Source: Enterobacter cloacae (GTDB lineage Bacteria; Pseudomonadota; Gammaproteobacteria; Enterobacterales; Enterobacteriaceae). From it: 64,000 nt of DNA. A program made the position numbers and the translations under genes. Numbering within the stretch: position 1 is the first letter of the stretch; each line of letters opens with the position of its first letter. Positions 1 to 64,000 of this stretch are shown in pieces. Location of the stretch: the NCBI GenBank assembly GCA_014169315.1, contig AP022133.1:1054001-1118000 (forward strand). The letters run 5' to 3'. The notes below the pieces were generated by a model. It was given only the letters and a program-made list of their open reading frames with translations. It did not search any database and had not been told where the DNA came from.

Positions 1-90
1 TATTGACCCTAAGTATAAGAGGAAAGTCGCCTTGCAATCACTAAAGCCAGTAGACTACTGCTAATTATTGGGATGAAGACAGAGAATAAA

Positions 91-762
91 ATGAAGGATA
101 ACAGCGCGATCCTGACGATTGCTGATGTTGGTTACCGGGTGGGCGACACCACAATTCTGGAAAACGTCAGTTTTACCGTCTCACCTGGGGAGTTTCGTTT
201 AATTACCGGCCCGTCGGGCTGCGGAAAAAGCACCTTACTGAAAATCATCGCGTCGCTGCTAAGCCCAACCTCGGGAAGGATTTTTTTCGACGGAAAGGAC
301 ATTGCCACGCTCTCGCCAGAGCATTATCGCCAGCAGGTTTCTTACTCGGTACAAACGCCTGCCCTGTTTGGTGAAACGGTTTATGACAACCTGATTTTCC
401 CCTGGCAAATCCGTCATCAGACGCCTGATCCCGCACGGTTAATTGCCGATCTGGAACGTTTTGGTTTGTCGCAGGAAACGCTCACAAAATCCGTTTCCGA
501 ACTTTCCGGCGGTGAAAAACAGCGCGTCTCATTGATCCGTAACCTGCAGTTTTTACCAAAGGTCCTGCTGCTGGATGAAATTACCAGTGCGCTGGATGAC
601 GTCAACAAGCGCAATGTGAATGACATTATCCACCGCTATGCGAAGGAGCAGAACATTGCCGTGCTGTGGGTGACGCACGACGTGAGTGAAATAGAACACG
701 CGGATGAAGTGATGAGACTGCAGCCGCAGGGTAGTCAAAAGCGGGAGACACATCGTGGGTGA
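91..762 (+). CDS. fetA: FetA, ATP-binding subunit of the FetAB iron exporter
   Basis: ABC-type ATPase that pairs with the membrane protein FetB; in E. coli FetAB exports iron and lowers H2O2 stress. Walker A GPSGCGKST lies near residues 40-48, the signature is LSGGEKQ, and Walker B is VLLLDEIT, followed by a WVTHD switch histidine. The protein aligns over its whole length with E. coli YbbL/FetA. The start at 91 gives MKDNSAIL, which matches the family's N-terminus; an in-frame ATG at 73 is possible and neither has a strong ribosome binding site. It overlaps fetB by 8 bases, implying translational coupling in a two-gene operon. Confidence 0.93.
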   Translation: MKDNSAILTIADVGYRVGDTTILENVSFTVSPGEFRLITGPSGCGKSTLLKIIASLLSPTSGRIFFDGKDIATLSPEHYRQQVSYSVQTPALFGETVYDNLIFPWQIRHQTPDPARLIADLERFGLSQETLTKSVSELSGGEKQRVSLIRNLQFLPKVLLLDEITSALDDVNKRNVNDIIHRYAKEQNIAVLWVTHDVSEIEHADEVMRLQPQGSQKRETHRG

Positions 763-1537
763 ACACAACATTACCAACGAATCGCTGGCGTTTTCGATGG
801 TGCTGGTACTGGTGGCGATTATCGTTAGCTATCGGGAGAAGCTGGGGCTGGAAAAGGACATTATCTGGAGCATCTGCCGTGCAGTGGTTCAGCTGGTGCT
901 CGTGGGCTATGTGCTCAAGTACATCTTCAATGTCGATAATGCGGTGCTGACGCTACTGATGGTGCTGTTTATCTGCTTCAACGCGGCGTGGAACGCGCAA
1001 AAACGCAGTAAATACATTGATAAGGCGTTTGTCTCTTCGTTTATCGCCATTACCACCGGAACGGCACTAACGCTGGCAGTGCTGGTGTTCTCAGGCTCCA
1101 TTGCCTTTACGCCGATGCAGGTTATCCCCATTTCCGGGATGATTGCGGGTAATGCGATGGTGGCGGTAGGGCTGTGCTACAACAATCTGGGACAACGCTT
1201 TAGCAGTGAACAACAGCAGCTGCAGGAGAAACTAAGCCTCGGGGCGACGCCGAAAATCGCGTCGGCACGACTGATTCGCGAGAGTATTCGCTCGTCGCTG
1301 ATCCCGACGGTAGACTCGGCTAAAACGGTTGGGCTGGTGAGCTTACCGGGAATGATGTCGGGGCTGATTTTTGCCGGGATTGACCCGGTAAAAGCCATTA
1401 AGTATCAGATTATGGTGACATTTATGTTGCTTTCGACGGCAAGCCTGTCGACCATTATTGCCTGCTACTTAACCTACCGGAAGTTTTACAATGCGCGCCA
1501 TCAACTGGTGGTTGCGCAGTTGAAAAACGTGCGGTGA
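755..1537 (+). CDS. fetB: FetB, membrane subunit of the FetAB iron exporter
   Basis: Polytopic inner-membrane protein of the UPF0014/FetB family, 260 residues, about seven hydrophobic segments. It is the permease partner of FetA. It starts at a GTG inside the end of fetA (8-base overlap), giving VGEHNITNESLAF, which aligns with E. coli MNSHNITNESLAL. The conserved block GLVSLPGMMSGLIFAGIDP is present near residues 190-210. The gene ends just before a strong hairpin. Identification is firm from near-identity to E. coli YbbM. Confidence 0.93.
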   Translation: MGEHNITNESLAFSMVLVLVAIIVSYREKLGLEKDIIWSICRAVVQLVLVGYVLKYIFNVDNAVLTLLMVLFICFNAAWNAQKRSKYIDKAFVSSFIAITTGTALTLAVLVFSGSIAFTPMQVIPISGMIAGNAMVAVGLCYNNLGQRFSSEQQQLQEKLSLGATPKIASARLIRESIRSSLIPTVDSAKTVGLVSLPGMMSGLIFAGIDPVKAIKYQIMVTFMLLSTASLSTIIACYLTYRKFYNARHQLVVAQLKNVR

Positions 1538-1540
1538 ATT

Positions 1541-1573
1541 GCCCCTCACCCCTCAGAAGAGAGGGTGAGGGGC
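1541..1573. terminator. Bidirectional hairpin between fetB and cnoX
   Basis: Inverted repeat GCCCCTCACCC...GGGTGAGGGGC with a short loop, followed by an ATTTT run on the + side. It separates the convergent fetB and cnoX. The stem belongs to the CCCTCTC/GAGAGGG intergenic hairpin type seen again near 8322, 54360 and 62185. Confidence 0.8.
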
Positions 1574-1581
1574 ATTTTGCA

Positions 1582-2436
1582 TCAGTACAACAGCGCGTAC
1601 AGTTGACGACGATACTTCGATGCCAGCGCGTCACCGGTACCCAGTGCGGCCAGAATTTCCTGGAACATTTTACGCGCCTGGCCGTCGGCGGCAGCCAGAT
1701 CTTTTTGCAGATGGCTGAACAGCAATTCCAGTGCCTCTTCGTTACGCCCTACCTGGTGCAGTTGCAGTGCCAGCTGGCTTGCCAGTGCAGCATCGGCCGG
1801 GTTGTCCGCGACCTGCTGTTGTAGCAGCTGGATCTCGGGAGTATCCGCCGCCTGTTTCAGCAGTTCAATTTGCGCCACCAGCCCCTGATAACGGGTATCC
1901 TGATCCTGCATAGGGATCGTTTTCAGGACAGCTTCTGCATCTTCTGAACGGTGCAGGGCAATCTGCGTCTCAGCCAGCAGCAGGCCAATCTGGCTATTCT
2001 GATTCGACAGCTGCCACGCATCTTTCAGCAGCGGCAGCGCCTCGTCATATTTGCCTTCCTGCATCAGCGCGACGGCTTCCTGCGCTTTCAGCTCTTCTTC
2101 GCGTGGCAGAACTTTATCCAGCAGGGCGCGAATTGCTTCTTCAGGCTGCGGCCCCTGGAAGCCATCGACAGGCTGACCATTCTGGAACAGATACACTGTT
2201 GGGATCGCACGCAGGCCAAACTGAGATGCCACCATTGGCTCAGCATCGCAGTCAAGTTTTGCGAGAATGAACTGACCATTGTATTGCGCGGCAAGGCTTT
2301 CCAGTACCGGCGTCAGCTGCAGACAGTGTTGGCTGCGTTCAGACCAGAAGTAGAACAGCACCGGCTTAGCCATCGATTGTTCGAGGACCTGTTGCAGGTT
2401 AGCTTCAGTAATGTTGACGATATTCTGTACGGACAT
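1582..2436 (-). CDS. cnoX: CnoX (YbbN), thioredoxin-fold chaperedoxin
   Basis: Redox-active holdase that protects proteins from bleach-type oxidation and hands them to GroEL and DnaK (established for E. coli CnoX/YbbN, also 284 residues). An N-terminal thioredoxin domain (about 1-110) carries the degenerate active site SQHC at residues 35-38 instead of CGPC, as in the E. coli protein. The C-terminal half is helical with TPR-like repeats ([21 protein letters not shown] and following). It lies 58 bases downstream of ybbO on the same strand. Confidence 0.94.
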
Positions 2437-2494
2437 GAGGCATTCTCTTTTATCGGTTTGTTCTTTACATGGGGGTCAGCGACGACGCTTCAAC

Positions 2495-3304
2495 TCAGCC
2501 GTGTAAAATTTTGTCCATCACCCGGCCTGGCAGCAGGCGTTTTAACCACCCTACGGCATGGGTCACCAGCGTCACCGGGTAGCGCATTTTGGGGTTATCA
2601 CTCTCAAAAGCATGGCGCACTTTGGCGACAACGGCTTCTGGCCCCAGCGTAAAACGTGCGGCGATGCCGGGGTTTTCGACCGGTTTGTCCGACTGCGTCT
2701 GGTTGACGTTGTCGGTAAAACGGGTGCGGATAGGGCCGGGTTCAATCAGGCTCACCTTAATACCGCTGTGGCGCAGTTCCATGCGCAGGGCATCAGACCA
2801 TGCCTCCAGCGCATATTTGCTGGCGGCATAGGCTCCACGGCCTGGGGTAGAGATCAGCCCCATGACCGAGGAGGTCATCACGATGCGCCCTTCATCATGC
2901 GGTAGCATGGCGGGGAGCAGGCGCATGGTCAGCTGATGTACGCCGAAGAAGTTAGTGGAAAACTGGTGCTCCAGCTGTTCCCGCGAGATGGTCTCCAGCG
3001 GGCCGTAAACACCGTAACCGGCATTATTGAACAGGCCGAACAAACGGTTGTTCGTCAGGGTAATGACCTCGTCGGCGGCGCGTTCAACGCTCTCTGGTGA
3101 ATCCAGATCCAGCAATATGCCAGTAAAGCCCATCCCGTTCATGCGTTCGACATCGTTGGGTTTACGGCAGGCAGCCAGAACCCAAAAACCCTGACGTTTC
3201 AATTCGAGGGCACTCTCGAGGCCAATTCCGCTGGAACATCCTGTTATTAAGACCGATTTTTGCATAACTTTACCTGTCAGGATCTCAGCTGTTTGAGAAG
3301 TCAT
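2495..3304 (-). CDS. ybbO: YbbO, short-chain dehydrogenase
   Basis: NADP-dependent short-chain dehydrogenase/reductase of 269 residues; E. coli YbbO reduces aldehydes and retinal-like substrates in vitro. The Rossmann nucleotide motif TGCSSGIG is at about residues 21-28, NNAG follows, and the catalytic Tyr/Lys pair is in YAASK. The family start MTSQTAEILTGKVMQ is chosen; a second Met (MQKSVLITG) could also serve. It overlaps the 3' end of tesA by 20 bases, so the two are probably co-transcribed. Confidence 0.92.
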   Translation of the reverse strand: MTSQTAEILTGKVMQKSVLITGCSSGIGLESALELKRQGFWVLAACRKPNDVERMNGMGFTGILLDLDSPESVERAADEVITLTNNRLFGLFNNAGYGVYGPLETISREQLEHQFSTNFFGVHQLTMRLLPAMLPHDEGRIVMTSSVMGLISTPGRGAYAASKYALEAWSDALRMELRHSGIKVSLIEPGPIRTRFTDNVNQTQSDKPVENPGIAARFTLGPEAVVAKVRHAFESDNPKMRYPVTLVTHAVGWLKRLLPGRVMDKILHG

Positions 3305-3917
3305 GTTTAACTAAAGGAGCCAGCCGCGTTGCCATCCAGTCGGCAATAAACGGCTGAGCATCGCGATTGGGGTGAATACCATCGTCTTGCATCCATTGGG
3401 GTTTCAGATAGACCTCTTCCATGAAAAATGGCAGCAGCGGAATATCAAACTCTTTGGCAAGCTTAGGGTAGATCGCGCTAAAGGACTCATTATACCGACG
3501 ACCATAGTTTGCGGGCAGGCGAATTTGCATCAGCAGCGGCTGGGCGTTAGCCGCCTTAATGTCCTGCAAAATGGTGCTCAGCGCTTGTTCTGTTTGCTGG
3601 GGCTGGAAGCCGCGTAAACCATCATTACCGCCGAGTTCGACCAGCACCCAGCGCGGTTGATGTTGTTTGAGTAAAGCCGGCAGGCGCGACAAGCCTTGCT
3701 GCGAGGTATCGCCGCTGATGCTGGCATTAATCACCGGCGTCGTGTTCCGCCATTTGTCATTGAGCAGAGCAGGCCAGGCTGCGCTGGCCGCCATGCGATA
3801 GCCTGCGCTCAGGCTGTCACCCAGAACCAGTAACGTGTCCGCTGCGGCTGCGCGGAAGGTCATCAGAATCAAAAACAGGAAGGGCAAATGCCAGCGGAAA
3901 ACATTGTTGAAGTTCAT
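3285..3917 (-). CDS. tesA: TesA, periplasmic acyl-CoA thioesterase I / lysophospholipase L1
   Basis: Multifunctional esterase, thioesterase and lysophospholipase of the SGNH hydrolase family. A cleavable signal peptide (about residues 1-26, ending FRAAAA) sends it to the periplasm. Block I GDSLS contains the nucleophile Ser (about residue 35), GGND supplies block III, and DGIHPN supplies the catalytic Asp and His. The start at 3917 gives MNFNNVFRWHLPF as in E. coli (210 residues). The first 30 bases of the gene are also the first 30 bases of ybbA on the opposite strand. Confidence 0.94.
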   Translation of the reverse strand: MNFNNVFRWHLPFLFLILMTFRAAAADTLLVLGDSLSAGYRMAASAAWPALLNDKWRNTTPVINASISGDTSQQGLSRLPALLKQHQPRWVLVELGGNDGLRGFQPQQTEQALSTILQDIKAANAQPLLMQIRLPANYGRRYNESFSAIYPKLAKEFDIPLLPFFMEEVYLKPQWMQDDGIHPNRDAQPFIADWMATRLAPLVKHDFSNS

Positions 3918-4574
3918 CGTCTTAAGAAGTCCGTCGGTCAGGGGGAGCACGAGCTGTCCATCCTCACCGGAGTTGAACTCGTTGTCAAACGTGCCGAAAC
4001 CATCGCGCTGATTGGCGAATCAGGTTCTGGCAAATCCACGTTGCTGGCAATTTTAGCCGGGCTGGATGACGGCAGCAGTGGCGAGGTCAACCTGGTCGGC
4101 CAGCCGTTGCACGCACTTGATGAAGAGGCACGTGCTGCACTGCGCGCCCGGCATATTGGCTTTGTCTTTCAGTCCTTTATGCTCATTCCTACCCTGAATG
4201 CTCTGGAAAACGTTGAATTACCGGGATTACTGCGCGGGGAGAATATCCGCCAGAGCCGCGAACATGCCAGAACATTGCTGGAACAGCTGGGATTGGGTAA
4301 CCGCCTCGATCACCTTCCGGCGCAGCTTTCCGGGGGGGAGCAACAGCGCGTTGCACTGGCTCGCGCCTTTAATGGTCGCCCGGAGGTCCTGTTTGCTGAT
4401 GAACCCACCGGGAACCTTGACCGTAAAACCGGAGACAAGATTGCCGACCTGCTGTTTTCGCTCAACCGTGAACATGGCACCACGCTGATTCTGGTCACCC
4501 ACGATCCACAGCTGGCCGCCCGCTGTGACCGTCGCCTGCGGCTGGTCAACGGTATTCTTCAGGAGGAAGCATGA
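3888..4574 (+). CDS. ybbA: YbbA, ABC transporter ATP-binding protein
   Basis: MacB/LolD-type ATPase partner of YbbP, 228 residues. Walker A GESGSGKST lies at about residues 43-51, signature LSGGEQQRVALARAF, Walker B VLFADEPTGNLD. Such ATPases work with FtsX-type permeases as mechanotransmitters. In E. coli the YbbAP complex has been linked to TesA, which fits the divergent, overlapping gene arrangement here. It overlaps ybbP by 4 bases. Confidence 0.93.
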   Translation: MPAENIVEVHRLKKSVGQGEHELSILTGVELVVKRAETIALIGESGSGKSTLLAILAGLDDGSSGEVNLVGQPLHALDEEARAALRARHIGFVFQSFMLIPTLNALENVELPGLLRGENIRQSREHARTLLEQLGLGNRLDHLPAQLSGGEQQRVALARAFNGRPEVLFADEPTGNLDRKTGDKIADLLFSLNREHGTTLILVTHDPQLAARCDRRLRLVNGILQEEA

Positions 4575-6985
4575 TTGCCCGCTGGTTCTGGCGCGAATGG
4601 CGCTCACCTTCGCTGCTGATTGTCTGGCTGGCGTTGAGCCTGGCGGTGGCCTGCGTGCTGGCACTCGGCAGCATCAGCGACCGCATGGAGAAAGGGTTAA
4701 GCCAGCAAAGCCGGGAATTTATGGCGGGCGACAGAACGCTGCAAAGCTCGCGTGCCGTCCCGCCGGACTGGATTGACGAAGCGCGCAAGCGGGGGCTGAA
4801 GGTTGGGGAGCAGATTAGCTTCCAGACCATGACCTTCGCGGGTGACACACCGCAGCTGGCGAGCGTCAAAGCGGTTGATGACATCTACCCGATGTACGGT
4901 GAGCTGCAGACCAGCCCGTCAGGGTTAAAACCCAAACCTGGTACGGTGTTGCTGGCACCGCGTCTGATGGCGCTGCTTAACCTGAAAGCGGGTGACAGCA
5001 TTGATGTCGGTGACGCCACGCTGAAGATTACCGGAGAAGTGGTTCAGGAACCTGACTCCGGTTTTAACCCGTTCCAGCTCGCGCCACGGTTACTTATGAA
5101 CACCGCTGACGTGGCGAAAACCCATGCCGTGCTACCGGGAAGCCGCGTGACCTGGCGCTATAAATTTGGCGGTACGCCCGTACAGCTTGGGGAGTATGAA
5201 AAATGGCTTCTGCCGCAGTTAAAGCCAGAGCACCGCTGGTATGGGCTGGAGCAGGACGAAGGGGTACTTGGCAAATCTCTTGAACGTTCTCAGCAATTTC
5301 TGCTGCTTTCGGCGCTATTAACCCTGCTGTTGGCGGTAGCGGCAATCGCCGTTGCGATGGGGCACTACTGCCGCAGCCGTTACGATCTGGTGGCGATCCT
5401 GAAAACCCTGGGGGCCGGGCGGGCGCAACTGCGTAAGTTGATTATCGGCCAGTGGCTGATGGTACTGATGCTGTCAGCGGTGACTGGCGGGGTGATGGGA
5501 TTAGTGTTTGAAAAACTGCTGATGGTGCTGCTGAAACCGGTACTGCCAGCTGCATTACCACCAGCCAGCCTCTGGCCGTGGCTGTGGGCGATGGGGGCAA
5601 TGACGGTGATTTCACTGCTGGTGGGATTGCGCCCGTACCGGCTGCTGATTGCGACGCAGCCGCTGCGTGTGTTACGCCGTGATGTGGTGGCAAACGTCTG
5701 GCCACTGAAATTTTACCTTCCCGCAATTACCGCAGTGGTGGTTGGGCTGCTGGCCTGGTTGATGGGGGGCAGTACGCTACTGTGGGCCGTGCTGGCTGGT
5801 GCGGTCGTACTGGCGCTGTTGTGCGGCGTACTGGGCTGGGTATTGCTCAGGCTCCTGAAGGGGGGCACGGTAAAATCGCTTCCCGTACGGCTGGCGGTTA
5901 ACCGTTTGCTGCATCAACCGTGGTCAACGCTGAGCCAGCTTTCAGCGTTTTCGCTGTCGTTTATGCTGCTGGCTCTTCTGCTGGTGCTGCGTGGCGATCT
6001 GCTGGATCGCTGGCAACAGCAGCTTCCGCCGGAAAGCCCGAACTATTTTCTGATCAACATTGCGCCTGAACAGGTCGCCCCGCTGAAGGCATTTCTCTCG
6101 CAACACCAGATTGTGCCGGAATCGTTCTATCCGGTTGTTCGCGCGCGTCTGACGCAGATCAACGGCCAGCCAACGGAGAGCAACAAGGACGAGGCGCTTA
6201 ACCGCGAGCTGAACCTGACCTGGCAGGAGAAGCGTCCCGATCACAATCCGCTTATCGCCGGAACCTGGCCGCCAAAAGTGGGTGAAGTTTCAATGGAAGA
6301 GGGGCTGGCCACACGCCTGAATATCAGGCTGGGGGATTCAGTGACCTTTACCGGTGACACCCAGGATTTCAGTGCGAAAGTGACCAGCCTGCGCAAAGTG
6401 GACTGGGAAAGCCTGCGACCAAACTTCTTCTTTATCTTCCCGGCAGGCGCGCTGGACGGGCAGCCGCAGAGCTGGCTCACCAGCTTCCGCTGGGAAAACG
6501 GCAACGGGATGCTGACCCAGCTTAATCGCGAATTCCCGACCGTGAGCCTGCTGGATATTGGTGCGATCCTGAAGCAAGTAGGACAAGTACTGGAGCAGGT
6601 GAGCCGTGCCCTCGAGGTGATGGTCGTACTGGTTACCCTCTGCGGTGTTCTGTTGCTGCTGGCACAGGTGCAGGTTGGGATGCGTCAGCGCTATCAGGAA
6701 CTGGTGGTTTACCGCACACTGGGGGCGAGTAAGCGGCTGCTGCGTGCAACGCTCTGGAGTGAGTTCGCCCTGCTGGGGCTGGTGGCAGGCCTGGTGGCGG
6801 CTATTGGTGCGGAGACAGCACTGGCGATGCTGCAGACGAAAGTCTTCGACTTCCCGTGGGAACCTGACTGGCGGCTGTGGCTCACGCTACCGATCTGCGG
6901 CGCGCTACTGTTATCACTCTGTGGCGGCTGGCTCGGCACGCGATTGCTCAAAGGTAAAGCGCTGTTCCGGCAGTTTGTTAGTTAG
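4571..6985 (+). CDS. ybbP: YbbP, FtsX-like ABC transporter permease
   Basis: Large inner-membrane permease of 804 residues with duplicated FtsX-type membrane blocks and big periplasmic segments. An N-terminal anchor (about residues 10-30) is followed by a periplasmic domain, then membrane groups near residues 240-430, 465-490 and 690-790. It forms a transporter with YbbA; the start codon overlaps the ybbA stop (ATGA). The substrate is not established; involvement in handling hydrophobic molecules in the envelope is inferred from its tie to TesA. Confidence 0.92.
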   Translation: MIARWFWREWRSPSLLIVWLALSLAVACVLALGSISDRMEKGLSQQSREFMAGDRTLQSSRAVPPDWIDEARKRGLKVGEQISFQTMTFAGDTPQLASVKAVDDIYPMYGELQTSPSGLKPKPGTVLLAPRLMALLNLKAGDSIDVGDATLKITGEVVQEPDSGFNPFQLAPRLLMNTADVAKTHAVLPGSRVTWRYKFGGTPVQLGEYEKWLLPQLKPEHRWYGLEQDEGVLGKSLERSQQFLLLSALLTLLLAVAAIAVAMGHYCRSRYDLVAILKTLGAGRAQLRKLIIGQWLMVLMLSAVTGGVMGLVFEKLLMVLLKPVLPAALPPASLWPWLWAMGAMTVISLLVGLRPYRLLIATQPLRVLRRDVVANVWPLKFYLPAITAVVVGLLAWLMGGSTLLWAVLAGAVVLALLCGVLGWVLLRLLKGGTVKSLPVRLAVNRLLHQPWSTLSQLSAFSLSFMLLALLLVLRGDLLDRWQQQLPPESPNYFLINIAPEQVAPLKAFLSQHQIVPESFYPVVRARLTQINGQPTESNKDEALNRELNLTWQEKRPDHNPLIAGTWPPKVGEVSMEEGLATRLNIRLGDSVTFTGDTQDFSAKVTSLRKVDWESLRPNFFFIFPAGALDGQPQSWLTSFRWENGNGMLTQLNREFPTVSLLDIGAILKQVGQVLEQVSRALEVMVVLVTLCGVLLLLAQVQVGMRQRYQELVVYRTLGASKRLLRATLWSEFALLGLVAGLVAAIGAETALAMLQTKVFDFPWEPDWRLWLTLPICGALLLSLCGGWLGTRLLKGKALFRQFVS

Positions 6986-6998
6986 TTTACCTCCGTGA

Positions 6999-7080
6999 TG
7001 ATTACGTACCGGTTTATATGCTGGTACGTAATCACTTAGTAGCACAGATTGGTAACAGGCGTCATTTTAGTAGCACAAAT
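6999..7080 (+). promoter_or_regulatory. Inverted repeat and paired direct repeats upstream of the porin
   Basis: A perfect 12-base inverted repeat (TGATTACGTACC at 6999-7010, GGTACGTAATCA at 7023-7034) lies just after ybbP. It is followed by two copies of TTAGTAGCACA(G/A)AT at 7036-7049 and 7067-7080, whose starts are 31 bases apart, about three helical turns. There is no U-run after the hairpin, so it does not look like a simple terminator. Spacing and position suggest binding sites controlling the porin; the factor is unknown. Confidence 0.5.
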
Positions 7081-7167
7081 CATTAAAAAACCGCACACAC
7101 AGTCATAGTATTTCCAGTTAATATTCACCAGCTAAATATTTAGTGGCGTGTCTATCAAGGAAAAATA

Positions 7168-8313
7168 ATGACTATAAAAAAATCAGCGCTGGCGGCAACG
7201 ATCGGCGCGGCAGTGGCATTGACGTCTTTTGCATCTCAGGCGGAAATCACCGTTCTTAAACAAGATCCACAGGCGGGTAACCCGCTGAGCCGTCTGAACT
7301 TCACCGTTGGCGGCAGTATCCGTCCTCAGTTCAACATGATGACGGGCGATGGCGACAAAGGCTCCTACAAGCGTAACGGCTTCGACGGCGGTACCCGTTT
7401 CCGTTTCGCAGCGGACTACTACCTGTTTGATGACATCAGCTGGGTAAGCTACTACGAGCTGGGTGTCAACATTCCTGCGCTGTTCAACTGGGATAATCAC
7501 TACAAAGAGGGGGCTAACGACACCTCTCGCCGTATGCTGTATACCGGTCTGAAGAGCGACACCTGGGGTACGCTGACCTTCGGTCAACAGAACAGCGTTT
7601 ACTATGATGTGGTGGGTGCGAAAACCGATATCTGGGACTACGACATGATTGGTCAGGCACCAGGTAACGGTATCAACGGCGACTACGACGGTTCTTACCG
7701 TTCACGTAAAATGCTGAAATACAAGAAAACTGTGGGCGATGCTGATATCTATGCATCCTACCTGTTCGAAGACAACGAATACCTGCCAGGCAACGGCCTG
7801 CGTTACAAACGTAAAGGCGGCGGTTCACTGGGTCTGGATTATCACCTGACCAAAGATCTGACCTGGGGTACGGCGTGGAACTACACCCGTGCGGATATGC
7901 GTAACCCGGAAAATGGCGATAGCGAAACGTACAACCAGAACATCCTGGGGACTGCGCTGAGCTGGAAACCTGACAACTGGACCTTCTCTGCTGGCGGCGG
8001 CTGGTACCAGAACTTCCTGACCACCAAAAAAGTATCCACTGACGACTACTTTGCGGGTGATGCATGGGGTATTGAGTACTTCGCAGGCTACAAATTCCCA
8101 ATCAATCAGTATGCGGTTAAATCCATCCAGCCTTACTTCATGGGTGACCGTATTGAATACGTGAATGGCCGTAACTACCAGCGCATCGACAACGGTGTGG
8201 GTATCAGCTTCCAGCTGGATTACGGTTTCCGTGTTGATTACGAACACGTGTTCACCTCCAGCACCGACGATCTGGGCGATATGAACCTGGTCCGTCTGCG
8301 TTACGACTTCTAA
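7168..8313 (+). CDS. Outer-membrane porin (Gram-negative porin family)
   Basis: Secreted beta-barrel protein of 381 residues. The signal peptide MTIKKSALAATIGAAVALTS...ASQA is cleaved near residue 25. The mature chain shows alternating aromatic strands, a GDYDGSYRSRKMLKYKK-type loop, and a C-terminal Phe (LVRLRYDF) required for BAM recognition. It resembles the trimeric general porins more than OprD or LamB. E. coli K-12 has an rhs element at this position, so this is a lineage-specific gene. Its leader contains paired repeats suggestive of specific regulation. Confidence 0.8.
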   Translation: MTIKKSALAATIGAAVALTSFASQAEITVLKQDPQAGNPLSRLNFTVGGSIRPQFNMMTGDGDKGSYKRNGFDGGTRFRFAADYYLFDDISWVSYYELGVNIPALFNWDNHYKEGANDTSRRMLYTGLKSDTWGTLTFGQQNSVYYDVVGAKTDIWDYDMIGQAPGNGINGDYDGSYRSRKMLKYKKTVGDADIYASYLFEDNEYLPGNGLRYKRKGGGSLGLDYHLTKDLTWGTAWNYTRADMRNPENGDSETYNQNILGTALSWKPDNWTFSAGGGWYQNFLTTKKVSTDDYFAGDAWGIEYFAGYKFPINQYAVKSIQPYFMGDRIEYVNGRNYQRIDNGVGISFQLDYGFRVDYEHVFTSSTDDLGDMNLVRLRYDF

Positions 8314-8321
8314 GTTCTGAC

Positions 8322-8388
8322 CCTCTCCCGGAAAGGGAGAGGGGAAACATGCAGGCCGGGTAAGGCGTAGCCGTCACCCGGCTTTTTT
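8322..8388. terminator. Tandem hairpins between porin and selU
   Basis: Two hairpins separate convergent genes: CCTCTCCC-GGAAA-GGGAGAGG at about 8324-8344, and GCCGGGT...ACCCGGC at 8355-8382 followed by TTTTTT. The second belongs to the REP-like GCCGGGT-N-GGCGTAGCC-N-ACCCGGC family also found at 14756 and 52801. Confidence 0.75.
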
Positions 8389-9458
8389 CAGCGTGCAAGC
8401 CACCCGGCAACCTCTTCGAACGTTCCGCGATAGACAATCTTGTCCGCTTTCTTTTCAAGCTGATAGCGGTACATCGGGTCGTAATAGTCATTCAGCAGCG
8501 GCGCAAGCCAGCTAACGTGTGCTCCGGTTCCACCTGAACGTTGCTGTTCCAGGAGCGCGACATCCAACAGCGCTGTGAATTCAGCAAAGCGCTGCAGCCC
8601 CAGACGGCGGCGAATGGCGAACAGGCCGTGGTGCAGATAGTCGCTGTACTCTTTCCAGCCCAACTCTTCACCGAATGCGGCAGAAAAATCCGCCCACATA
8701 TGGTCGAAATACTCTTCACGCAGACGCTCAAGACGGATTTCAAACGGGTCTTCTACCACGACGATGGCGGCTTGCACCATGCGGTCACGCAGACACTCCG
8801 GCAGGTGGTTAGAGCCAATCATCCGGCCTTCATCTTCGAGCACCCAGCGTGCGGCATCTTTTTTTAACAGCTCAACGGCCAGCTGGTTTTCAAAACTCGC
8901 CTGCGAGAGTTGCGGTGTGAGCGTGCGACCAAACGACGAGCCGCGATGGTGCGCCAGCCCTTCCAGATCGATACCTTGCACATGCTGTTTCACCAGCAGC
9001 GTTTTACCGCTTCCGGTACAGCCGCCAATCAGCACCATCGGTTTTTGCACCTGCTCTGCGGTGGCCTGAATCGCCGCCTGGCGCAGCATTTTATAGCCAC
9101 CTCTGATCAGCGGGTAATCAACGCCGGCCTCTTTTAGCCATGCCTGAGTAATATGCGAGCGCTGGCCGCCGCGCGCGCAGCAGAGATAGCCGTGAGGATG
9201 TGCCAGGCTTGCTTCGCGCCAGGCGTTGATGCGGTCGTCACGGGTTTTACCGGAAACCAGGCTATGACCGAGTGCAAGGGCGGCTTCCGGCCCCTGGCGT
9301 TTATAGCAGGTACCGACGGCGGCGCGTTCGTCATCGTTCATCAAAGGCAGGTTGAGTGCCGCAGGCATCGCACCCTGTGCAAATTCGATCGGCGCGCGAA
9401 CGTCGATTAAAGGGGTATCGGACGCGAGGATCGCGCGATAATCCGTTCCATCGTTCAT
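8388..9458 (-). CDS. selU: SelU (MnmH), tRNA 2-selenouridine synthase
   Basis: Converts 2-thiouridine to 2-selenouridine at the wobble position of tRNA Lys, Glu and Gln, via a geranylated intermediate, using selenophosphate. The N-terminal rhodanese domain (about 1-130) ends in a Cys-containing loop CCARGGQRS at residues 93-101. A P-loop GGCTGSGKT follows at about 145-153, in a C-terminal kinase-like domain. The start at 9458 ([10 protein letters not shown]) matches the E. coli N-terminus; an upstream in-frame Met at 9476 is less likely. Length 356 against 364 in E. coli. Confidence 0.92.
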
Positions 9459-9553
9459 GGTTATTCCAGAAATCAAAACAGCAATGGACGACGATTTTAC
9501 GCGCGTGAGATGAAGCCGGGGAAGGGGAAGATCAACTCCCCGGCACTTATCGC

Positions 9554-10621
9554 TTATTTAAGCTTCGATTGCGCCCAGACAATACCGCTCGCGTATTCTG
9601 GCGGTAACAGTGGGATCATCGCTTCCAGGGTGGCGCTCAGGCGGCCCGTGTCGGAATCGTTCAGGTTCAGGTGACCCACTTTACGACCCGGACGCACCTC
9701 TTTGTCGTACCAGTGCAGATGCACCAGCGGCAGCTTCAGCCAATCGTAGTTCAAATCGGTACCGATCAGGTTGATCATCACTGACGGGCTGTTCACTACC
9801 GGTTGCGGCAAGGGTAAATCAGTAATGGCGCGCAGGTGCAGTTCAAACTGGCTGATGGACGCGCCGTTTTGCGTCCAGTGGCCGCTGTTGTGTACGCGTG
9901 GAGCCAGTTCGTTGATCAGCAAACCGGACGGCGTGACGAAGCACTCCATCGCCATTACGCCGACATAACCCAGCTCGTGCATGATGGCGGAGAGCATGTC
10001 TTCTGCCTGCGCCTGTTGTGCGGCAAGAGCCAGCGGGAACGCCACGCTGGTGCGCAGAATACCTTCCTGATGCAGGTTATGCGTCAGCGGATAAAACACG
10101 GTGTGGCCGTCATGCGAACGAGCGCCCACCAGCGACACTTCGCCGCTAAAGTTGATGCCCTGCTCAACGATGCACTCACCGTAGCAGTCATCCGGCAGTT
10201 CAGCGGTTTCGTGTGCGCGCAGACGCCACTGTCCACGGCCGTCATAACCGCCCACGCGACGCTTCACAATAGCCAGTTCGCCCAGCATGTCGAAGACGTC
10301 AGCCCATTCGCTTTTGTCAGACAGCAACTGCCACGGCGCGGTTGCAAGCCCGAGTTTATCGAACAGCTGCTTTTGTGTCAGACGGTCAGCAATAATCGGG
10401 AACACATCGCGGTTCACAAAGGCGTTATGACGCGCCAGTTCACGCGTCAGCGCGGTTTCCGGCCAGCGTTCGATCTCTGCGGTAATCACGCTCTGGTGAA
10501 ACGGAACGGCTTCCGGTTCGTCATCCAGGCCGACAGGCCAGACGCTAATGCCCAGCGGCTCTCCGGCCTGACGCAGCATGCGGCCCAACTGACCATTGCC
10601 GAGGACGCAAACCTGCTTCAT
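9554..10621 (-). CDS. purK: PurK, N5-carboxyaminoimidazole ribonucleotide synthase
   Basis: ATP-grasp enzyme of purine synthesis that makes N5-CAIR from AIR, bicarbonate and ATP. N-terminal motif [17 protein letters not shown], central [14 protein letters not shown] nucleotide-binding segment, and C-terminal [17 protein letters not shown] metal/substrate loop are all present. Length 355 is normal. It overlaps purE by 4 bases (ATGA), forming the purEK operon. Confidence 0.96.
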
Positions 10622-11127
10622 GCCGCACCCCGCGGATCCGGGTTGTCCAGCACCTCGTCGGTCTGGGCTTTACGCCAGTCCGCCAGACGCTGATGTATTG
10701 CTTTATCGTGGGTCGCCAGAATTTGCGCGGCCAGCAGAGCGGCGTTTGCTGCCCCCGCTTTGCCAATCGCCAGCGTACCGACAGGAATGCCGCGCGGCAT
10801 CTGAACGATGGAATAGAGGCTGTCGACGCCGCTTAACGCCGCGCTTTGCACTGGAACGCCCAGTACCGGCACCAGCGTTTTGGCGGCAATCATGCCGGGC
10901 AGATGTGCTGCGCCGCCCGCACCGGCAATGATCACCTCGTAGCCGTTCTCTTCAGCGCTTTCGGCGAAGCTGAACAGTTTGTCGGGTGTGCGGTGTGCGG
11001 AAACCACTTCAACGTGGTGCGGAACATTCAGGATTTCGAAGATTTCGGCGGCGAACTGCATGGTAGCCCAGTCGCTTTTGGACCCCATCACGATGGCGAC
11101 ACGCGCCGGATTATTGCGGGAAGACAT
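10618..11127 (-). CDS. purE: PurE, N5-carboxyaminoimidazole ribonucleotide mutase
   Basis: Moves the carboxyl group of N5-CAIR to carbon, giving CAIR; 169 residues, almost identical to E. coli. Active-site motifs [10 protein letters not shown] (residues 14-23), [10 protein letters not shown] and [11 protein letters not shown] are intact. The start at 11127 ([10 protein letters not shown]) has the ribosome binding site AGGAG upstream. It is the first gene of the operon, behind a PurR-type operator. Confidence 0.96.
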
Positions 11128-11176
11128 GCGTCTTAAAACTCCTGTGGTGCGAAACACACTGCTTTCGAGGGCACAG

Positions 11177-11214
11177 AGAATAGCATGTAATACGGGCAAG
11201 GAAAACGGTTGCGC
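11177..11214 (-). promoter_or_regulatory. purEK promoter with PurR operator
   Basis: On the minus strand, TTTTCC (11205-11200) and TATTCT (11182-11177) are separated by 17 bases and form a sigma-70 promoter. The sequence GCGCAACCGTTTTCCT at 11214-11199 matches the PurR consensus ACGCAAACGTTTTCGT at most positions and covers the -35 element. This agrees with known PurR repression of purEK in E. coli. Confidence 0.85.
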
Positions 11215-11253
11215 GGCTAAAACTTGAGCCGTTGTGGACCTCCGCGCATAACA

Positions 11254-11280
11254 AAACAGACCGCATTTGGCGGTCTGTTT
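11254..11280. terminator. Hairpin AAACAGACCGC/GCGGTCTGTTT
   Basis: Perfect 11-base inverted repeat with a 5-base loop, ending in TTT on the + strand and TTT on the minus strand. It lies between the purE promoter and the small gene ending at 11302, so it most likely terminates the minus-strand transcript of the small genes. Confidence 0.8.
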
Positions 11281-11301
11281 AGCGAAAGTCTCTGGCGATT
11301 T

Positions 11302-11487
11302 TTACAGGAGATTGCCTGCTGTCAGGTTTTCTTTATCGAATGCATGGCCGACATCAATATGATTTTCCATGCTGGTGTCGATATTCGAACCTGCTTCTGG
11401 GGTGGAGAAGCGATTCTCCGCCGCCATCGCGCCAGTGGACAGGACAGCGGCCAGCAGCAGGGCGCTCACGATGCTGATTGTTTTCAT
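11302..11487 (-). CDS. Small secreted protein of unknown function
   Basis: 61-residue product. Residues 1-22 (MKTISIVSALLLAAVLSTGA and onward to MAAE) form a clear signal peptide; the mature part is only about 38 residues, acidic and polar. The ATG at 11487 is preferred over upstream starts because AAGGAACAGAG precedes it. I do not recognise the family. It sits downstream of another small exported protein on the same strand, which suggests related envelope or stress roles, but this is inference. Confidence 0.6.
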   Translation of the reverse strand: MKTISIVSALLLAAVLSTGAMAAENRFSTPEAGSNIDTSMENHIDVGHAFDKENLTAGNLL

Positions 11488-11557
11488 TCTCTGTTCCTTG
11501 CTCATCATATTGTCGCTGTCGCTTGTCTGTTTACTGGCGGCACGGCAATCAGGGGTC

Positions 11558-11767
11558 TTATTTCGTCAGTTCTGCAGTCATGTGAACGCGGTTGTTGAAC
11601 CGTGCGCTGGTGATTTTGTAAGACGCACCCTGTTCAGCAGCCTGAGCGGCAATTTTGGCTTCTGCGCGGTCAAGGGTAGAGGCGGTAGCGCTGACGCTCT
11701 GAGCGAAAGAACCGAAAGAGATCATAGAGAGAGCAGCAACTGAAACGAAAGTTTTGATGGATTTCAT
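11558..11767 (-). CDS. BhsA/McbA-type DUF1471 periplasmic protein
   Basis: 69-residue exported protein. Signal peptide MKSIKTFVSVAALSMISFGSFAQ is followed by the DUF1471 (YdgH/BhsA/McbA) pattern: SATASTLDRAEAKIAAQAAEQGASYKI then a short beta region, ITSARFNNRVHMTAEL. Members of this family are small periplasmic stress and biofilm-related proteins. The start at 11767 follows TTAAGGAATACGACC, a good ribosome binding site. The specific paralogue cannot be assigned. Confidence 0.75.
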   Translation of the reverse strand: MKSIKTFVSVAALSMISFGSFAQSVSATASTLDRAEAKIAAQAAEQGASYKITSARFNNRVHMTAELTK

Positions 11768-11918
11768 GGTCGTATTCCTTAAGTATTTTGTCTTGGATAG
11801 GGCGTGTTGCCCTGATGTGATAAATAATAGAACGACCACGGATTGGTTAAAATCGAAACAATTTGCGAATGTTATTCAAAAAAAATGAATGATATTAAAC
11901 GTGCAGTGTGGGGGGAAT

Positions 11919-12641
11919 TCAGAAAGGAAATGCGATCAGCTCGACGCCTTCAGGCGTGACTTTCACCATCGACCCTTCACTGTGCCAGGCACCCAGTACC
12001 ACGCGGTGGGCGGGTTCGTCGTTGGCCGTCAGTGTGTGTACGTCCGGGCGATGGGTATGGCCGTGGATCAACCACTGGACGTGGTGCTTTTCCATCACGC
12101 TGACAACTGCCTGGGGGTTAACGTCCATGATGGTCATGGATTTGCTGCTGTTGGCGGCCTTACTGCCCGCGCGCATTCTGGCGGCGATGCGGTTACGGAT
12201 AAACAGCGGCAGAGCCAGGAAAACTTTTTGGATCCACGGGGTGTGGACTTTGGCGCGAAACGCCTGGTAGCCGGTATCGTCGGTGCAGAGCGTGTCGCCG
12301 TGCATGATCAAAACGTTACGACCATAGAGGTTGAGTACCTGTTCTTCAGGCAACAACGTCATACCGCTTTCACGGGCGTAGCGCTTACCGAGCAGGAAAT
12401 CACGGTTGCCGTGAATGAAGTAGCAGGGGACGCCGGAATCAACCAGCGCTTTAATGGCTGCCGCCATTTCGTGATGGAGCGGGTTGGGATCATCGTCGCC
12501 AATCCAGGCTTCAAACAGGTCGCCGAGGATGTAAAGCGCATCGGCGCTTTTCGCTTCACCGCGTAAAAAACGCAGAAAACCGGCGGTGATCGCCGGTTCT
12601 TCTGTTTGCAGATGCAAATCTGCAATAAAGAGTGTCGCCAC
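11919..12641 (-). CDS. lpxH: LpxH, UDP-2,3-diacylglucosamine pyrophosphatase
   Basis: Calcineurin-like metallophosphoesterase catalysing the fourth step of lipid A synthesis, giving lipid X and UMP at the membrane. Metal ligands appear in DLHL (residues 8-11), [25 protein letters not shown] and GHTHRPDVH. Length 240 is as in E. coli. The gene starts 3 bases after ppiB stops, so the two form an operon. Confidence 0.95.
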
Positions 12642-12644
12642 GAA

Positions 12645-13139
12645 TTACTCGCTGACGGTCACGCTTGTGATCACAACGTCTTCTTTTGGAACGTCCTGAT
12701 GCATACCGCTGCGGCCAGTAGAAACGGCTTTGATCTTGTCAACGACGTCCATGCCTTCAACGACTTCGGCAAATACGCAGTAGCCCCAACCCTGCAGGCT
12801 TTCGCCAGAGAAGTTCAGGAAGTCGTTGTCAGCCACGTTAATGAAGAACTGTGCGGTAGCAGAGTGAGGAGCCTGAGTACGCGCCATTGCCAGCGTGCCA
12901 CGGGTGTTTTTCAGACCGTTGTTCGCTTCGTTTTTAATCGCTTCTTTCGTCGCTTTCTGGTTCATGCCAGGTTCGAAGCCGCCGCCCTGGATCATAAAAC
13001 CGTTGATTACGCGGTGGAAAATGGTGTTGTTGTAGAAACCTTCGCGGCAGTAGTCCAGGAAGTTTTTAACTGTTTCAGGCGCTTTGTCATCAAAAGTCTT
13101 GATTACGATATCGCCATGATTAGTGTGGAAAGTAACCAT
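12645..13139 (-). CDS. ppiB: PpiB, cytoplasmic peptidyl-prolyl isomerase B
   Basis: Cyclophilin of 164 residues that accelerates cis-trans isomerisation of prolyl bonds. Catalytic-site segments [13 protein letters not shown] and [16 protein letters not shown] are intact. There is no signal peptide, as expected for the cytosolic form. Its start lies 174 bases from that of cysS on the other strand, so the intergenic stretch must hold both promoters. Confidence 0.95.
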
Positions 13140-13313
13140 TTTTGCATCCTGTTCCGTTATTGTGGTGCGTCAACCCGTGTTCGGGTCACATATAGGGGCT
13201 TGTTATAGCATAACCACAGGATGCGATCACCTTGCATTGTGTGCTGCTTCGGGTTTGAATTACGGGTAGAATACCCGGTTTTCGTCCACACACGTGTTTA
13301 CATGGAATCTTCG

Positions 13314-14699
13314 ATGTTAAAAATCTTTAATACAATGACGCGCCAAAAAGAGGAATTTAAACCTATCCATGCCGGGGAAGTCGGCATGTACGTGTGTGGT
13401 ATTACGGTTTACGATCTCTGTCATATCGGCCACGGCCGTACGTTTGTTGCCTTTGACGTAGTTTCACGTTACCTGCGTTTCCTGGGCTACAACCTCAAGT
13501 ACGTGCGCAACATCACCGACATTGACGACAAAATCATTAAACGCGCTAATGAAAATGGCGAAAACTTCGTCGCGCTGGTCGATCGCATGATCGTGGAAAT
13601 GCATAACGATTTTGATGCGTTAAATATTCAGCGTCCGGACAGCGAGCCGCGTGCAACCCACCATATTCACGAAATTATCGACATCACCGAAAAACTGATC
13701 GAACGCGGTCACGCTTACGTAGCGGATAATGGTGACGTGATGTTCTCGGTACCGACTGATCCAACTTACGGCCAGCTTTCCCGTCAGGATCTGGATCAGC
13801 TGCAGGCCGGTGCCCGCGTTGACGTGGTCGACGTGAAGCGTAACCCGATGGACTTCGTGCTGTGGAAGATGTCCAAAGAGGGCGAGCCAAGCTGGCCGTC
13901 TCCGTGGGGAGAAGGGCGTCCTGGCTGGCACATTGAGTGCTCGGCGATGAACTGCAAGCAACTGGGTAACCATTTCGACATTCACGGTGGCGGTTCGGAT
14001 CTGATGTTCCCGCACCACGAAAACGAAATTGCGCAGTCTACCTGTGCCCACGGCGGCGAGTATGTTAATTACTGGATGCACTCCGGGATGGTGATGGTTG
14101 ACCGCGAGAAGATGTCGAAATCACTGGGCAACTTCTTCACCGTGCGTGACGTGCTGAAGTATTACGACGCGGAAACCGTGCGTTACTTCCTGATGTCCGG
14201 CCACTATCGCAGCCAGCTGAATTACAGCGAAGAGAACCTGAAGCAGGCGCGCTCTGCGCTGGAACGTCTGTACACCGCACTGCGTGGTACCGACAAGTCC
14301 GTCGCGGCAGCAGGCGGTGAAGCGTTCGAAGCACGCTTTGTTGAGGTGATGAACGATGACTTCAACACACCAGAAGCCTATTCCGTACTGTTCGATATGG
14401 CGCGTGAAGTGAACCGTCTGAAATCTGAAGATATGGCTGCCGCTAATGCGCTGGCGTCACATCTGCGCAAACTCTCTTCCGTGCTCGGCCTGCTGGAGCA
14501 GGAGCCAGACGTGTTCCTGCAGAGCGGGGCCCAGGCGGACGATGGCGAAGTGGCAGAGATTGAAGCACTGATCAAGGCACGTCTGGAAGCGCGTCAGGCG
14601 AAAGACTGGGCGGCGGCAGATGCAGCACGTAATCGTCTGACCGAAATGGGTATCATCCTGGAAGATGGCCCGCAGGGCACGACGTGGCGTCGTAAGTAA
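13314..14699 (+). CDS. cysS: CysS, cysteinyl-tRNA synthetase
   Basis: Class I aminoacyl-tRNA synthetase charging tRNA-Cys. The HIGH motif appears as [13 protein letters not shown] as [10 protein letters not shown], and zinc ligands include the Cys in YVCGITVYD and HIECSAMNC with downstream HENE. The start at 13314 gives [15 protein letters not shown], matching E. coli, and 461 residues. Starts further upstream would add a non-conserved extension. Confidence 0.97.
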
Positions 14700-14708
14700 G
14701 CCTGTTAT

Positions 14709-14790
14709 GCCCGGTGGCGCTTATGCTTACCGGGCCCACAGGAGCATGAGTGTAGGCCGGGTCAGGCGTAGCCGCCACCCGGCTTTTTTT
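14709..14790. repeat. Pair of REP-like palindromes after cysS
   Basis: GCCCGGT...ACCGGGC at 14709-14735 and GCCGGGT...ACCCGGC at 14756-14783, the latter followed by seven T. They form a BIME-like pair in head-to-tail arrangement between convergent cysS and the LacI-family gene, and the second can act as the cysS terminator. Confidence 0.75.
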
Positions 14791-15805
14791 ATGCCGATTC
14801 TCTGGTGATAAGCTGCCCGGAAAGGGTGATCCGTTGCGTTTGCAGCCCAGGCTCTTTCAGATTGCGTATCATCAACCCGGCGGCCTGGCGTCCCGTTTCT
14901 TCGCTGGCGGATGAAACGTAAGTAAACGACGGCGAGGTGAGGTTCACGTGCAGCATATCTTCAAAACCGACCAGCGCGACCTGTTGGGTTAAAAACACAT
15001 CTTTCCCCACGGTACGTCCCACCTGATGAATGCCGGAAATAGAGCCGATCATCGCATCCGGTGAGTGGCAGAGCAGGGCGGTGATGGTGTTGTTCTTTTC
15101 CAGTAGCTGGCGAGTGGCAAAACCTGCCGCCAGCGTATCATCGCTACAGGCAGGAGAATACTCGTCACGCCAGAGCAGCCCGTTTTGCGTCATTGCGCTG
15201 CGAAAGCCGAGCAGACGCTGCTCGCGGATAAGACAACCTTCACGCCCACCAATGTAGGCAATATTGCGGTGTCCACGCTCAATAAGGTAACGCGCCGCAA
15301 GGTTTGCCGCCTGGCGGTTATCGCGCATCACCAGGTTGCATTTTTCGTCCAGCAAAGACTGGGAGACCGCTACCAGCGGTAAGGGACACTGGCGGATGTG
15401 TTCCGGCAGGGCGGCAGTGCGAGTGTCAGAGGCAAGGTAAATCACGCCAGCCACGCCTTGCTGTTTAAACGACAGCAGACAGCGCTCAAGATGGTCGTGG
15501 TCGTTCAGCGGCTGGCCGAGAAAAACCATATACCCCTGTTTTTCCAGCTCCTGAACAATGCTCGCCATCACCTTGATGGAAAAGCTGTCGCTGAAATCGC
15601 GCAGGATCAGGCCAATCAGGTTGGAGGTGTTGGCGCGAAGGTTGGCAGCGGCAACTTTATGCACATAGCCCAGCGTATTGATGGCAGCATTGACCTTCCC
15701 GATCGTTGCCTCTGAGATTTTCCCTTTCTGGCGTAGGACCAGCGAAACGGTAGAGACCGAAACCCCCGCGTGCTTTGCCACATCAATAATGCTGACTTTC
15801 TTCAA
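14789..15805 (-). CDS. LacI-family regulator, MalI-like
   Basis: Transcriptional repressor of the LacI/GalR family, about 338 residues. The N-terminal helix-turn-helix reads VSIIDVAKHAGVSVSTVSLVLRQKG, followed by the hinge helix (AAANLRANTSNLIGLI) and a periplasmic-binding-protein-like sugar sensor. The helix-turn-helix resembles E. coli MalI. A TTG start at 15805 is favoured because GGGAG lies 7 bases before it; an ATG at 15829 has no such site. It lies downstream of a PTS permease on the same strand, and probable operators are at 17545-17575. Confidence 0.85.
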   Translation of the reverse strand: MKKVSIIDVAKHAGVSVSTVSLVLRQKGKISEATIGKVNAAINTLGYVHKVAAANLRANTSNLIGLILRDFSDSFSIKVMASIVQELEKQGYMVFLGQPLNDHDHLERCLLSFKQQGVAGVIYLASDTRTAALPEHIRQCPLPLVAVSQSLLDEKCNLVMRDNRQAANLAARYLIERGHRNIAYIGGREGCLIREQRLLGFRSAMTQNGLLWRDEYSPACSDDTLAAGFATRQLLEKNNTITALLCHSPDAMIGSISGIHQVGRTVGKDVFLTQQVALVGFEDMLHVNLTSPSFTYVSSASEETGRQAAGLMIRNLKEPGLQTQRITLSGQLITRESA

Positions 15806-15844
15806 AACTGCTCCCTGAAATTTACCCATTATCAGCCAGTTAAG

Positions 15845-15876
15845 ACAACGTCTCCCAGCGTACAGGAGACGTGTCG
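15845..15876 (-). terminator. Hairpin between the PTS gene and the LacI-family gene
   Basis: Inverted repeat ACGTCTCC...GGAGACGT with further partial pairing outside it (GACA/TGTC). No strong U-run follows, so it may act as an mRNA-stabilising or attenuating hairpin inside the operon, not as a full terminator. Confidence 0.5.
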
Positions 15877-15889
15877 TTCAGGCATCTTA

Positions 15890-17344
15890 TTATTTGCCGA
15901 TTATGGTGGACATGGTCTGGGCGATAAACTGTGCTCTGGCACCGAAAATCACCTGGATACCGTTGTCTCCGACGAAGACCACGCCGCGTGCGCCCAGGCC
16001 GTTGAGGCCGTCTTTATCCACCGCATCGCTTTTCGCCACTTCCAGGCGCAGACGGGTGATACAGGATCCGACGGAATCGATGTTATGTGCCCCGCCCAGC
16101 AGACCGATGATCTCAGTTGCGATTTCAGTGTCGGTTTTATCGTCTGCACTGGCGGTGACTTCGGTGCGGCCCGGCGTTTTCACGTCGAAACGACGGATAA
16201 CGAAGCGGAACGTGAAGTAGTAAATCATCCCCATTGGAATGCCGATGATAATGGCGTTCAGGAAGTTGGTCTGGTAACCGTTAAATGATGGCAGGATCCC
16301 GAACGACAGATAATCAATAAAGCCTGCAGAGAAAGATTTGGCAATATGGGCATGCAGCAGGTACATGGTCATGTAGGCCAGACCCGCCATAATGGCGTTG
16401 AAGACATACAGAACTGGAGCCACAAAGATAAAGGTGAACTCAACCGGTTCGGTGATCCCCGTCAGGAAGCAGGTAAGTGCCGCAGAGAACAGAATACCGG
16501 CAGCAATTTTCTTATTCTTCGTGTGCGCTTCGTGATACATCGCCAGGCAGGCCGCAGGCAGTGCAAACAGCATCAGCGGGAATTCACCCTGCATGAACTT
16601 ACCGGCATTTTGGTACGTATCGCTGCTGAAAGACTTCGCCCCTTCTTCCAGCATTTTGAACCAGATGGTCTGGTCACCGTGGATCACCTGGCCTGCCTGG
16701 GTGGTGTAGTCCCCAAACGAATACCAGAAAGAGGGATACCAGATGTGGTGCAGACCAAGCGGGATCAATGCGCGTTCCACCAGACCGAAGATAAAGGTCG
16801 ATGCCGCCTGATTATCCCCGTTAACGACAACAGAAAGTGCATCGATACCGGACTGAATATGTTGCCAGATATACGGCAACAGCAGGCCGAGCAGGAACGA
16901 CAGAAACGCCGTTGCAATCGCCACAAAGCGTTTACCGGAGAAGAAACCGAGGAACTCCGGCAACTGCATGGTGTGAAAACGGTTGTAACACCATGCCGCG
17001 AGAATACCGCAGATAAGACCGCCAAAGACGCCCATCTGCAGCGTCGGGATGCCGACGACCATCGCATATTTCCCGCCCTGAGAGGCCATCTCCGGCGTGA
17101 TGCTGAGCACGGTATTGATGGTGATGTTGGTGACAAACACCGAAACGGCCGCAGAGAGCGCCGCAATGCCCGATTCTGACGCCAGACCGACAGCGGAGCC
17201 AATCGCGAAGAGCATCGGCAGGTTATCAAAAATAACCCCGCCCGCGTTCATCATCAGCGGCAGGTGGAACTTATCGCCAAAGGCCAGCAGCAGGCCCGCA
17301 GCGGGAAGCAGTGAAATTGGCAGCATTAAGGCGCGACCAATCAT
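15890..17344 (-). CDS. PTS EIICB permease, glucose/maltose type, N-terminus disrupted
   Basis: Membrane EIIC domain (about 1-390) with GLHHIWYPSFW and GITEPVEFTFIFVAP signatures, followed by an EIIB domain whose phosphorylated Cys is in GSCITRLRL. No EIIA domain is attached, so a EIIA-Glc-type partner is needed. The chain opens at MIGRALMLPISLLP, about 15 residues short of relatives. The missing start (ATG at 17502, MSLISGFV) is separated from the body by a 109-base IS5-type element with an in-frame stop. Removing the element and one target copy restores MSLISGFV-KSLSKLS-MIGRALMLP in frame. The gene may be silent or read from an internal start; ATG 17344 has only a weak ribosome binding site. 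Confidence 0.8.
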   Translation of the reverse strand: MIGRALMLPISLLPAAGLLLAFGDKFHLPLMMNAGGVIFDNLPMLFAIGSAVGLASESGIAALSAAVSVFVTNITINTVLSITPEMASQGGKYAMVVGIPTLQMGVFGGLICGILAAWCYNRFHTMQLPEFLGFFSGKRFVAIATAFLSFLLGLLLPYIWQHIQSGIDALSVVVNGDNQAASTFIFGLVERALIPLGLHHIWYPSFWYSFGDYTTQAGQVIHGDQTIWFKMLEEGAKSFSSDTYQNAGKFMQGEFPLMLFALPAACLAMYHEAHTKNKKIAAGILFSAALTCFLTGITEPVEFTFIFVAPVLYVFNAIMAGLAYMTMYLLHAHIAKSFSAGFIDYLSFGILPSFNGYQTNFLNAIIIGIPMGMIYYFTFRFVIRRFDVKTPGRTEVTASADDKTDTEIATEIIGLLGGAHNIDSVGSCITRLRLEVAKSDAVDKDGLNGLGARGVVFVGDNGIQVIFGARAQFIAQTMSTIIGK

Positions 17345-17367
17345 CGATAACTTAGACAGCGATTTAA

Positions 17368-17476
17368 GGAAGGTGCGAATAAGTCACCAAACGCAAAAAA
17401 ACGCCTATGTAAGTGATTGAATTTAATTGACTAAAAGTTTCATTTTCGTTGCGGAGGGTACTTATTCGCACCCTCC
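17368..17476. mobile_element. 109-bp IS5-family MITE
   Basis: Terminal inverted repeats GGAAGGTGCGAATAAGT (17368-17384) and ACTTATTCGCACCCTCC (17460-17476) match at 16 of 17 positions and resemble the IS5 end GGAAGGTGCGAA. The element is AT-rich inside and has no transposase. Flanks are TTAA on the left (17364-17367) and CTAA on the right (17477-17480), consistent with the YTAR-type 4-base IS5 target duplication with one substitution. It sits within codon 9 of the PTS gene. Confidence 0.85.
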
Positions 17477-17481
17477 CTAAC

Positions 17482-17502
17482 AAACCCTGATATCAGACTC
17501 AT
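17482..17502 (-). pseudogene. Severed 5' end of the PTS permease gene
   Basis: ATG at 17502 preceded by GGGGGGAAATCAGC encodes MSLISGFV before the MITE is entered. Translation would then read 12 element-encoded codons and stop at TGA. The joined sequence across the element gives a normal EIIC N-terminus, so this is the original start of the gene at 15890-17344. Confidence 0.75.
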
Positions 17503-17544
17503 GCTGATTTCCCCCCGAGTAGCGCTTTTTATGCGCTGTTATTG

Positions 17545-17575
17545 TAAGTAGAACGTTTTAGTAGAACGTTCTACT
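17545..17575. promoter_or_regulatory. Twin operators for the MalI-like repressor
   Basis: AGTAGAACGTTCTACT at 17560-17575 is a perfect 16-base palindrome, and AGTAGAACGTTTTAGT at 17547-17562 is a second, imperfect copy overlapping it. The central AACGTT resembles MalI/LacI-family operators. The position, about 45-70 bases upstream of the original PTS start, fits repression of the PTS operon and of anything transcribed to the right. Confidence 0.65.
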
Positions 17576-17590
17576 TATCGTGAGGAAAGT

Positions 17591-17647
17591 ATGAAAACTG
17601 CGCAACTTAATTTTCACATTTCAACAGATGAAATAGTGATTATTTGA
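17591..17647 (+). pseudogene. 18-codon stub behind a strong ribosome binding site
   Basis: ATG at 17591 follows GAGGAAAGT, an excellent Shine-Dalgarno sequence, immediately to the right of the LacI-type operators, but the frame stops after 18 codons. It may be the surviving 5' tip of a divergent sugar-utilisation gene lost when the neighbouring cassette arrived, or a short leader peptide. No homology is recognised. Confidence 0.3.
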
Positions 17648-17912
17648 AGTTGATCGATAATTAACCTCGATGGATGTGGGGGATTTTATCCCCTTTCTGC
17701 GGGGTACGCTTCGGGGAGAGGCGGGTTTTTTCCCGGCGCTGCGCCTGGTTACAGTGGTACAGCGGTGTGAGTGATAACGCCAGGCCCCTGGTGACGTGTT
17801 ATATATGGTCAAGGGTTCATGCAAATGCATGAACCCTGATAACAAATGCAGTTTAATCGATGAGTTAATAAAAACGGATGATCAACTGCTTCTGTTTTTT
17901 ACAATTACTTTT
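17648..17912. other. Non-coding stretch between PTS operators and the arylsulfotransferase-like gene
   Basis: No convincing gene is seen. A perfect 11-base inverted repeat AGGGTTCATGC/GCATGAACCCT with loop AAAT lies at 17812-17837 and would form a strong hairpin downstream of the minus-strand gene ending at 17913; no U-run follows it. Confidence 0.5.
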
Positions 17913-19442
17913 TTATGAATTTACCGTAATTGATGCTGTAGTGATTAAGTCAGATAGCTCGGTTTCGTTAAATAATCTTGCACGATAGCCCTCTGCAGGG
18001 AATTGAGGCGCGCCATCAGGTAGAGAAATAACATCATAGATGGTGGCAATCATATTACCGTTCACATCAGAGATAAAGAATGAACGGGCATGGTTAGTAA
18101 AAATAACGAAGTAATCATCATGGTCAAACACTCCCCCCATAAAATCGGTCCACTGGATGATGGGGGTAGTTGGCAGTTCAATCGGTGCATGAATTTCCAC
18201 TGCAGTTTTTGCTGCTAAGTCTACAGCATAGAATAGAATGCGAGCCGGAGGTGTTGAATAGGTATCGGTGGTTGGATCATCATTTATAGGGCGAATGACA
18301 GGGCTTCCATCTGCACCAACACAGGATCTATTATCAAAGACAGATAAAACAAATTTACCTACGGTAGGGTCGATATTTCCTGCAAATGCACTGTTATTAG
18401 TGATGCACACAGTGTGAGCACCATTTTCATAGTTAGTAATTCCGGTATTATCGATATGAGTAGTCGCTTGAATTGCCGGGAATTGAGGGTTGAAATTACC
18501 CGTGTCGATCGCCCACAAGATACTACCATCAACGATAGATACGCCAAAAGTTGTACTCGTGGTGCGAGAGTGCGCAATAATTGCTTCCTCATTGTTTGGA
18601 CTGCTTTGGATCCATGTGAGTGAATTCAAATGAACATCATTAGGTGTGTTGTTATTTAATATCTGAGAGCCGCTATATTCACTGGTATAGTTTTTTGCCC
18701 AAATCATTTTACCTGTCTGATCGTTGAACTTCAGGATACAGGAGTCTTGTGCCATCGTATTGCTTATTCGATTAGGACTATCGCTACCAAACATATAGAT
18801 ATCGCCTGCTGAGTCCCAGACTAAATCGTGAGTGTTTGAATAGTGATTGCCATTAGAATCACGCATGTCGAATTCAAAAATGACATTACCGAGAATGTCA
18901 ATTTTGAAAAAGCGTCGACCGTACCATGAAAAATCTTCATCGCTACCGGTATAAATGTAGCCATTGTGAATTCTCAACGGCTGGAGATGATAAACCGATA
19001 AAAAATTAAAACGCAGGTCACCGTTTTCATCGTAACCTCGGCCAGTTGATTGCATTAACCAACTATTTCCCCAGACAGATGTAAATAACGTAGGATCTGT
19101 TTGTTCAATATCGAGGTGGAAGATAACGGATGGATCATAGACCTGATCCACCGTGCTAACAGAGAATGGTTGGTTGTAAACCTCAGTTCCAGTTTCGTCC
19201 TTAAACACAACCTGGACGTTGTTGGCATATTGCGCGTAAAGGCCAATAACAGGGATTTTTATGGTTTGAGAAACGGCATAAATCAGATCCGATGTATAGG
19301 TAAAATCTACGCTGGTTGGGCTGGTTGTCCTTTTTGATACAGTGTAAGAATAACTTACTGGTGTATCTGAAGTAAAATAAATATATGCAGCGAGCTGATT
19401 GTCGGCCGGTGCAAGTTCAGTTTTAACATAAGTAATTGTCAT
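17913..19442 (-). CDS. Arylsulfotransferase (ASST)-like protein without signal peptide
   Basis: 509 residues, related to PAPS-independent aryl sulfotransferases (AssT), which move sulfate between phenols. After an N-terminal beta-sandwich (about 1-100) comes a propeller region. His205 in THDLVWD, His271 in VHLNS, Arg293 in HSR and His343 in GAHTV are placed like the catalytic His252, His356, Arg374 and His436 of uropathogenic E. coli ASST; FDNRSC follows at 369-374. Known ASST enzymes are periplasmic with a cleaved signal and DsbL/DsbI partners; here the start MTITYVKTEL (ATG 19442, ribosome binding site AAAGGAATTC) has no signal and no dsbLI lies nearby. Upstream genes encode a holin and a peptidoglycan endopeptidase, which may provide export. 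AT-rich compared with flanking core genes. Confidence 0.75.
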   Translation of the reverse strand: MTITYVKTELAPADNQLAAYIYFTSDTPVSYSYTVSKRTTSPTSVDFTYTSDLIYAVSQTIKIPVIGLYAQYANNVQVVFKDETGTEVYNQPFSVSTVDQVYDPSVIFHLDIEQTDPTLFTSVWGNSWLMQSTGRGYDENGDLRFNFLSVYHLQPLRIHNGYIYTGSDEDFSWYGRRFFKIDILGNVIFEFDMRDSNGNHYSNTHDLVWDSAGDIYMFGSDSPNRISNTMAQDSCILKFNDQTGKMIWAKNYTSEYSGSQILNNNTPNDVHLNSLTWIQSSPNNEEAIIAHSRTTSTTFGVSIVDGSILWAIDTGNFNPQFPAIQATTHIDNTGITNYENGAHTVCITNNSAFAGNIDPTVGKFVLSVFDNRSCVGADGSPVIRPINDDPTTDTYSTPPARILFYAVDLAAKTAVEIHAPIELPTTPIIQWTDFMGGVFDHDDYFVIFTNHARSFFISDVNGNMIATIYDVISLPDGAPQFPAEGYRARLFNETELSDLITTASITVNS

Positions 19443-19669
19443 GATTGAATTCCTTTTTGGTTCGTAAAATATTTTTGTCAGGGCAGCACGATGTCGCCAA
19501 TAAAAATAGCGAGCTGTTTTGACAGTGTGCAATAACCTTACCGTGAAGATAATATATTGCCTTTGGTTGTTTATTGAAAAATAAGATGAATATAATCTGG
19601 TTTTATAATTCTCCTTTTTCTATACTGGCTGCGTAAACAGCGATAGGTGTAATCGTTTTTTAGATACTC

Positions 19670-20056
19670 TTAAGGATACATTTTTCGTGAGAGTTGAAAA
19701 TGAACGCCATCCTTTATTTCCGTCCAGTTACCTCCCCACTCAACATCAACATTCAACTCACGGGCCGCCTGAAACACAGCTGTTGCAATTGTCTGGTAAT
19801 GTTTAAACTCCCATGACGCCGTACCATTGATAACTGCGAATATATCAACGGCATGCCCCGTTAAATGTCTGCTTTTCGACGTTAATGATTTTCCTGATGC
19901 CAGTAGCTCAAGTTGCCGTTTTTGGGTTCTTAACCCTTCTGAAATACCGAAATCAATCGGTGATAATTTCAATGCTTTTCTCATTACATCAGAAAGATCC
20001 TTATGTACACCTTTAAGATTCCTTTCAGTAGTCTTACTGAATTCATGATTTATCAT
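19670..20056 (-). CDS. M15-family L-Ala-D-Glu-type endopeptidase (endolysin/ChiX-like)
   Basis: 128-residue peptidoglycan peptidase of the M15 (VanY/T5 endolysin) group. Zinc ligands are His64 and Asp71 in SRHLTGHAVD and His119 in DGVHF, with the substrate-site segment ISEGLRTQKRQ. There is no signal peptide, so it needs a holin to reach the wall. Start ATG 20056 is in the last 14 bases of the holin gene, after TCTGGAGAG. The same fold is found in phage lysis modules and in ChiX of the Serratia chitinase secretion operon. Confidence 0.85.
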   Translation of the reverse strand: MINHEFSKTTERNLKGVHKDLSDVMRKALKLSPIDFGISEGLRTQKRQLELLASGKSLTSKSRHLTGHAVDIFAVINGTASWEFKHYQTIATAVFQAARELNVDVEWGGNWTEIKDGVHFQLSRKMYP

Positions 20057-20369
20057 TATTCTCTCCAGAGATTTTCTTCCAGTAATAATTAAGGGCGACA
20101 ACGCCCATTGCACCTGATATACCACTAACCGCAAGCGAAGTATGAAATACTGTTCCGAGACTTTGTGACATCAATCCAGCAAGTACGCCGGTAAATCCTG
20201 ACACGATAATTTGTGCCAATGCCGCGAATAAATTTCTTCCCGACTGACCAGACTTAACGTCAAGGAGATATCTAACAAGACCTCCCCATGCGCCGAATAA
20301 TATTATGTAGATCCAGCTAAAAAATGCATTTAATGATGGGTCTTTCCATGGCAAAACAATTACCTCCAT
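20043..20369 (-). CDS. Holin (LydA/class III-like small membrane protein)
   Basis: 108 residues with three hydrophobic segments (about 14-33, 46-66 and 76-95) and a charged C-terminus KKISGENNDKS, as in phage holins of the LydA type. It would make inner-membrane lesions that let the adjacent endopeptidase out. The reading frame overlaps the endopeptidase start by 14 bases, so the two are translationally coupled. No other phage genes (spanins, integrase, structural genes) are near, which argues against a complete lysis module of a prophage. Confidence 0.8.
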   Translation of the reverse strand: MEVIVLPWKDPSLNAFFSWIYIILFGAWGGLVRYLLDVKSGQSGRNLFAALAQIIVSGFTGVLAGLMSQSLGTVFHTSLAVSGISGAMGVVALNYYWKKISGENNDKS

Positions 20370-20448
20370 AGATTTTTTAAGTAAAAAATTTTACCGCATG
20401 ATGAGATTACTTTTTCGTAAAAAGCTATATGCATGTGCTATGCAGTAA

Positions 20449-20490
20449 ATAATAAACGTTGAGCAACCCTGTTTCGTGATGGATGTCACA
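20449..20490 (-). promoter_or_regulatory. Predicted class II CRP promoter of the holin operon
   Basis: The sequence TGTGA-CATCCA-TCACG (minus strand, 20490-20475) differs from the CRP consensus TGTGA-N6-TCACA by one base. TATTAT at 20454-20449 is a possible -10 element, which places the CRP site near -41, the class II position. The holin ATG at 20369 is about 70 bases further on. This is a prediction from spacing and consensus only. Confidence 0.5.
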
Positions 20491-20607
20491 CGGAATGCAA
20501 TTAATAGATTTTGTCGATCAATTTTGGTGAAATGATAGTTATGTATTATTGATGGTGAAGATTATATTTAGTAGTGGAATACATAAGAGAGAGCAGGGGG
20601 AGAGGGG

Positions 20608-20637
20608 GTAACCCGATAGTGCGAGGACTACCGGGTT
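20608..20637 (-). terminator. Hairpin after ybcJ
   Basis: AACCCGATAG...CTACCGGGTT forms a stem with one mismatch just past the ybcJ stop on the minus strand. The following tract is C-rich, so termination strength is uncertain. Confidence 0.5.
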
Positions 20638-20648
20638 GGGGGTGGGAA

Positions 20649-20861
20649 TTATGCTGTAACCGTAACGCTCTGTCCTTCAAAGCTCACGGTCTGACCTGCG
20701 ACAATCTTACAGCGCTTGCGGGTTTCCACCGCGCCGTCGACTTTGACCAGCCCATCCGCGATCGCGATTTTCGCCTGCGCGCCACTTTCGCTCCAGCCTT
20801 CCAGCTTGAGCAGATCGCACAGCTCAACGTGCGGGTGTTTACCTAAAGAAAAATTGGCCAT
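20649..20861 (-). CDS. ybcJ: YbcJ, small S4-domain RNA-binding protein
   Basis: 70-residue protein nearly identical to E. coli YbcJ. It is almost entirely an S4-like RNA-binding fold: LCDLLKLEGWSESGAQAKIAIADGLVKVDGAVETRKRCKI. The cellular RNA target is not established. The start at 20861 (MANFSLGKHPH) matches E. coli; folD stops 2 bases upstream, so they share an operon. Confidence 0.93.
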   Translation of the reverse strand: MANFSLGKHPHVELCDLLKLEGWSESGAQAKIAIADGLVKVDGAVETRKRCKIVAGQTVSFEGQSVTVTA

Positions 20862-20863
20862 TT

Positions 20864-21730
20864 TTACGCGTCCTCTACGTCGTGATACTCCTCGCACGCC
20901 TGCAAGGTATTCTGAATCAATGTTGCTACGGTCATCGGGCCAACACCGCCCGGTACTGGGGTGATGTAAGACGCACGCGCTGCGGCATCTTCGTAAACCA
21001 CGTCGCCGACAACCTTGCCGCTTTCCAGACGGTTAATTCCGACGTCCACGACAATCGCACCCTCTTTAATCCACTCACCTGGAATAAAGCCTGGTTTACC
21101 CACTGCGACGATCAGCAGATCGGCGTTTTCTACGTGGTGACGCAGGTTTTTGGTGAAGCGGTGGGTCACGGTGGTGGTGCAGCCAGCCAGCAGCAACTCC
21201 ATGCTCATCGGGCGGCCAACGATGTTGGATGCACCAATGACAACGGCGTTCAGGCCGTAGGTGTCGATGTTGTAGCGCTCCAGCAACGTGACGATCCCGC
21301 GAGGGGTGCACGGACGCAGGCGCGGTGCACGCTGGCACAGGCGACCCACGTTATACGGGTGGAAACCGTCGACATCTTTGTCTGGTGCAATACGCTCCAG
21401 CACCTTCACGTTGTCGATGCCCGCAGGCAGCGGCAACTGAACCAGAATGCCGTCGATTGCTTTATCGGCATTCAGGGTGTCAATCAGCTCAAGCAGTTCT
21501 GCTTCGCTGGTGGTTTCGGGCAGATCGTAGGAGCGGGAGACAAAACCCACTTCTTCACACGCTTTGCGCTTGCTGCCGACATAAATCTGCGATGCCGGGT
21601 TGCTACCAACCAGCACAACAGCCAACCCTGGGGCTCGTTTTCCGGCCGCTCTGCGCGCCTTCACTTTTTCCGCAACCTCAGAGCGCACCTGCTGCGCAAT
21701 CGTTTTACCGTCAATAATCTTTGCTGCCAT
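20864..21730 (-). CDS. folD: FolD, methylenetetrahydrofolate dehydrogenase/cyclohydrolase
   Basis: Bifunctional one-carbon enzyme interconverting 5,10-methylene-THF, 5,10-methenyl-THF and 10-formyl-THF. Motifs include the catalytic Lys in [21 protein letters not shown], and the NADP-binding [24 protein letters not shown] closes the active site. Length 288 equals that of E. coli. First gene of the folD-ybcJ unit. Confidence 0.96.
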
Positions 21731-22039
21731 CAGAGAGAAGATTCCGTCTGTAACGTTTGAAAGGGGGATTGCCTATATTTTGTCAGAAGCGAGCGCCGCT
21801 GTCAGTCACCCTTTGCGAGATTTCCACAACTGGCTGCAAAACCCCTGGTTTTGACATGGTCAATTTCCTAGGCGGGATTAGGATGTGGCCTGGTGAAATG
21901 GCAGCGTTTTGACATATTTTAATATTCGTTCCTGAGCTACTTTGTCTCCTCCGAAATAAGCTTTCAATTAATCGATTGAACGTATTTCTTATTCCCGGTT
22001 TTTCGCGGGAAGGGTTATTTACATTTTAAAGGAATAGAC
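21731..22039 (+). promoter_or_regulatory. Regulatory region upstream of fimA
   Basis: 309 bases without a gene. TTCAAT-TAATCG-ATTGAA at about 21964-21981 is a perfect spaced palindrome, and TTCCCG/CGGGAA in the leader (about 21992-22011) can form a hairpin just before fimA. No invertible fimS-type segment with flanking repeats is visible, which fits a Salmonella-like system controlled by FimZ/FimY and not by inversion. Confidence 0.5.
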
Positions 22040-22603
22040 ATGAAATTCAGCAATATTGCATCTACCGTTGTTGCCGCTCTGGCCCTGGTCGCGGGTGCCG
22101 CTCATGCAGAAGATACTACTACGCCCGTTTCCGTTAATGGCGGTACCGTGCATTTTAAAGGTGAATTAGTGAATGCCGCGTGCTCTGTTAATACGGCATC
22201 TTCTGAACAGACGGTTAATCTGGGTCAGTACCGTACCGCGAAATTCACCAAAGTGGGCGACACGACCTCCAATATTCCATTCACTATCGAACTGAATGAT
22301 TGTGATCCACTGGTAGCAAAAACTGCCGCTGTTGCTTTCACCGGTCAGATTGATGCGACCGATAAAACCCTGCTGGCGGTATCCTCTGGCAGCAACGACA
22401 ACGCCGCGAAAGGCGTGGGTATCGAGATCCTCGACAGCAAATCCAGCACGCTGACACCGGATGGCGCGACCTTCTCTGCCGCACAGAACCTGATTGAAGG
22501 CACCAACACCCTGAACTTCACCGCGCGTTATAAATCCACGGCGGCAACTGCCGAGCCAGGCCAGGCGAACGCGGACGCCACTTTCGTAATGAAATACGAA
22601 TAA
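22040..22603 (+). CDS. fimA: FimA, major type 1 fimbrial subunit
   Basis: 187-residue pilin. Signal peptide of about 23 residues ([11 protein letters not shown]). The pilin fold has conserved Cys in VNAACSVN and ELNDCDP, predicted to form the disulfide, a donor strand region after the signal ([16 protein letters not shown]), and a C-terminal ATFVMKYE beta-zipper for chaperone binding. First gene of fimAICDHF, with AAAGGAATAGAC before the ATG. Confidence 0.92.
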
Positions 22604-22671
22604 TTCCTCTGCACAGGGATGTTTAGGCCTCAGGGATGAGGCCCGTCATACGCTAATGCCAGGAACGAAGG

Positions 22672-23214
22672 ATGACAAGGATCGGGAAACTGCTGCTAGC
22701 CCTTACGATGGCTCAACCAGTATTCGCACATACCGTAGTGATCGACGGCGGCAAGGTTCACATCAGAGGTGAGCTGGTCAACGGTGGGGGCGCCGTGGCT
22801 CCTGACAGCCAGAGTATGCGTATCGATATGGGGCAGTACCGGACCAATTCCTTTTCCGGCGTGGGCAGCTTTTCAACGGTCAACGTACCTTTTACCGTAC
22901 GGCTGCTGGACTGCAGCGTGGATGTCTCGCGCACCGTAGGGATCCAGTTCCAGGGCGTCACGCCGGCGGAAGATCCACAGGTTTTTCTGGCGACATCACG
23001 GCCTGGTGAAACGCCCGTGAGCAGCGGTGTTGGGTTGGCACTTTTTGACGAACAGCAACGCCAGATTATCCCGAACGCGACGGCGGTCAGCTGGTTGCCC
23101 ATCAATACCCAGGAGCTCGCGTTTCATTTTAGCGCCCGCTATCGGGCTATTTCCGAACACCTCGTGCCAGGCAATATTCAGTCAGATGTCTGGTTCACGT
23201 TGATTTATCCATAA
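22672..23214 (+). CDS. fimI: FimI, minor fimbrial protein
   Basis: 180 residues with a signal peptide ending near VFAH, then a pilin domain starting [15 protein letters not shown] and ending WFTLIYP. It parallels FimA, including MGQYRTNSF, but the first pilin Cys is missing: VNGGGAVAP replaces VNAACSVN, while the second Cys (LLDCSVD) remains. FimI in related organisms is thought to stop or anchor the pilus. Position between fimA and fimC matches Salmonella. Confidence 0.85.
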
Positions 23215-23257
23215 CGCCTTCTACGCCTGCGAACATATTATTAAAGGTATTGTTGTG

Positions 23258-23950
23258 ATGAACTCCCTAATTAAGCCAGGACTGATTTTATCTTTTATTT
23301 TGCTGATGGTTTCTGCTTCCGCCAGTGCCTCCGGTGGTATTGCACTGGGGGCCACGCGCGTGATTTATCCGGCAGACGCGAAACAAACTTCGCTGGCGAT
23401 CACCAACAGCAATAAGCAAGAGCGCTATTTAATTAATGCGTGGATTGAGAATGCCAATGGGCAAAAGGAAAAAACCTTTGCCGTCACGCCACCCTTGTTT
23501 GTCAGCGAGCCGGACAGCGAGAACACATTGCGCATTATTTATGCCGGTCCGGCGTTGCCCACTGACCGTGAATCGCTCTTCTTTATGAACGTGAAGGCGA
23601 TCCCGTCAGTGAGTAAAACGAAAATGGAGGACAACAACGTCCTCCAGCTGGCGATTTTGTCGCGCATCAAGCTGTTCGTACGCCCGAATAAACTGGCGAT
23701 GCAGCCGGAAGAAGCGTTGTCTCAACTGCGCTTTGAGCGTGTCGGCAACCACCTTAAGGTGAGTAATGCCTCGCCATATTACATCACGCTGGTCAACCTG
23801 AAGCTGGGCGGTAAGGCTCTGGACAACCTGATGATTGCGCCTAAAAACTCGGCGCAGCAGGTGCTGCCGGATGCGGCAAGCGGCACGCTTTCCTGGCAGA
23901 GCGTGAATGACTACGGCGCGATTACGCCGGCGCGCAGCGTCAATCTGTGA
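23258..23950 (+). CDS. fimC: FimC, periplasmic pilus chaperone
   Basis: 230-residue PapD-type chaperone that folds fimbrial subunits by donor-strand complementation. Signal peptide of about 25 residues ([11 protein letters not shown]), N-terminal domain with [22 protein letters not shown], and the subunit-binding strand ENNVLQ-like segment [20 protein letters not shown]. Start ATG 23258 follows a GTG; either gives a valid signal. The stop overlaps the potential GTG start region of fimD. Confidence 0.92.
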
Positions 23951-23964
23951 TCAGAGACAGGGCG

Positions 23965-26532
23965 ATGAACAATCACCACGGGCGTTACTGCCCGGTAGCA
24001 CTGGCGCTGATGGCAGCGCTCTGGCCGCAAACTGGCTGGAGCGAAAGCTACTTCAACCCCGCATTTCTCTCCGACGACACCGCTAACGTGGCGGATTTAT
24101 CGCGTTTTGAACAAGGACACCTGCAGGCTCCAGGCATCTATCGCGTGGATCTCTGGCGTAATGATGAGTTTATTGCCACTCAGGATGTGCGCTTTGAGCA
24201 GGCGACTGATGATACGTCACCGGTTGCGGGTGGGCTAACGCCGTGCATCACGCGCGCGATGCTGGACCGCTTTGGCGTCAATATTGCGGCGTTTCCTGAG
24301 CTGGCAAACACCAGGGGCGACACCTGTATCCCACTGAAGACGGCTATTCCCGGCAGCGTGGTGGCGTTCAATTTTGCCTCGCAGCGCCTTAATATCAGCC
24401 TGCCGCAGGTGGCAATGCAGAACAGCGCCCGCGGTTACATTCCCCCCGAACAGTGGGATGAAGGCATCCCTGCCGCACTGTTGAATTACAGCTTCACCGG
24501 CAACCGGGGGAGCGAGGACGACAGCTATTACCTGAACCTGCAAAGCGGGCTGAACTATGGTGCCTGGCGGTTACGCAATAATGGCGCATGGCGTTACACG
24601 CAAAACAACGGACAGCGGAACAGCAGCTGGCAGAATATTGGTACCTGGGCGCAGCGCACCGTGATCCCACTCAAAAGCGAGCTGGTACTGGGCGACAGCA
24701 ATACCGGGAATGATGTTTTCGACAGCGTTGGTTTTCGCGGCGGGCGACTCTACTCCTCCGACAATATGTACCCGGACAGTCTGCAAGGCTACGCGCCAAC
24801 CGTGCGCGGTATCGCCCGCACGCCAGCAAAAGTGGTCGTTCGTCAGAACGGTTATGTCATTTATCAGAGCTATGTTCAGCCCGGTGCGTTTGCTATTACC
24901 GATCTGAACCCGACCTCCTCAAGCGGTGACCTGGAGGTGACGGTCGAAGAGAAGGATGGTAGCCAGCAACGCTATACCGTGCCGTACTCCACCGTGCCAT
25001 TGCTACAACGTGAGGGACGCTGGAAATATGACCTGGTGGCGGGGGACTACCGCAGCGGTAATAGCGAGCAGGATACGCCGTTCTTCACTCAGGGCACGTT
25101 GATTGCCGGCATAGCCGATGGCTACTCGCTTTACGGTGGTACACAGCTGGCGTCGCGCTATACCGCGCTGGCCATCGGTGCCGGGAAAAATCTCGGTGAC
25201 TGGGGCGCGGTTTCCCTCGATCTCACCCACGCCCGCAGCCAGCTCGCGGACGACAGCCGCCATGAAGGCCAGTCGCTGCGTTTCCTCTACGCGAAGTCAC
25301 TTAACGGATTCGGAACCAACTTCCAGCTGCTGGGCTATCGCTACTCCACGAAAGGGTTCTATACCCTGGACGATGTGGCCTGGCGCTCAATGGAAGGTTA
25401 TCAGTATGGCGATAGCCAGGATGATGACGGCGTGCCGGATGTACAGAGTTATCACAACCTGACGTGGAATAAGAAAGGGCGTTTCCAGCTCAATATTTCC
25501 CAGTCGCTGGGGGATTACGGTTCGGTGTATCTCTCTGGCAGCCAGCAGAGCTACTGGGGAACCAGCGAGTCGAACGTCTGGTATCAGCTGGGTTACGCGG
25601 GCGGCGTGCAGGGGATCAACTACTCCGTGTCCTGGTCGTGGAACAAGTCCGTGGGGATCGACGGTACGGACAGGATCGCGTCGTTTAACGTCTCTGTACC
25701 GTTCAGTCTGTTTACCCGCCACGGTTATCGCCGCGATAACGCGATCGACAGAGCCTACGCCACGGCGTCGGCAAGCCGTAATAGTGACGGTGACACCAGC
25801 TGGCAGACCGGGGTCAGCGGGACGCTGCTTGACGATCGTAACCTGAACTACAGCGTCACGCAGGGGCACACCAGTAATAACGGTGCAAGCGGCAGTGCCA
25901 GTGCCAACTGGCAGGCGACCTACGGTACGCTGGGCGCGGGGTATAACTACTCGCGCGATCAGCACGATCTCAACTGGCAGCTTTCTGGTGGCGTGGTGGG
26001 CCATGCCGATGGCATAACCTTCAGCCAGCCACTGGGTGATACCAACGTGTTGATCAAAGCTCCGGGGGCAACAGGCGTCAGCGTGGAAAACCAGACCGGG
26101 GTGAAAACGGACTGGCGGGGTTATGCGGTGATGCCGTATGCCACGGTCTACCGTTACAACCGCGTAGCGCTGGATACCAACACCATGAGTAACAACACCG
26201 ACATCGAAAACAACGTGAGCAGCGTGGTACCGACCAAAGGCGCGCTGGTGCGTGCCAGCTTCGATACCCGCATTGGCGTGCGCGCTTTGCTGACGGTGAA
26301 GCGCGGTAACCAGCCGGTACCGTTTGGTGCCGTAGTGCGCGAAACCCAAAGCGGCGTGACCAGCATGGTGGGAGATGACGGACAAATTTATTTAAGCGGG
26401 CTACCGCTGGAAGGTGAACTGTTGATTCAGTGGGGCAACGGGATGCAGTCCCAGTGTCGTGCGCACTATCGCTTACCGCCTGAAAGCCAGAGCCAGGCCA
26501 TTACCCTGGCGGGGGCAAGCTGTGATCGCTAA
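23965..26532 (+). CDS. fimD: FimD, outer-membrane usher
   Basis: 855-residue usher that recruits chaperone-subunit complexes and extrudes the pilus. Signal peptide ends about residue 27 (TGWSES). The N-terminal domain begins [23 protein letters not shown], the barrel has [28 protein letters not shown] (plug region), and the C-terminal domain ends GASCDR with paired Cys. ATG 23965 is preferred over the GTG at 23947 since it has a purine-rich AGAGACAGGG site. Confidence 0.93.
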
Positions 26533-26542
26533 CAGGAACCCA

Positions 26543-27550
26543 ATGATGAACATTTTCCGCAACGTAGCCGGTGTTGCCCTGCTGTGTGGCGCGCTGCCCG
26601 CGTGGGCGACGGTGTGCCAGAATTCGAATGGCGTCGCGAAGGACATCTCGTATGACCTCTCAAACGTTTTTAACAGCTCCAACAACAAACCGGGCCAAAT
26701 TATCACCCTGGCGCAAAAATCCGGGATGGTGGGGGTCAGCGCGATTTGCCCGAAGGGAACCACCGGAAAATCGACTATGCGTAGTTATGTCACCGATCTA
26801 CCTGTTACGACGGAGATCGACAGCTATAAGTATGTGCAGCTCAACGACTACCTTGACGGTGCAATGCAGATCCACGATGACTTCGCAGGCACGTTCTACC
26901 CGCCAGCAAGTTACATCCAGATGGGGCAGCACCCCAACGTGCCGAACAACAAGGCATTTCCGGTCACAGATTCAAAGCTGGTCTTTCGCCTGAGGGTGAC
27001 GCGGCGGTTTATCAACATGGTGGTGATCCCACAGCAGACCATGTTCCGGGTGTATGTCACCACCACGTCGTCCGATCCGCTTAACACGCCGGTGTATACC
27101 ATCAGCTACAGCGGGACGATTCAGGTTCCGCAAAGCTGTGAGGTTAATGCCGGCAGGGTCGTCGAGTTTGATTTTGGCGACATTGGAGCCTCACTGTTCA
27201 GCCAGGCCGGAGCTGGAAACCGCCCTCAGAAGGTTTCGCCACAAACTAAAACCATCGCCATCAAATGCACCAACGTAGAGGCTAATGCTTACCTGACGAT
27301 GCGAATCGAAGCCGAAAAAGTCTCTGGTAATGCGCTGGTATCGGATAACGCCGATCTGGGGTTTGTGGTTGCTAACGAAAGTGGTACACCGCTCATCCCC
27401 AACAACCTGACCAGCAAAATACCGTTCCGTCTGGATGATAGCGCCCAGGCACAGGTGGCGATCCGCGCCTGGCCGGTCAGCATCACGGGTAACAAGCCTA
27501 AGGAAGGACGTTTCTCCTCTCGCGGTTATCTGCGCGTGGATTACGATTAA
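26543..27550 (+). CDS. fimH: FimH, tip adhesin
   Basis: 335 residues, the length of Salmonella FimH. Signal peptide ends ALPAWA; the lectin domain starts TVCQNSNG and covers about residues 24-190; the pilin domain follows (GTIQVPQSCEVNAGRVVEFDFGDI) and ends RGYLRVDYD. Expected to bind mannosylated host or environmental glycans; fine specificity is not predictable. The start after AACAGGAACCC is chosen at 26543. Confidence 0.88.
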   Translation: MMNIFRNVAGVALLCGALPAWATVCQNSNGVAKDISYDLSNVFNSSNNKPGQIITLAQKSGMVGVSAICPKGTTGKSTMRSYVTDLPVTTEIDSYKYVQLNDYLDGAMQIHDDFAGTFYPPASYIQMGQHPNVPNNKAFPVTDSKLVFRLRVTRRFINMVVIPQQTMFRVYVTTTSSDPLNTPVYTISYSGTIQVPQSCEVNAGRVVEFDFGDIGASLFSQAGAGNRPQKVSPQTKTIAIKCTNVEANAYLTMRIEAEKVSGNALVSDNADLGFVVANESGTPLIPNNLTSKIPFRLDDSAQAQVAIRAWPVSITGNKPKEGRFSSRGYLRVDYD

Positions 27551-27559
27551 GGAGGCGAG

Positions 27560-28084
27560 ATGAACATCTGGAGTCGATCCCTTGCGGCGCTGGTGCTGTT
27601 AGTGCTTAACACACACGCGCAGGCTGTCACTGCGCTGGGGGAAATCAATATCGAGTTGTATGGCAACATCGTCGATTTCACCTGCGTGGCAGAAGGCAGT
27701 GACAGCGATAAAACCGTCACGCTGGGTACCTGGCCGACAAAACAGCTCAGCACGGCGGGAAGCCGGACGCAGCCCGTTCCGTTTACGCTGAAACTGACCG
27801 GATGCCCGCCGGGTTCAGCATCCATCACCTTTTCGGGTAAAGCTGAAGGAAGCGATAATAGTCTGCTGGCGCTGAATGATGCCAGTGCAGCCCGCAATGT
27901 TGCCGTGGAGATCCGCGACAGAGATAAAACTCGCCTGGCATTGCAGCAGGCCAGTCAGGCGGTTGCCGTTGATGCCGGGGGAAATGCAGAGTTGTCATTT
28001 TATGCTAATTATATTGCCACGGCAGATAACCCGCAGCCAGGTAGAGCCGATGCGGATGCTACTTTTATGATTAATTATAATTAG
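27560..28084 (+). CDS. fimF: FimF, minor fimbrial tip subunit
   Basis: 174-residue pilin adaptor. Signal peptide ends THAQA; Cys in VDFTCVAEG and LTGCPPGS form the pilin disulfide; the C-terminus ATFMINYN is the chaperone-binding strand. The start follows TAAGGAGGCGAG 9 bases after fimH. Last gene of the structural operon. Confidence 0.88.
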   Translation: MNIWSRSLAALVLLVLNTHAQAVTALGEINIELYGNIVDFTCVAEGSDSDKTVTLGTWPTKQLSTAGSRTQPVPFTLKLTGCPPGSASITFSGKAEGSDNSLLALNDASAARNVAVEIRDRDKTRLALQQASQAVAVDAGGNAELSFYANYIATADNPQPGRADADATFMINYN

Positions 28085-28094
28085 AACTGACCGC

Positions 28095-28126
28095 ACTCCC
28101 TGCAACTCATATAAGTTGCAGGGAGT
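28095..28126. terminator. Bidirectional terminator between fimF and fimZ
   Basis: Perfect 13-base inverted repeat ACTCCCTGCAACT/AGTTGCAGGGAGT with a 6-base loop between two convergent genes. Confidence 0.85.
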
Positions 28127-28135
28127 GAATTCAGA

Positions 28136-28768
28136 TTACAGCAATTCGTGCGCTTTGGCATAATCAATTAATTCAACAATGCTCTGTACCCCGAGCTTGG
28201 AATAGATATTCGATTTATGTGCGCTGATTGTTTTGTTGCTCAATAATAGCTGTTCCGCAATCTCCTTATTTGATAATCCATTGGCCAGATAACGCAGGAC
28301 GGTGACCTCGCGATTTGACAATGGCATATCAACCGCTGCTCCAGTTCGTGAGCCAAGATGATTTATAAAACTCAGCGTCTCCGAAGGGAAGAATGAATAG
28401 CCGGTAAGTATCATATTAACCGCATTGTAGATCTCACCTAAATCTTTTCGTTTGCTGACAAACCCATTTGCGCCTGCGCGAATGGCGCGTCCGGCATAAA
28501 AAGCCTCTGATTTAGAAGACAAAAAAAGCACCTTTATGTCTTTGTTGATGTTCCTGATTCTCTTCAGTAGTGAGAACCCATCTGTTCCTGTCATTTCGAT
28601 GTCGAGAATCACCAGATCGATGGGATGGTTACGTATGCAGTCAAGCACTTCGTGACTATCGCCAGACTTGAGTTTAACGACGATGTTTTTATTTTTCTGT
28701 AGCAGGACTTCTATCGACATTCTGACAATAGGGTGTTCGTCCATAATGATAACGGATGCCGGTTTCAT
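28136..28768 (-). CDS. fimZ: FimZ, LuxR-type response regulator of fimbriae
   Basis: 210-residue NarL-family response regulator. The receiver domain has the acidic pair in MDEHP and the phospho-acceptor Asp in LVILDIEMTG (about residue 56); the C-terminal LuxR helix-turn-helix reads LSNREVTVLRYLANGLSNKEIAEQLLLSNKTISAHKSNIY. In Salmonella FimZ activates fimA and links fimbriae to motility. It lies convergent to the fim operon. Confidence 0.93.
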   Translation of the reverse strand: MKPASVIIMDEHPIVRMSIEVLLQKNKNIVVKLKSGDSHEVLDCIRNHPIDLVILDIEMTGTDGFSLLKRIRNINKDIKVLFLSSKSEAFYAGRAIRAGANGFVSKRKDLGEIYNAVNMILTGYSFFPSETLSFINHLGSRTGAAVDMPLSNREVTVLRYLANGLSNKEIAEQLLLSNKTISAHKSNIYSKLGVQSIVELIDYAKAHELL

Positions 28769-29580
28769 TTTTTATGCCTCAGATTGTTAAAAGCGTTATG
28801 CTGAGTTTTGTTAAAACTCTCGAAAAGCCGGAAGGATAATTGTGCAGATCCTTATACGGTGGTATTTCCCTGGAGAGAGCGAAAGCATCCTTGTTAACGT
28901 AGTGATGGAATCAATGCCGCAGTGCGGTTATCTCATTTTACTGATGATCGCAAAATGAATTTTCTTATTCATGTCTGTAACTCTCCTTATTATACCGTTT
29001 AAGCTTTCTCCGAAAAGCCTGTAAATCAATTTCTGCTTATTTGTGAATATTATCTGCTGGATCTTAAGGCCTGGTATTTTAATTTTAGCGGAAATGCCCT
29101 GGTATCCCATTTACTGCAAACATTCGTCTTTATGTAATAACAAAAAATAAAAGATATCACTATATGTTGATCAAATGTTAACTAAAAGGGTGTGGGAATA
29201 ACCTGTCTCTTCGCCGTTTACACAGCAAGAATTCGCCCGATTCTGGCATGATACCTTCATTTGAAAGCCTGTGAGCATCACCTTAAAAAATCTGTCCTGA
29301 CACAGCAGGATATGCTGTATTGAGGGCTTCTGGTTCCCTGCGCGTGCAATCAAATTGCTTGTTTTTACATCGTTATCTTCTTTTTAACGTTATTGCTTAA
29401 ACCTTATCACACGGATGAAAGCACTGCCTGTGTCGGTTTTATCAGCATTTCACTTCATTGAAGTGGATAAATTAGGAATAGTTTTAAATTCGACTTAATT
29501 GTTAATTTTTAACATAAAAATAACAAATCTTGTAAGTAATTTCTTAAAGGTGTTTAGGAATTAATGGGTTAGTGAGGGCG
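28769..29580. other. AT-rich intergenic region between fimZ and fimY
   Basis: About 810 bases with no credible gene: short frames of about 60 codons exist but lack ribosome binding sites and homology. It must carry the fimZ promoter. CACTTCA/TGAAGTG at about 29452-29466 is a small palindrome. The length and low GC resemble H-NS-bound regulatory DNA, which is inference. Confidence 0.6.
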
Positions 29581-30291
29581 TTAAAACGTGATGTCTGAAA
29601 GGTTATTGAGAAGATGCAGCAGCTCCTGACGATGATTTAGCCCAAGCTTCGTCAGGATACAACTAAGGCGATAAATGATGCGGTTGTAAGGGCGGTTGTG
29701 CAGGTGTGCAATATGCCGTAACGAGTTACCGCGCGACAGATCCTGTAAAACAGGCCACTCATCGCGAGAGAACCACTCTTTTCTGTTGCGCGGCAGAAAT
29801 GAGGTTTCCAGCAGATATTGCTGCATAGCCGGTGGAGAAAGCTGGCGCTCCAGCACATGAAAGGGGCCAGCAGCTTTACAAAAAAGTCGGGCGTCATAAT
29901 CATCAGCCCGAATTAACAGATGGGGCGCGAGGAATGGCGGGTACAGGCTGTGTCTTCTTAGCCGATCCAGCAGGTCAATAAGCGTTGAAGCCCGGCTGTC
30001 GATATCCACGACAAGCCGCGCTGAAGGCCAGTGGTTAAGAGCACTGAGGGCCGCTTCCAGCGTGTCATAGTCACAGCAGTTGCTAAGGGGAAACTGCCCG
30101 TTGAGGAACCCCGAACGAAGAAAATTATCCTGTGTGACCAGAATGATAAAGGGGGCGTCGGTTTTGCGAGTCTGGTTGATAGACTGGCTCAAAAATTCGA
30201 GGCGATCGAAGAAGGGGGGAGCAAATGCCGAGTGCGTAAATCCCAGTGCATCACTTCCTGTACGACGCCGCCTGTAACGGCGCACTGTCAT
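29581..30291 (-). CDS. fimY: FimY-like LuxR-type fimbrial regulator
   Basis: 236 residues. The basic N-terminus (MTVRRYRRRRTGSDALGF) and central segment ARLVVDIDSRASTLIDLLDRLRRHS precede a C-terminal LuxR-like helix-turn-helix, EWPVLQDLSRGNSLRHIAHLHNRPYNRIIYRLSCILTKLGLNHR. Position between fimZ and the EAL gene next to argU equals that of fimY in Salmonella, where it co-activates fimA with FimZ. Assignment to FimY and not FimW rests on synteny and length. Confidence 0.75.
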   Translation of the reverse strand: MTVRRYRRRRTGSDALGFTHSAFAPPFFDRLEFLSQSINQTRKTDAPFIILVTQDNFLRSGFLNGQFPLSNCCDYDTLEAALSALNHWPSARLVVDIDSRASTLIDLLDRLRRHSLYPPFLAPHLLIRADDYDARLFCKAAGPFHVLERQLSPPAMQQYLLETSFLPRNRKEWFSRDEWPVLQDLSRGNSLRHIAHLHNRPYNRIIYRLSCILTKLGLNHRQELLHLLNNLSDITF

Positions 30292-30321
30292 TCGTATAGC
30301 TTCCCTCCCGGCGATGACCGC

Positions 30322-31020
30322 TTACTCTTCTGGCCATGTCCAGGATGGCCAGTAATATCCCTGACCTAATCCCGCGCCTGCCTGTAGGGCACAGGCATGA
30401 TCCCTGTCTGTCTCAATGCCTTCGATAAGGACATTTTCGGCAATTTTCGAACAGAGAGAGACCAGTTGCGATAGCGCCGGAGTGGCTCGTAAACGCCAGA
30501 ACGCGATCTTATCGATTTTTACCCCGGTTAACGGCAGGTGACAGGATAAAAATGATTTCACCGATGCTTCATTTACGTCATCCAGCCAGATGCGGTGACC
30601 CTGCATCGTAAGCTCCTGCAGGCGACAGGTGACGCGTGTGCGAAGCGCCACAGGCAGCAAGAAAAAGCCCGCCGGGTCGACAATCTCAATGTTCAGCGGC
30701 GGGCTTTGCAACTGTAGTAAACGCTGAAACGTTGCCGGCGTGGTTAATACCGTTATCGGCAGATTGATAAAAAGGTTGTTACCGGGTAAGGCGTTTTTTA
30801 GCGTGGCGAGTTGCGCTTCGAGCAGCATCATTGCCTGGTCAGCGGATTGATCGCGAAAATAATGTTCACTGTGCTGATGTGATGACAATATGCTGAGCAC
30901 CTCGTTACCCACGGTGCGCGAAGAGGAGAGGGCGACGACGGGTTCAAGTTTAATGCCGATAATGTCCTGAGAAATGCGTTGTAATCGGGGGGGCGTATAC
31001 GTCAGGTTTTGCGTTGTCAC
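30322..31020 (-). CDS. EAL-domain protein of the fim cluster (STM0551-like)
   Basis: 232 residues, a stand-alone EAL domain. Counterparts of catalytic residues are visible: GNEVLS (EAL written EVL, Glu kept), LFINLP Asn, NIEIVD Glu, IWLDDVN double Asp, VKIDK Lys, LIEGIET Glu and GLGQGYYW Gln. This suggests c-di-GMP phosphodiesterase activity could remain. Salmonella has a similar gene (STM0551) between fimY and fimW that affects type 1 fimbriae. GTG 31020 with AGGATAATGGA is favoured; an ATG at 31068 lacks a site. No fimW is found between it and argU. Confidence 0.75.
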   Translation of the reverse strand: MTTQNLTYTPPRLQRISQDIIGIKLEPVVALSSSRTVGNEVLSILSSHQHSEHYFRDQSADQAMMLLEAQLATLKNALPGNNLFINLPITVLTTPATFQRLLQLQSPPLNIEIVDPAGFFLLPVALRTRVTCRLQELTMQGHRIWLDDVNEASVKSFLSCHLPLTGVKIDKIAFWRLRATPALSQLVSLCSKIAENVLIEGIETDRDHACALQAGAGLGQGYYWPSWTWPEE

Positions 31021-31297
31021 TCCATTATCCTGTTGTTGATCAGCCTCCAGGCGGCCGGGATACCTCATACCAGTGTGCCGGGGCGACGCGCAGGAAAACA
31101 GCAGGCGTTACTTAAATGCGGCTAAGTCTTTTCGCAGCGGTAAAACGGGAGGGATATACCCATAAATGTTGAAAAAACAGCCGTATTTACAACCGGCTAG
31201 TCGTTATTGGAAGAGAAGACGGTAAAGGCATTGACTCAGCTGTCATTGACCGTATAATTCCACGCGTTTCACCACCACGAAGTTCACTCTTCTCCGT

Positions 31298-31374
31298 GCG
31301 CCCTTAGCTCAGTTGGATAGAGCAACGGCCTTCTAAGCCGTAGGTCGTAGGTTCGAATCCTACAGGGCGTGCCA
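31298..31374 (+). tRNA. argU: tRNA-Arg(UCU)
   Basis: 77-base tRNA with full cloverleaf and encoded CCA. Anticodon TCT is at 31332-31334, D-loop GCTCAGTTGGATAGAGC and T-loop GGTTCGAATCC are canonical. It reads rare AGA codons. Compared with E. coli argU, position 72 is T, giving a G1-U72 acceptor pair. argU is a known phage integration site, but no integrase follows. Confidence 0.97.
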
Positions 31375-31685
31375 TTCAATACCTTCGCTCATCGTCACGT
31401 CATCCTTTCAGCCTTCCCGGTTATCTGTCTGTTGCTTAAATAATCTGAAATAACCCTGGCGTCAGCTAATCAGTCGTCTTTTTCAGATTTAAGGTTTTCC
31501 TAATCTTCTGTTGAGTGATGATTTATTATCAGTTTTTTATCATTCTAAACCCTGCGATAAAGAAATTTTACACTTTTACGCTTAAACTGGATTGATACTA
31601 ATTATCATTAGCGTTTTTGTGTGCTTTAATCCTTACCCGCAAAGCCATTCGTTGTTATTTACTTTGGTCTATTAAGGATATTTTT
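31375..31685 (+). other. Intergenic region between argU and sfuA
   Basis: About 310 bases, AT-rich, with no gene, no integrase remnant and no duplicated argU 3' end seen. The right part holds the iron-responsive promoter of sfuA. Confidence 0.6.
31593..31611 (+). promoter_or_regulatory. Fur box upstream of sfuA
   Basis: TGATACTAATTATCATTAG resembles the Fur consensus GATAATGATAATCATTATC (most positions match, with dyad symmetry around the centre). It lies about 80 bases before the sfuA start, consistent with iron repression. Confidence 0.7.
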
Positions 31686-32702
31686 ATGAATTCTCGCGTA
31701 TTGTCATGCTTCTCGCTTGCACTGTTGTCTTCATCAATTTTCCTTTCCACACAGTCAGTTGCGGCTGATAACAACGAAGGCATCGTTGTTTACAACGCGC
31801 AGCATGAAAATCTGGTGAAGTCATGGGTTGATGGCTTTACGAAAGAAACCGGGATTAAAGTCACACTGCGTAATGGCGATGACAGCGAGCTGGGCAATCA
31901 GCTGGTTCAGGAAGGCAGCGCTTCACCTGCGGACGTGTTTCTGACGGAAAACTCTCCGTCGATGGTGTTGGTTGATAATGCAAAACTGTTTGCACCCTTA
32001 GAGGTTGACACCTTAAAGCAGGTACCAGCGGAGTTTCGACCAGCGCATGGCCGCTGGATCGGTATTGCCGCGCGTAGCACGGTATTTGTTTATAACCCGG
32101 CAAAGCTGAGCGAGCAGCAGTTGCCGAAATCGCTGATGGATCTGGCAAAACCTGAGTGGAAAGGACGCTGGGCGGCATCTCCGTCAGGCGCTGATTTCCA
32201 GGCAATCGTCAGTGCGATGCTGGCGCTGAAAGGTGAGCAAGCCACGCTGGAATGGCTCAAAGCGATGAAAGCCAATTTTGTTGCCTACAAAGGTAACAGC
32301 ACCGTGATGAAAGCCGTTAACGCCGGTCAGATTGATGGCGGGGTGATTTATCACTACTACCGTTTTGTTGATCAATCCAAAACGGGTGAAAACAGCAAAA
32401 ACACCAAACTCTACTACTTCAAACACCAGGATCCTGGCGCGTTTGTCAGCCTCTCTGGCGGCGGTGTACTGGCTTCCAGCAAACATAAAGAACAGGCTCA
32501 GGCGTTCATTAAGTGGATCACCGGTAAAGAAGGCCAGGAACAGTTGCGTACCAACAATGCCTTTGAATATGCCGTGGGTGTGAATGCCGCTTCTAACCCG
32601 AAACTGGTTCCGCTGAATGCGCTCGATGCGCCAAAAGTTGAACCTTCAACGCTCAACAGTAAAAAAGTTATCGAGCTGATGACACAAGCCGGTCTGCTGT
32701 GA
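31686..32702 (+). CDS. sfuA: SfuA/FbpA-type ferric iron-binding periplasmic protein
   Basis: 338 residues. Signal peptide MNSRVLSCFSLALLSSSIFLSTQSVAA is cleaved before DNNEGIVVYNAQHENL. The mature protein is a class-II-like transferrin-type binding protein; the adjacent Tyr pair in GGVIYHYYRF corresponds to the iron ligands of FbpA. The start at 31686 has TTAAGGATA upstream. First gene of an sfuABC operon for siderophore-independent Fe(III) uptake, as in Serratia. Confidence 0.88.
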   Translation: MNSRVLSCFSLALLSSSIFLSTQSVAADNNEGIVVYNAQHENLVKSWVDGFTKETGIKVTLRNGDDSELGNQLVQEGSASPADVFLTENSPSMVLVDNAKLFAPLEVDTLKQVPAEFRPAHGRWIGIAARSTVFVYNPAKLSEQQLPKSLMDLAKPEWKGRWAASPSGADFQAIVSAMLALKGEQATLEWLKAMKANFVAYKGNSTVMKAVNAGQIDGGVIYHYYRFVDQSKTGENSKNTKLYYFKHQDPGAFVSLSGGGVLASSKHKEQAQAFIKWITGKEGQEQLRTNNAFEYAVGVNAASNPKLVPLNALDAPKVEPSTLNSKKVIELMTQAGLL

Positions 32703-32726
32703 TCCTGAGAGTAAAGTGAACGTCTT

Positions 32727-34301
32727 ATGTCTGGTCTGAGTCTCGACATCGGTAAAAACGGGGTGCGGGAGCCTGTCCGCAGGCGTCCTGCGCTGCCGAT
32801 GGTAGCGTTAGCTATATTGTTTTCATTAATGGCGCTTTTGCCTTTGGGTTTTATCATTGCCATTGGCATTGAGACGGGCTGGGAAAGCATTAAGGTTCTG
32901 GTATTCCGTCCACGTGTTGCTGAGTTGCTCAGCAACACGCTGTGGCTAACGGCGCTCGCGGTTCCATTGTGCATTGTGCTTGGCGTGGCAATCGCCTGGC
33001 TGACAGAACGCACGACGCTTGCTGGCCGGGGAATATGGTCTGCGCTGGCGGTCGCACCGCTGGCGATCCCCGCATTTGTGCAAAGCTATGCCTGGGTGAG
33101 CGTTGTTCCCTCCATGCACGGCCTTTCTGCGGGCGTGTTTCTCTCCGTTTTAGCTTACTACCCGTTTATCTATATGCCGGTTGCGGCGGTGCTGCGCCGT
33201 CTCGACCCCACGCTTGAAGATGTGGCTGCTTCGCTCGGTACACCGCCGTGGCGGGTCTTTTTCCGCGTGGTGTTACCGCAGCTCAAACTCGCTATCTGCG
33301 GCGGTGCGCTGCTGGTGGCGCTGCATCTGCTGGCGGAGTATGGCCTGTATGTGATGATCCGCTTTGACACCTTTACAACGGCGATTTATGACCAGTTTCA
33401 GTCAACGTTCAGCGGCCCTGCGGCTAACATGCTGGCGGGGGTGCTGGCATTGTGCTGTCTGGCCATTTTAGTGCTGGAAGGGGTCACGCGCGGTAAAGCA
33501 CGTTACGCGCGTATTGGTGCCGGTGCCGCCCGTGAACAAAAACGCTGGCCACTGAAACCTGCTGCGGCTGCGCTGGGTCAGATGTTGTTCCTTTTACTGG
33601 TCGTCCTGGCTCTGGGCGTCCCGTTAGGTGTGCTCTGCCGCTGGATATGGCTTGGCGGTGTACAAAACTGGATGAGTGCTGACCTCTGGCATTCGTTGCG
33701 TCAGACGCTGATGCTGGGCGTGGGCGGTGCGTTGCTGACCACCACGTGCGTGATCCCCATTGCCTGGCTCGGTATTCGCTACCCGCGCCGCATCTTCCGG
33801 ATGCTGGAAGGGTGCATCTACATCACCAGCTCGCTGCCAGGTATTGTGACCGCCCTTGCGCTGGTCACGGTTACCATCCATTACGCCCGGCCTATCTACC
33901 AGACGGAAATTACGCTGTTCCTCGCCTATCTGCTGATGTTTATGCCTCGCGCGCTGATTAACCTGCGGGCCGGGATGGCTCAGGCTCCGGTAGAGCTGGA
34001 AAACGTGGCGCGCAGTCTTGGCAGCACGCCAGCGAAGGCGCTGTGGAGTGTCACTATGCGGCTGGCTGCACCGGGTGCGGCGGCGGGGGCGGCACTGGTC
34101 TTCCTCGGCGTCAGCAACGAATTGACCGCCACGCTGCTGCTGTCACCGCTCGGGACACGTACGCTTTCCACCGGTTTCTGGGCGCTGACCAGCGAGATCG
34201 ATTATGTTGCTGCTGCGCCTTACGCCATGCTGATGATCCTTATCTCACTGCCGCTGACCGCGATCCTTTACATGCAGTCTAAAAAAATTGCAGGGCTATG
34301 A
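32727..34301 (+). CDS. sfuB: SfuB/FbpB-type ferric iron ABC permease
   Basis: 524-residue inner-membrane permease with about 12 membrane helices. Two binding-protein-dependent transport (EAA) loops are visible: [22 protein letters not shown] and [23 protein letters not shown], as expected of a fused-dimer FbpB. It follows sfuA by 24 bases and abuts sfuC. Confidence 0.88.
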
Positions 34302-34302
34302 C

Positions 34303-35325
34303 ATGCTTGAATTAACGTCCATTTCTAAATCGTTTTCCGATGTGCGGGTGCTCGACAGTTTAAACCTGAGCGTTGCGCCGGGAAGCAGGACAGCGATTGT
34401 CGGGCCGTCAGGGTCGGGTAAAACCACACTGCTGCGTATTCTGGCCGGGTTTGAAACGCCGGATGCCGGGCGCATTGTGATGCAGGGCCGCACGCTGTTC
34501 GATGAAGACAATTTTATCCCCGCTCACCAGCGCGGTATCGGTTTTGTTCCCCAGGAAGGGGCGCTGTTTCCACACCTTAATGTGGCAGACAATATCGCCT
34601 GGGGCTTAGACGGTACCCGCCACGAGAAACGGGCGCGCGTAGAAGCGTTGATGGAGATGGTATCACTGGACAGGAAGCTTGCGACACACTGGCCGCATGA
34701 GATTTCCGGTGGACAGCAACAGCGTGTGGCACTTGCCCGTGCGCTGGCACAGCGTCCTTCATTGATGCTGCTCGACGAACCGTTCTCTGCTCTGGATACC
34801 GGTCTGCGCGCGATGACGCGCAAGGCAACCGCCGATCTGCTGGCGGAAGCGGGTGTGGCCTCTATTCTGGTGACCCACGATCAAAACGAAGCGTTGTCAT
34901 TTGCCACCCAGGTTGCCGTGATGCGATCCGGGCGTTTCACGCAGGTTGGCACACCGTTTGAGGTCTACACCCAGCCGGTGGATGAAGAGACTGCGCTGTT
35001 TCTTGGCGATGCGTTGATCTTGCCTGCCCAGCTTGCCGCCGGGCGTGCAGTATGTGCGTTGGGTGAGATACGTACGGACAACGCGTATGCGGCAGGCGAG
35101 GGCAAGGTGATGCTACGTCCTGAACAGATGCGGGTCACGGCGTGTTCACCACATGAAAGCCCGCTCTCGATTATCGATGTGGATTTCACCGGGCATTTGT
35201 CCGTCCTCACGCTTGCGTTAGCCGGGCAAAAGGAACCGCTGGTTCTGAAAACCGTCAGCCAGCCAGGCTGGAACCCGGGGGCGGCAGTGCGTATTGATAT
35301 CACCGGTAACGCCCGCGTATTTTAA
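34303..35325 (+). CDS. sfuC: SfuC/FbpC-type ferric iron ABC ATPase
   Basis: 340 residues. Walker A GPSGSGKTTLL, Q-loop VPQEGALFPHL, signature ISGGQQQRVALARAL and Walker B LMLLDEPFSALD are intact. The C-terminal extension of about 100 residues (from about 240) forms a TOBE-like regulatory domain, usual for FbpC. The start ATG 34303 follows the sfuB stop by one base. Confidence 0.88.
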   Translation: MLELTSISKSFSDVRVLDSLNLSVAPGSRTAIVGPSGSGKTTLLRILAGFETPDAGRIVMQGRTLFDEDNFIPAHQRGIGFVPQEGALFPHLNVADNIAWGLDGTRHEKRARVEALMEMVSLDRKLATHWPHEISGGQQQRVALARALAQRPSLMLLDEPFSALDTGLRAMTRKATADLLAEAGVASILVTHDQNEALSFATQVAVMRSGRFTQVGTPFEVYTQPVDEETALFLGDALILPAQLAAGRAVCALGEIRTDNAYAAGEGKVMLRPEQMRVTACSPHESPLSIIDVDFTGHLSVLTLALAGQKEPLVLKTVSQPGWNPGAAVRIDITGNARVF

Positions 35326-35347
35326 GATTTACCGTATCTGACTTAAT

Positions 35348-35370
35348 ACCCCCCGGCTAACGGGGGGGAA
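35348..35370 (+). terminator. C/G-stem terminator after sfuC
   Basis: Inverted repeat of C6-7 G and C G6-7 around GCTAA (TACCCCCCGGCTAACGGGGGGG), 25 bases past the sfuC stop. Confidence 0.65.
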
Positions 35371-35476
35371 TACACTATCGCCACCGCATGCAACGTCGTT
35401 CCCCGCTGCTTTTCTTGCTACCACCAGCATGAAGTGTTAAAACGTGCCCCTTCTAAAAAAGAGACAGGGGTAGGAC

Positions 35477-36865
35477 GTGAAAGACGCGTCATCCGCTTCA
35501 GGCAGCGGTAGTTCTGAAGCCTCGTCGGAGCACAATCCGACGCTGCAACGTGGTTTGCAAAATCGACATATTCAGTTAATCGCCCTGGGCGGCGCTATCG
35601 GTACCGGGCTGTTTCTGGGTATCGGCCCCGCCATTCAGATGGCTGGCCCGGCGGTACTGCTGGGTTACGGCATCGCCGGGGTCATTGCCTTTCTGATCAT
35701 GCGCCAGCTCGGCGAGATGGTCGTCGAAGAGCCGGTGTCAGGCTCGTTCGCTCACTTTGCTTATAAATACTGGGGCCCGTTTGCCGGCTTCCTCTCCGGC
35801 TGGAACTACTGGGTGATGTTTGTACTGGTCGGGATGGCAGAGCTGACTGCGGCAGGCATCTATATGCAGTACTGGCTCCCGGACGTACCGACCTGGGTCT
35901 GGGCTGCGGCCTTCTTTATTATCATCAACGCCATTAACCTCGTGAACGTGCGCCTGTATGGCGAAACCGAGTTCTGGTTTGCGCTCATCAAGGTGCTGGC
36001 AATCATCGGTATGATTGGCTTTGGCCTCTGGCTGCTGTTCTCCGGTCATGGCGGCGAGCGTGCGACCATCGATAACCTGTGGCAGCACGGCGGCTTCCTG
36101 GCAACGGGCTGGAAGGGGCTGATCCTGTCGCTGGCGGTGATTATGTTCTCCTTCGGCGGGCTGGAGCTGATTGGTATCACCGCTGCTGAAGCGCGCGATC
36201 CGCATAAAAGCATCCCGAAAGCGGTCAACCAGGTGGTGTACCGGATCCTGCTGTTCTACATCGGTTCGCTGGTGGTTTTGCTGGCGCTCTACCCGTGGGT
36301 GGAAGTGAAATCCGACAGCAGTCCGTTCGTGATGATTTTCCACGATCTGAACAGCAACGTCGTGGCCTCCGCGCTGAACTTCGTGATCCTGGTGGCATCG
36401 CTGTCGGTCTACAACAGCGGCGTATATTCTAACAGCCGCATGTTGTTTGGGCTCTCCGTGCAGGGTAACGCGCCGAAGTTTCTGACCCGCGTCAGCCATC
36501 GCGGCGTGCCGGTGAACTCGCTGCTGCTTTCCGGAGCCATCACGTCGCTGGTGGTGTTGATCAACTACCTGCTGCCGAAAGAGGCCTTTGGTTTGCTGAT
36601 GGCGCTGGTTGTTGCCACGCTGCTGCTGAACTGGATCATGATCTGCCTCGCACACCTGCGCTTTCGCGCGGCGATGCGCCGCAAAGGGCGGGAGACACAG
36701 TTTAAAGCGCTGCTGTACCCGGCGGGGAACTACATCTGCATCGCCTTCCTGGCAATGATCCTTGTGCTGATGTGTACCATCGACGACATGCGCCTGTCAG
36801 CGTTGCTGCTACCGGTGTGGGTGATCTTCCTGTTTGCGGCATTTAAACTTTCCCGTAAGAAGTAG
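35477..36865 (+). CDS. pheP: PheP, phenylalanine-specific permease
   Basis: 462-residue amino acid/proton symporter of the AAT family with 12 membrane helices, almost identical to E. coli PheP after the first 20 residues. Family signature FLGIGPAIQMAGPAVLLGYGIAG and EMVVEEPVSGSFAHFAYKYWGPFAGFLSGWNYW-type region lie in the first 130 residues. Starts at GTG 35477 after GGGGTAGGAC. The N-terminal tail is Ser-rich and variable. Confidence 0.95.
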   Translation: MKDASSASGSGSSEASSEHNPTLQRGLQNRHIQLIALGGAIGTGLFLGIGPAIQMAGPAVLLGYGIAGVIAFLIMRQLGEMVVEEPVSGSFAHFAYKYWGPFAGFLSGWNYWVMFVLVGMAELTAAGIYMQYWLPDVPTWVWAAAFFIIINAINLVNVRLYGETEFWFALIKVLAIIGMIGFGLWLLFSGHGGERATIDNLWQHGGFLATGWKGLILSLAVIMFSFGGLELIGITAAEARDPHKSIPKAVNQVVYRILLFYIGSLVVLLALYPWVEVKSDSSPFVMIFHDLNSNVVASALNFVILVASLSVYNSGVYSNSRMLFGLSVQGNAPKFLTRVSHRGVPVNSLLLSGAITSLVVLINYLLPKEAFGLLMALVVATLLLNWIMICLAHLRFRAAMRRKGRETQFKALLYPAGNYICIAFLAMILVLMCTIDDMRLSALLLPVWVIFLFAAFKLSRKK

Positions 36866-36875
36866 GGCCCTTTTC

Positions 36876-36901
36876 GCCCGGTGGCGAAGAGCGTGCCGGG
36901 C
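36876..36901 (+). terminator. Terminator between pheP and the MFS exporter
   Basis: GCCCGGT...GCCGGGC hairpin followed by TTATTT, located between the convergent genes. Confidence 0.7.
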
Positions 36902-38338
36902 TTATTTCGTGGCCTGGCAGGTCTTCACCACCGGCAGGCACAGGTGGTGACGCATACACAGCGTCACCAGTGCCAGCCCTGCCATCATGGTGGCTTCTAC
37001 CGCCAGAAAAACATTTATCGCCTGGGTATAATCACCGTGATGGTTTTGCAGCGCATGCAGCAAAATCGCCCCGAAAATAGCCGGGCCAAGCCCCAGCGCA
37101 GCCTGCTGTAGCGTGCTTAAAATCGCGCTCGCGGCTCCCGCGTCATCAGGCTGAATATCGCGCATACCCATGCGATAGAAGCTGTTCACAATTAATGCCT
37201 GGCCGTAGCCGACCAGCCCGGTCGCCGGAGCCAGCGTCAGGGCAGTGTTGTTCATCCCCCAGAAATGGAACGTCACAATCAGCGCCAGCAGCCCGGTTAT
37301 CTGGATCGCCAGCCCGGTCAGCAGAATGGTACTGGTGCTGTAGCGGGCAATCAGGCGCGGGGCAAACCACGCAGAAATAAAGTAGGTCACACCGAGCGCG
37401 ATAAAACTGTTCCCGGACTGCCAGGGGGCCATGCCCAGACCGGTTTGCATGGTCAGCGCTATACAGAACATAAACCCGGACCAGACGCTGAAAAAGAGCA
37501 CCGCAATCAGCACCCCAAAGCGAATACTGCGAAGCTGCATCAGGCGTGGTGGGATCAACGGATGCGCGTTCTCCCGTTCTTTCTGGCGCGCATTCATCAC
37601 CATAAAAAAGGTGAGCGGGATGATGGCGAGCAATGCGGCTTTCAGCGGCCATGACCAGTGCCACTGTGGGCCAAGCGCCATCGGGAACAGCAGGCAGCAG
37701 AGAATCGTCGCCAGCAGCACAGTGCCCGTCCAGTCAATGCGCGATGGCGTTTCACGACGGGTTTCTGGCACGTAACGACGGCTCAGCGCCAGCACCACCA
37801 GACAAATTGGCACGTTAATAAAAAACGCGTTACGCCAGCCCAGCCCGGCGATATCCGCGGATACCAGCCAGCCGCCGCCCATCTGCCCGACGATAAAGGC
37901 GATGCCGCCTATGCCGCCAAACAGGCTAATGGCTTTGGCATGGGCGGTGCCTTTTAGCGTGACGTGCAGCGTGGCGAGGATCTGCGGCATGATCAGCGCC
38001 GCGCCTGCACCCTGAACAATACGCGCGGCAAGCAGCTGTTCAATGTTGCCCGCCATCCCGCACAGCAGCGAGGCGAGGCCGAAGCCCGCCACGCCCCACA
38101 TAAACAGACGACGGCGGCCCAGGTTATCGCCCAGCTTGCTGCCGGGTGCCAGACAGACGGCAAAAGCCACGCCGTAGAGGGCGACGATCAGCTCCAGCCC
38201 GGTGGCGGTGGCGTGTAACGAATGGGTTATTGAATCCAGCGCTACGTTCGTAATTGACGTATCGATAAGCGGCAGCATCTGGCCGGTTAACAGCAATATC
38301 AGGCCTGCGCGACCCGGTGAAACAACTGACGTATTCAT
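36902..38338 (-). CDS. MFS drug exporter, DHA2 (EmrB/QacA) family
   Basis: 478 residues with 14 predicted membrane helices. The DHA2 motifs are LPLIDTSITNVAL in helix 1, GSKLGDNLGRRRLFMWG in the helix 2-3 loop and ARIVQGAGAALIMPQILA in helix 4-5. Likely a proton-driven exporter of organic compounds; substrate unknown. A helix-turn-helix regulator is divergently transcribed 107 bases away. Confidence 0.85.
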   Translation of the reverse strand: MNTSVVSPGRAGLILLLTGQMLPLIDTSITNVALDSITHSLHATATGLELIVALYGVAFAVCLAPGSKLGDNLGRRRLFMWGVAGFGLASLLCGMAGNIEQLLAARIVQGAGAALIMPQILATLHVTLKGTAHAKAISLFGGIGGIAFIVGQMGGGWLVSADIAGLGWRNAFFINVPICLVVLALSRRYVPETRRETPSRIDWTGTVLLATILCCLLFPMALGPQWHWSWPLKAALLAIIPLTFFMVMNARQKERENAHPLIPPRLMQLRSIRFGVLIAVLFFSVWSGFMFCIALTMQTGLGMAPWQSGNSFIALGVTYFISAWFAPRLIARYSTSTILLTGLAIQITGLLALIVTFHFWGMNNTALTLAPATGLVGYGQALIVNSFYRMGMRDIQPDDAGAASAILSTLQQAALGLGPAIFGAILLHALQNHHGDYTQAINVFLAVEATMMAGLALVTLCMRHHLCLPVVKTCQATK

Positions 38339-38395
38339 GGTGACTCCATTGCGTCATTCAGCAGATGGTCGTAGCATCGGTGATCTCATAAACGG

Positions 38396-38421
38396 GTACC
38401 AGTTCTTACTTATACTGGTAC
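38396..38421. promoter_or_regulatory. Operator-like inverted repeat between MFS gene and its regulator
   Basis: GTACCAGT (38396-38403) and ACTGGTAC (38414-38421) form a perfect inverted repeat spaced by 10 bases, with a further TACTGGCA partial copy at 38419-38426. It lies between divergent starts and is the likely binding site of the adjacent regulator. Confidence 0.55.
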
Positions 38422-38445
38422 TGGCACTACCATGCAGGGGGATTT

Positions 38446-39324
38446 ATGGCGCTGATGTCTGAACCCGTCATCTCACTTCAGGATGACACCCGAAAACAGC
38501 TGGGGGCATTTTTACGCGCACGGCGAGAAAGCCTCGATCCCCAGCGTCTCGGCTTGCCACGGAGTGGCCGTCGCCGCACACCGGGGCTGCGTCGTGAAGA
38601 GGTGGCCTTTCTGGCAGATGTGGGCGTCACCTGGTACACCTGGCTGGAGCAGGGCAGGGATGTGAATCCATCTACAGCGGTGATGGCCGCAATAGCCAAA
38701 GCGCTGCAGTGTACCCCGACTGAAACCCGACACCTGTTTGTACTGGCTGGTCTGCCGCCGGGTGAAGCGCCGCAGGCGGCCTGCTGTGAGAGCATCAGCG
38801 AAGGCACGCGCCGGTTGCTTGATACGCTGATGCCAAAGCCTGCCAGCATTCAGAAACCGAATTTTGATATTGTGGCGTGGAACGACAGTTTCGGTCATCT
38901 GATGGGCGTCGACTTTAACGCCATCCCGCCAGAAGATCGCAACTGCATTTATCTTTTTCTGACGCATCCGGCGTGGCGCGCCCGTCTGGGCAAACGTGAT
39001 GACGTACTGCCGATTTTTGTCTCCTATTTCCGCGCGGCGATGGCCGAACACCGGGGCGATCCACTCTGGGAAGCCAAACTGGCACGTTTCTTTGCGGTGT
39101 CTGAGGAGTTTAAAACCCTGTGGCACCAGCGCAACGATGTTCGCGGTGTGGAAAATCAGCTGAAGCTGTTCGCGCATCCTGAGCTGGGAAATTTTACTCT
39201 GCAGCAAATGTACTGGTACTCTGCTCCGCGCAACGGGTCGCGGCTGCTGGTGTATTTGCCAGTGGATGAGGCGGGGGAAAGGGCGATGACGTGGCTGGCA
39301 GAACAGGCTGTTATACTCAATTAA
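38446..39324 (+). CDS. HTH (XRE) regulator with MmyB-like ligand-binding domain
   Basis: 292 residues. N-terminal XRE helix-turn-helix: RTPGLRREEVAFLADVGVTWYTWLEQGRDVNPSTAVMAAIAKAL, with the LRREEVA...TWLEQGR pattern typical of the MmyB-type family. The remaining 180 residues match the MmyB-like ligand domain (FDIVAWNDSFGHLMGVDF...RDDVLPIFVSYFRAAMAEHRGDPLWE). Such proteins often repress a neighbouring gene, here probably the divergent MFS exporter. An internal ATG (MSEPVISL) at 38455 is an alternative start. Confidence 0.82.
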   Translation: MALMSEPVISLQDDTRKQLGAFLRARRESLDPQRLGLPRSGRRRTPGLRREEVAFLADVGVTWYTWLEQGRDVNPSTAVMAAIAKALQCTPTETRHLFVLAGLPPGEAPQAACCESISEGTRRLLDTLMPKPASIQKPNFDIVAWNDSFGHLMGVDFNAIPPEDRNCIYLFLTHPAWRARLGKRDDVLPIFVSYFRAAMAEHRGDPLWEAKLARFFAVSEEFKTLWHQRNDVRGVENQLKLFAHPELGNFTLQQMYWYSAPRNGSRLLVYLPVDEAGERAMTWLAEQAVILN

Positions 39325-39348
39325 CATCTGACTTTTCAGGGAGTGAAT

Positions 39349-40383
39349 ATGAACGTTACCCGCAAACAGGAACGCCTCCTTCACCGTGCGCTTAGCGAGT
39401 GGGAGCAGGAAGGGGCATTAACCCCCGAGGAACGCCAGCGTCTGGCCGGTACGCTGCAGCGCGTGACCCTGGACTGGCAACGCCTCAGCCGTTATGCCTT
39501 CTGGACGGCGCTGGCCTGCGTCATCATTGCTATTGGCAGTCTGTTTTCCGACAGCGAACTGATGGCGCGTATCATTGAATTCTTTGCTTTCTCCTCCCTC
39601 GCCCGTATCGGGCTGCCCGCGCTGGTGGCGGTATTATTCTACCTGTGGGGGTTCAGCCGTCAGCGGCGAGAAACGCAGTGGCACTACAGCACTGAAGCGA
39701 TCCTGTTCCTCGGCGTATTCTTTACGGCGATTGCTCTCTGGCAGCTTGGTGAACGGCTCGATAACGGCAGCGGCCACATTGCCCCGCTGTTCCTGGCGGG
39801 CTGCGCCGTTTATGGTCTGGTGGGCTTTTTTGGGCGTTCCGGGTTAGTGTGGCTGTTCTTTTTACTCTCGCTCGGTAACTGGTTTGGGGCACAGACGGGG
39901 TATATGTCCGGCTGGGGCGCTTACTGGCTGGGGATGAATTACCCGGTGCGGTTTATCTTCTTCGGGGGCGCGCTGCTGGCGCTGTGCTGGGTGCTGCGCG
40001 CAATGTTACAGGCGCGACATCTCTATACCACCAGTAAAGCGATGGGCCTGACGTATCTCTTTGTTGCCCTGTGGATCATGTCGATTTTTGGTAATTACGA
40101 TATCGATAACTGGTACAGCATCACTCAGGCATCGCTTCTGCCGTGGGCGCTGCTGTTCGCCGTGGCGGCGGCAATTTGTATCTACATCAGCCTGAAAACC
40201 GACGACGGCATGTTGCGTGGCTTTGGTCTGACGTTCCTCGCCATTAACCTCTACACCCGCTACTTCGAATACTTCTGGGACGGGATGAACAAGGTCGTGT
40301 TTTTCCTGATTCTGGCGGCGTCGCTGGCGGTGATAGGCCGTTATGCGGAGAAAATCTGGCACGCCGGAAGTACGGCCAGATAA
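39349..40383 (+). CDS. DUF2157-like multi-spanning membrane protein
   Basis: 344 residues. A soluble N-terminal stretch (about 1-45, RLLHRALSEWEQEGALTPEERQRL) resembles the DUF2157 start, followed by about nine hydrophobic helices. Function unknown. The ATG at 39349 follows CAGGGAGTGAAT, a good ribosome binding site. It begins 24 bases after the regulator gene and may be co-transcribed with it. Confidence 0.7.
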   Translation: MNVTRKQERLLHRALSEWEQEGALTPEERQRLAGTLQRVTLDWQRLSRYAFWTALACVIIAIGSLFSDSELMARIIEFFAFSSLARIGLPALVAVLFYLWGFSRQRRETQWHYSTEAILFLGVFFTAIALWQLGERLDNGSGHIAPLFLAGCAVYGLVGFFGRSGLVWLFFLLSLGNWFGAQTGYMSGWGAYWLGMNYPVRFIFFGGALLALCWVLRAMLQARHLYTTSKAMGLTYLFVALWIMSIFGNYDIDNWYSITQASLLPWALLFAVAAAICIYISLKTDDGMLRGFGLTFLAINLYTRYFEYFWDGMNKVVFFLILAASLAVIGRYAEKIWHAGSTAR

Positions 40384-40523
40384 GTTTTTTGCGAAGGGCT
40401 TTCAGGGAATCAACAGGTATTCGGTTTAGCCTGGATAAAACAGGTAAGGTGAATCACGAAAGGCAAAATTAGCCTTTAATGCAAATTGCCTTACATGCTA
40501 ATATCATCAGGGATGAAAAAACC

Positions 40524-40853
40524 GTGTTCAGACTCATCGTTCATCAGGCAGTCAGAGAAGAGATCCTCTCTTTGCCTGCAGGGGTACAGGCGAAGTTGAT
40601 TCGCCAGCTTGATAAATTACGCAATAACCCAACCGTACTACGGGCTCCCGACAGCAAACCATTGTCATATGGCTTGTTTGAAATACGCACCGTCGGGCTA
40701 ATCCATAGCCGCGGGATATACGTTTATCAGCGGGATAAGACGATTTATCTCTTGCGCGTATTTATCAAAAAAACGCAGAAAACACCTTCTGTGGAGATCC
40801 GTCTGGCACTGAAACGACAACAGGAGATGTTGGATGAGCAAGAAGATCATTGA
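40524..40853 (+). CDS. RelE/HigB-type toxin (Gp49-like)
   Basis: About 109 residues from GTG 40524 (AGGG 11 bases upstream); an ATG at 40479 would add 15 residues. The fold pattern LPAGVQAKLIRQLDKLRNNPTVLRAPDSKPL-GLFEIRT-IYVYQRDKTIYLLRVFIKKTQKTP matches the Gp49/HigB branch of RelE/ParE toxins, usually ribosome-dependent mRNA endonucleases. A likely -10 TAATAT at 40499-40504 would place transcription start after the upstream ATG, supporting the GTG. It overlaps the antitoxin gene by 20 bases. Confidence 0.78.
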   Translation: MFRLIVHQAVREEILSLPAGVQAKLIRQLDKLRNNPTVLRAPDSKPLSYGLFEIRTVGLIHSRGIYVYQRDKTIYLLRVFIKKTQKTPSVEIRLALKRQQEMLDEQEDH

Positions 40854-41121
40854 CTGGGATGAGTTGAGAGCAGAGTTGTTAAGTGACTCTGATGTAAAGG
40901 CTGCTTTTGACGCAGAAGAACGTAAGGAGCGCTTACGCGAGATGCTGGCGCAATGGCGAAATCATGCCGGTCTTACGCGTGCGCAGGTGGCGGAGCGAAT
41001 GGGCGTCAGTGCGCCAACCGTATCCCGAATGGAAGCCAATATTACGCGGGCAAGTCTCGACACGTTAACGCGTTATGCGCTGGTGTGTGGAGTCAAACAT
41101 CCGCAAATCATACTGTATTGA
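40834..41121 (+). CDS. XRE-family antitoxin
   Basis: 95 residues. The central helix-turn-helix HAGLTRAQVAERMGVSAPTVSRMEANITRASLDTLTRYALVCG is typical of HigA-type antitoxins; the N-terminal acidic part may wrap the toxin. Gene order toxin-antitoxin follows the higBA pattern, and the antitoxin would repress the pair. Confidence 0.8.
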   Translation: MSKKIIDWDELRAELLSDSDVKAAFDAEERKERLREMLAQWRNHAGLTRAQVAERMGVSAPTVSRMEANITRASLDTLTRYALVCGVKHPQIILY

Positions 41122-41157
41122 AATCTGGCACGCCGGAACCCGGCGTACCAGCAGTGA

Positions 41158-41811
41158 TTAGCACTCCGTCACGACGGTGCTCAGCGGCAGGCGAGATTTC
41201 GGCAGGGATGCGTTGAAATCTTCCACGCTATGGTGCCCAACCGGTACCACCACCAGGCTGGTGTAGCCTTTCTCTTTCAGGCCAAATTCTTCGTCGAGGA
41301 TCGCGGCGTCAAAGCCTTCAATCGGCACAGCATCCAGGCCCATTGCGCCCACGCCCAACAGGAAGTTACCGACGTTCAGGTAAACCTGTTTTGCCATCCA
41401 CTGGTCGTCATCTTTCAGATCAACACGGTGAATGTCGGCGAAGTAGTGGCGACCTTTGTTGTTAGCGGCTTTTGCTTCCGGGTTCGCAAAACGGCCGTCG
41501 GCATCTTCCTGATCGACCACGCGCTCCAGCCAGGCATCGTCCATTGCGGTTTTCGCGCAGAAGACCACGACGTGAGAAGCATCCAGCATTTTACGTTCGT
41601 TGAACACGTAAGTACCGGCCGCAGATTTTGCCACACGCGCTTTACCTTCCCCGGTGCTGGCTACAATAAAGTGCCACGGCTGAGAGTTGGTGCTGGATGG
41701 GCTGTACTGCAGCAGGGTTTTGATTTTTTCCGCTTCTTCGGCGGTCAGTTTTTTGCTTGCGTCGAACGCCTTGGTGGAATGGCGCTTCAGGGCGACAGAA
41801 ATAATATCCAT
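41158..41811 (-). CDS. nfsB: NfsB, oxygen-insensitive NAD(P)H nitroreductase
   Basis: 217-residue FMN flavoprotein that reduces nitroaromatics and quinones by two-electron steps; activates nitrofurans and metronidazole-type prodrugs. FMN-binding [20 protein letters not shown] and the C-terminal [13 protein letters not shown] are conserved with E. coli NfsB. No disruption is seen, so nitrofurantoin activation by this enzyme should be intact. Confidence 0.95.
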
Positions 41812-41930
41812 TACAACTCCTGGTGGTTACATTCGCCCCACAGGGGCGTGAAAGGAGAGCAGATTACAGGGCGAAACGGAAAAAGATAAGTGCGATTCGA
41901 GCGCTTATACTGTTCGTCTCAGACGAACAA

Positions 41931-42299
41931 TCAGGTCGGACGGATCCACTTCTGATCTTTTTTCGGCAGTTTATCGACAATCAGGTTCCACGAGTCAGCC
42001 ACCAGATCGGCCACCAGTTCTGGCGTAATGTCTTCTCCGCCATAGAGTGAGATCCAGTGCTTTTTATTCAGATGATAGCCAGGCTCAACCCCGCGGTAGA
42101 TTTGCTGATTTAACAGGGATTTTTCCGGTTCGGACTTCAGGCTGATATGAGGCCGCCCGTGGGCGACCGCGACAATCATGAAAATCTTACCGCCGACTTT
42201 AAACACATCAAATTCCGGGCCAAACGGCCAGCACTGTTCGGTAAAGGGCATTTCCAGTGCCACGCGTTTTGCGTGTTCCTGCAGTGATTTACTGTCCAT
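41931..42299 (-). CDS. ybdF: YbdF, MmcQ/YjbR-family protein
   Basis: 122 residues; homologous along its length to E. coli YbdF, including [25 protein letters not shown] and [13 protein letters not shown]. MmcQ/YjbR proteins share a CyaY-like fold; function is not defined. ATG 42299 overlaps the ramR 3' end by 11 bases, so it is likely read with ramR. Confidence 0.88.
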
Positions 42300-42879
42300 T
42301 AACGTCCTCAATGGCAAGTGCGCGCCACATGGCTTCAAAACCGAGGGATTTAAAATCCCCTGCGCGAGACGGATCGCGGGTGGCGAATTCCATCGTGCTT
42401 TCGGCCAGCGATAAGAACAGCGCATCGCCAAACGTTTTAAATTCATCCGACATAAACACCGGGCGCACCGAACGGCGGCACAGCTCATGGAGTTCCGGGA
42501 ACATCTCTTTCACCGCCAGTTCCGTTTCGGCGCTCAACTTTTCACTGACGCCAATCTGGCGGATAGCCGCATGAGCAACGGGGTTACGAATCCCCCAGTC
42601 CACATAGCTGTTCCAGATATTGCGGGTATGTTCTTTAGGCAGCGTGATGGTGCGATCGAGGTTCTCCAGCATGGTCTGGCAGAGATCCTGCTTCAGGTGC
42701 AAATAGAGGGCATTCAGCAGATCGTCTTTCGTAGCAAAGTAACGGAACAGTGTGCCTTCAGCAACGCCCGCGTTACGGGCAATTAACGCCGTTGAGGCGG
42801 CAATCCCTGACTGTGCAAATGCAGCGGTTGCTGCTTCCAGTAAGGCCTGTTTTTTATCTTCACTCTTCGGACGTGCCAC
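42289..42879 (-). CDS. ramR: RamR, TetR-family repressor of ramA
   Basis: 196 residues. Helix-turn-helix: [40 protein letters not shown]. Sequence closely follows Salmonella RamR ([18 protein letters not shown]). It represses ramA; loss-of-function mutations raise AcrAB-TolC efflux and multidrug tolerance. Start is GTG 42879 after AGGAGGAAAAATTTA. No stop or frameshift is seen here. Confidence 0.94.
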
Positions 42880-42969
42880 TAAATTTTTCCTCCTGTCAAT
42901 TGTAAAAGCCATGATTGAAACACGTGCTCTGCCACGCTGCAACGCGGAATGTCAAAGATCGAAAACGTC

Positions 42970-43015
42970 TTGACGACTTTATCAGCATATCTATAATGAG
43001 TGCTTACTCACTCAT
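42970..43015 (+). promoter_or_regulatory. romA-ramA promoter with RamR operator
   Basis: TTGACG (42970-42975) and TATAAT (42992-42997) spaced by 16 bases form the promoter. ATGAGTG-N6-CACTCAT at 42996-43015 is a perfect match to the RamR palindrome known in Salmonella, starting in the -10 box, so bound RamR blocks initiation. Confidence 0.9.
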
Positions 43016-43104
43016 AATCAAGCTCAACCCGCGCAAACCATCGGAAGGGGCGCGTATTCGGGTCAGGATATGAAAAGTCTCTCTCTATCTGCGTGGTGTT
43101 TGTC

Positions 43105-44172
43105 ATGATTATTGCTTCAGCTGCGAGTTTACCTTTTGTCCTGAACGCCGGATTTGGCCAGCCACCGCAGGGTGAGCAGCTCCCGGAAGTGGAGGCTTCT
43201 CCACAGTACCGAGACGGACGATTCCACAATACGCTCCCTACGCCGGGTTATAACGGCGACAAAAATATGCTGGTGGCGATGTGGGAGTTCCTGACCAAAA
43301 AAACCGAAAACGCCCGTCCTGCTCAGCCATTGCCGCTGGTGAAAACCGATCTCGCGGGTTTGCCTCTGGAGCAAGACACTCTGGTGTGGCTTGGTCACTC
43401 CTCCTGGTATATGCAACTGGCGGGAAAACGTATCCTGATCGATCCGGTGCTCGGTGATTACGCCGCGCCGTTCTCATTCCTCAATAAAGCCTTCGCGGGT
43501 GAGTATCCGTGGAACGCGGGCAGTATGCCGGAGGTCGATCTGCTGATTATCTCGCACGATCACTATGACCATCTGGATCACGCCACCATCAGGGCATTAC
43601 TGCCAAAAGTGAAGCAGGTGGTCACCCCGCTGGGTGTGGGTTCTCATCTGCGCTACTGGGGTATGAAGGCAGAGATTATTGATGAGCGCGACTGGAACCA
43701 GTCCGTGCATATCAGTGATGAACTGACGGTGCATGTGCTACCGGCGCGTCACTTCTCTGGACGTGGCATTAAGCGTGACCAGACGCTGTGGGGTAGCTTT
43801 ATGTTCGTCACGCCAGAGCAGAAGGTTTACTACAGCGGGGATTCCGGTTACGGCCCGCACTTCAGGGCTATCGGTGAACAGTTTGGCGAGGTGGATTTAG
43901 CCATCATGGAAAACGGCCAGTACGACCAGGACTGGAAGCACATCCACATGCTACCGGATGAAACCGCGCAGGCCTCGGCGGATCTCAATGCTAAAGCCGT
44001 GGTACCGGGACATAACGGGCGCTTTGTGCTGGCGAAACACACCTGGAACGACCCGTTGATCCAGCTGGCAAAAGCCAGCGCGGACAAAAATTATCGGCTG
44101 CTGACACCGGAACTGGGCGAGCCTGTCCGGGTGAGTGATACCACCCAGCAATTTCGCGTGTGGTGGGAATAA
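43105..44172 (+). CDS. romA: RomA, metallo-beta-lactamase-fold protein (5' end possibly frameshifted)
   Basis: 355 residues from ATG 43105 (a GTG at 43093 is also in frame). Zinc-binding motif SHDHYDHLDH, with later His in ARHFSGRG, Asp in YYSGDSGYG and GHNGRF, marks an UlaG/NAPE-PLD-like hydrolase fold. RomA was named in Enterobacter cloacae for reduced outer-membrane protein production; its substrate is not known. No ribosome binding site precedes 43105. An upstream ATG at 43070 with AGGAT begins MKSLSLSAW but stops after 12 codons; adding one base there would join it to VFVMIIASAASLPFVLNAGFG. Confidence 0.85.
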   Translation: MIIASAASLPFVLNAGFGQPPQGEQLPEVEASPQYRDGRFHNTLPTPGYNGDKNMLVAMWEFLTKKTENARPAQPLPLVKTDLAGLPLEQDTLVWLGHSSWYMQLAGKRILIDPVLGDYAAPFSFLNKAFAGEYPWNAGSMPEVDLLIISHDHYDHLDHATIRALLPKVKQVVTPLGVGSHLRYWGMKAEIIDERDWNQSVHISDELTVHVLPARHFSGRGIKRDQTLWGSFMFVTPEQKVYYSGDSGYGPHFRAIGEQFGEVDLAIMENGQYDQDWKHIHMLPDETAQASADLNAKAVVPGHNGRFVLAKHTWNDPLIQLAKASADKNYRLLTPELGEPVRVSDTTQQFRVWWE

Positions 44173-44203
44173 TGATTAATTGTGGAGCAGAGGGGAGCGC
44201 AGT

Positions 44204-44545
44204 ATGACTATTTCCGCTCAGGTCATCGACACTATCGTCGAGTGGATCGACGACAACTTGCACCAGCCGCTGCGCATTGAAGAGATTGCCCGTCATGCGG
44301 GTTACTCGAAATGGCACCTGCAACGGTTGTTTATGCAGTACAAAGGGGAGAGTCTGGGGCGTTACATTCGCGAACGTAAGCTGCTACTGGCGGCGCGCGA
44401 CCTGCGTGAATCGAACGAACGCGTGTACGACATCTGCCTGCGTTACGGGTTTGACTCGCAGCAGACGTTCACGCGGGTCTTTACCCGTGCCTTTAACCAG
44501 CCGCCTGGAGCCTATCGCAAAGAGAGCCACAGCCGGGCGTATTAG
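44204..44545 (+). CDS. ramA: RamA, AraC/XylS-family activator of multidrug efflux
   Basis: 113 residues, close to Salmonella and Klebsiella RamA and to MarA/SoxS. Two helix-turn-helix motifs: IEEIARHAGYSKWHLQRLFMQYKGESLGRYIRERKL and VYDICLRYGFDSQQTFTRVFTRAFNQPPGAYRK. It activates acrAB, tolC and micF-type targets. The start at 44204 follows GGGGAGCGCAGT. It lies 31 bases after romA in one operon under RamR. Confidence 0.95.
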   Translation: MTISAQVIDTIVEWIDDNLHQPLRIEEIARHAGYSKWHLQRLFMQYKGESLGRYIRERKLLLAARDLRESNERVYDICLRYGFDSQQTFTRVFTRAFNQPPGAYRKESHSRAY

Positions 44546-44563
44546 GGCTGAGATGACGAGAAT

Positions 44564-44587
44564 GCCGGGCTGCCACCCGGCTTTTTT
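44564..44587 (+). terminator. ramA terminator
   Basis: GCCGGG-CTGCCA-CCCGGC hairpin followed by six T, 18 bases after ramA; also faces the end of ybdJ. Confidence 0.9.
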
Positions 44588-44594
44588 GTGCCGG

Positions 44595-44843
44595 TTACGC
44601 CGCCAGTGAAAACCAGCGACGCCAGATGAAACGCAGGACGAAGAATTCAATAGTGCCGAGCAGCAAGAACCACAGGCAGAACAAAATGGTGTAGAGCTGG
44701 TTCAGATCGACCAGATGGAAGGTTGCAACCATCTTTTTTGCCAGCACCAGCCCGAGAGAGGGCGCAGGTAACAACAGGCAGGAAAGCAGGGCCATCAGCA
44801 GTATGCCCCCTGCGGTTAACAGCGATTCTAACGGGTGTTTCAT
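44595..44843 (-). CDS. ybdJ: YbdJ, small inner-membrane protein
   Basis: 82 residues with two hydrophobic segments (about 10-34 and 52-72), nearly identical to E. coli YbdJ (DUF1158). Function unknown. Keeps its E. coli neighbour ybdK only as a remnant. Confidence 0.9.
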   Translation of the reverse strand: MKHPLESLLTAGGILLMALLSCLLLPAPSLGLVLAKKMVATFHLVDLNQLYTILFCLWFLLLGTIEFFVLRFIWRRWFSLAA

Positions 44844-44933
44844 CTTAATGTTAATCGTCAGTTAAAAACGTTATTGTCGGGCATCGTGTAACGTAAAGCA
44901 AAGCAATATATATCAGCCGAAAGGGAGGGGGGT

Positions 44934-45380
44934 TTATAGACTCGTCGCCCACAGCTCGCAATGTTGTTGTACCAGCGAGGTCAGTGAACCGCTGTCGTTG
45001 ACAAAATCCCGCATTCGTTGTGCTTCGCTCTTATCCTGTTTCAACATAAGAGCAATTTCCTGAATTGCGCTTGTCGCACCCAGTTTTCCCACTGAGGGGG
45101 CAACCCGCTCCAGCAGCCACGCAATATCGTCCGCCACGGTTTTATGCTCTCCGGTATGCACGTCTGTGAGAATACCGTCTAACCCATAGCGACACGCCTG
45201 AAAACGGTTAAACCGGTACAGATAGAAAATCTCGCTCCTGGTGTTTGTATGGTCGCGTGGTAGTAGCCAGTGCGATGTCGCCTGAATCAGCCCGGCGATA
45301 TTAATCGCGTGGGTGAGCGTCAGTGGCGTGTCCATTACCCGTACCTCCACGGTACCAGAAGCGGCAGTAGCCAATCTCAT
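44934..45380 (-). pseudogene. ybdK: Truncated ybdK (C-terminal third of glutamate-cysteine-ligase-like protein)
   Basis: The frame encodes [32 protein letters not shown] and onward to HCELWATSL, matching about the last 136 of 372 residues of E. coli YbdK, a weak carboxylate-amine ligase. Homology stops at about 45356; the preceding codons ([14 protein letters not shown]) have no counterpart. The ATP- and substrate-binding N-terminal region is lost, so the product should be inactive. The break coincides with the start of AT-rich foreign DNA. Confidence 0.85.
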
Positions 45381-45477
45381 ATTACGTTTATCTATAACGT
45401 TGCAATCATGGCTGGCTAATAATTTAGTCCCTGATGCCGATAACTTTATTTCTTAATCAATATATGAAGGAACATGT

Positions 45478-46890
45478 ATGTGCTGCGTACGCCCTTTAAT
45501 GTACCCTCTTTTTTTTCTGTCTATCTTACCGTTTTCTTTCGTGCAAGCTGCTGATAAGCCTGCATTGATAGGTGGTGACACTAACCCCTTGTCTATAACC
45601 AGAATCCACGATCGTGTGAATTACATGGTGTCGTTAAAATTCAATAACGGGAAAATGGCTCAGCAATGGCGTTCCGTTGATTGTAAACAGAGCAAGGCAC
45701 AGCTTCTGTACGAGGATTTACTAAGTGAAGAGGGATATACCAAAGCCCGCTTTTACGGCAACAGCTACCTCCGTTATGCGCCTGCACAGGATGATAAGCA
45801 GATGACGGCAGAGGATATCCGTATGGTTTGCCAGCTACCAATAAAAGACGCTCGATGGGAAAGATTATCAGCCACGGATACAGTCGGTATTACCGACCTT
45901 GTCGATGTTAACAGCATCCAGCGCGTTGGCGACATTTTATCGGTACGTATGGGATATGATTTTGCAGATACCACCTGGGAACCGCCTTATGACGCACCGA
46001 TGGAATTAAAGATTGAGCACTACTTATATAACTGTAAAACGCATCAGGGAGATGCTGTCGCCTTAATGAACTTCGACAGTGAGGGACGCGTTACGGACTC
46101 ACTCATTACTGCAGATATTGTTCGCCGCAAGAGTGACTTCAAAATTAACACGGAAAAAGCACAACGCTTTGAGCAGCTCTGCCAGTTACCAGCAGGAAAA
46201 ACGTTCACGGCCGAAGGACATTTTATTCCTGCTGCTAACAAGCCAGCATCAACGTTGATGGGGCCCTCAATGCCCGATCTGAACAATAATAATCCACAGT
46301 GGCTTAATAAATATCCCCTTTCTGCTGCAGTTGAGCACCAGGCGCAGTCATTGATCAAACCCTGGGCGCTTCCGCACTTTAAACAGGTTCGTTATACCGA
46401 AGTAAGCACGCTCGGTAAGATCAAAGTACAGTTGGATGCACAACCGGATGGTTATGTACGCAAACTGGAAGATTATGGTATCTGGACGGTGCAACGTTTA
46501 ACTTTGGCTAATCAGCTGCAGCTGAAATTCACCATGTCCATCAGTAGTGGTACCGTATTACTCAACAAATTGCAGACGGATATGCATTTCCCGTTAGTGA
46601 CTGGCCAACGATATCAGGCGGAATGGGATAATATTGATGCTGATAAGAAAGTCACTGCTTCAGCGTTACGCTGTAATGTAACGGGAGAAGGTGATGCACA
46701 GAGCATTGCACCTGAGTTTAGTGGGAAATATCTATTAGTTGAGTGTCATGGAACTCATGAAGGGCAGCAGGATAGCCGTGATAAATTAGCCTGGCTGCAA
46801 GATCTCAACATCTTCGTCCCGGTCGCTCAGCAATTGGGGAATAAACCTGAAAGTCCGGTGAAACTTGAAAGTGTTAGTGTGATACGTTAA
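45478..46890 (+). CDS. Exported orphan protein of unknown function
   Basis: 470 residues. N-terminal signal peptide (MYPLFFLSILPFSFVQA at residues 8-24) with GAAGGAACATGT before ATG 45478. Two repeated modules are suggested by similar blocks, WRSVDCKQSKAQLLYEDLLSEEG...VCQLP (about 64-121) and YLYNCKTHQGDAVALMNFDSEGR...LCQLP (about 182-240), each with a Cys pair. These resemble surface-adhesin-E-like domains, but only weakly. The C-terminal part (residues 270-470) has one more Cys pair and resembles a TonB-C/energy-transducer-like segment in places; I cannot assign it. Low GC versus neighbours and its position at the ybdK break suggest horizontal acquisition. Confidence 0.65.
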   Translation: MCCVRPLMYPLFFLSILPFSFVQAADKPALIGGDTNPLSITRIHDRVNYMVSLKFNNGKMAQQWRSVDCKQSKAQLLYEDLLSEEGYTKARFYGNSYLRYAPAQDDKQMTAEDIRMVCQLPIKDARWERLSATDTVGITDLVDVNSIQRVGDILSVRMGYDFADTTWEPPYDAPMELKIEHYLYNCKTHQGDAVALMNFDSEGRVTDSLITADIVRRKSDFKINTEKAQRFEQLCQLPAGKTFTAEGHFIPAANKPASTLMGPSMPDLNNNNPQWLNKYPLSAAVEHQAQSLIKPWALPHFKQVRYTEVSTLGKIKVQLDAQPDGYVRKLEDYGIWTVQRLTLANQLQLKFTMSISSGTVLLNKLQTDMHFPLVTGQRYQAEWDNIDADKKVTASALRCNVTGEGDAQSIAPEFSGKYLLVECHGTHEGQQDSRDKLAWLQDLNIFVPVAQQLGNKPESPVKLESVSVIR

Positions 46891-46895
46891 TAACA

Positions 46896-46931
46896 AAAAA
46901 GGCTCGCCGCCTTAGCTGGTGGGCCTTTTTT
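46896..46931 (+). terminator. Terminator after the orphan exported gene
   Basis: AAAAAAGGCTCGCC...GGTGGGCCTTTTTT hairpin with a terminal T-run directly after the stop. Confidence 0.85.
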
Positions 46932-47104
46932 AACCTTCTTGCTGACTTTTTCAATCCCCATCCCCTCTGTCAGCTTACAGGCAAATGTGAACGACTTTTT
47001 GTTGATTAACGCACTGTAATTTTAGTAATGCCTACATCAGCAGTGAGAACAATTGCGCTCTCCACATCCACATCTCAGCAGCATTTCGGCTTCTTTCACC
47101 CGCT

Positions 47105-47560
47105 TTAGTGCGCCGCGATATATGGCTCTTTTACAAACTCCGCAAGCAGCCAGACCATATCATGCAGCAATCCGGTCAGTTCCTTCGCCACGCTGGTGGG
47201 CAATGTTCCGCCCATCACGGCCTGTGTTAATGCCACCGCATAGTCCACCTGCAACGTTGTTTCTTGCCAGCAGTCCGGGACGCAAGACGCCATCTTTTCC
47301 CCCGCAATCAGTTGTTCAACCAGATAAGGCGGAAGCTCTGTATCGCAACGTCCACGCAGGCGCTTAAGTGTCGCCAGTAAACGCGCGCAGAGTGTGGAAA
47401 ATGTTACCGCGTCGTCAGTTTCAACCAACACGCTCACGTAGGCGGCACAGGCGTCGGCCAGTTCGAAGAGATCCGCAGTATCTGAAAGCTGCAGGTTGAT
47501 AAGATGGTGAATAACGCTTTCTTCAGAAAGTGAGTAAGAAAAGCCAGGGATAGTAGCCAT
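47105..47560 (-). CDS. Small protein, probable P4-like satellite gene
   Basis: 151 residues, acidic, helical, four Cys, no membrane segment: SLSEESVIHHLINLQLSDTADLFELADACAAYVSVLVETDDAVTFSTLCARLLATLKRLRGRCD and later CVPDCWQETTLQVDYAVALTQAVM. Start follows AAAGAGGATGCCTT. Length and location behind a CI/C4-like antisense RNA leader recall the early left operon of satellite phage P4. I infer a satellite origin; the function is not known. Confidence 0.6.
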   Translation of the reverse strand: MATIPGFSYSLSEESVIHHLINLQLSDTADLFELADACAAYVSVLVETDDAVTFSTLCARLLATLKRLRGRCDTELPPYLVEQLIAGEKMASCVPDCWQETTLQVDYAVALTQAVMGGTLPTSVAKELTGLLHDMVWLLAEFVKEPYIAAH

Positions 47561-47620
47561 AAGGCATCCTCTTTGTGTTAAGTGTGTAACCCCCCAAATG
47601 AGTTCCTACGCTCGCAGGGG

Positions 47621-47693
47621 GTAGCGCTGACGGAGGTAGGAATACCGTACACAAAGAAAACGGTCAGCCTTTCGGCTGCTCCGCCAGCGCTAC
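47621..47693 (-). ncRNA. P4 CI / P1 C4-like antisense RNA
   Basis: On the minus strand the outer stem GTAGCGCTG-CGG/CCG-CAGCGCTAC (47621-47633 with 47681-47693) encloses an inner hairpin AGCC-GAAA-GGCT (47666-47677) and an exposed stretch CTTTGTGTACGGTATTCCTAC (the 21-base segment 47637-47656 region). That stretch is complementary to GTAGGAA..GTACACAAAG at 47736-47758 upstream and to GTAGGAA at 47602-47608 downstream. This is the layout of phage immunity RNAs that pair with flanking leader sites to stop expression of the gene behind them. Confidence 0.6.
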
Positions 47694-47926
47694 CGTATTC
47701 TAACGGGAGGAGCGCTGTCGCGACAAAAAATTGTCGCTTTGTGTACCCCGGGTTCCTACGCCCGATTGCGGATGTGCCGCAACGCAGGCACTTTACGACT
47801 GTGAGGAGGGGAAGAAAAGCAATAACCCTGATTTAAATAAGGTAAATTGAAGGTTTGCGAGGCTGCTTCCAGAAAGACCTTACCGGGTGGCGGCGATACG
47901 TTACCTGACCGACAAAACCCCTGTCA
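47694..47926. other. Leader and intergenic DNA between the satellite remnant and budR
   Basis: No gene is seen. It holds the upstream antisense target (GGTTCCTACGC at 47751-47761, and CTTTGTGTAC at 47737-47746 on the + strand), then AT-rich sequence about 47810-47850 that could contain the minus-strand promoter of the leader. Confidence 0.5.
47720..47737 (-). terminator. Hairpin inside the satellite leader
   Basis: GCGACAA-TTTT-TTGTCGC, a perfect 7-base stem between the upstream target site and the CI/C4-like RNA; a possible premature-termination or processing structure. Confidence 0.5.
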
Positions 47927-48802
47927 TCATGCCTGCATCGCCAAAAAACGTTTCACCGTGCGGGAACGTTCAAAACGCCGCCAGCAAAGCGCAATATCGG
48001 TATAGAGTTCCGGGGTCGTTAACGCATGATAAGTAACATCTGGTGGAGAAATGGCCGCCATCGACTGCGGCACCAGCGCAAACCCGCCACCTGCGGCTAC
48101 CATGCTGAGGGAAGATGAAAGCTGGGAAGACTGTAGCGTGTGTTGCATATCAATCCCCGCGCGCTCGCAGCATCCGTAAACGCGGTCATAAAGCCCCGGC
48201 GCAACATCCTGGGGGAACAAAATTACCGGCGTAGTATTAAGCTGTGCCAGCGTCAGAGAAGGCTGGCCTGCCAGCGGATGCGTGCGGTGTAAAGCCACAA
48301 CCATCGGTTCCCTGTCGAGTATTTTCAGCTCGAACGCCTTGCTGCTCTCGCACGGCAAGCGGACAAACGCCAGATCCAGCTCTCCCTCGCCCAGCCGGGT
48401 CATCAGGGTCGCCATATTGGCTTCCACCTGATGCACCGTGACCGCCGGATTTTGCAGCTGAAACTGACGGATCAGCGCAAAGATATGCGGATGAAATGCA
48501 TCTGAGCTGGTGATACCAATCGACAGACTGCCAATCAGGCCTCTGGCAATTCCACGGGCTTTTTCCAGCGCGGCATCGCTCATCGCCAGAATTTTGCAGG
48601 CATCCTCGTAGAATGCTTCTCCGGCCTCGGTCAGCTCCACACCCCGCGTCAGACGCCGGAACAGGGGCGTCCCCACCTCTTCCTCCAGGCGTTTAATCTG
48701 CTGACTGAGCGGCGGCTGAGAAATACCCAGCGATTTAGCCGCTTTGGTGAAGTGTCGCTCGTGTGCCACCGCGACGAAATACCGCAGATAACGAAGTTCC
48801 AT
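47927..48802 (-). CDS. budR: BudR (AlsR), LysR-type regulator of butanediol genes
   Basis: 291-residue LysR regulator. Helix-turn-helix: RHFTKAAKSLGISQPPLSQQIKRLEEEVGTPLFRRLTRGVELT; effector domain follows. It is divergent from budA, as in Klebsiella and Raoultella, where it activates the operon in response to acetate, low pH and low oxygen. Confidence 0.9.
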   Translation of the reverse strand: MELRYLRYFVAVAHERHFTKAAKSLGISQPPLSQQIKRLEEEVGTPLFRRLTRGVELTEAGEAFYEDACKILAMSDAALEKARGIARGLIGSLSIGITSSDAFHPHIFALIRQFQLQNPAVTVHQVEANMATLMTRLGEGELDLAFVRLPCESSKAFELKILDREPMVVALHRTHPLAGQPSLTLAQLNTTPVILFPQDVAPGLYDRVYGCCERAGIDMQHTLQSSQLSSSLSMVAAGGGFALVPQSMAAISPPDVTYHALTTPELYTDIALCWRRFERSRTVKRFLAMQA

Positions 48803-48904
48803 ATCAAAAACGTCTCAAAACAGCATGGTTTCTATATTGGAACTCTCAGCTGAATCGGGTCAACATTTATTTAACCTTTCTTAAAAAAGTTGAAGAGGAA
48901 GAGC

Positions 48905-49687
48905 ATGACGACGCATTCATCTGCATGCGACTGTGAGGAGAGTTTGTGTGAAACCCTGCGAGGGTTCTCGGCTCAGCATCCTGACAGCGTGATTTATCAG
49001 ACATCGCTAATGAGCGCCCTGTTAAGCGGCGTATATGAAGGGGAAACCACCATCGCCAGCCTGTTAACCCGTGGCGATTTCGGTCTGGGTACCTTCAACG
49101 AGCTGGACGGCGAAATGATCGCCTTCAGCAGCCAGGTTTACCAGTTGCGCGCCGATGGCAGCGCCCGCGCCGCAAAGCCGGAGCAAAAAACGCCGTTCGC
49201 GGTGATGACCTGGTTCCAGCCGCAGTATCGCAAAACGTTCGATACGCCGGTCAGCCGCCAGCAGATCCACGACGCGATCGACCAGCAGATCCCCTCCGAT
49301 AACCTGTTTTGCGCCCTGCGGATCGACGGCAACTTCCGCCACGCTCACACCCGCACGGTACCGCGCCAGACGCCGCCGTACCGCGCGATGACCGACGTGC
49401 TCGACGACCAGCCGGTATTCCGCTTTAACCAGCGCCAGGGCGTGCTGGTTGGGTTCCGCACGCCGCAGCATATGCAGGGGATTAACGTGGCGGGCTATCA
49501 CGAACATTTCATTACCGATGACCGCCAGGGGGGAGGCCATCTGCTGGATTATCAGCTGGAGAGCGGCGTGCTCACCTTTGGTGAAATTCATAAGCTGATG
49601 ATCGATCTCCCCGCCGACAGCGCATTTTTGCAGGCCAACCTTCACCCCAGCAACCTTGATGCGGCGATCCGTTCCGTCGAAAACTAA
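48905..49687 (+). CDS. budA: BudA, alpha-acetolactate decarboxylase
   Basis: 260 residues; converts alpha-acetolactate to acetoin. Zinc ligands and active site are in [14 protein letters not shown] (His-x-His), the region [22 protein letters not shown] (two more His). The start at 48905 follows GAGGAAGAGC. First gene of budABC; the stop precedes the budB GTG by 13 bases. Confidence 0.94.
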
Positions 49688-49700
49688 CAGGAGAATAACC

Positions 49701-52171
<2,471 letters not shown>

Positions 52172-52199
52172 ATAAAAAAATAAGCTCTGACATGAATTT

Positions 52200-52227
52200 C
52201 CCCTGCACATGTGCAGGGGTTTTTTTT
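52200..52227 (+). terminator. budABC terminator
   Basis: CCCCTGCACA/TGTGCAGGGG stem followed by eight T, 28 bases after budC. Confidence 0.92.
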
Positions 52228-52303
52228 GTCTGCGCAGACATTGTGCATTACACTGCGCGCTGCAAAAATTGAGTTAACGATCGACAGACAGGCGGTAGCA
52301 ACG

Positions 52304-52777
52304 ATGAACGGTACAATCACAACGTGGTTTAAAGATAAAGGCTTTGGATTTATCAAAGATGAAAACGGCGACAACCGCTATTTTCACGTGATTAAGGTCG
52401 CTAATCCTGATCTGATCAAGAAAGATGCAGCGGTGACCTTCGAGCCCACCACGAACAACAAAGGCCTTTCCGCCTATGCGGTGAAGGTGATCCCGGAAAG
52501 TAAACACCTCTATATTGCGGGCGAGCGCGTGAAGCTCACCTCGATCAAATCCTTCGTGGTGTTTAGCGAAGAAGAGCCCGTGGATACCGGTATCGACAAA
52601 GAGAACGCGGTGCTGTCGGTAGGGCTTCTGATGAACAACATCAAGCCGAAGTCGGAGAAGAAGCCGGGCGAAATGCGTGCGGTGAAGAAGCTGGCGATCA
52701 CCACGTTCCAGAACACGACGCTGATCTTCACCGAAGATGAGATAGACATCGACGCCACGGTGAAACTGCTGAAATAA
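52304..52777 (+). CDS. Cold-shock-domain protein with C-terminal extension
   Basis: 157 residues. The N-terminal 65 residues form a cold shock domain: GTITTWFKDKGFGFIKDENGDNRYFHVIKV (RNP1-like KGFGFI; RNP2 altered to YFHVI). The C-terminal 90 residues are not a standard extension and end in an acidic helix. Probably binds single-stranded nucleic acid. The ATG at 52304 is chosen because the CSD starts there; AGGCGG is a weak site upstream. Confidence 0.75.
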   Translation: MNGTITTWFKDKGFGFIKDENGDNRYFHVIKVANPDLIKKDAAVTFEPTTNNKGLSAYAVKVIPESKHLYIAGERVKLTSIKSFVVFSEEEPVDTGIDKENAVLSVGLLMNNIKPKSEKKPGEMRAVKKLAITTFQNTTLIFTEDEIDIDATVKLLK

Positions 52778-52800
52778 ATCTGCCTGTGCAGAAACGAAAA

Positions 52801-52828
52801 GCCGGGTGGTGGCTACGCCTGACCCGGC
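52801..52828. repeat. REP-like palindrome
   Basis: GCCGGGT...GGCTACGCC...ACCCGGC, the same family as at 8355 and 14756, after the cold-shock-domain gene. Confidence 0.75.
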
Positions 52829-52949
52829 CTACGCCTCTCCCTTTCCCGCACTATAAAACCTGAGCGCCGCACCGCCGGACACGGTCACTCTTTTCGTCTG
52901 CTTTTTAACCTGCTATAACAAAACCCTTACCTTTCAGGGAGTCTCTGCC

Positions 52950-53648
52950 GTGCCGGAAATCAATCAACATGGTCAAACCGTTAACGATATCGTGCCCGAC
53001 TGGAAAGGGGCGCGCACTCTGACCCGTACGCCGCTGACGGGCCAGTACTGTCGGCTGGAGCCGCTGGATGCCAGCCTCCATGCCGCCGATCTGTTTGATG
53101 CCTACGCACTGGGTGATGACAGCGACTGGACGTGGCTTTCCAGCACGCAGCCTGTGAGCGTGGAGGAGACGGCACGCTGGGTGCTCGATAAAGTGATGGA
53201 CGACGAGCTGGTGCCTTATGCCGTCATCGACTTACGCACCGCGCGCGCTGTGGGGCTGGTGAGTTATCTGACCATTGAGCAGATGCTGGGCTCGGTGGAA
53301 ATCGGCCACGTGACCTGGTCGCGGAAAATGAAGGGCTCCAGGCTTGGTACTGAAGCGGTGTGGCTGTTGCTGAACAATGCCTTTGAGCACGGGTATCGGC
53401 GGCTGGAATGGAAGTGCGATTCGATGAATGTCGCCTCACGGAACGCGGCCGAGCGGCTGGGGTTTGTCTGGGAAGGGCGACTACGTCAGAAGCTGGTGCG
53501 TAAAGGACGCAACCGCGACAGCGATATGCTTTCTATTATTGATGGTGAATGGCCGGAGCGTGACGCGGTGCTGCGTGCCTGGCTGGCAGCGGAGAATTTT
53601 GACGGGGAAGGGCGGCAGGTTAAACGGTTAGAGGCGTTTCGGGGATAG
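52950..53648 (+). CDS. GNAT acetyltransferase (RimJ/RimL-like)
   Basis: 232 residues. The GNAT core shows RLEPLDASLHAADLF, AVGLVSYLTI, EIGHVTWSRKMKGSRLGTEAV (acetyl-CoA loop) and RLEWKCDSMNVASRNAAERLGFVWEGRLRQ, typical of RimJ/RimL N-acetyltransferases. Substrate unknown. GTG start at 52950 after CAGGGAGTCTCTGCC. It converges on entD. Confidence 0.82.
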   Translation: MPEINQHGQTVNDIVPDWKGARTLTRTPLTGQYCRLEPLDASLHAADLFDAYALGDDSDWTWLSSTQPVSVEETARWVLDKVMDDELVPYAVIDLRTARAVGLVSYLTIEQMLGSVEIGHVTWSRKMKGSRLGTEAVWLLLNNAFEHGYRRLEWKCDSMNVASRNAAERLGFVWEGRLRQKLVRKGRNRDSDMLSIIDGEWPERDAVLRAWLAAENFDGEGRQVKRLEAFRG

Positions 53649-53652
53649 TTGT

Positions 53653-54345
53653 TCACACTCCGTGTGATAAACCGGACAGCCTCGTACTTTTCTCACTGGT
53701 CAGCGTAAAAACGCTCCCGTTAACTCTCTTCCAGGCGAGGGTAAAATGCTTACCCTCGTTAAACTCCCCCACTGTACGTGACAGCGCCAGGGTCAGGCTC
53801 TTGTCATCCAGCGCAATCACTTGCGCACAATCGAACCCCATATACACACCCGCGTGGGGGAACAGCGCTTTAAACACACTTTCTTTCGCACTGAACGTGA
53901 GCGTCAGCGCCAGTCCGAAAGGGTAACCGGACTGCAACAGGCATGTCTCTTCCTGGGCATTAATCACCCCATCCTTAATCTCCTTCGCTTCACGCTCGGG
54001 CAGGATCGCTTCGCAATCAATCCCTGTCAGCAGATGTTGATCGCGGACGGCAATCGCCATTGCCTGGACACCGCTGTGGGTAATGCTGCCTGAAATCCCT
54101 TCCGGCCAGAGTGGTTCACCACCGGAACCGATGCCCGGGAGTGTGTGCTCGTTGAGGGCGTGCAGCGCGTGTGCAGCGGCAATGCGTCCGGCCAGATGAT
54201 CGGTTTTACGTTTACGTCCGGCGTGGGTCAAATGCGCGTGGTGAGGGAGCCAGAGGAGATCGGCGTCGGTGAAGGTAGTGGGATCAAATTCGACGTGGTG
54301 GACGGTTTGTCCGGCAAGAAGAAAAGTGGAATAAGTTGTGTGCAT
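53653..54345 (-). CDS. entD: EntD, enterobactin 4'-phosphopantetheinyl transferase
   Basis: 230 residues. Transfers phosphopantetheine from CoA to the carrier domains of EntB and EntF. Motifs: GSITHSGVQAMA, LTGIDCEAI, and the Mg-binding/catalytic FSAKESVFKALFP. Start at 54345 follows GAGGGAAA. Downstream of fepA on the same strand, as in E. coli. Confidence 0.93.
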   Translation of the reverse strand: MHTTYSTFLLAGQTVHHVEFDPTTFTDADLLWLPHHAHLTHAGRKRKTDHLAGRIAAAHALHALNEHTLPGIGSGGEPLWPEGISGSITHSGVQAMAIAVRDQHLLTGIDCEAILPEREAKEIKDGVINAQEETCLLQSGYPFGLALTLTFSAKESVFKALFPHAGVYMGFDCAQVIALDDKSLTLALSRTVGEFNEGKHFTLAWKRVNGSVFTLTSEKSTRLSGLSHGV

Positions 54346-54359
54346 TTTCCCTCGCTCAG

Positions 54360-54383
54360 ACCCTCTCCCCAAAGGAGAGAGGG
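54360..54383. terminator. Hairpin between fepA and entD
   Basis: CCCTCTCC/GGAGAGGG inverted repeat in the short gap between the genes; likely attenuates read-through from fepA. Confidence 0.6.
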
Positions 54384-54393
54384 AATGGTTACC

Positions 54394-56640
54394 TTAAAAA
54401 CGCGTATTCACGCTCATATACCAGGTTCGACCCGGTTCATTATACGTGTATGCACCAGCACCGTACATATAGGCACCGGTGGCGGCGTTACCCGTGGTCT
54501 GGGCATTACCCGCACGCCACTGACGTTTGTCGAAGACGTTATCCACGCCGCCGGTCAGGCTGACGTTTTTGGTCATGTCCCAGGTCGCACTCAGGCCAAC
54601 GATGCTGTACGGACTGACCTCGTCTTTCTCGGAGCCGGTCACAGGCTGGCCTTTATAGTTGTATTTCTTCGGCTGCTGCTTGCCGTACCAGGTGAAGGTC
54701 GACTGCAGCGAGACATCCTGGTGAACCTGCCAGCTCAGGGTGGAGTTCAGCGTGTACTCCGGGATGATCGACAGACGGTCGCCGGTCTCCTTGTTCTTAC
54801 TTTGCAGCATCCAGGTGATGTTGTTCGTCCAGTTAACCGTGTCACTGACCGGCACGTTCAGCGTACCTTCCAGACCTTCTACCACCGCCTTCGGCACGTT
54901 TTCCCACTGATAGATATCGGTCTGAACTTTACCGGAAGAGGTGTGGCCAATCGGCGTATAGCCCGCTTCAATTTTGTCGCGGTAGTCGTTACGGAACCAG
55001 GTCACGCCCGCCAGCCAGCCGTCGCGTTTCCACTCCAGACCAATCTCTTTGTTGATACTGGTTTCGGCTTTCAGATCATCGTTACCCATCATGTAACAAC
55101 CCACGCCGTCACTGCTTGCGTAGCAACCCTGGCCTTTGCTGTACAGCAGGTAGTTCGGGTTAGTCTGGTACAGGCTCGGTGCTTTGTAGGCGCGGGCGAT
55201 ACCCATCTTCAGGGTGAAGTCATTCCCCAGACCTTGTGACAGGTTCAGCGACGGGCTCCAGTTGTTACCCACAATGGTGTGGTGATCGAAGCGCAGCGCC
55301 GGGGTCAGCATGGTGCTGTCGGTCAGCTCCATGTTGTTTTCGGCAAACAGGGAGAAAATTTCTGCCGAGGTGTACGGGCTGCGATCGTTGCTCATGCCCG
55401 GGATGGTCCCGCCCTGCAGGGTTTGCGTGAAGGAGGTGGCGTCTTTCATACGCTGCTGGTTCCACTCAGTACCCAGCGTCAGGTTCTGGTTGACCAGGAA
55501 ATCAATCGGCAGGTTGATTTCGCTGTGCAGCATCACGTCAGCCAGGTCGGTATCGGTGAATTTATCGCTGTTGAACAACCCTTCCAGGCCGCCCGCCAGG
55601 CCTTCGCCAAGACGCGAGTTGCGGGTGTGCTCGTACTGTGCCCAGTTGCTGGTGGTGATGCCGTTATCCCAGCCACCATTCCAGGTCACTGCAAAATTCT
55701 GGCGATAGATTCGGTTAGTCTCTTTGCCGTAGTTTTTCTTCACCAGCGCGTTGTCGTTGTTGGTGTTCTGGGTGTCACCCGCGTAGAGGTTGTTCTGGCG
55801 GCTGTAGCCCGCTTCAAACTCCAGGGATTGCATTGGCGCAAAGTCCCAGCGCACCACGCCGTTGATGTCTTTGTTTTCCACCCCTTCACGACCGGCTGGC
55901 AGCGTGTTGGCATAGATACCGGTGCGGTCGGACTGGTGGCCCTGGTTGATGTCCCAGGCATCGGCCTGCGTTTTGTCCAGGTTACCGTACATGCGGAAGC
56001 TGAAATCGCCGCCCAGCGGGCCGCTCAGGCTGAAGTTGGTACGTTTGGTGGAGCCTTCGTCCTTGTGCTCTGGCGCATTCAGGTAGGTGTTCCAGGAACC
56101 GTGCCACTGGTCGTCAAATTTTTTGGTGATGATGTTTACCACCCCCCCAGCCGCACCGTTGCCGTAGCGTGCCGCGGCCGGGCCACGGATCACTTCGATG
56201 CGTTCGACCATCTCCGGCGGTACCCAGCCAGTATCACCGCGGGTATCGCGTTCACCGCGCCAGCCCAGACGAATGGAGTTACGGCTGGTGACGGGTTTGC
56301 CATCAATCAGGATCAGGGTGTTTTCCGGGCCCATACCGCGGATATCAATCTGACGGTTGTTGCCGCGCTGGCCGCTGGTGGAGTTACCGGTCAGGTTAAC
56401 GCCCGGCATGGTGCGGATGATTTCGGCCACGTCGCGGGCGGGGGGATTTTTACGGATTTCATCGGCCGTGATGGTCGACACACCCGGTGCCTGCAGGTTT
56501 TGCTCTGCGGCGGTGATCACCATCGTATCTTCGTGCTGCGCGGTGGTGGTGGCGGTTTTGTCGTCCGCCAGCGCGGGCAGCGCGACGCCGTAAATCCCTA
56601 AGTTGACCAGCAAGGCCAGAGAGTGAATCTTCTTATTCAT
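54394..56640 (-). CDS. fepA: FepA, ferric enterobactin outer-membrane receptor
   Basis: 748-residue TonB-dependent transporter. Signal peptide ends PALAD; the TonB box is EDTMVITAA; the plug includes PGVNLTGNSTSGQRGNNRQIDIRGMGPENTLILIDGKP; the barrel ends in NTRF with terminal Phe. Binds Fe-enterobactin and some colicins. Divergent from fes across an iron-regulated promoter. Confidence 0.95.
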   Translation of the reverse strand: MNKKIHSLALLVNLGIYGVALPALADDKTATTTAQHEDTMVITAAEQNLQAPGVSTITADEIRKNPPARDVAEIIRTMPGVNLTGNSTSGQRGNNRQIDIRGMGPENTLILIDGKPVTSRNSIRLGWRGERDTRGDTGWVPPEMVERIEVIRGPAAARYGNGAAGGVVNIITKKFDDQWHGSWNTYLNAPEHKDEGSTKRTNFSLSGPLGGDFSFRMYGNLDKTQADAWDINQGHQSDRTGIYANTLPAGREGVENKDINGVVRWDFAPMQSLEFEAGYSRQNNLYAGDTQNTNNDNALVKKNYGKETNRIYRQNFAVTWNGGWDNGITTSNWAQYEHTRNSRLGEGLAGGLEGLFNSDKFTDTDLADVMLHSEINLPIDFLVNQNLTLGTEWNQQRMKDATSFTQTLQGGTIPGMSNDRSPYTSAEIFSLFAENNMELTDSTMLTPALRFDHHTIVGNNWSPSLNLSQGLGNDFTLKMGIARAYKAPSLYQTNPNYLLYSKGQGCYASSDGVGCYMMGNDDLKAETSINKEIGLEWKRDGWLAGVTWFRNDYRDKIEAGYTPIGHTSSGKVQTDIYQWENVPKAVVEGLEGTLNVPVSDTVNWTNNITWMLQSKNKETGDRLSIIPEYTLNSTLSWQVHQDVSLQSTFTWYGKQQPKKYNYKGQPVTGSEKDEVSPYSIVGLSATWDMTKNVSLTGGVDNVFDKRQWRAGNAQTTGNAATGAYMYGAGAYTYNEPGRTWYMSVNTRF

Positions 56641-56810
56641 TGTACGTCCTGCTTTTCGCGCCGCTTCCTCCTGGCTCCATTCCCGAAGGGGAGAGGAGGC
56701 GGCATGTTGTCACCCGCATTTTGTGTAAGCCGCCCTGTCCCCGGGCGCACACAACGCTGGCATGGTTATTTTATGAACGCGCTTCCCACAGCGCGGGCAC
56801 TACGCTATTG

Positions 56811-56845
56811 CAAATGCAAATAGTTATCAATAATATTATCAATAT
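56811..56845. promoter_or_regulatory. Fur-type site between fepA and fes
   Basis: CAAATGCAAATAGTTATCA and ATAATATTATCAATATA form AT-rich overlapping half-sites resembling Fur boxes (consensus GATAATGATAATCATTATC), located in the divergent fepA-fes promoter region, where E. coli has its Fur site. Confidence 0.6.
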
Positions 56846-56892
56846 ATTTTGTCTTGTAACAAAAAAGACTCTCTAAACATGAGGTTATAAGG

Positions 56893-58095
56893 GTGACGGC
56901 GTTAACAACGGGAAGTGAAGCCTGGTGGCAGTCGAAAAACGGCCCCGAATGGGTGCGAGAGCAGGAGAGTTATCGCGTGACGTTCTGGTGGCGCGACCCG
57001 GCCGGCACGCAAAAATCATCGGCGGTGAAGCGCGTCTGGCTCTATATCACTGGCGTGACCGATCACCATCAAAATGCCTGTCCGCAATCCCTTGAACGCA
57101 TTCCCGATACTGACGTCTGGCAGTGGCAGGGTGAGTTCAGCCCGCGGTGGCGCGGCAGCTACTGTTTTATCCCTTCCGGGAATGAACATGATTTTGCCGA
57201 TGCGGTCTTTCACGGTGAGCAGCCCGACCGCATGGCGCTACGCGAAGGCTGGGGCAGGCTGCTGTCACACGCGGTTTCCGACCCACTGAATCCCCAAAGC
57301 TGGCGCGGCGGGCGCGGCCATGCGGTGTCGGCGCTGGAAATGCCTGAGGCACCGGTACAGCCTGGCTGGAACCGTCCTGATGCGCCGTACAGCCCGCCGG
57401 CTTGTATTGAATGGAACAGCGATCGGCTGGGTAATCGTCGCTGCGTCTGGATTTTTACCACCGGCGATGCAAACCCGGATCGCCCGCTGGCGGTGCTGCT
57501 CGACGGGCAGTTCTGGGCCGAAAGTATGCCCGTGTGGCCCGCGCTGACGGCGCTCACTGACGAAGGCAAACTGCCGCCTGCGGTTTATGTCTTAATCGAC
57601 GCGATCGATATTGCGCACCGCAGCCGCGAGCTGACCTGTAACCCCGATTTCTGGCTGGCGGTGCAGGAAGAGCTTCTCCCACTTGTGAAAACGACCACGC
57701 CATTCAGCGACCGATCTGACCGGACGGTGGCTGCGGGCCAAAGCTTTGGCGGACTCTCTGCGCTCTATGCTGGCCTCAACTGGCCGCAGCGCTTTGGCTG
57801 TGTGCTCAGCCAGTCTGGTTCGTACTGGTGGCCGCAGCGTGGCGCGCCGCAGGAGGGGGTGTTGATTGAACAACTTAAAGCGGGTGAAAAAACTGCACAC
57901 GGGCTGCGCATTGTCCTTGAGGCCGGGCGCAACGAGCCGCTTATCTTCCGCGCAAATCAGGCGATTTACGCCGAACTACAACACACTCAGCAACCGGTTA
58001 TCTGGCGTCAGGTTGACGGCGGACACGATGCACTTTGCTGGCGCGGTGGGCTGACGCAGGGGCTGATGACGCTCTGGCAGCCGCTTACTCAATAA
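56893..58095 (+). CDS. fes: Fes, enterobactin esterase
   Basis: 400-residue cytoplasmic hydrolase that opens the trilactone of ferric enterobactin so iron can be reduced. N-terminal domain (to about 150) has SEAWWQSKNGPEWVREQESYRVTFWWRDP; the C-terminal alpha/beta hydrolase has nucleophile Ser in AAGQSFGGLSALY, and His in DGGHDALCWRGGL. GTG start after GAGGTTATAAG. Begins the fes-ybdZ-entF operon. Confidence 0.94.
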   Translation: MTALTTGSEAWWQSKNGPEWVREQESYRVTFWWRDPAGTQKSSAVKRVWLYITGVTDHHQNACPQSLERIPDTDVWQWQGEFSPRWRGSYCFIPSGNEHDFADAVFHGEQPDRMALREGWGRLLSHAVSDPLNPQSWRGGRGHAVSALEMPEAPVQPGWNRPDAPYSPPACIEWNSDRLGNRRCVWIFTTGDANPDRPLAVLLDGQFWAESMPVWPALTALTDEGKLPPAVYVLIDAIDIAHRSRELTCNPDFWLAVQEELLPLVKTTTPFSDRSDRTVAAGQSFGGLSALYAGLNWPQRFGCVLSQSGSYWWPQRGAPQEGVLIEQLKAGEKTAHGLRIVLEAGRNEPLIFRANQAIYAELQHTQQPVIWRQVDGGHDALCWRGGLTQGLMTLWQPLTQ

Positions 58096-58105
58096 CGGAG
58101 TCTGT

Positions 58106-58318
58106 ATGGAATTCAGTAATCCTTTCGATGATCCGCAAGGACAGTTTGCCATTTTGTGTAACGACCAGGCGCAGTACAGCCTGTGGCCGCAGCAGTGCGC
58201 GTTACCTGCGGGCTGGCGTGTGGTCTGTGAACCGCAATCCCAGGACGCGTGCCAGCAGTGGCTGACAGAACACTGGCAAACGCTTGAACCGTCTCATTTT
58301 GCGGGGGAGAACGCATGA
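58106..58318 (+). CDS. ybdZ: YbdZ, MbtH-like protein
   Basis: 70 residues with the MbtH signature: NPFDDPQGQFAILCNDQAQYSLWPQQCALPAGWRVV and WLTEHWQTLEPSHF. It binds and activates the adenylation domain of EntF. Overlaps entF by 4 bases. Confidence 0.95.
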   Translation: MEFSNPFDDPQGQFAILCNDQAQYSLWPQQCALPAGWRVVCEPQSQDACQQWLTEHWQTLEPSHFAGENA

Positions 58319-61300
58319 GCCAACATCTTCCTCTTGTTGCCGCCCAGCCGGGGATCTGGATGGCGGAGCAACTTTCCACGTTGCCAAACGCCTGGAGTGT
58401 AGCGCACTACACTGAGCTGAAAGGCGACATAGACGCACCGTTGCTGGCAAAAGCCATTGCGGCGGGCCTGATGCAGGCTGATACGCTGCGCATGCGCTTC
58501 ATGGAAGATAACGGTGAAGTGTGGCAGTGGGTCGATGAATCTATGACGCTGCCGGAGCCGTCTGTTGTGAAGGCGGGCTCCCACACCGCCGCCGTGGCGC
58601 TGATGGAAGCCGATCTCCGGCAAAACCTGCGCGTGGACAGCGGTCAGCCGCTGGCGTTTCACCAGTTGATTCAGGTGGGTGAACGCCACTGGTACTGGTA
58701 TCAGCGTTATCACCACTTAGTGGTCGATGGCTTCAGTTTCCCGGCCATTACCCGTCAGATAGCCGCCATCTACACCGCATGGGAAAATGGCGAAACCCTG
58801 CCATCTTCTCCGTTTACCCCGTTTGCTGAGGTGGTGGAAGAGTACCAGCGCTACCGCAACAGCGAGGCGTATCCGCGTGACGGTGCCTTCTGGGCAGAGC
58901 AGCGTAAGCAGCTGCCTGCTCCGGTATCGCTCTCATCCGCACCGCTGCCGGGGCGTGCGGCAACGACTGATATTCTGCGCCTGAAAATTGCCGCCGACAG
59001 TCGCGCCTTTAGCCAGCTTACCCAGGCCGCCGGGCAGGTGCAGCGCACCGATCTGGCTCTCGCGCTGGTGGCGCTGTGGCTGGGTCGTCTGACCGGACGG
59101 CTGGACTACGCCGCCGGGTTTATCTTTATGCGTCGCATGGGGTCAGCCGCGCTGACGGCTACCGGTCCGGTGCTTAACGTACTGCCGCTGGCGGTCAACA
59201 TCTCCCCGCAGGAAAGTCTGCCGGAGCTGGCGCTGCGCCTGGCAAACCAGCTCAAAAAAATGCGCCGTCATCAGCGCTACGATGCCGAACAGATCGTCCG
59301 CGACAGCGGGCGCGCGGCCGGAGATGAAGCGCTGTTTGGCCCGGTGCTGAACGTTAAAGTGTTCGATTATCAGCTGGATATTGACGGCGTGGAGGCCACC
59401 ACCCATACGCTGGCGACCGGCCCGGTAAACGATCTTGAACTGGCGCTGTTCCCGGACGAACAGGGCGGCCTGAGCATTGAGATCCTCGCCAGTCGGCAGC
59501 GTTACGATACCACCACGCTGACCCGTCACGCGGCGCGTCTGAATGCGATGCTGGCACAGTTTGCCGCCAACCCGGATCTGCGTTGTGGCGAGGTTGAAAC
59601 GGTATCCGGAGATGAATACCAGCAGCTTGCGCGTATCAACGATACGGGCAAAGCATTGCCTGTCACCACGCTGGCCGGGCTGGTGGCGGAACAGGCGCAT
59701 AAAACGCCGGATGCCCCGGCGCTGGCCGATGCGCACATCGAACTGAACTATCGCCAGATGCGCGAGCAGGTGGTGGCGCTGGCAACCTTGCTGCGTGAAC
59801 GCGGCGTGAAGCCGGGTGACAGCGTGGCGGTAGCACTGCCGCGCTCGGTATTTCTGACGCTGGCCCTGCACGGTATCGTGGAGGCGGGGGCCGCGTGGCT
59901 GCCGCTGGACACCGGCTACCCGGACGATCGTCTGCGCATGATGCTGGAAGATGCAAAACCGTCGCTGCTCATCACTACTGATGAACAACGCTCGCGCTTT
60001 CACGATCAGCCCGTAGAGATATTGAGTTACAACACACTCTTGCCTGCGACGGACGGTAAGCCGCTGAACCTGGCAAAACCAGAGCAGACGGCCTATATCA
60101 TCTTCACGTCTGGCTCGACCGGTCGCCCGAAAGGGGTGATGGTAGGACATACCGCCATCGTTAACCGCCTGAAGTGGATGCAGGATCACTACCCGCTGGA
60201 TACGCACGACGTGGTGGCGCAGAAAACGCCGTGCAGTTTTGACGTGTCGGTGTGGGAGTTCTGGTGGCCGTTTATCGCCGGGGCGAAACTGGTGATGGCC
60301 GGGCCGGATGCTCACCGCGATCCGCAGGCGATGCAGAGCTTCTTCGCGCAATACGGTGTCACCACTACCCACTTTGTGCCGTCGATGCTGGCAGCGTTTG
60401 TTGCCTCGCTGACGCCGGAAAATGCCGACTGCTGCAAAACGCTGAAACAGGTATTCTGCAGTGGGGAAGCGCTGCCCGCCGAACTGTGCCGCGAGTGGGA
60501 GCAACTGACCCGCGCGCCGCTGCATAACCTCTACGGCCCAACGGAAGCGGCGGTGGACGTGAGCTGGTATCCGGCGTTTGGCCCGGAACTGGCGGCGACA
60601 GAGGGTAACAGCGTGCCGATTGGCTTCCCGGTGTGGAACACGGGGCTGCGCATTCTGGATGCGATGATGCGCCCGGTGCCGTTTGGGGTGGCAGGCGATC
60701 TGTATCTCACCGGGGTCCAGCTTGCGCAGGGCTATCTCGGACGTCCGGATTTAACCGCCAGCCGTTTTATTGCCGATCCTTTTGCGCCAGGTGAGCGCAT
60801 GTATCGCACCGGTGATGTGGCCCGCTGGCTGGATAACGGCGCGGTGGAGTATTTAGGGCGCAGTGACGATCAGCTGAAAATTCGCGGCCAGCGTATTGAG
60901 CTGGGTGAAATTGACCGGGCGATGCTTTCATTACCGGACGTGGCGCAGGCCGTGGCGCATGCCTGCGTGTTTAATCAGGCTGCGGCAACGGGCGGGGATG
61001 CGCGTCAGCTGGTGGGGTATGTGGTGTCTGAATCGGGATTACCTCTGGACAGGGCCGCGCTGCTTGAGTCGCTCAAAGCGCAACTGCCGCCGCACATGGT
61101 GCCGGTCGTGCTGCTGCAAATCAGTGCGTTGCCTTTAAGTGCGAACGGTAAGCTCGACCGAAAAGCATTGCCGCTGCCAGAGCTGACCAGCAAAACCTCC
61201 GGTCGTGCGCCACAGACGGAAACCGAAATGGCGGTGGCTCAGGCGTTTGTCGGGCTACTGGGCTGTGAGGTGAACGATATCGAAGCCGATTTCTTTGCCC

Positions 61301-62175
61301 TCGGCGGCCACTCGCTGCTGGCGATGCGTCTGGCCGCTCAGCTCAGCCGCGCATTCACCCGTAAGGTGACACCGGGGCAGATTATGGTGGCATCAACGGT
61401 CAGCAAACTCAGCACATTGCTGGACTCGCCGATAAGCGACGAGCAGGTGCAGCGTCTGGGTTATGAAACCATTCTGCCGCTGCGTGAAAGCCATGGCCCG
61501 ACGCTGTTTTGCTTCCATCCGGCGTCCGGTTTTGCCTGGCAGTTTAGCGTGCTGGCGCGCTATCTCAGCCCGCGCTGGTCAATCACCGGCATCCAGTCTC
61601 CGCGACCAGAAGGGCCAATGCAGCAGTGCGCCGATCTGGATGGCGTGATTGGGCATCATCTGGCGACACTGCGCAGGGAGCAGCCGCGCGGGCCATATTA
61701 TTTGTTGGGTTATTCTCTTGGCGGCACGCTGGCGCAGGGGGTTGCCGCGCGTCTGCGTGAGCAAGGTGAAACGGTCGCATTCCTCGGCCTGCTGGATACC
61801 TGGCCACCGGAAACGCAAAACTGGGCGGAGAAAGAGGCCAATGGTCTTGACCCGGCAGTGCTGGCGGAAATCGAACGTGAGCGCCAGGCGTTTATCGCCG
61901 CGCAGCAGGGGCAGGGTTCCGGCGAGTTGTTTAACGCCATCGAAGGCAACTACGCCGATGCGGTACGCTTGCTCACCACGGCACACAGTTCACGCTTTGA
62001 CGGCAAAGCGACGCTGTTTGTTGCCGGGCGCACGCAAACGATGGATCCACAGGTCGCCTGGGCACCGTGGGTGGGTGGGCTTGAGGTTTACAGCCAGGAT
62101 TGCGCCCACGTGGATATCATTTCGCCGCAGGCGTTTGAGAAGATTGGGCCGGTATTGAAGGACATATTGGGATAG
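58315..62175 (+). CDS. entF: EntF, enterobactin synthase serine module (NRPS)
   Basis: 1286-residue nonribosomal peptide synthetase. Condensation domain (1-430) with YHHLVVDGFSFP; adenylation domain for L-Ser (about 450-960) with FTSGSTGRPKGVMV, LYGPTEAAVD and YRTGDVARW; carrier domain with GGHSLLAM (Ser about 1000); thioesterase with GYSLGGTLA (Ser about 1134) that cyclises three DHB-Ser units. Length is close to the 1293 of E. coli, and no gaps are seen. Confidence 0.96.
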   Translation: MSQHLPLVAAQPGIWMAEQLSTLPNAWSVAHYTELKGDIDAPLLAKAIAAGLMQADTLRMRFMEDNGEVWQWVDESMTLPEPSVVKAGSHTAAVALMEADLRQNLRVDSGQPLAFHQLIQVGERHWYWYQRYHHLVVDGFSFPAITRQIAAIYTAWENGETLPSSPFTPFAEVVEEYQRYRNSEAYPRDGAFWAEQRKQLPAPVSLSSAPLPGRAATTDILRLKIAADSRAFSQLTQAAGQVQRTDLALALVALWLGRLTGRLDYAAGFIFMRRMGSAALTATGPVLNVLPLAVNISPQESLPELALRLANQLKKMRRHQRYDAEQIVRDSGRAAGDEALFGPVLNVKVFDYQLDIDGVEATTHTLATGPVNDLELALFPDEQGGLSIEILASRQRYDTTTLTRHAARLNAMLAQFAANPDLRCGEVETVSGDEYQQLARINDTGKALPVTTLAGLVAEQAHKTPDAPALADAHIELNYRQMREQVVALATLLRERGVKPGDSVAVALPRSVFLTLALHGIVEAGAAWLPLDTGYPDDRLRMMLEDAKPSLLITTDEQRSRFHDQPVEILSYNTLLPATDGKPLNLAKPEQTAYIIFTSGSTGRPKGVMVGHTAIVNRLKWMQDHYPLDTHDVVAQKTPCSFDVSVWEFWWPFIAGAKLVMAGPDAHRDPQAMQSFFAQYGVTTTHFVPSMLAAFVASLTPENADCCKTLKQVFCSGEALPAELCREWEQLTRAPLHNLYGPTEAAVDVSWYPAFGPELAATEGNSVPIGFPVWNTGLRILDAMMRPVPFGVAGDLYLTGVQLAQGYLGRPDLTASRFIADPFAPGERMYRTGDVARWLDNGAVEYLGRSDDQLKIRGQRIELGEIDRAMLSLPDVAQAVAHACVFNQAAATGGDARQLVGYVVSESGLPLDRAALLESLKAQLPPHMVPVVLLQISALPLSANGKLDRKALPLPELTSKTSGRAPQTETEMAVAQAFVGLLGCEVNDIEADFFALGGHSLLAMRLAAQLSRAFTRKVTPGQIMVASTVSKLSTLLDSPISDEQVQRLGYETILPLRESHGPTLFCFHPASGFAWQFSVLARYLSPRWSITGIQSPRPEGPMQQCADLDGVIGHHLATLRREQPRGPYYLLGYSLGGTLAQGVAARLREQGETVAFLGLLDTWPPETQNWAEKEANGLDPAVLAEIERERQAFIAAQQGQGSGELFNAIEGNYADAVRLLTTAHSSRFDGKATLFVAGRTQTMDPQVAWAPWVGGLEVYSQDCAHVDIISPQAFEKIGPVLKDILG

Positions 62176-62184
62176 TGTAAATCC

Positions 62185-62264
62185 TCCCCTCACTCTAACC
62201 CTCCCCCGATAGGGGCGAGGGGATAGTTTGCTCCCTCTTCCTGTGGGAGAGGGTTGGGGTGAGG
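62185..62264. repeat. Long imperfect palindrome between entF and fepC
   Basis: CCCTCACTCTAACCCTC at the left pairs with GAGGGTTGGGGTGAGGG at the right; two inner hairpins (CCCTCCCC.../GGCGAGGGG and CCCTCTTCC/GGGAGAGGG) lie between. It ends both convergent operons and belongs to the CCCTCACCC/CCCTCTCC intergenic repeat type seen near 1541, 8322 and 54360. Confidence 0.7.
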
Positions 62265-62267
62265 GCA

Positions 62268-63068
62268 TCAGACCGCACGTTTCCCTAGCGGAACCACCAG
62301 CGGCGTACCCGCCACCGGATCGTCAATAATCATGCAGCGCATGCCGTAGATCCGCTCGATCAGCTCCGGCGTCACAATCTCTTTTGGCGCGCCCTGCGCC
62401 ACAATCTCGCCGTCGCGCAATGCAATCAAATGCGTGGCATAACGGCACGCCTGGTTCAAATCATGCAGTACTGCCGCCAGCGTGTAGCCCTGCGTACGGT
62501 TCAGGTCGCTCAGCAGTTCCAGCAGGTCAATCTGATGGCTGATATCCAGCCACGTGGTGGGCTCGTCCAGCAGCATAATGGCGGTTTCCTGCGCCAGCAC
62601 CATTGCGATCCACGCCCGCTGACGCTGGCCCCCGGAAAGGGTATCCACGCTTTGTAATGCGAGGTCGGTGATGCCTGTCGCCTGCATCGCCCGGTTCACC
62701 GCGTCATCGTCCTCTTTGCGCCAGCGGGTAAACAATGGCTGGTGCGGGTAGCGCCCGCGGGAGACCAGCTCCTGCACGGTGATGTCTCCCGGCGTGGTGG
62801 CGTTTTGTGCCAGCAGCCCGATACGCCGCGCCACCTCTTTGCTGGCAAAGCGCTGGATCTGCTCGCCGTCGAGAAACACGCTGCCGTCAACCGGTGTCAT
62901 CAGGCGGCTGAGGGTGCGCAACAGTGTCGATTTGCCGCAGCCGTTCGGGCCGATGATCGCCGTGAAATGGCCGTCAGGAATGGCGACGCTCAGGTTGCGG
63001 GCAATGATTTTTTTGCCATAGCCGAGGGTTAAGTTTTCGCCGCGCAAGCGGGTTACTGAGTCGGTCAT
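62268..63068 (-). CDS. fepC: FepC, ferric enterobactin ABC ATPase
   Basis: 266 residues. Walker A IIGPNGCGKSTLLRTL, signature LSGGQRQRAWIAMVLAQ, Walker B IMLLDEPTTWLD, and switch VLHDLNQA. Start at 63068 (MTDSVTRLRGENLTLG) overlaps the fepG stop by 4 bases. E. coli has fepE between entF and fepC; here it is absent. Confidence 0.95.
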   Translation of the reverse strand: MTDSVTRLRGENLTLGYGKKIIARNLSVAIPDGHFTAIIGPNGCGKSTLLRTLSRLMTPVDGSVFLDGEQIQRFASKEVARRIGLLAQNATTPGDITVQELVSRGRYPHQPLFTRWRKEDDDAVNRAMQATGITDLALQSVDTLSGGQRQRAWIAMVLAQETAIMLLDEPTTWLDISHQIDLLELLSDLNRTQGYTLAAVLHDLNQACRYATHLIALRDGEIVAQGAPKEIVTPELIERIYGMRCMIIDDPVAGTPLVVPLGKRAV

Positions 63069-64000
63069 TTCTTGCGTGACTCCTGAACTAACAAAACGAT
63101 GAGGTAAATACCACCGAGGCTGACGGTCACCACGCCTACCGGTAGCTGATACGGCATAAACAGCTGTTGGGCGCAGAGGTCGGCAGCCAGCAATAACAGG
63201 GCACCGCACAATGCTGCCTGGGTTAACCCCCAGCGCGCCGTCCCGCTGAGGCGTCGCGCAATATGGGGAGCCACGAGGGCGATAAATGAGATCGGTCCGG
63301 CGATGGCGGTGGCGGCAGCGGTCAGTAAAACGGCCACCAGCATCAGCATCAGGCGCGAACGCTCAACGCCCACGCCGAGCGCGCAGGCGCTGTCGTCGCC
63401 CATCTCCAGCAGGCGCATGCGTCGCACCAGCAGGATCGCGCCAATAAACATCAGCAGGATCAGCGGCGCGGCGGGCCAGGTCTTGCTCCACGTCAGGCCG
63501 TTCAGCGAACCGGCGTACCACAGCCCGGCGGAGAGCGCGGTTTCCAGCGAAGCCTGCAGTAGCAGCCAGGTGTTGAAGGCCATCAGCATGGCGCGCACGC
63601 CGATACCGATAATGATCAGGCGGAAGGTGTCGATACCATTTCGCCACGCGAGCGCCCAGATGAGCAGGGAGGTCAAAATGCCGCCAGCCATCGCCGTAAC
63701 GGTAATGGCCGTCAGGTGCTGACCAAACAGCACCATCGCCACCAGCACACCGCTCCATGCGCCGGTATTGAGGCCCATCACGTCCGGGCTGCCCAACGGG
63801 TTACGCATCAGCGACTGGAATATCGCACCACTGACGCCAAGCGCCGCGCCCACCAGAATGGCCATCGCCACGCGCGGCAGCCGCCATTCGGTGACCACCA
63901 TCGTGATATTGCGTGGCGCACTGCCGAGCAGCGCGTGAAAGACCTGGGTAAAATCGAGCATCACCGCGCCGCTGCGCAGGCTCCAGACCGCCAGCAGTAC
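63065..64000 (-). CDS. fepG: FepG, ferric enterobactin permease subunit (5' end beyond window)
   Basis: Inner-membrane permease of the FecCD family. In this window residues equivalent to about 19-330 of E. coli FepG are present, including WRLPRVAMAILVGAALGVSGAIFQSLMRNPLGSPDVMG and PISFIALVAPHIARRLSG. The frame remains open to the last base (VLLAVWSLRSGAV before the first internal Met), so the true start lies past 64000. Confidence 0.94.
   Translation of the reverse strand, partial: VLLAVWSLRSGAVMLDFTQVFHALLGSAPRNITMVVTEWRLPRVAMAILVGAALGVSGAIFQSLMRNPLGSPDVMGLNTGAWSGVLVAMVLFGQHLTAITVTAMAGGILTSLLIWALAWRNGIDTFRLIIIGIGVRAMLMAFNTWLLLQASLETALSAGLWYAGSLNGLTWSKTWPAAPLILLMFIGAILLVRRMRLLEMGDDSACALGVGVERSRLMLMLVAVLLTAAATAIAGPISFIALVAPHIARRLSGTARWGLTQAALCGALLLLAADLCAQQLFMPYQLPVGVVTVSLGGIYLIVLLVQESRKK

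Follow-up and report, generated by a model that had tools for sequence, protein, structure and literature searches.

A holin, an M15 endopeptidase and a signal-less arylsulfotransferase in Enterobacter: a candidate type 10 secretion-like release cassette

Introduction

Type 10 secretion systems (T10SS) are recognized here by a holin gene, a peptidoglycan hydrolase gene beside it, a position outside a prophage and a conserved adjacent cargo gene. Spanins are a further component of the Serratia and Yersinia systems. The ChiWXYZ system of Serratia combines a holin and an M15 endopeptidase near a chitinase at a non-phage site. In the Salmonella system ChiH/ChiP/ChiA the holin, the hydrolase and the cargo share one small locus, and the accessible parts of the two reports consulted name no spanin for it (PMC10109510, PMC13284979). 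Whether T10SS cargo is released with or without lysis is disputed, according to the accessible parts of two papers (PMC13284979, PMC10847048).

For bacterial PAPS-independent arylsulfotransferases (ASSTs) neither the natural substrates nor the roles are known, and AssT of E. coli CFT073 is a periplasmic enzyme with DsbL/DsbI and a needed disulfide, as described in the accessible part of one report (PMC13426309). A literature search returned no report joining an arylsulfotransferase with a holin or type 10 secretion with a sulfotransferase, and nothing on an Enterobacter chromosomal holin in secretion. The combination of holin and aryl-sulfate sulfotransferase gave only a review of vesicles from lactic acid bacteria.

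Here a trio of genes is described that places an ASST-like protein directly behind a holin and an M15 endopeptidase. It lies in the window, the whole stretch of 64,000 nucleotides of Enterobacter cloacae DNA that was analysed.

Results and discussion

Composition of the trio

All three genes lie on the minus strand at about the positions given in the earlier note, between a PTS gene on one side and an S4-domain gene and folD on the other (families by Pfam; the neighbours' names cysS, ybcJ and folD are presumed). The holin (20043..20354, minus strand) belongs to PF16083 (E 6.1e-17) and to the phage protein family phrog_785 and has three hydrophobic peaks. Its start had been placed at an ATG at 20369. 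Because this codon is unconserved (absent in L021, L122 and L120) and all seven trio loci retain the arrangement GGAGG-N8-TTG, the start was moved to the TTG at 20354, most likely the correct one, which gives 103 residues. The ribosome-binding site GGAGG occupies 20363..20367 on the minus strand. The 14-base overlap between the holin and M15 genes (20043-20056) was described correctly.

The M15 endopeptidase (19670..20056, minus strand, 128 residues) is ChiX-like. It is assigned to PF13539 (E 3e-12) and to the endolysin family phrog_465 (E 3.1e-55), and its best match in the PDB is ChiX (5opz, E 2.4e-38). The ASST-like protein (17913..19442, minus strand, 509 residues) contains PF05935 (E 2.4e-11) and PF17425 (E 8.8e-10); the PF05935 score of 43.7 bits lies above the curated cut-off of 24.2. 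NCBIfam provides no name for any of the three genes.

The active site and N-terminus of the ASST

The proposed catalytic set of the ASST is conserved: His205, His271, Arg293 and His343 do not vary among the 26 relatives aligned. A search of the PDB with the single sequence gave no match. The profile search found E. coli AssT (3elq) with an E-value of 8.6e-5, which is carried by the N-terminal part. Two further 3elq stretches are individually non-significant (i-Evalues 3.3e3 and 53). By hand count, these weak stretches place His205, His271 and Arg293 opposite His252, His356 and Arg374 of the AssT chain, and three active-site positions thus coincide. His343 is outside the match and is placed by reading only. 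As a guide to active-site residues the alignment is weak beyond the N-terminal part. His252, His356, Arg374 and His436 are taken by us to be the catalytic residues of AssT in active-site numbering.

No signal peptide is apparent, in agreement with the earlier reading. The call was made from the conserved start and from hydrophobicity, the first residues having no strong hydrophobic stretch, and not by a signal-peptide program. The statement that DsbL/DsbI are missing holds for the neighbouring genes, none of which is a Dsb gene, and not as a genome-wide claim. Unlike E. coli CFT073 AssT, a member of the same family, the protein of the trio thus shows neither an apparent Sec signal nor the neighbouring Dsb genes of a periplasmic AssT with its Dsb partner.

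A conserved gene unit

The genus search for the ASST and the holin covered 61 genomes, the window genome included. The ASST has a match in 18 genomes: seven are full-length with 86-100% identity, one is partial with 85% (G012, in which only the end of the ASST is left and no cassette is present), four have 58-60%, one of them split into two pieces, and six have about 30%. A holin match is present in 15 of the 61 genomes. Six of these holins are intact (91-100%), one is shortened (70%, G461), one is a remnant with stops (67%, G015) and a further seven matches have at most 49% identity. G015 contains an additional holin match of 48% elsewhere, and the window genome has a second one, also 48% identical, in a region that resembles a phage (L125).

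The seven genomes with the holin of this clade, intact or shortened, are exactly the seven with a full-length ASST of at least 86% identity. The M15 gene lies between the two in each of them, with one gene order throughout. Five different chromosomal surroundings, judged by eye from neighbouring ORFs, are found upstream: that of the window, that shared by L021 and L123, that of L122, that shared by L119 and L121, and that of L120. The median omega is 0.094 for the holin and 0.069 for M15 (15 pairs each, from six intact holins and six intact M15 genes; overlap codons were omitted, as were the shortened holin and the truncated M15), and 0.093 for the ASST (21 pairs). The ASST run recognised holins in three loci, and the holin and M15 values come from a repeat run. 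Omega values of about 0.09 and 0.07 mean that purifying selection acts on both lysis genes. The claim that the trio forms a unit is borne out by its presence in 7/61 genomes, the invariant order, the five surroundings, purifying selection and a conserved CRP-type promoter; there is good evidence for the gene unit and for its single clade.

Two of the seven cassettes carry a lesion in a lysis gene. In G454 (L119) the M15 protein ends after 81 residues, and in G461 (L123) an in-frame shortening leaves a holin of 66 residues; the ASST is intact in both. Related proteins of Citrobacter amalonaticus (P0008, 73%) and Salmonella bongori (P0025, 40%) lie outside the context comparison, and the lysis pair has no match in the E. 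coli genomes searched.

A phage origin is improbable

A phage-lysis remnant beside an unrelated gene would account for the membership of both lysis genes in phage families and for G015, which keeps only a decayed copy. This explanation is very improbable in view of the omega values of about 0.07-0.09 and of the distance to phage proteins. All 1242 phage records that match M15 and all 31 that match the holin are below 60% identity (the best among the matches listed are 59.4% and 52.1%, respectively). Searches of viral contigs with M15 and the ASST, which reach close relatives only, gave no relative. The ASST has no match in phage records and a single match in plasmids, at 30% identity. None of the eight neighbouring proteins tested by Pfam is a phage protein. 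A pair confined to prophages beside an independently varying ASST is not what is found in the trio clade. A prophage remnant was rejected by selection, the non-phage neighbours and the lack of a close phage relative.

M15 has a match in 41 of 392 genomes drawn from the family, a sample that seemingly lacks the other trio genomes; the best match outside the window genome is 61%, and wider stretches were retrieved for 19 of the 41. The order-wide search found M15 in 9/247 genomes, with 52% as the best value outside the window genome.

The promoter region and the M15-ASST gap

A CRP-like site (20475..20490, minus strand) precedes the holin gene. It deviates from TGTGA-N6-TCACA by one mismatch in the window and is exact in the other six trio loci. 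In the window taken alone such patterns are at chance level (2 found, 1.76 expected). The earlier impression of a CRP-dependent promoter draws its support from the exact consensus in the other six loci and not from the window. The putative -10 element TATTAT lies at 20449..20454 on the minus strand, and its spacing from the CRP-like site, counted by eye, fits the geometry of a class II CRP promoter. The block spanning the CRP-like site and the putative -10 element has a mean pairwise identity of 0.917. The corresponding values are 0.786 upstream of the CRP-like site, 0.662 between the -10 element and the ribosome-binding site, and 0.673 for the gap between M15 and the ASST.

This gap of 227 bases (19443..19669, minus strand) is poorly conserved and contains neither a terminator-like site on the minus strand nor a spanin-like ORF. 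One weak promoter-like match is present at 19580-19551, with the total for the region at chance level (8 found, 9.7 expected). A separate promoter of the ASST could lie inside the gap.

Comparison with type 10 secretion systems

The trio has a holin gene (PF16083, phrog_785), overlapped by the gene of a predicted peptidoglycan hydrolase, the ChiX-like M15 protein, and it lies outside a prophage (eight neighbouring proteins by Pfam; phage relatives below 60%). A putative cargo gene, the ASST, is adjacent in 7/7 genomes. The spanins of the Serratia and Yersinia systems have no counterpart in the M15-ASST gap.

As in the Serratia system, a holin and an M15 protein that matches ChiX stand near a candidate cargo enzyme in a non-phage setting; the candidate is an ASST instead of a chitinase. 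At a locus of the Serratia type (L111), which served as T10SS control, a GH18 chitinase is accompanied by a holin of PF05106 and by a gene that resembles a spanin, of which the M15-ASST gap of the trio has none; the M15 protein of L111 is almost ChiX in the tree. The earlier note had matched the pair to ChiW and ChiX. This is not supported: trio and ChiX groups form separate M15 clades (100/100 each), the holin belongs to PF16083 instead of PF05106, and the gap has no spanin ORF. Orthology with ChiWX was rejected by the M15 tree and the holin family. In that tree the labels "phage" (L101-L104, L106, L107, L109) and "chi" (L110, L113, L116) were assigned by visual inspection of the adjoining ORFs, and the loci with neighbours tested by Pfam are L105, L108, L111, L114, L115 and L118.

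The Salmonella system resembles the trio in the small locus and differs in two respects: its hydrolase is muramidase-like and related to TtsA instead of M15, and it has the regulator ChiR instead of a CRP-like site.

ChiX-like M15 genes were also seen near RHS-repeat proteins (L108 2141-8246, L115 4551-8521) and near a 1488-residue fucosidase/glycoamylase protein (L118 3533-8370). These may be further pairs of the T10SS type, and with these examples an M15 gene beside a possible cargo is a recurring arrangement.

The ASST lineage and its other neighbours

In eight other genomes the ASST lies directly behind a 5'-nucleotidase gene, with no adjacent holin or M15: four of the genus (L184-L187, 58-60%), three of the family (L027-L029, 55-60%) and a Pluralibacter MAG (L006/G259, 85%). 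These operons share the ASST lineage, the signal-less state and an adjacent zinc-ribbon protein with the trio and differ from it in the lack of a holin or M15 beside them. The four genus genomes have no holin match. In the ASST tree the trio sequences form one clade (100/99) nested among the nucleotidase-linked signal-less ASSTs. Because these have no adjacent holin or M15, the lack of a signal peptide appears to have preceded the cassette, for which a single acquisition is the most parsimonious history. The absent signal peptide, which had been read as evidence for a T10SS, is thus no evidence for the cassette and was rejected as such.

These sister ASSTs bear on the possibility that the ASST is cytoplasmic and that holin and M15 make up a domesticated lysis unit with a separate function, which has no more than its place and perhaps a transcript in common with the ASST. 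Signal-less relatives without a neighbouring cassette speak for this explanation. It is also in line with four genomes (G259, G273, G283, G405) that contain the ASST and are not among the 41/392 with an M15 match, the ASST and M15 family searches being taken as the same draw. The damaged lysis gene beside an intact ASST in 2/7 cassettes and the weak promoter-like match in the gap point the same way, as do the sulfatase neighbours of distant ASSTs. Intracellular work is credible for the wider ASST family because the ASSTs of about 30% identity adjoin sulfatase genes. Such a cytoplasmic role remains rather unlikely for the trio, whose genes stay together in 7/7 genomes and five surroundings, even away from the nucleotidase cluster.

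The distant signal-less ASST clade (about 30%; L023-L025, L030-L033) lies beside sulfatase-like genes and in some cases near PTS genes. The sulfatase assignment is by Pfam in L023 only; the others and the PTS genes were recognized by resemblance.

Downstream of the ASST, six of the seven trio genomes have a convergent zinc-ribbon protein, for which no Pfam family scores above the cut-off, and beyond it a 5'-nucleotidase gene (Pfam in L003). In the window genome this cluster is about 0.71 Mb from the trio. Stretch L099 of that genome (8574-15975) encodes the zinc-ribbon protein together with three 5'-nucleotidase-like proteins and a channel of the Tsx type.

A palindrome of 24 bp, GGGTTCATG-N6-CATGAACCC, lies downstream of the ASST (17813..17836). 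Allowing for up to one mismatch, the genome has exactly two copies of it, one behind the ASST and one behind the first 5'-nucleotidase gene, and this links the trio to the distant nucleotidase cluster. It follows the ASST in all seven trio loci, the window included, and the first nucleotidase in 5/7, the window genome among them; it was not found there in L021 and L123. The palindrome is probably a shared terminator or operator. A CRP-like pattern occurs upstream of the first nucleotidase in 2/7 Enterobacter regions (L021 and the window genome); L028 and L029 have it on the opposite strand. Common motifs of the holin and nucleotidase promoters are limited to matches of 10-15 bases.

The cassette might release several proteins, and nucleotidases encoded in the linked cluster would then act together with the ASST in scavenging outside the cell. 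The palindrome confined to two places, the cluster adjoining the trio in 6/7 genomes and the CRP-like pattern in 2/7 regions would fit. The N-termini of the nucleotidases, on the other hand, look like signal peptides by eye, so that no holin is needed for them to reach the periplasm, and the distance of about 0.71 Mb in the window genome also speaks against it. Release of several proteins is improbable.

Proposed release of the ASST

Co-occurrence, the five surroundings, low omega, the resemblance of M15 to ChiX, non-phage neighbours and the conserved promoter block suggest that the holin-M15 pair lets the signal-less ASST out of the cell. The M15 genes beside a GH18 chitinase (L111), RHS proteins (L108, L115) and a fucosidase/glycoamylase (L118) favour the same conclusion. 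Against it stand the lysis-gene lesions with an intact ASST in 2/7 cassettes, sister ASSTs (55-85%) without a cassette, the lack of a spanin, the possible separate ASST promoter in the gap and the ASSTs of about 30% near sulfatase genes. The balance tips slightly towards a T10SS-like release cassette with a PAPS-independent arylsulfotransferase as its cargo. Comparison with the known systems indicates that such a cassette was likely assembled independently, with a new cargo, and by analogy release of the ASST is the most likely purpose of the trio.

In this release cassette cAMP-CRP would switch the promoter on when preferred carbon is short. The holin would gather in the inner membrane and then open, and the signal-less M15 protein would enter the periplasm and cut the peptidoglycan. 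The ASST would fold in the cytoplasm, exit probably via lysis of a fraction of the cells or a local lesion, and act outside on aryl sulfates. We infer that transcription continues across the 227-base gap, that the holin and M15 act as pore and hydrolase, and that the ASST is released as an active enzyme and crosses the outer membrane without spanins.

A more specific history has just short of an even chance. An ASST that elsewhere lies behind a 5'-nucleotidase would have been rewired once in Enterobacter to an independently recruited, spanin-less holin-endopeptidase pair, and would thereby have become a released public enzyme, a new class of cargo and part of a minimal new type of T10SS. The sister species would then be natural controls without a cassette. 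Together, the minimal cassette, these sister species and the natural lysis-gene variants make both the role of the ASST and the question of lysis in T10SS testable.

The insertion site

In 18 of 20 relatives a stretch of approximately 17698..20652 is missing at the corresponding site, and the folD/S4 gene lies close to the PTS gene without a trio. Of the other two, G015 has a holin remnant and the palindrome, and the stretch of L136 is insufficient for a call. The folD-PTS interval of G015 (L124) contains a decayed copy of the same insertion, from which M15 and the ASST are gone. No tRNA gene was found at 10000-30000 of the window.

An insertion of about 110 bases that resembles a MITE is present at 17367-17477 of the window, within the 5' end of the PTS gene, where relatives are uninterrupted. 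It has terminal inverted repeats of 18 bases with two mismatches. Similar DNA is found at 134 places in 36 E. coli records and also in phage HK97.
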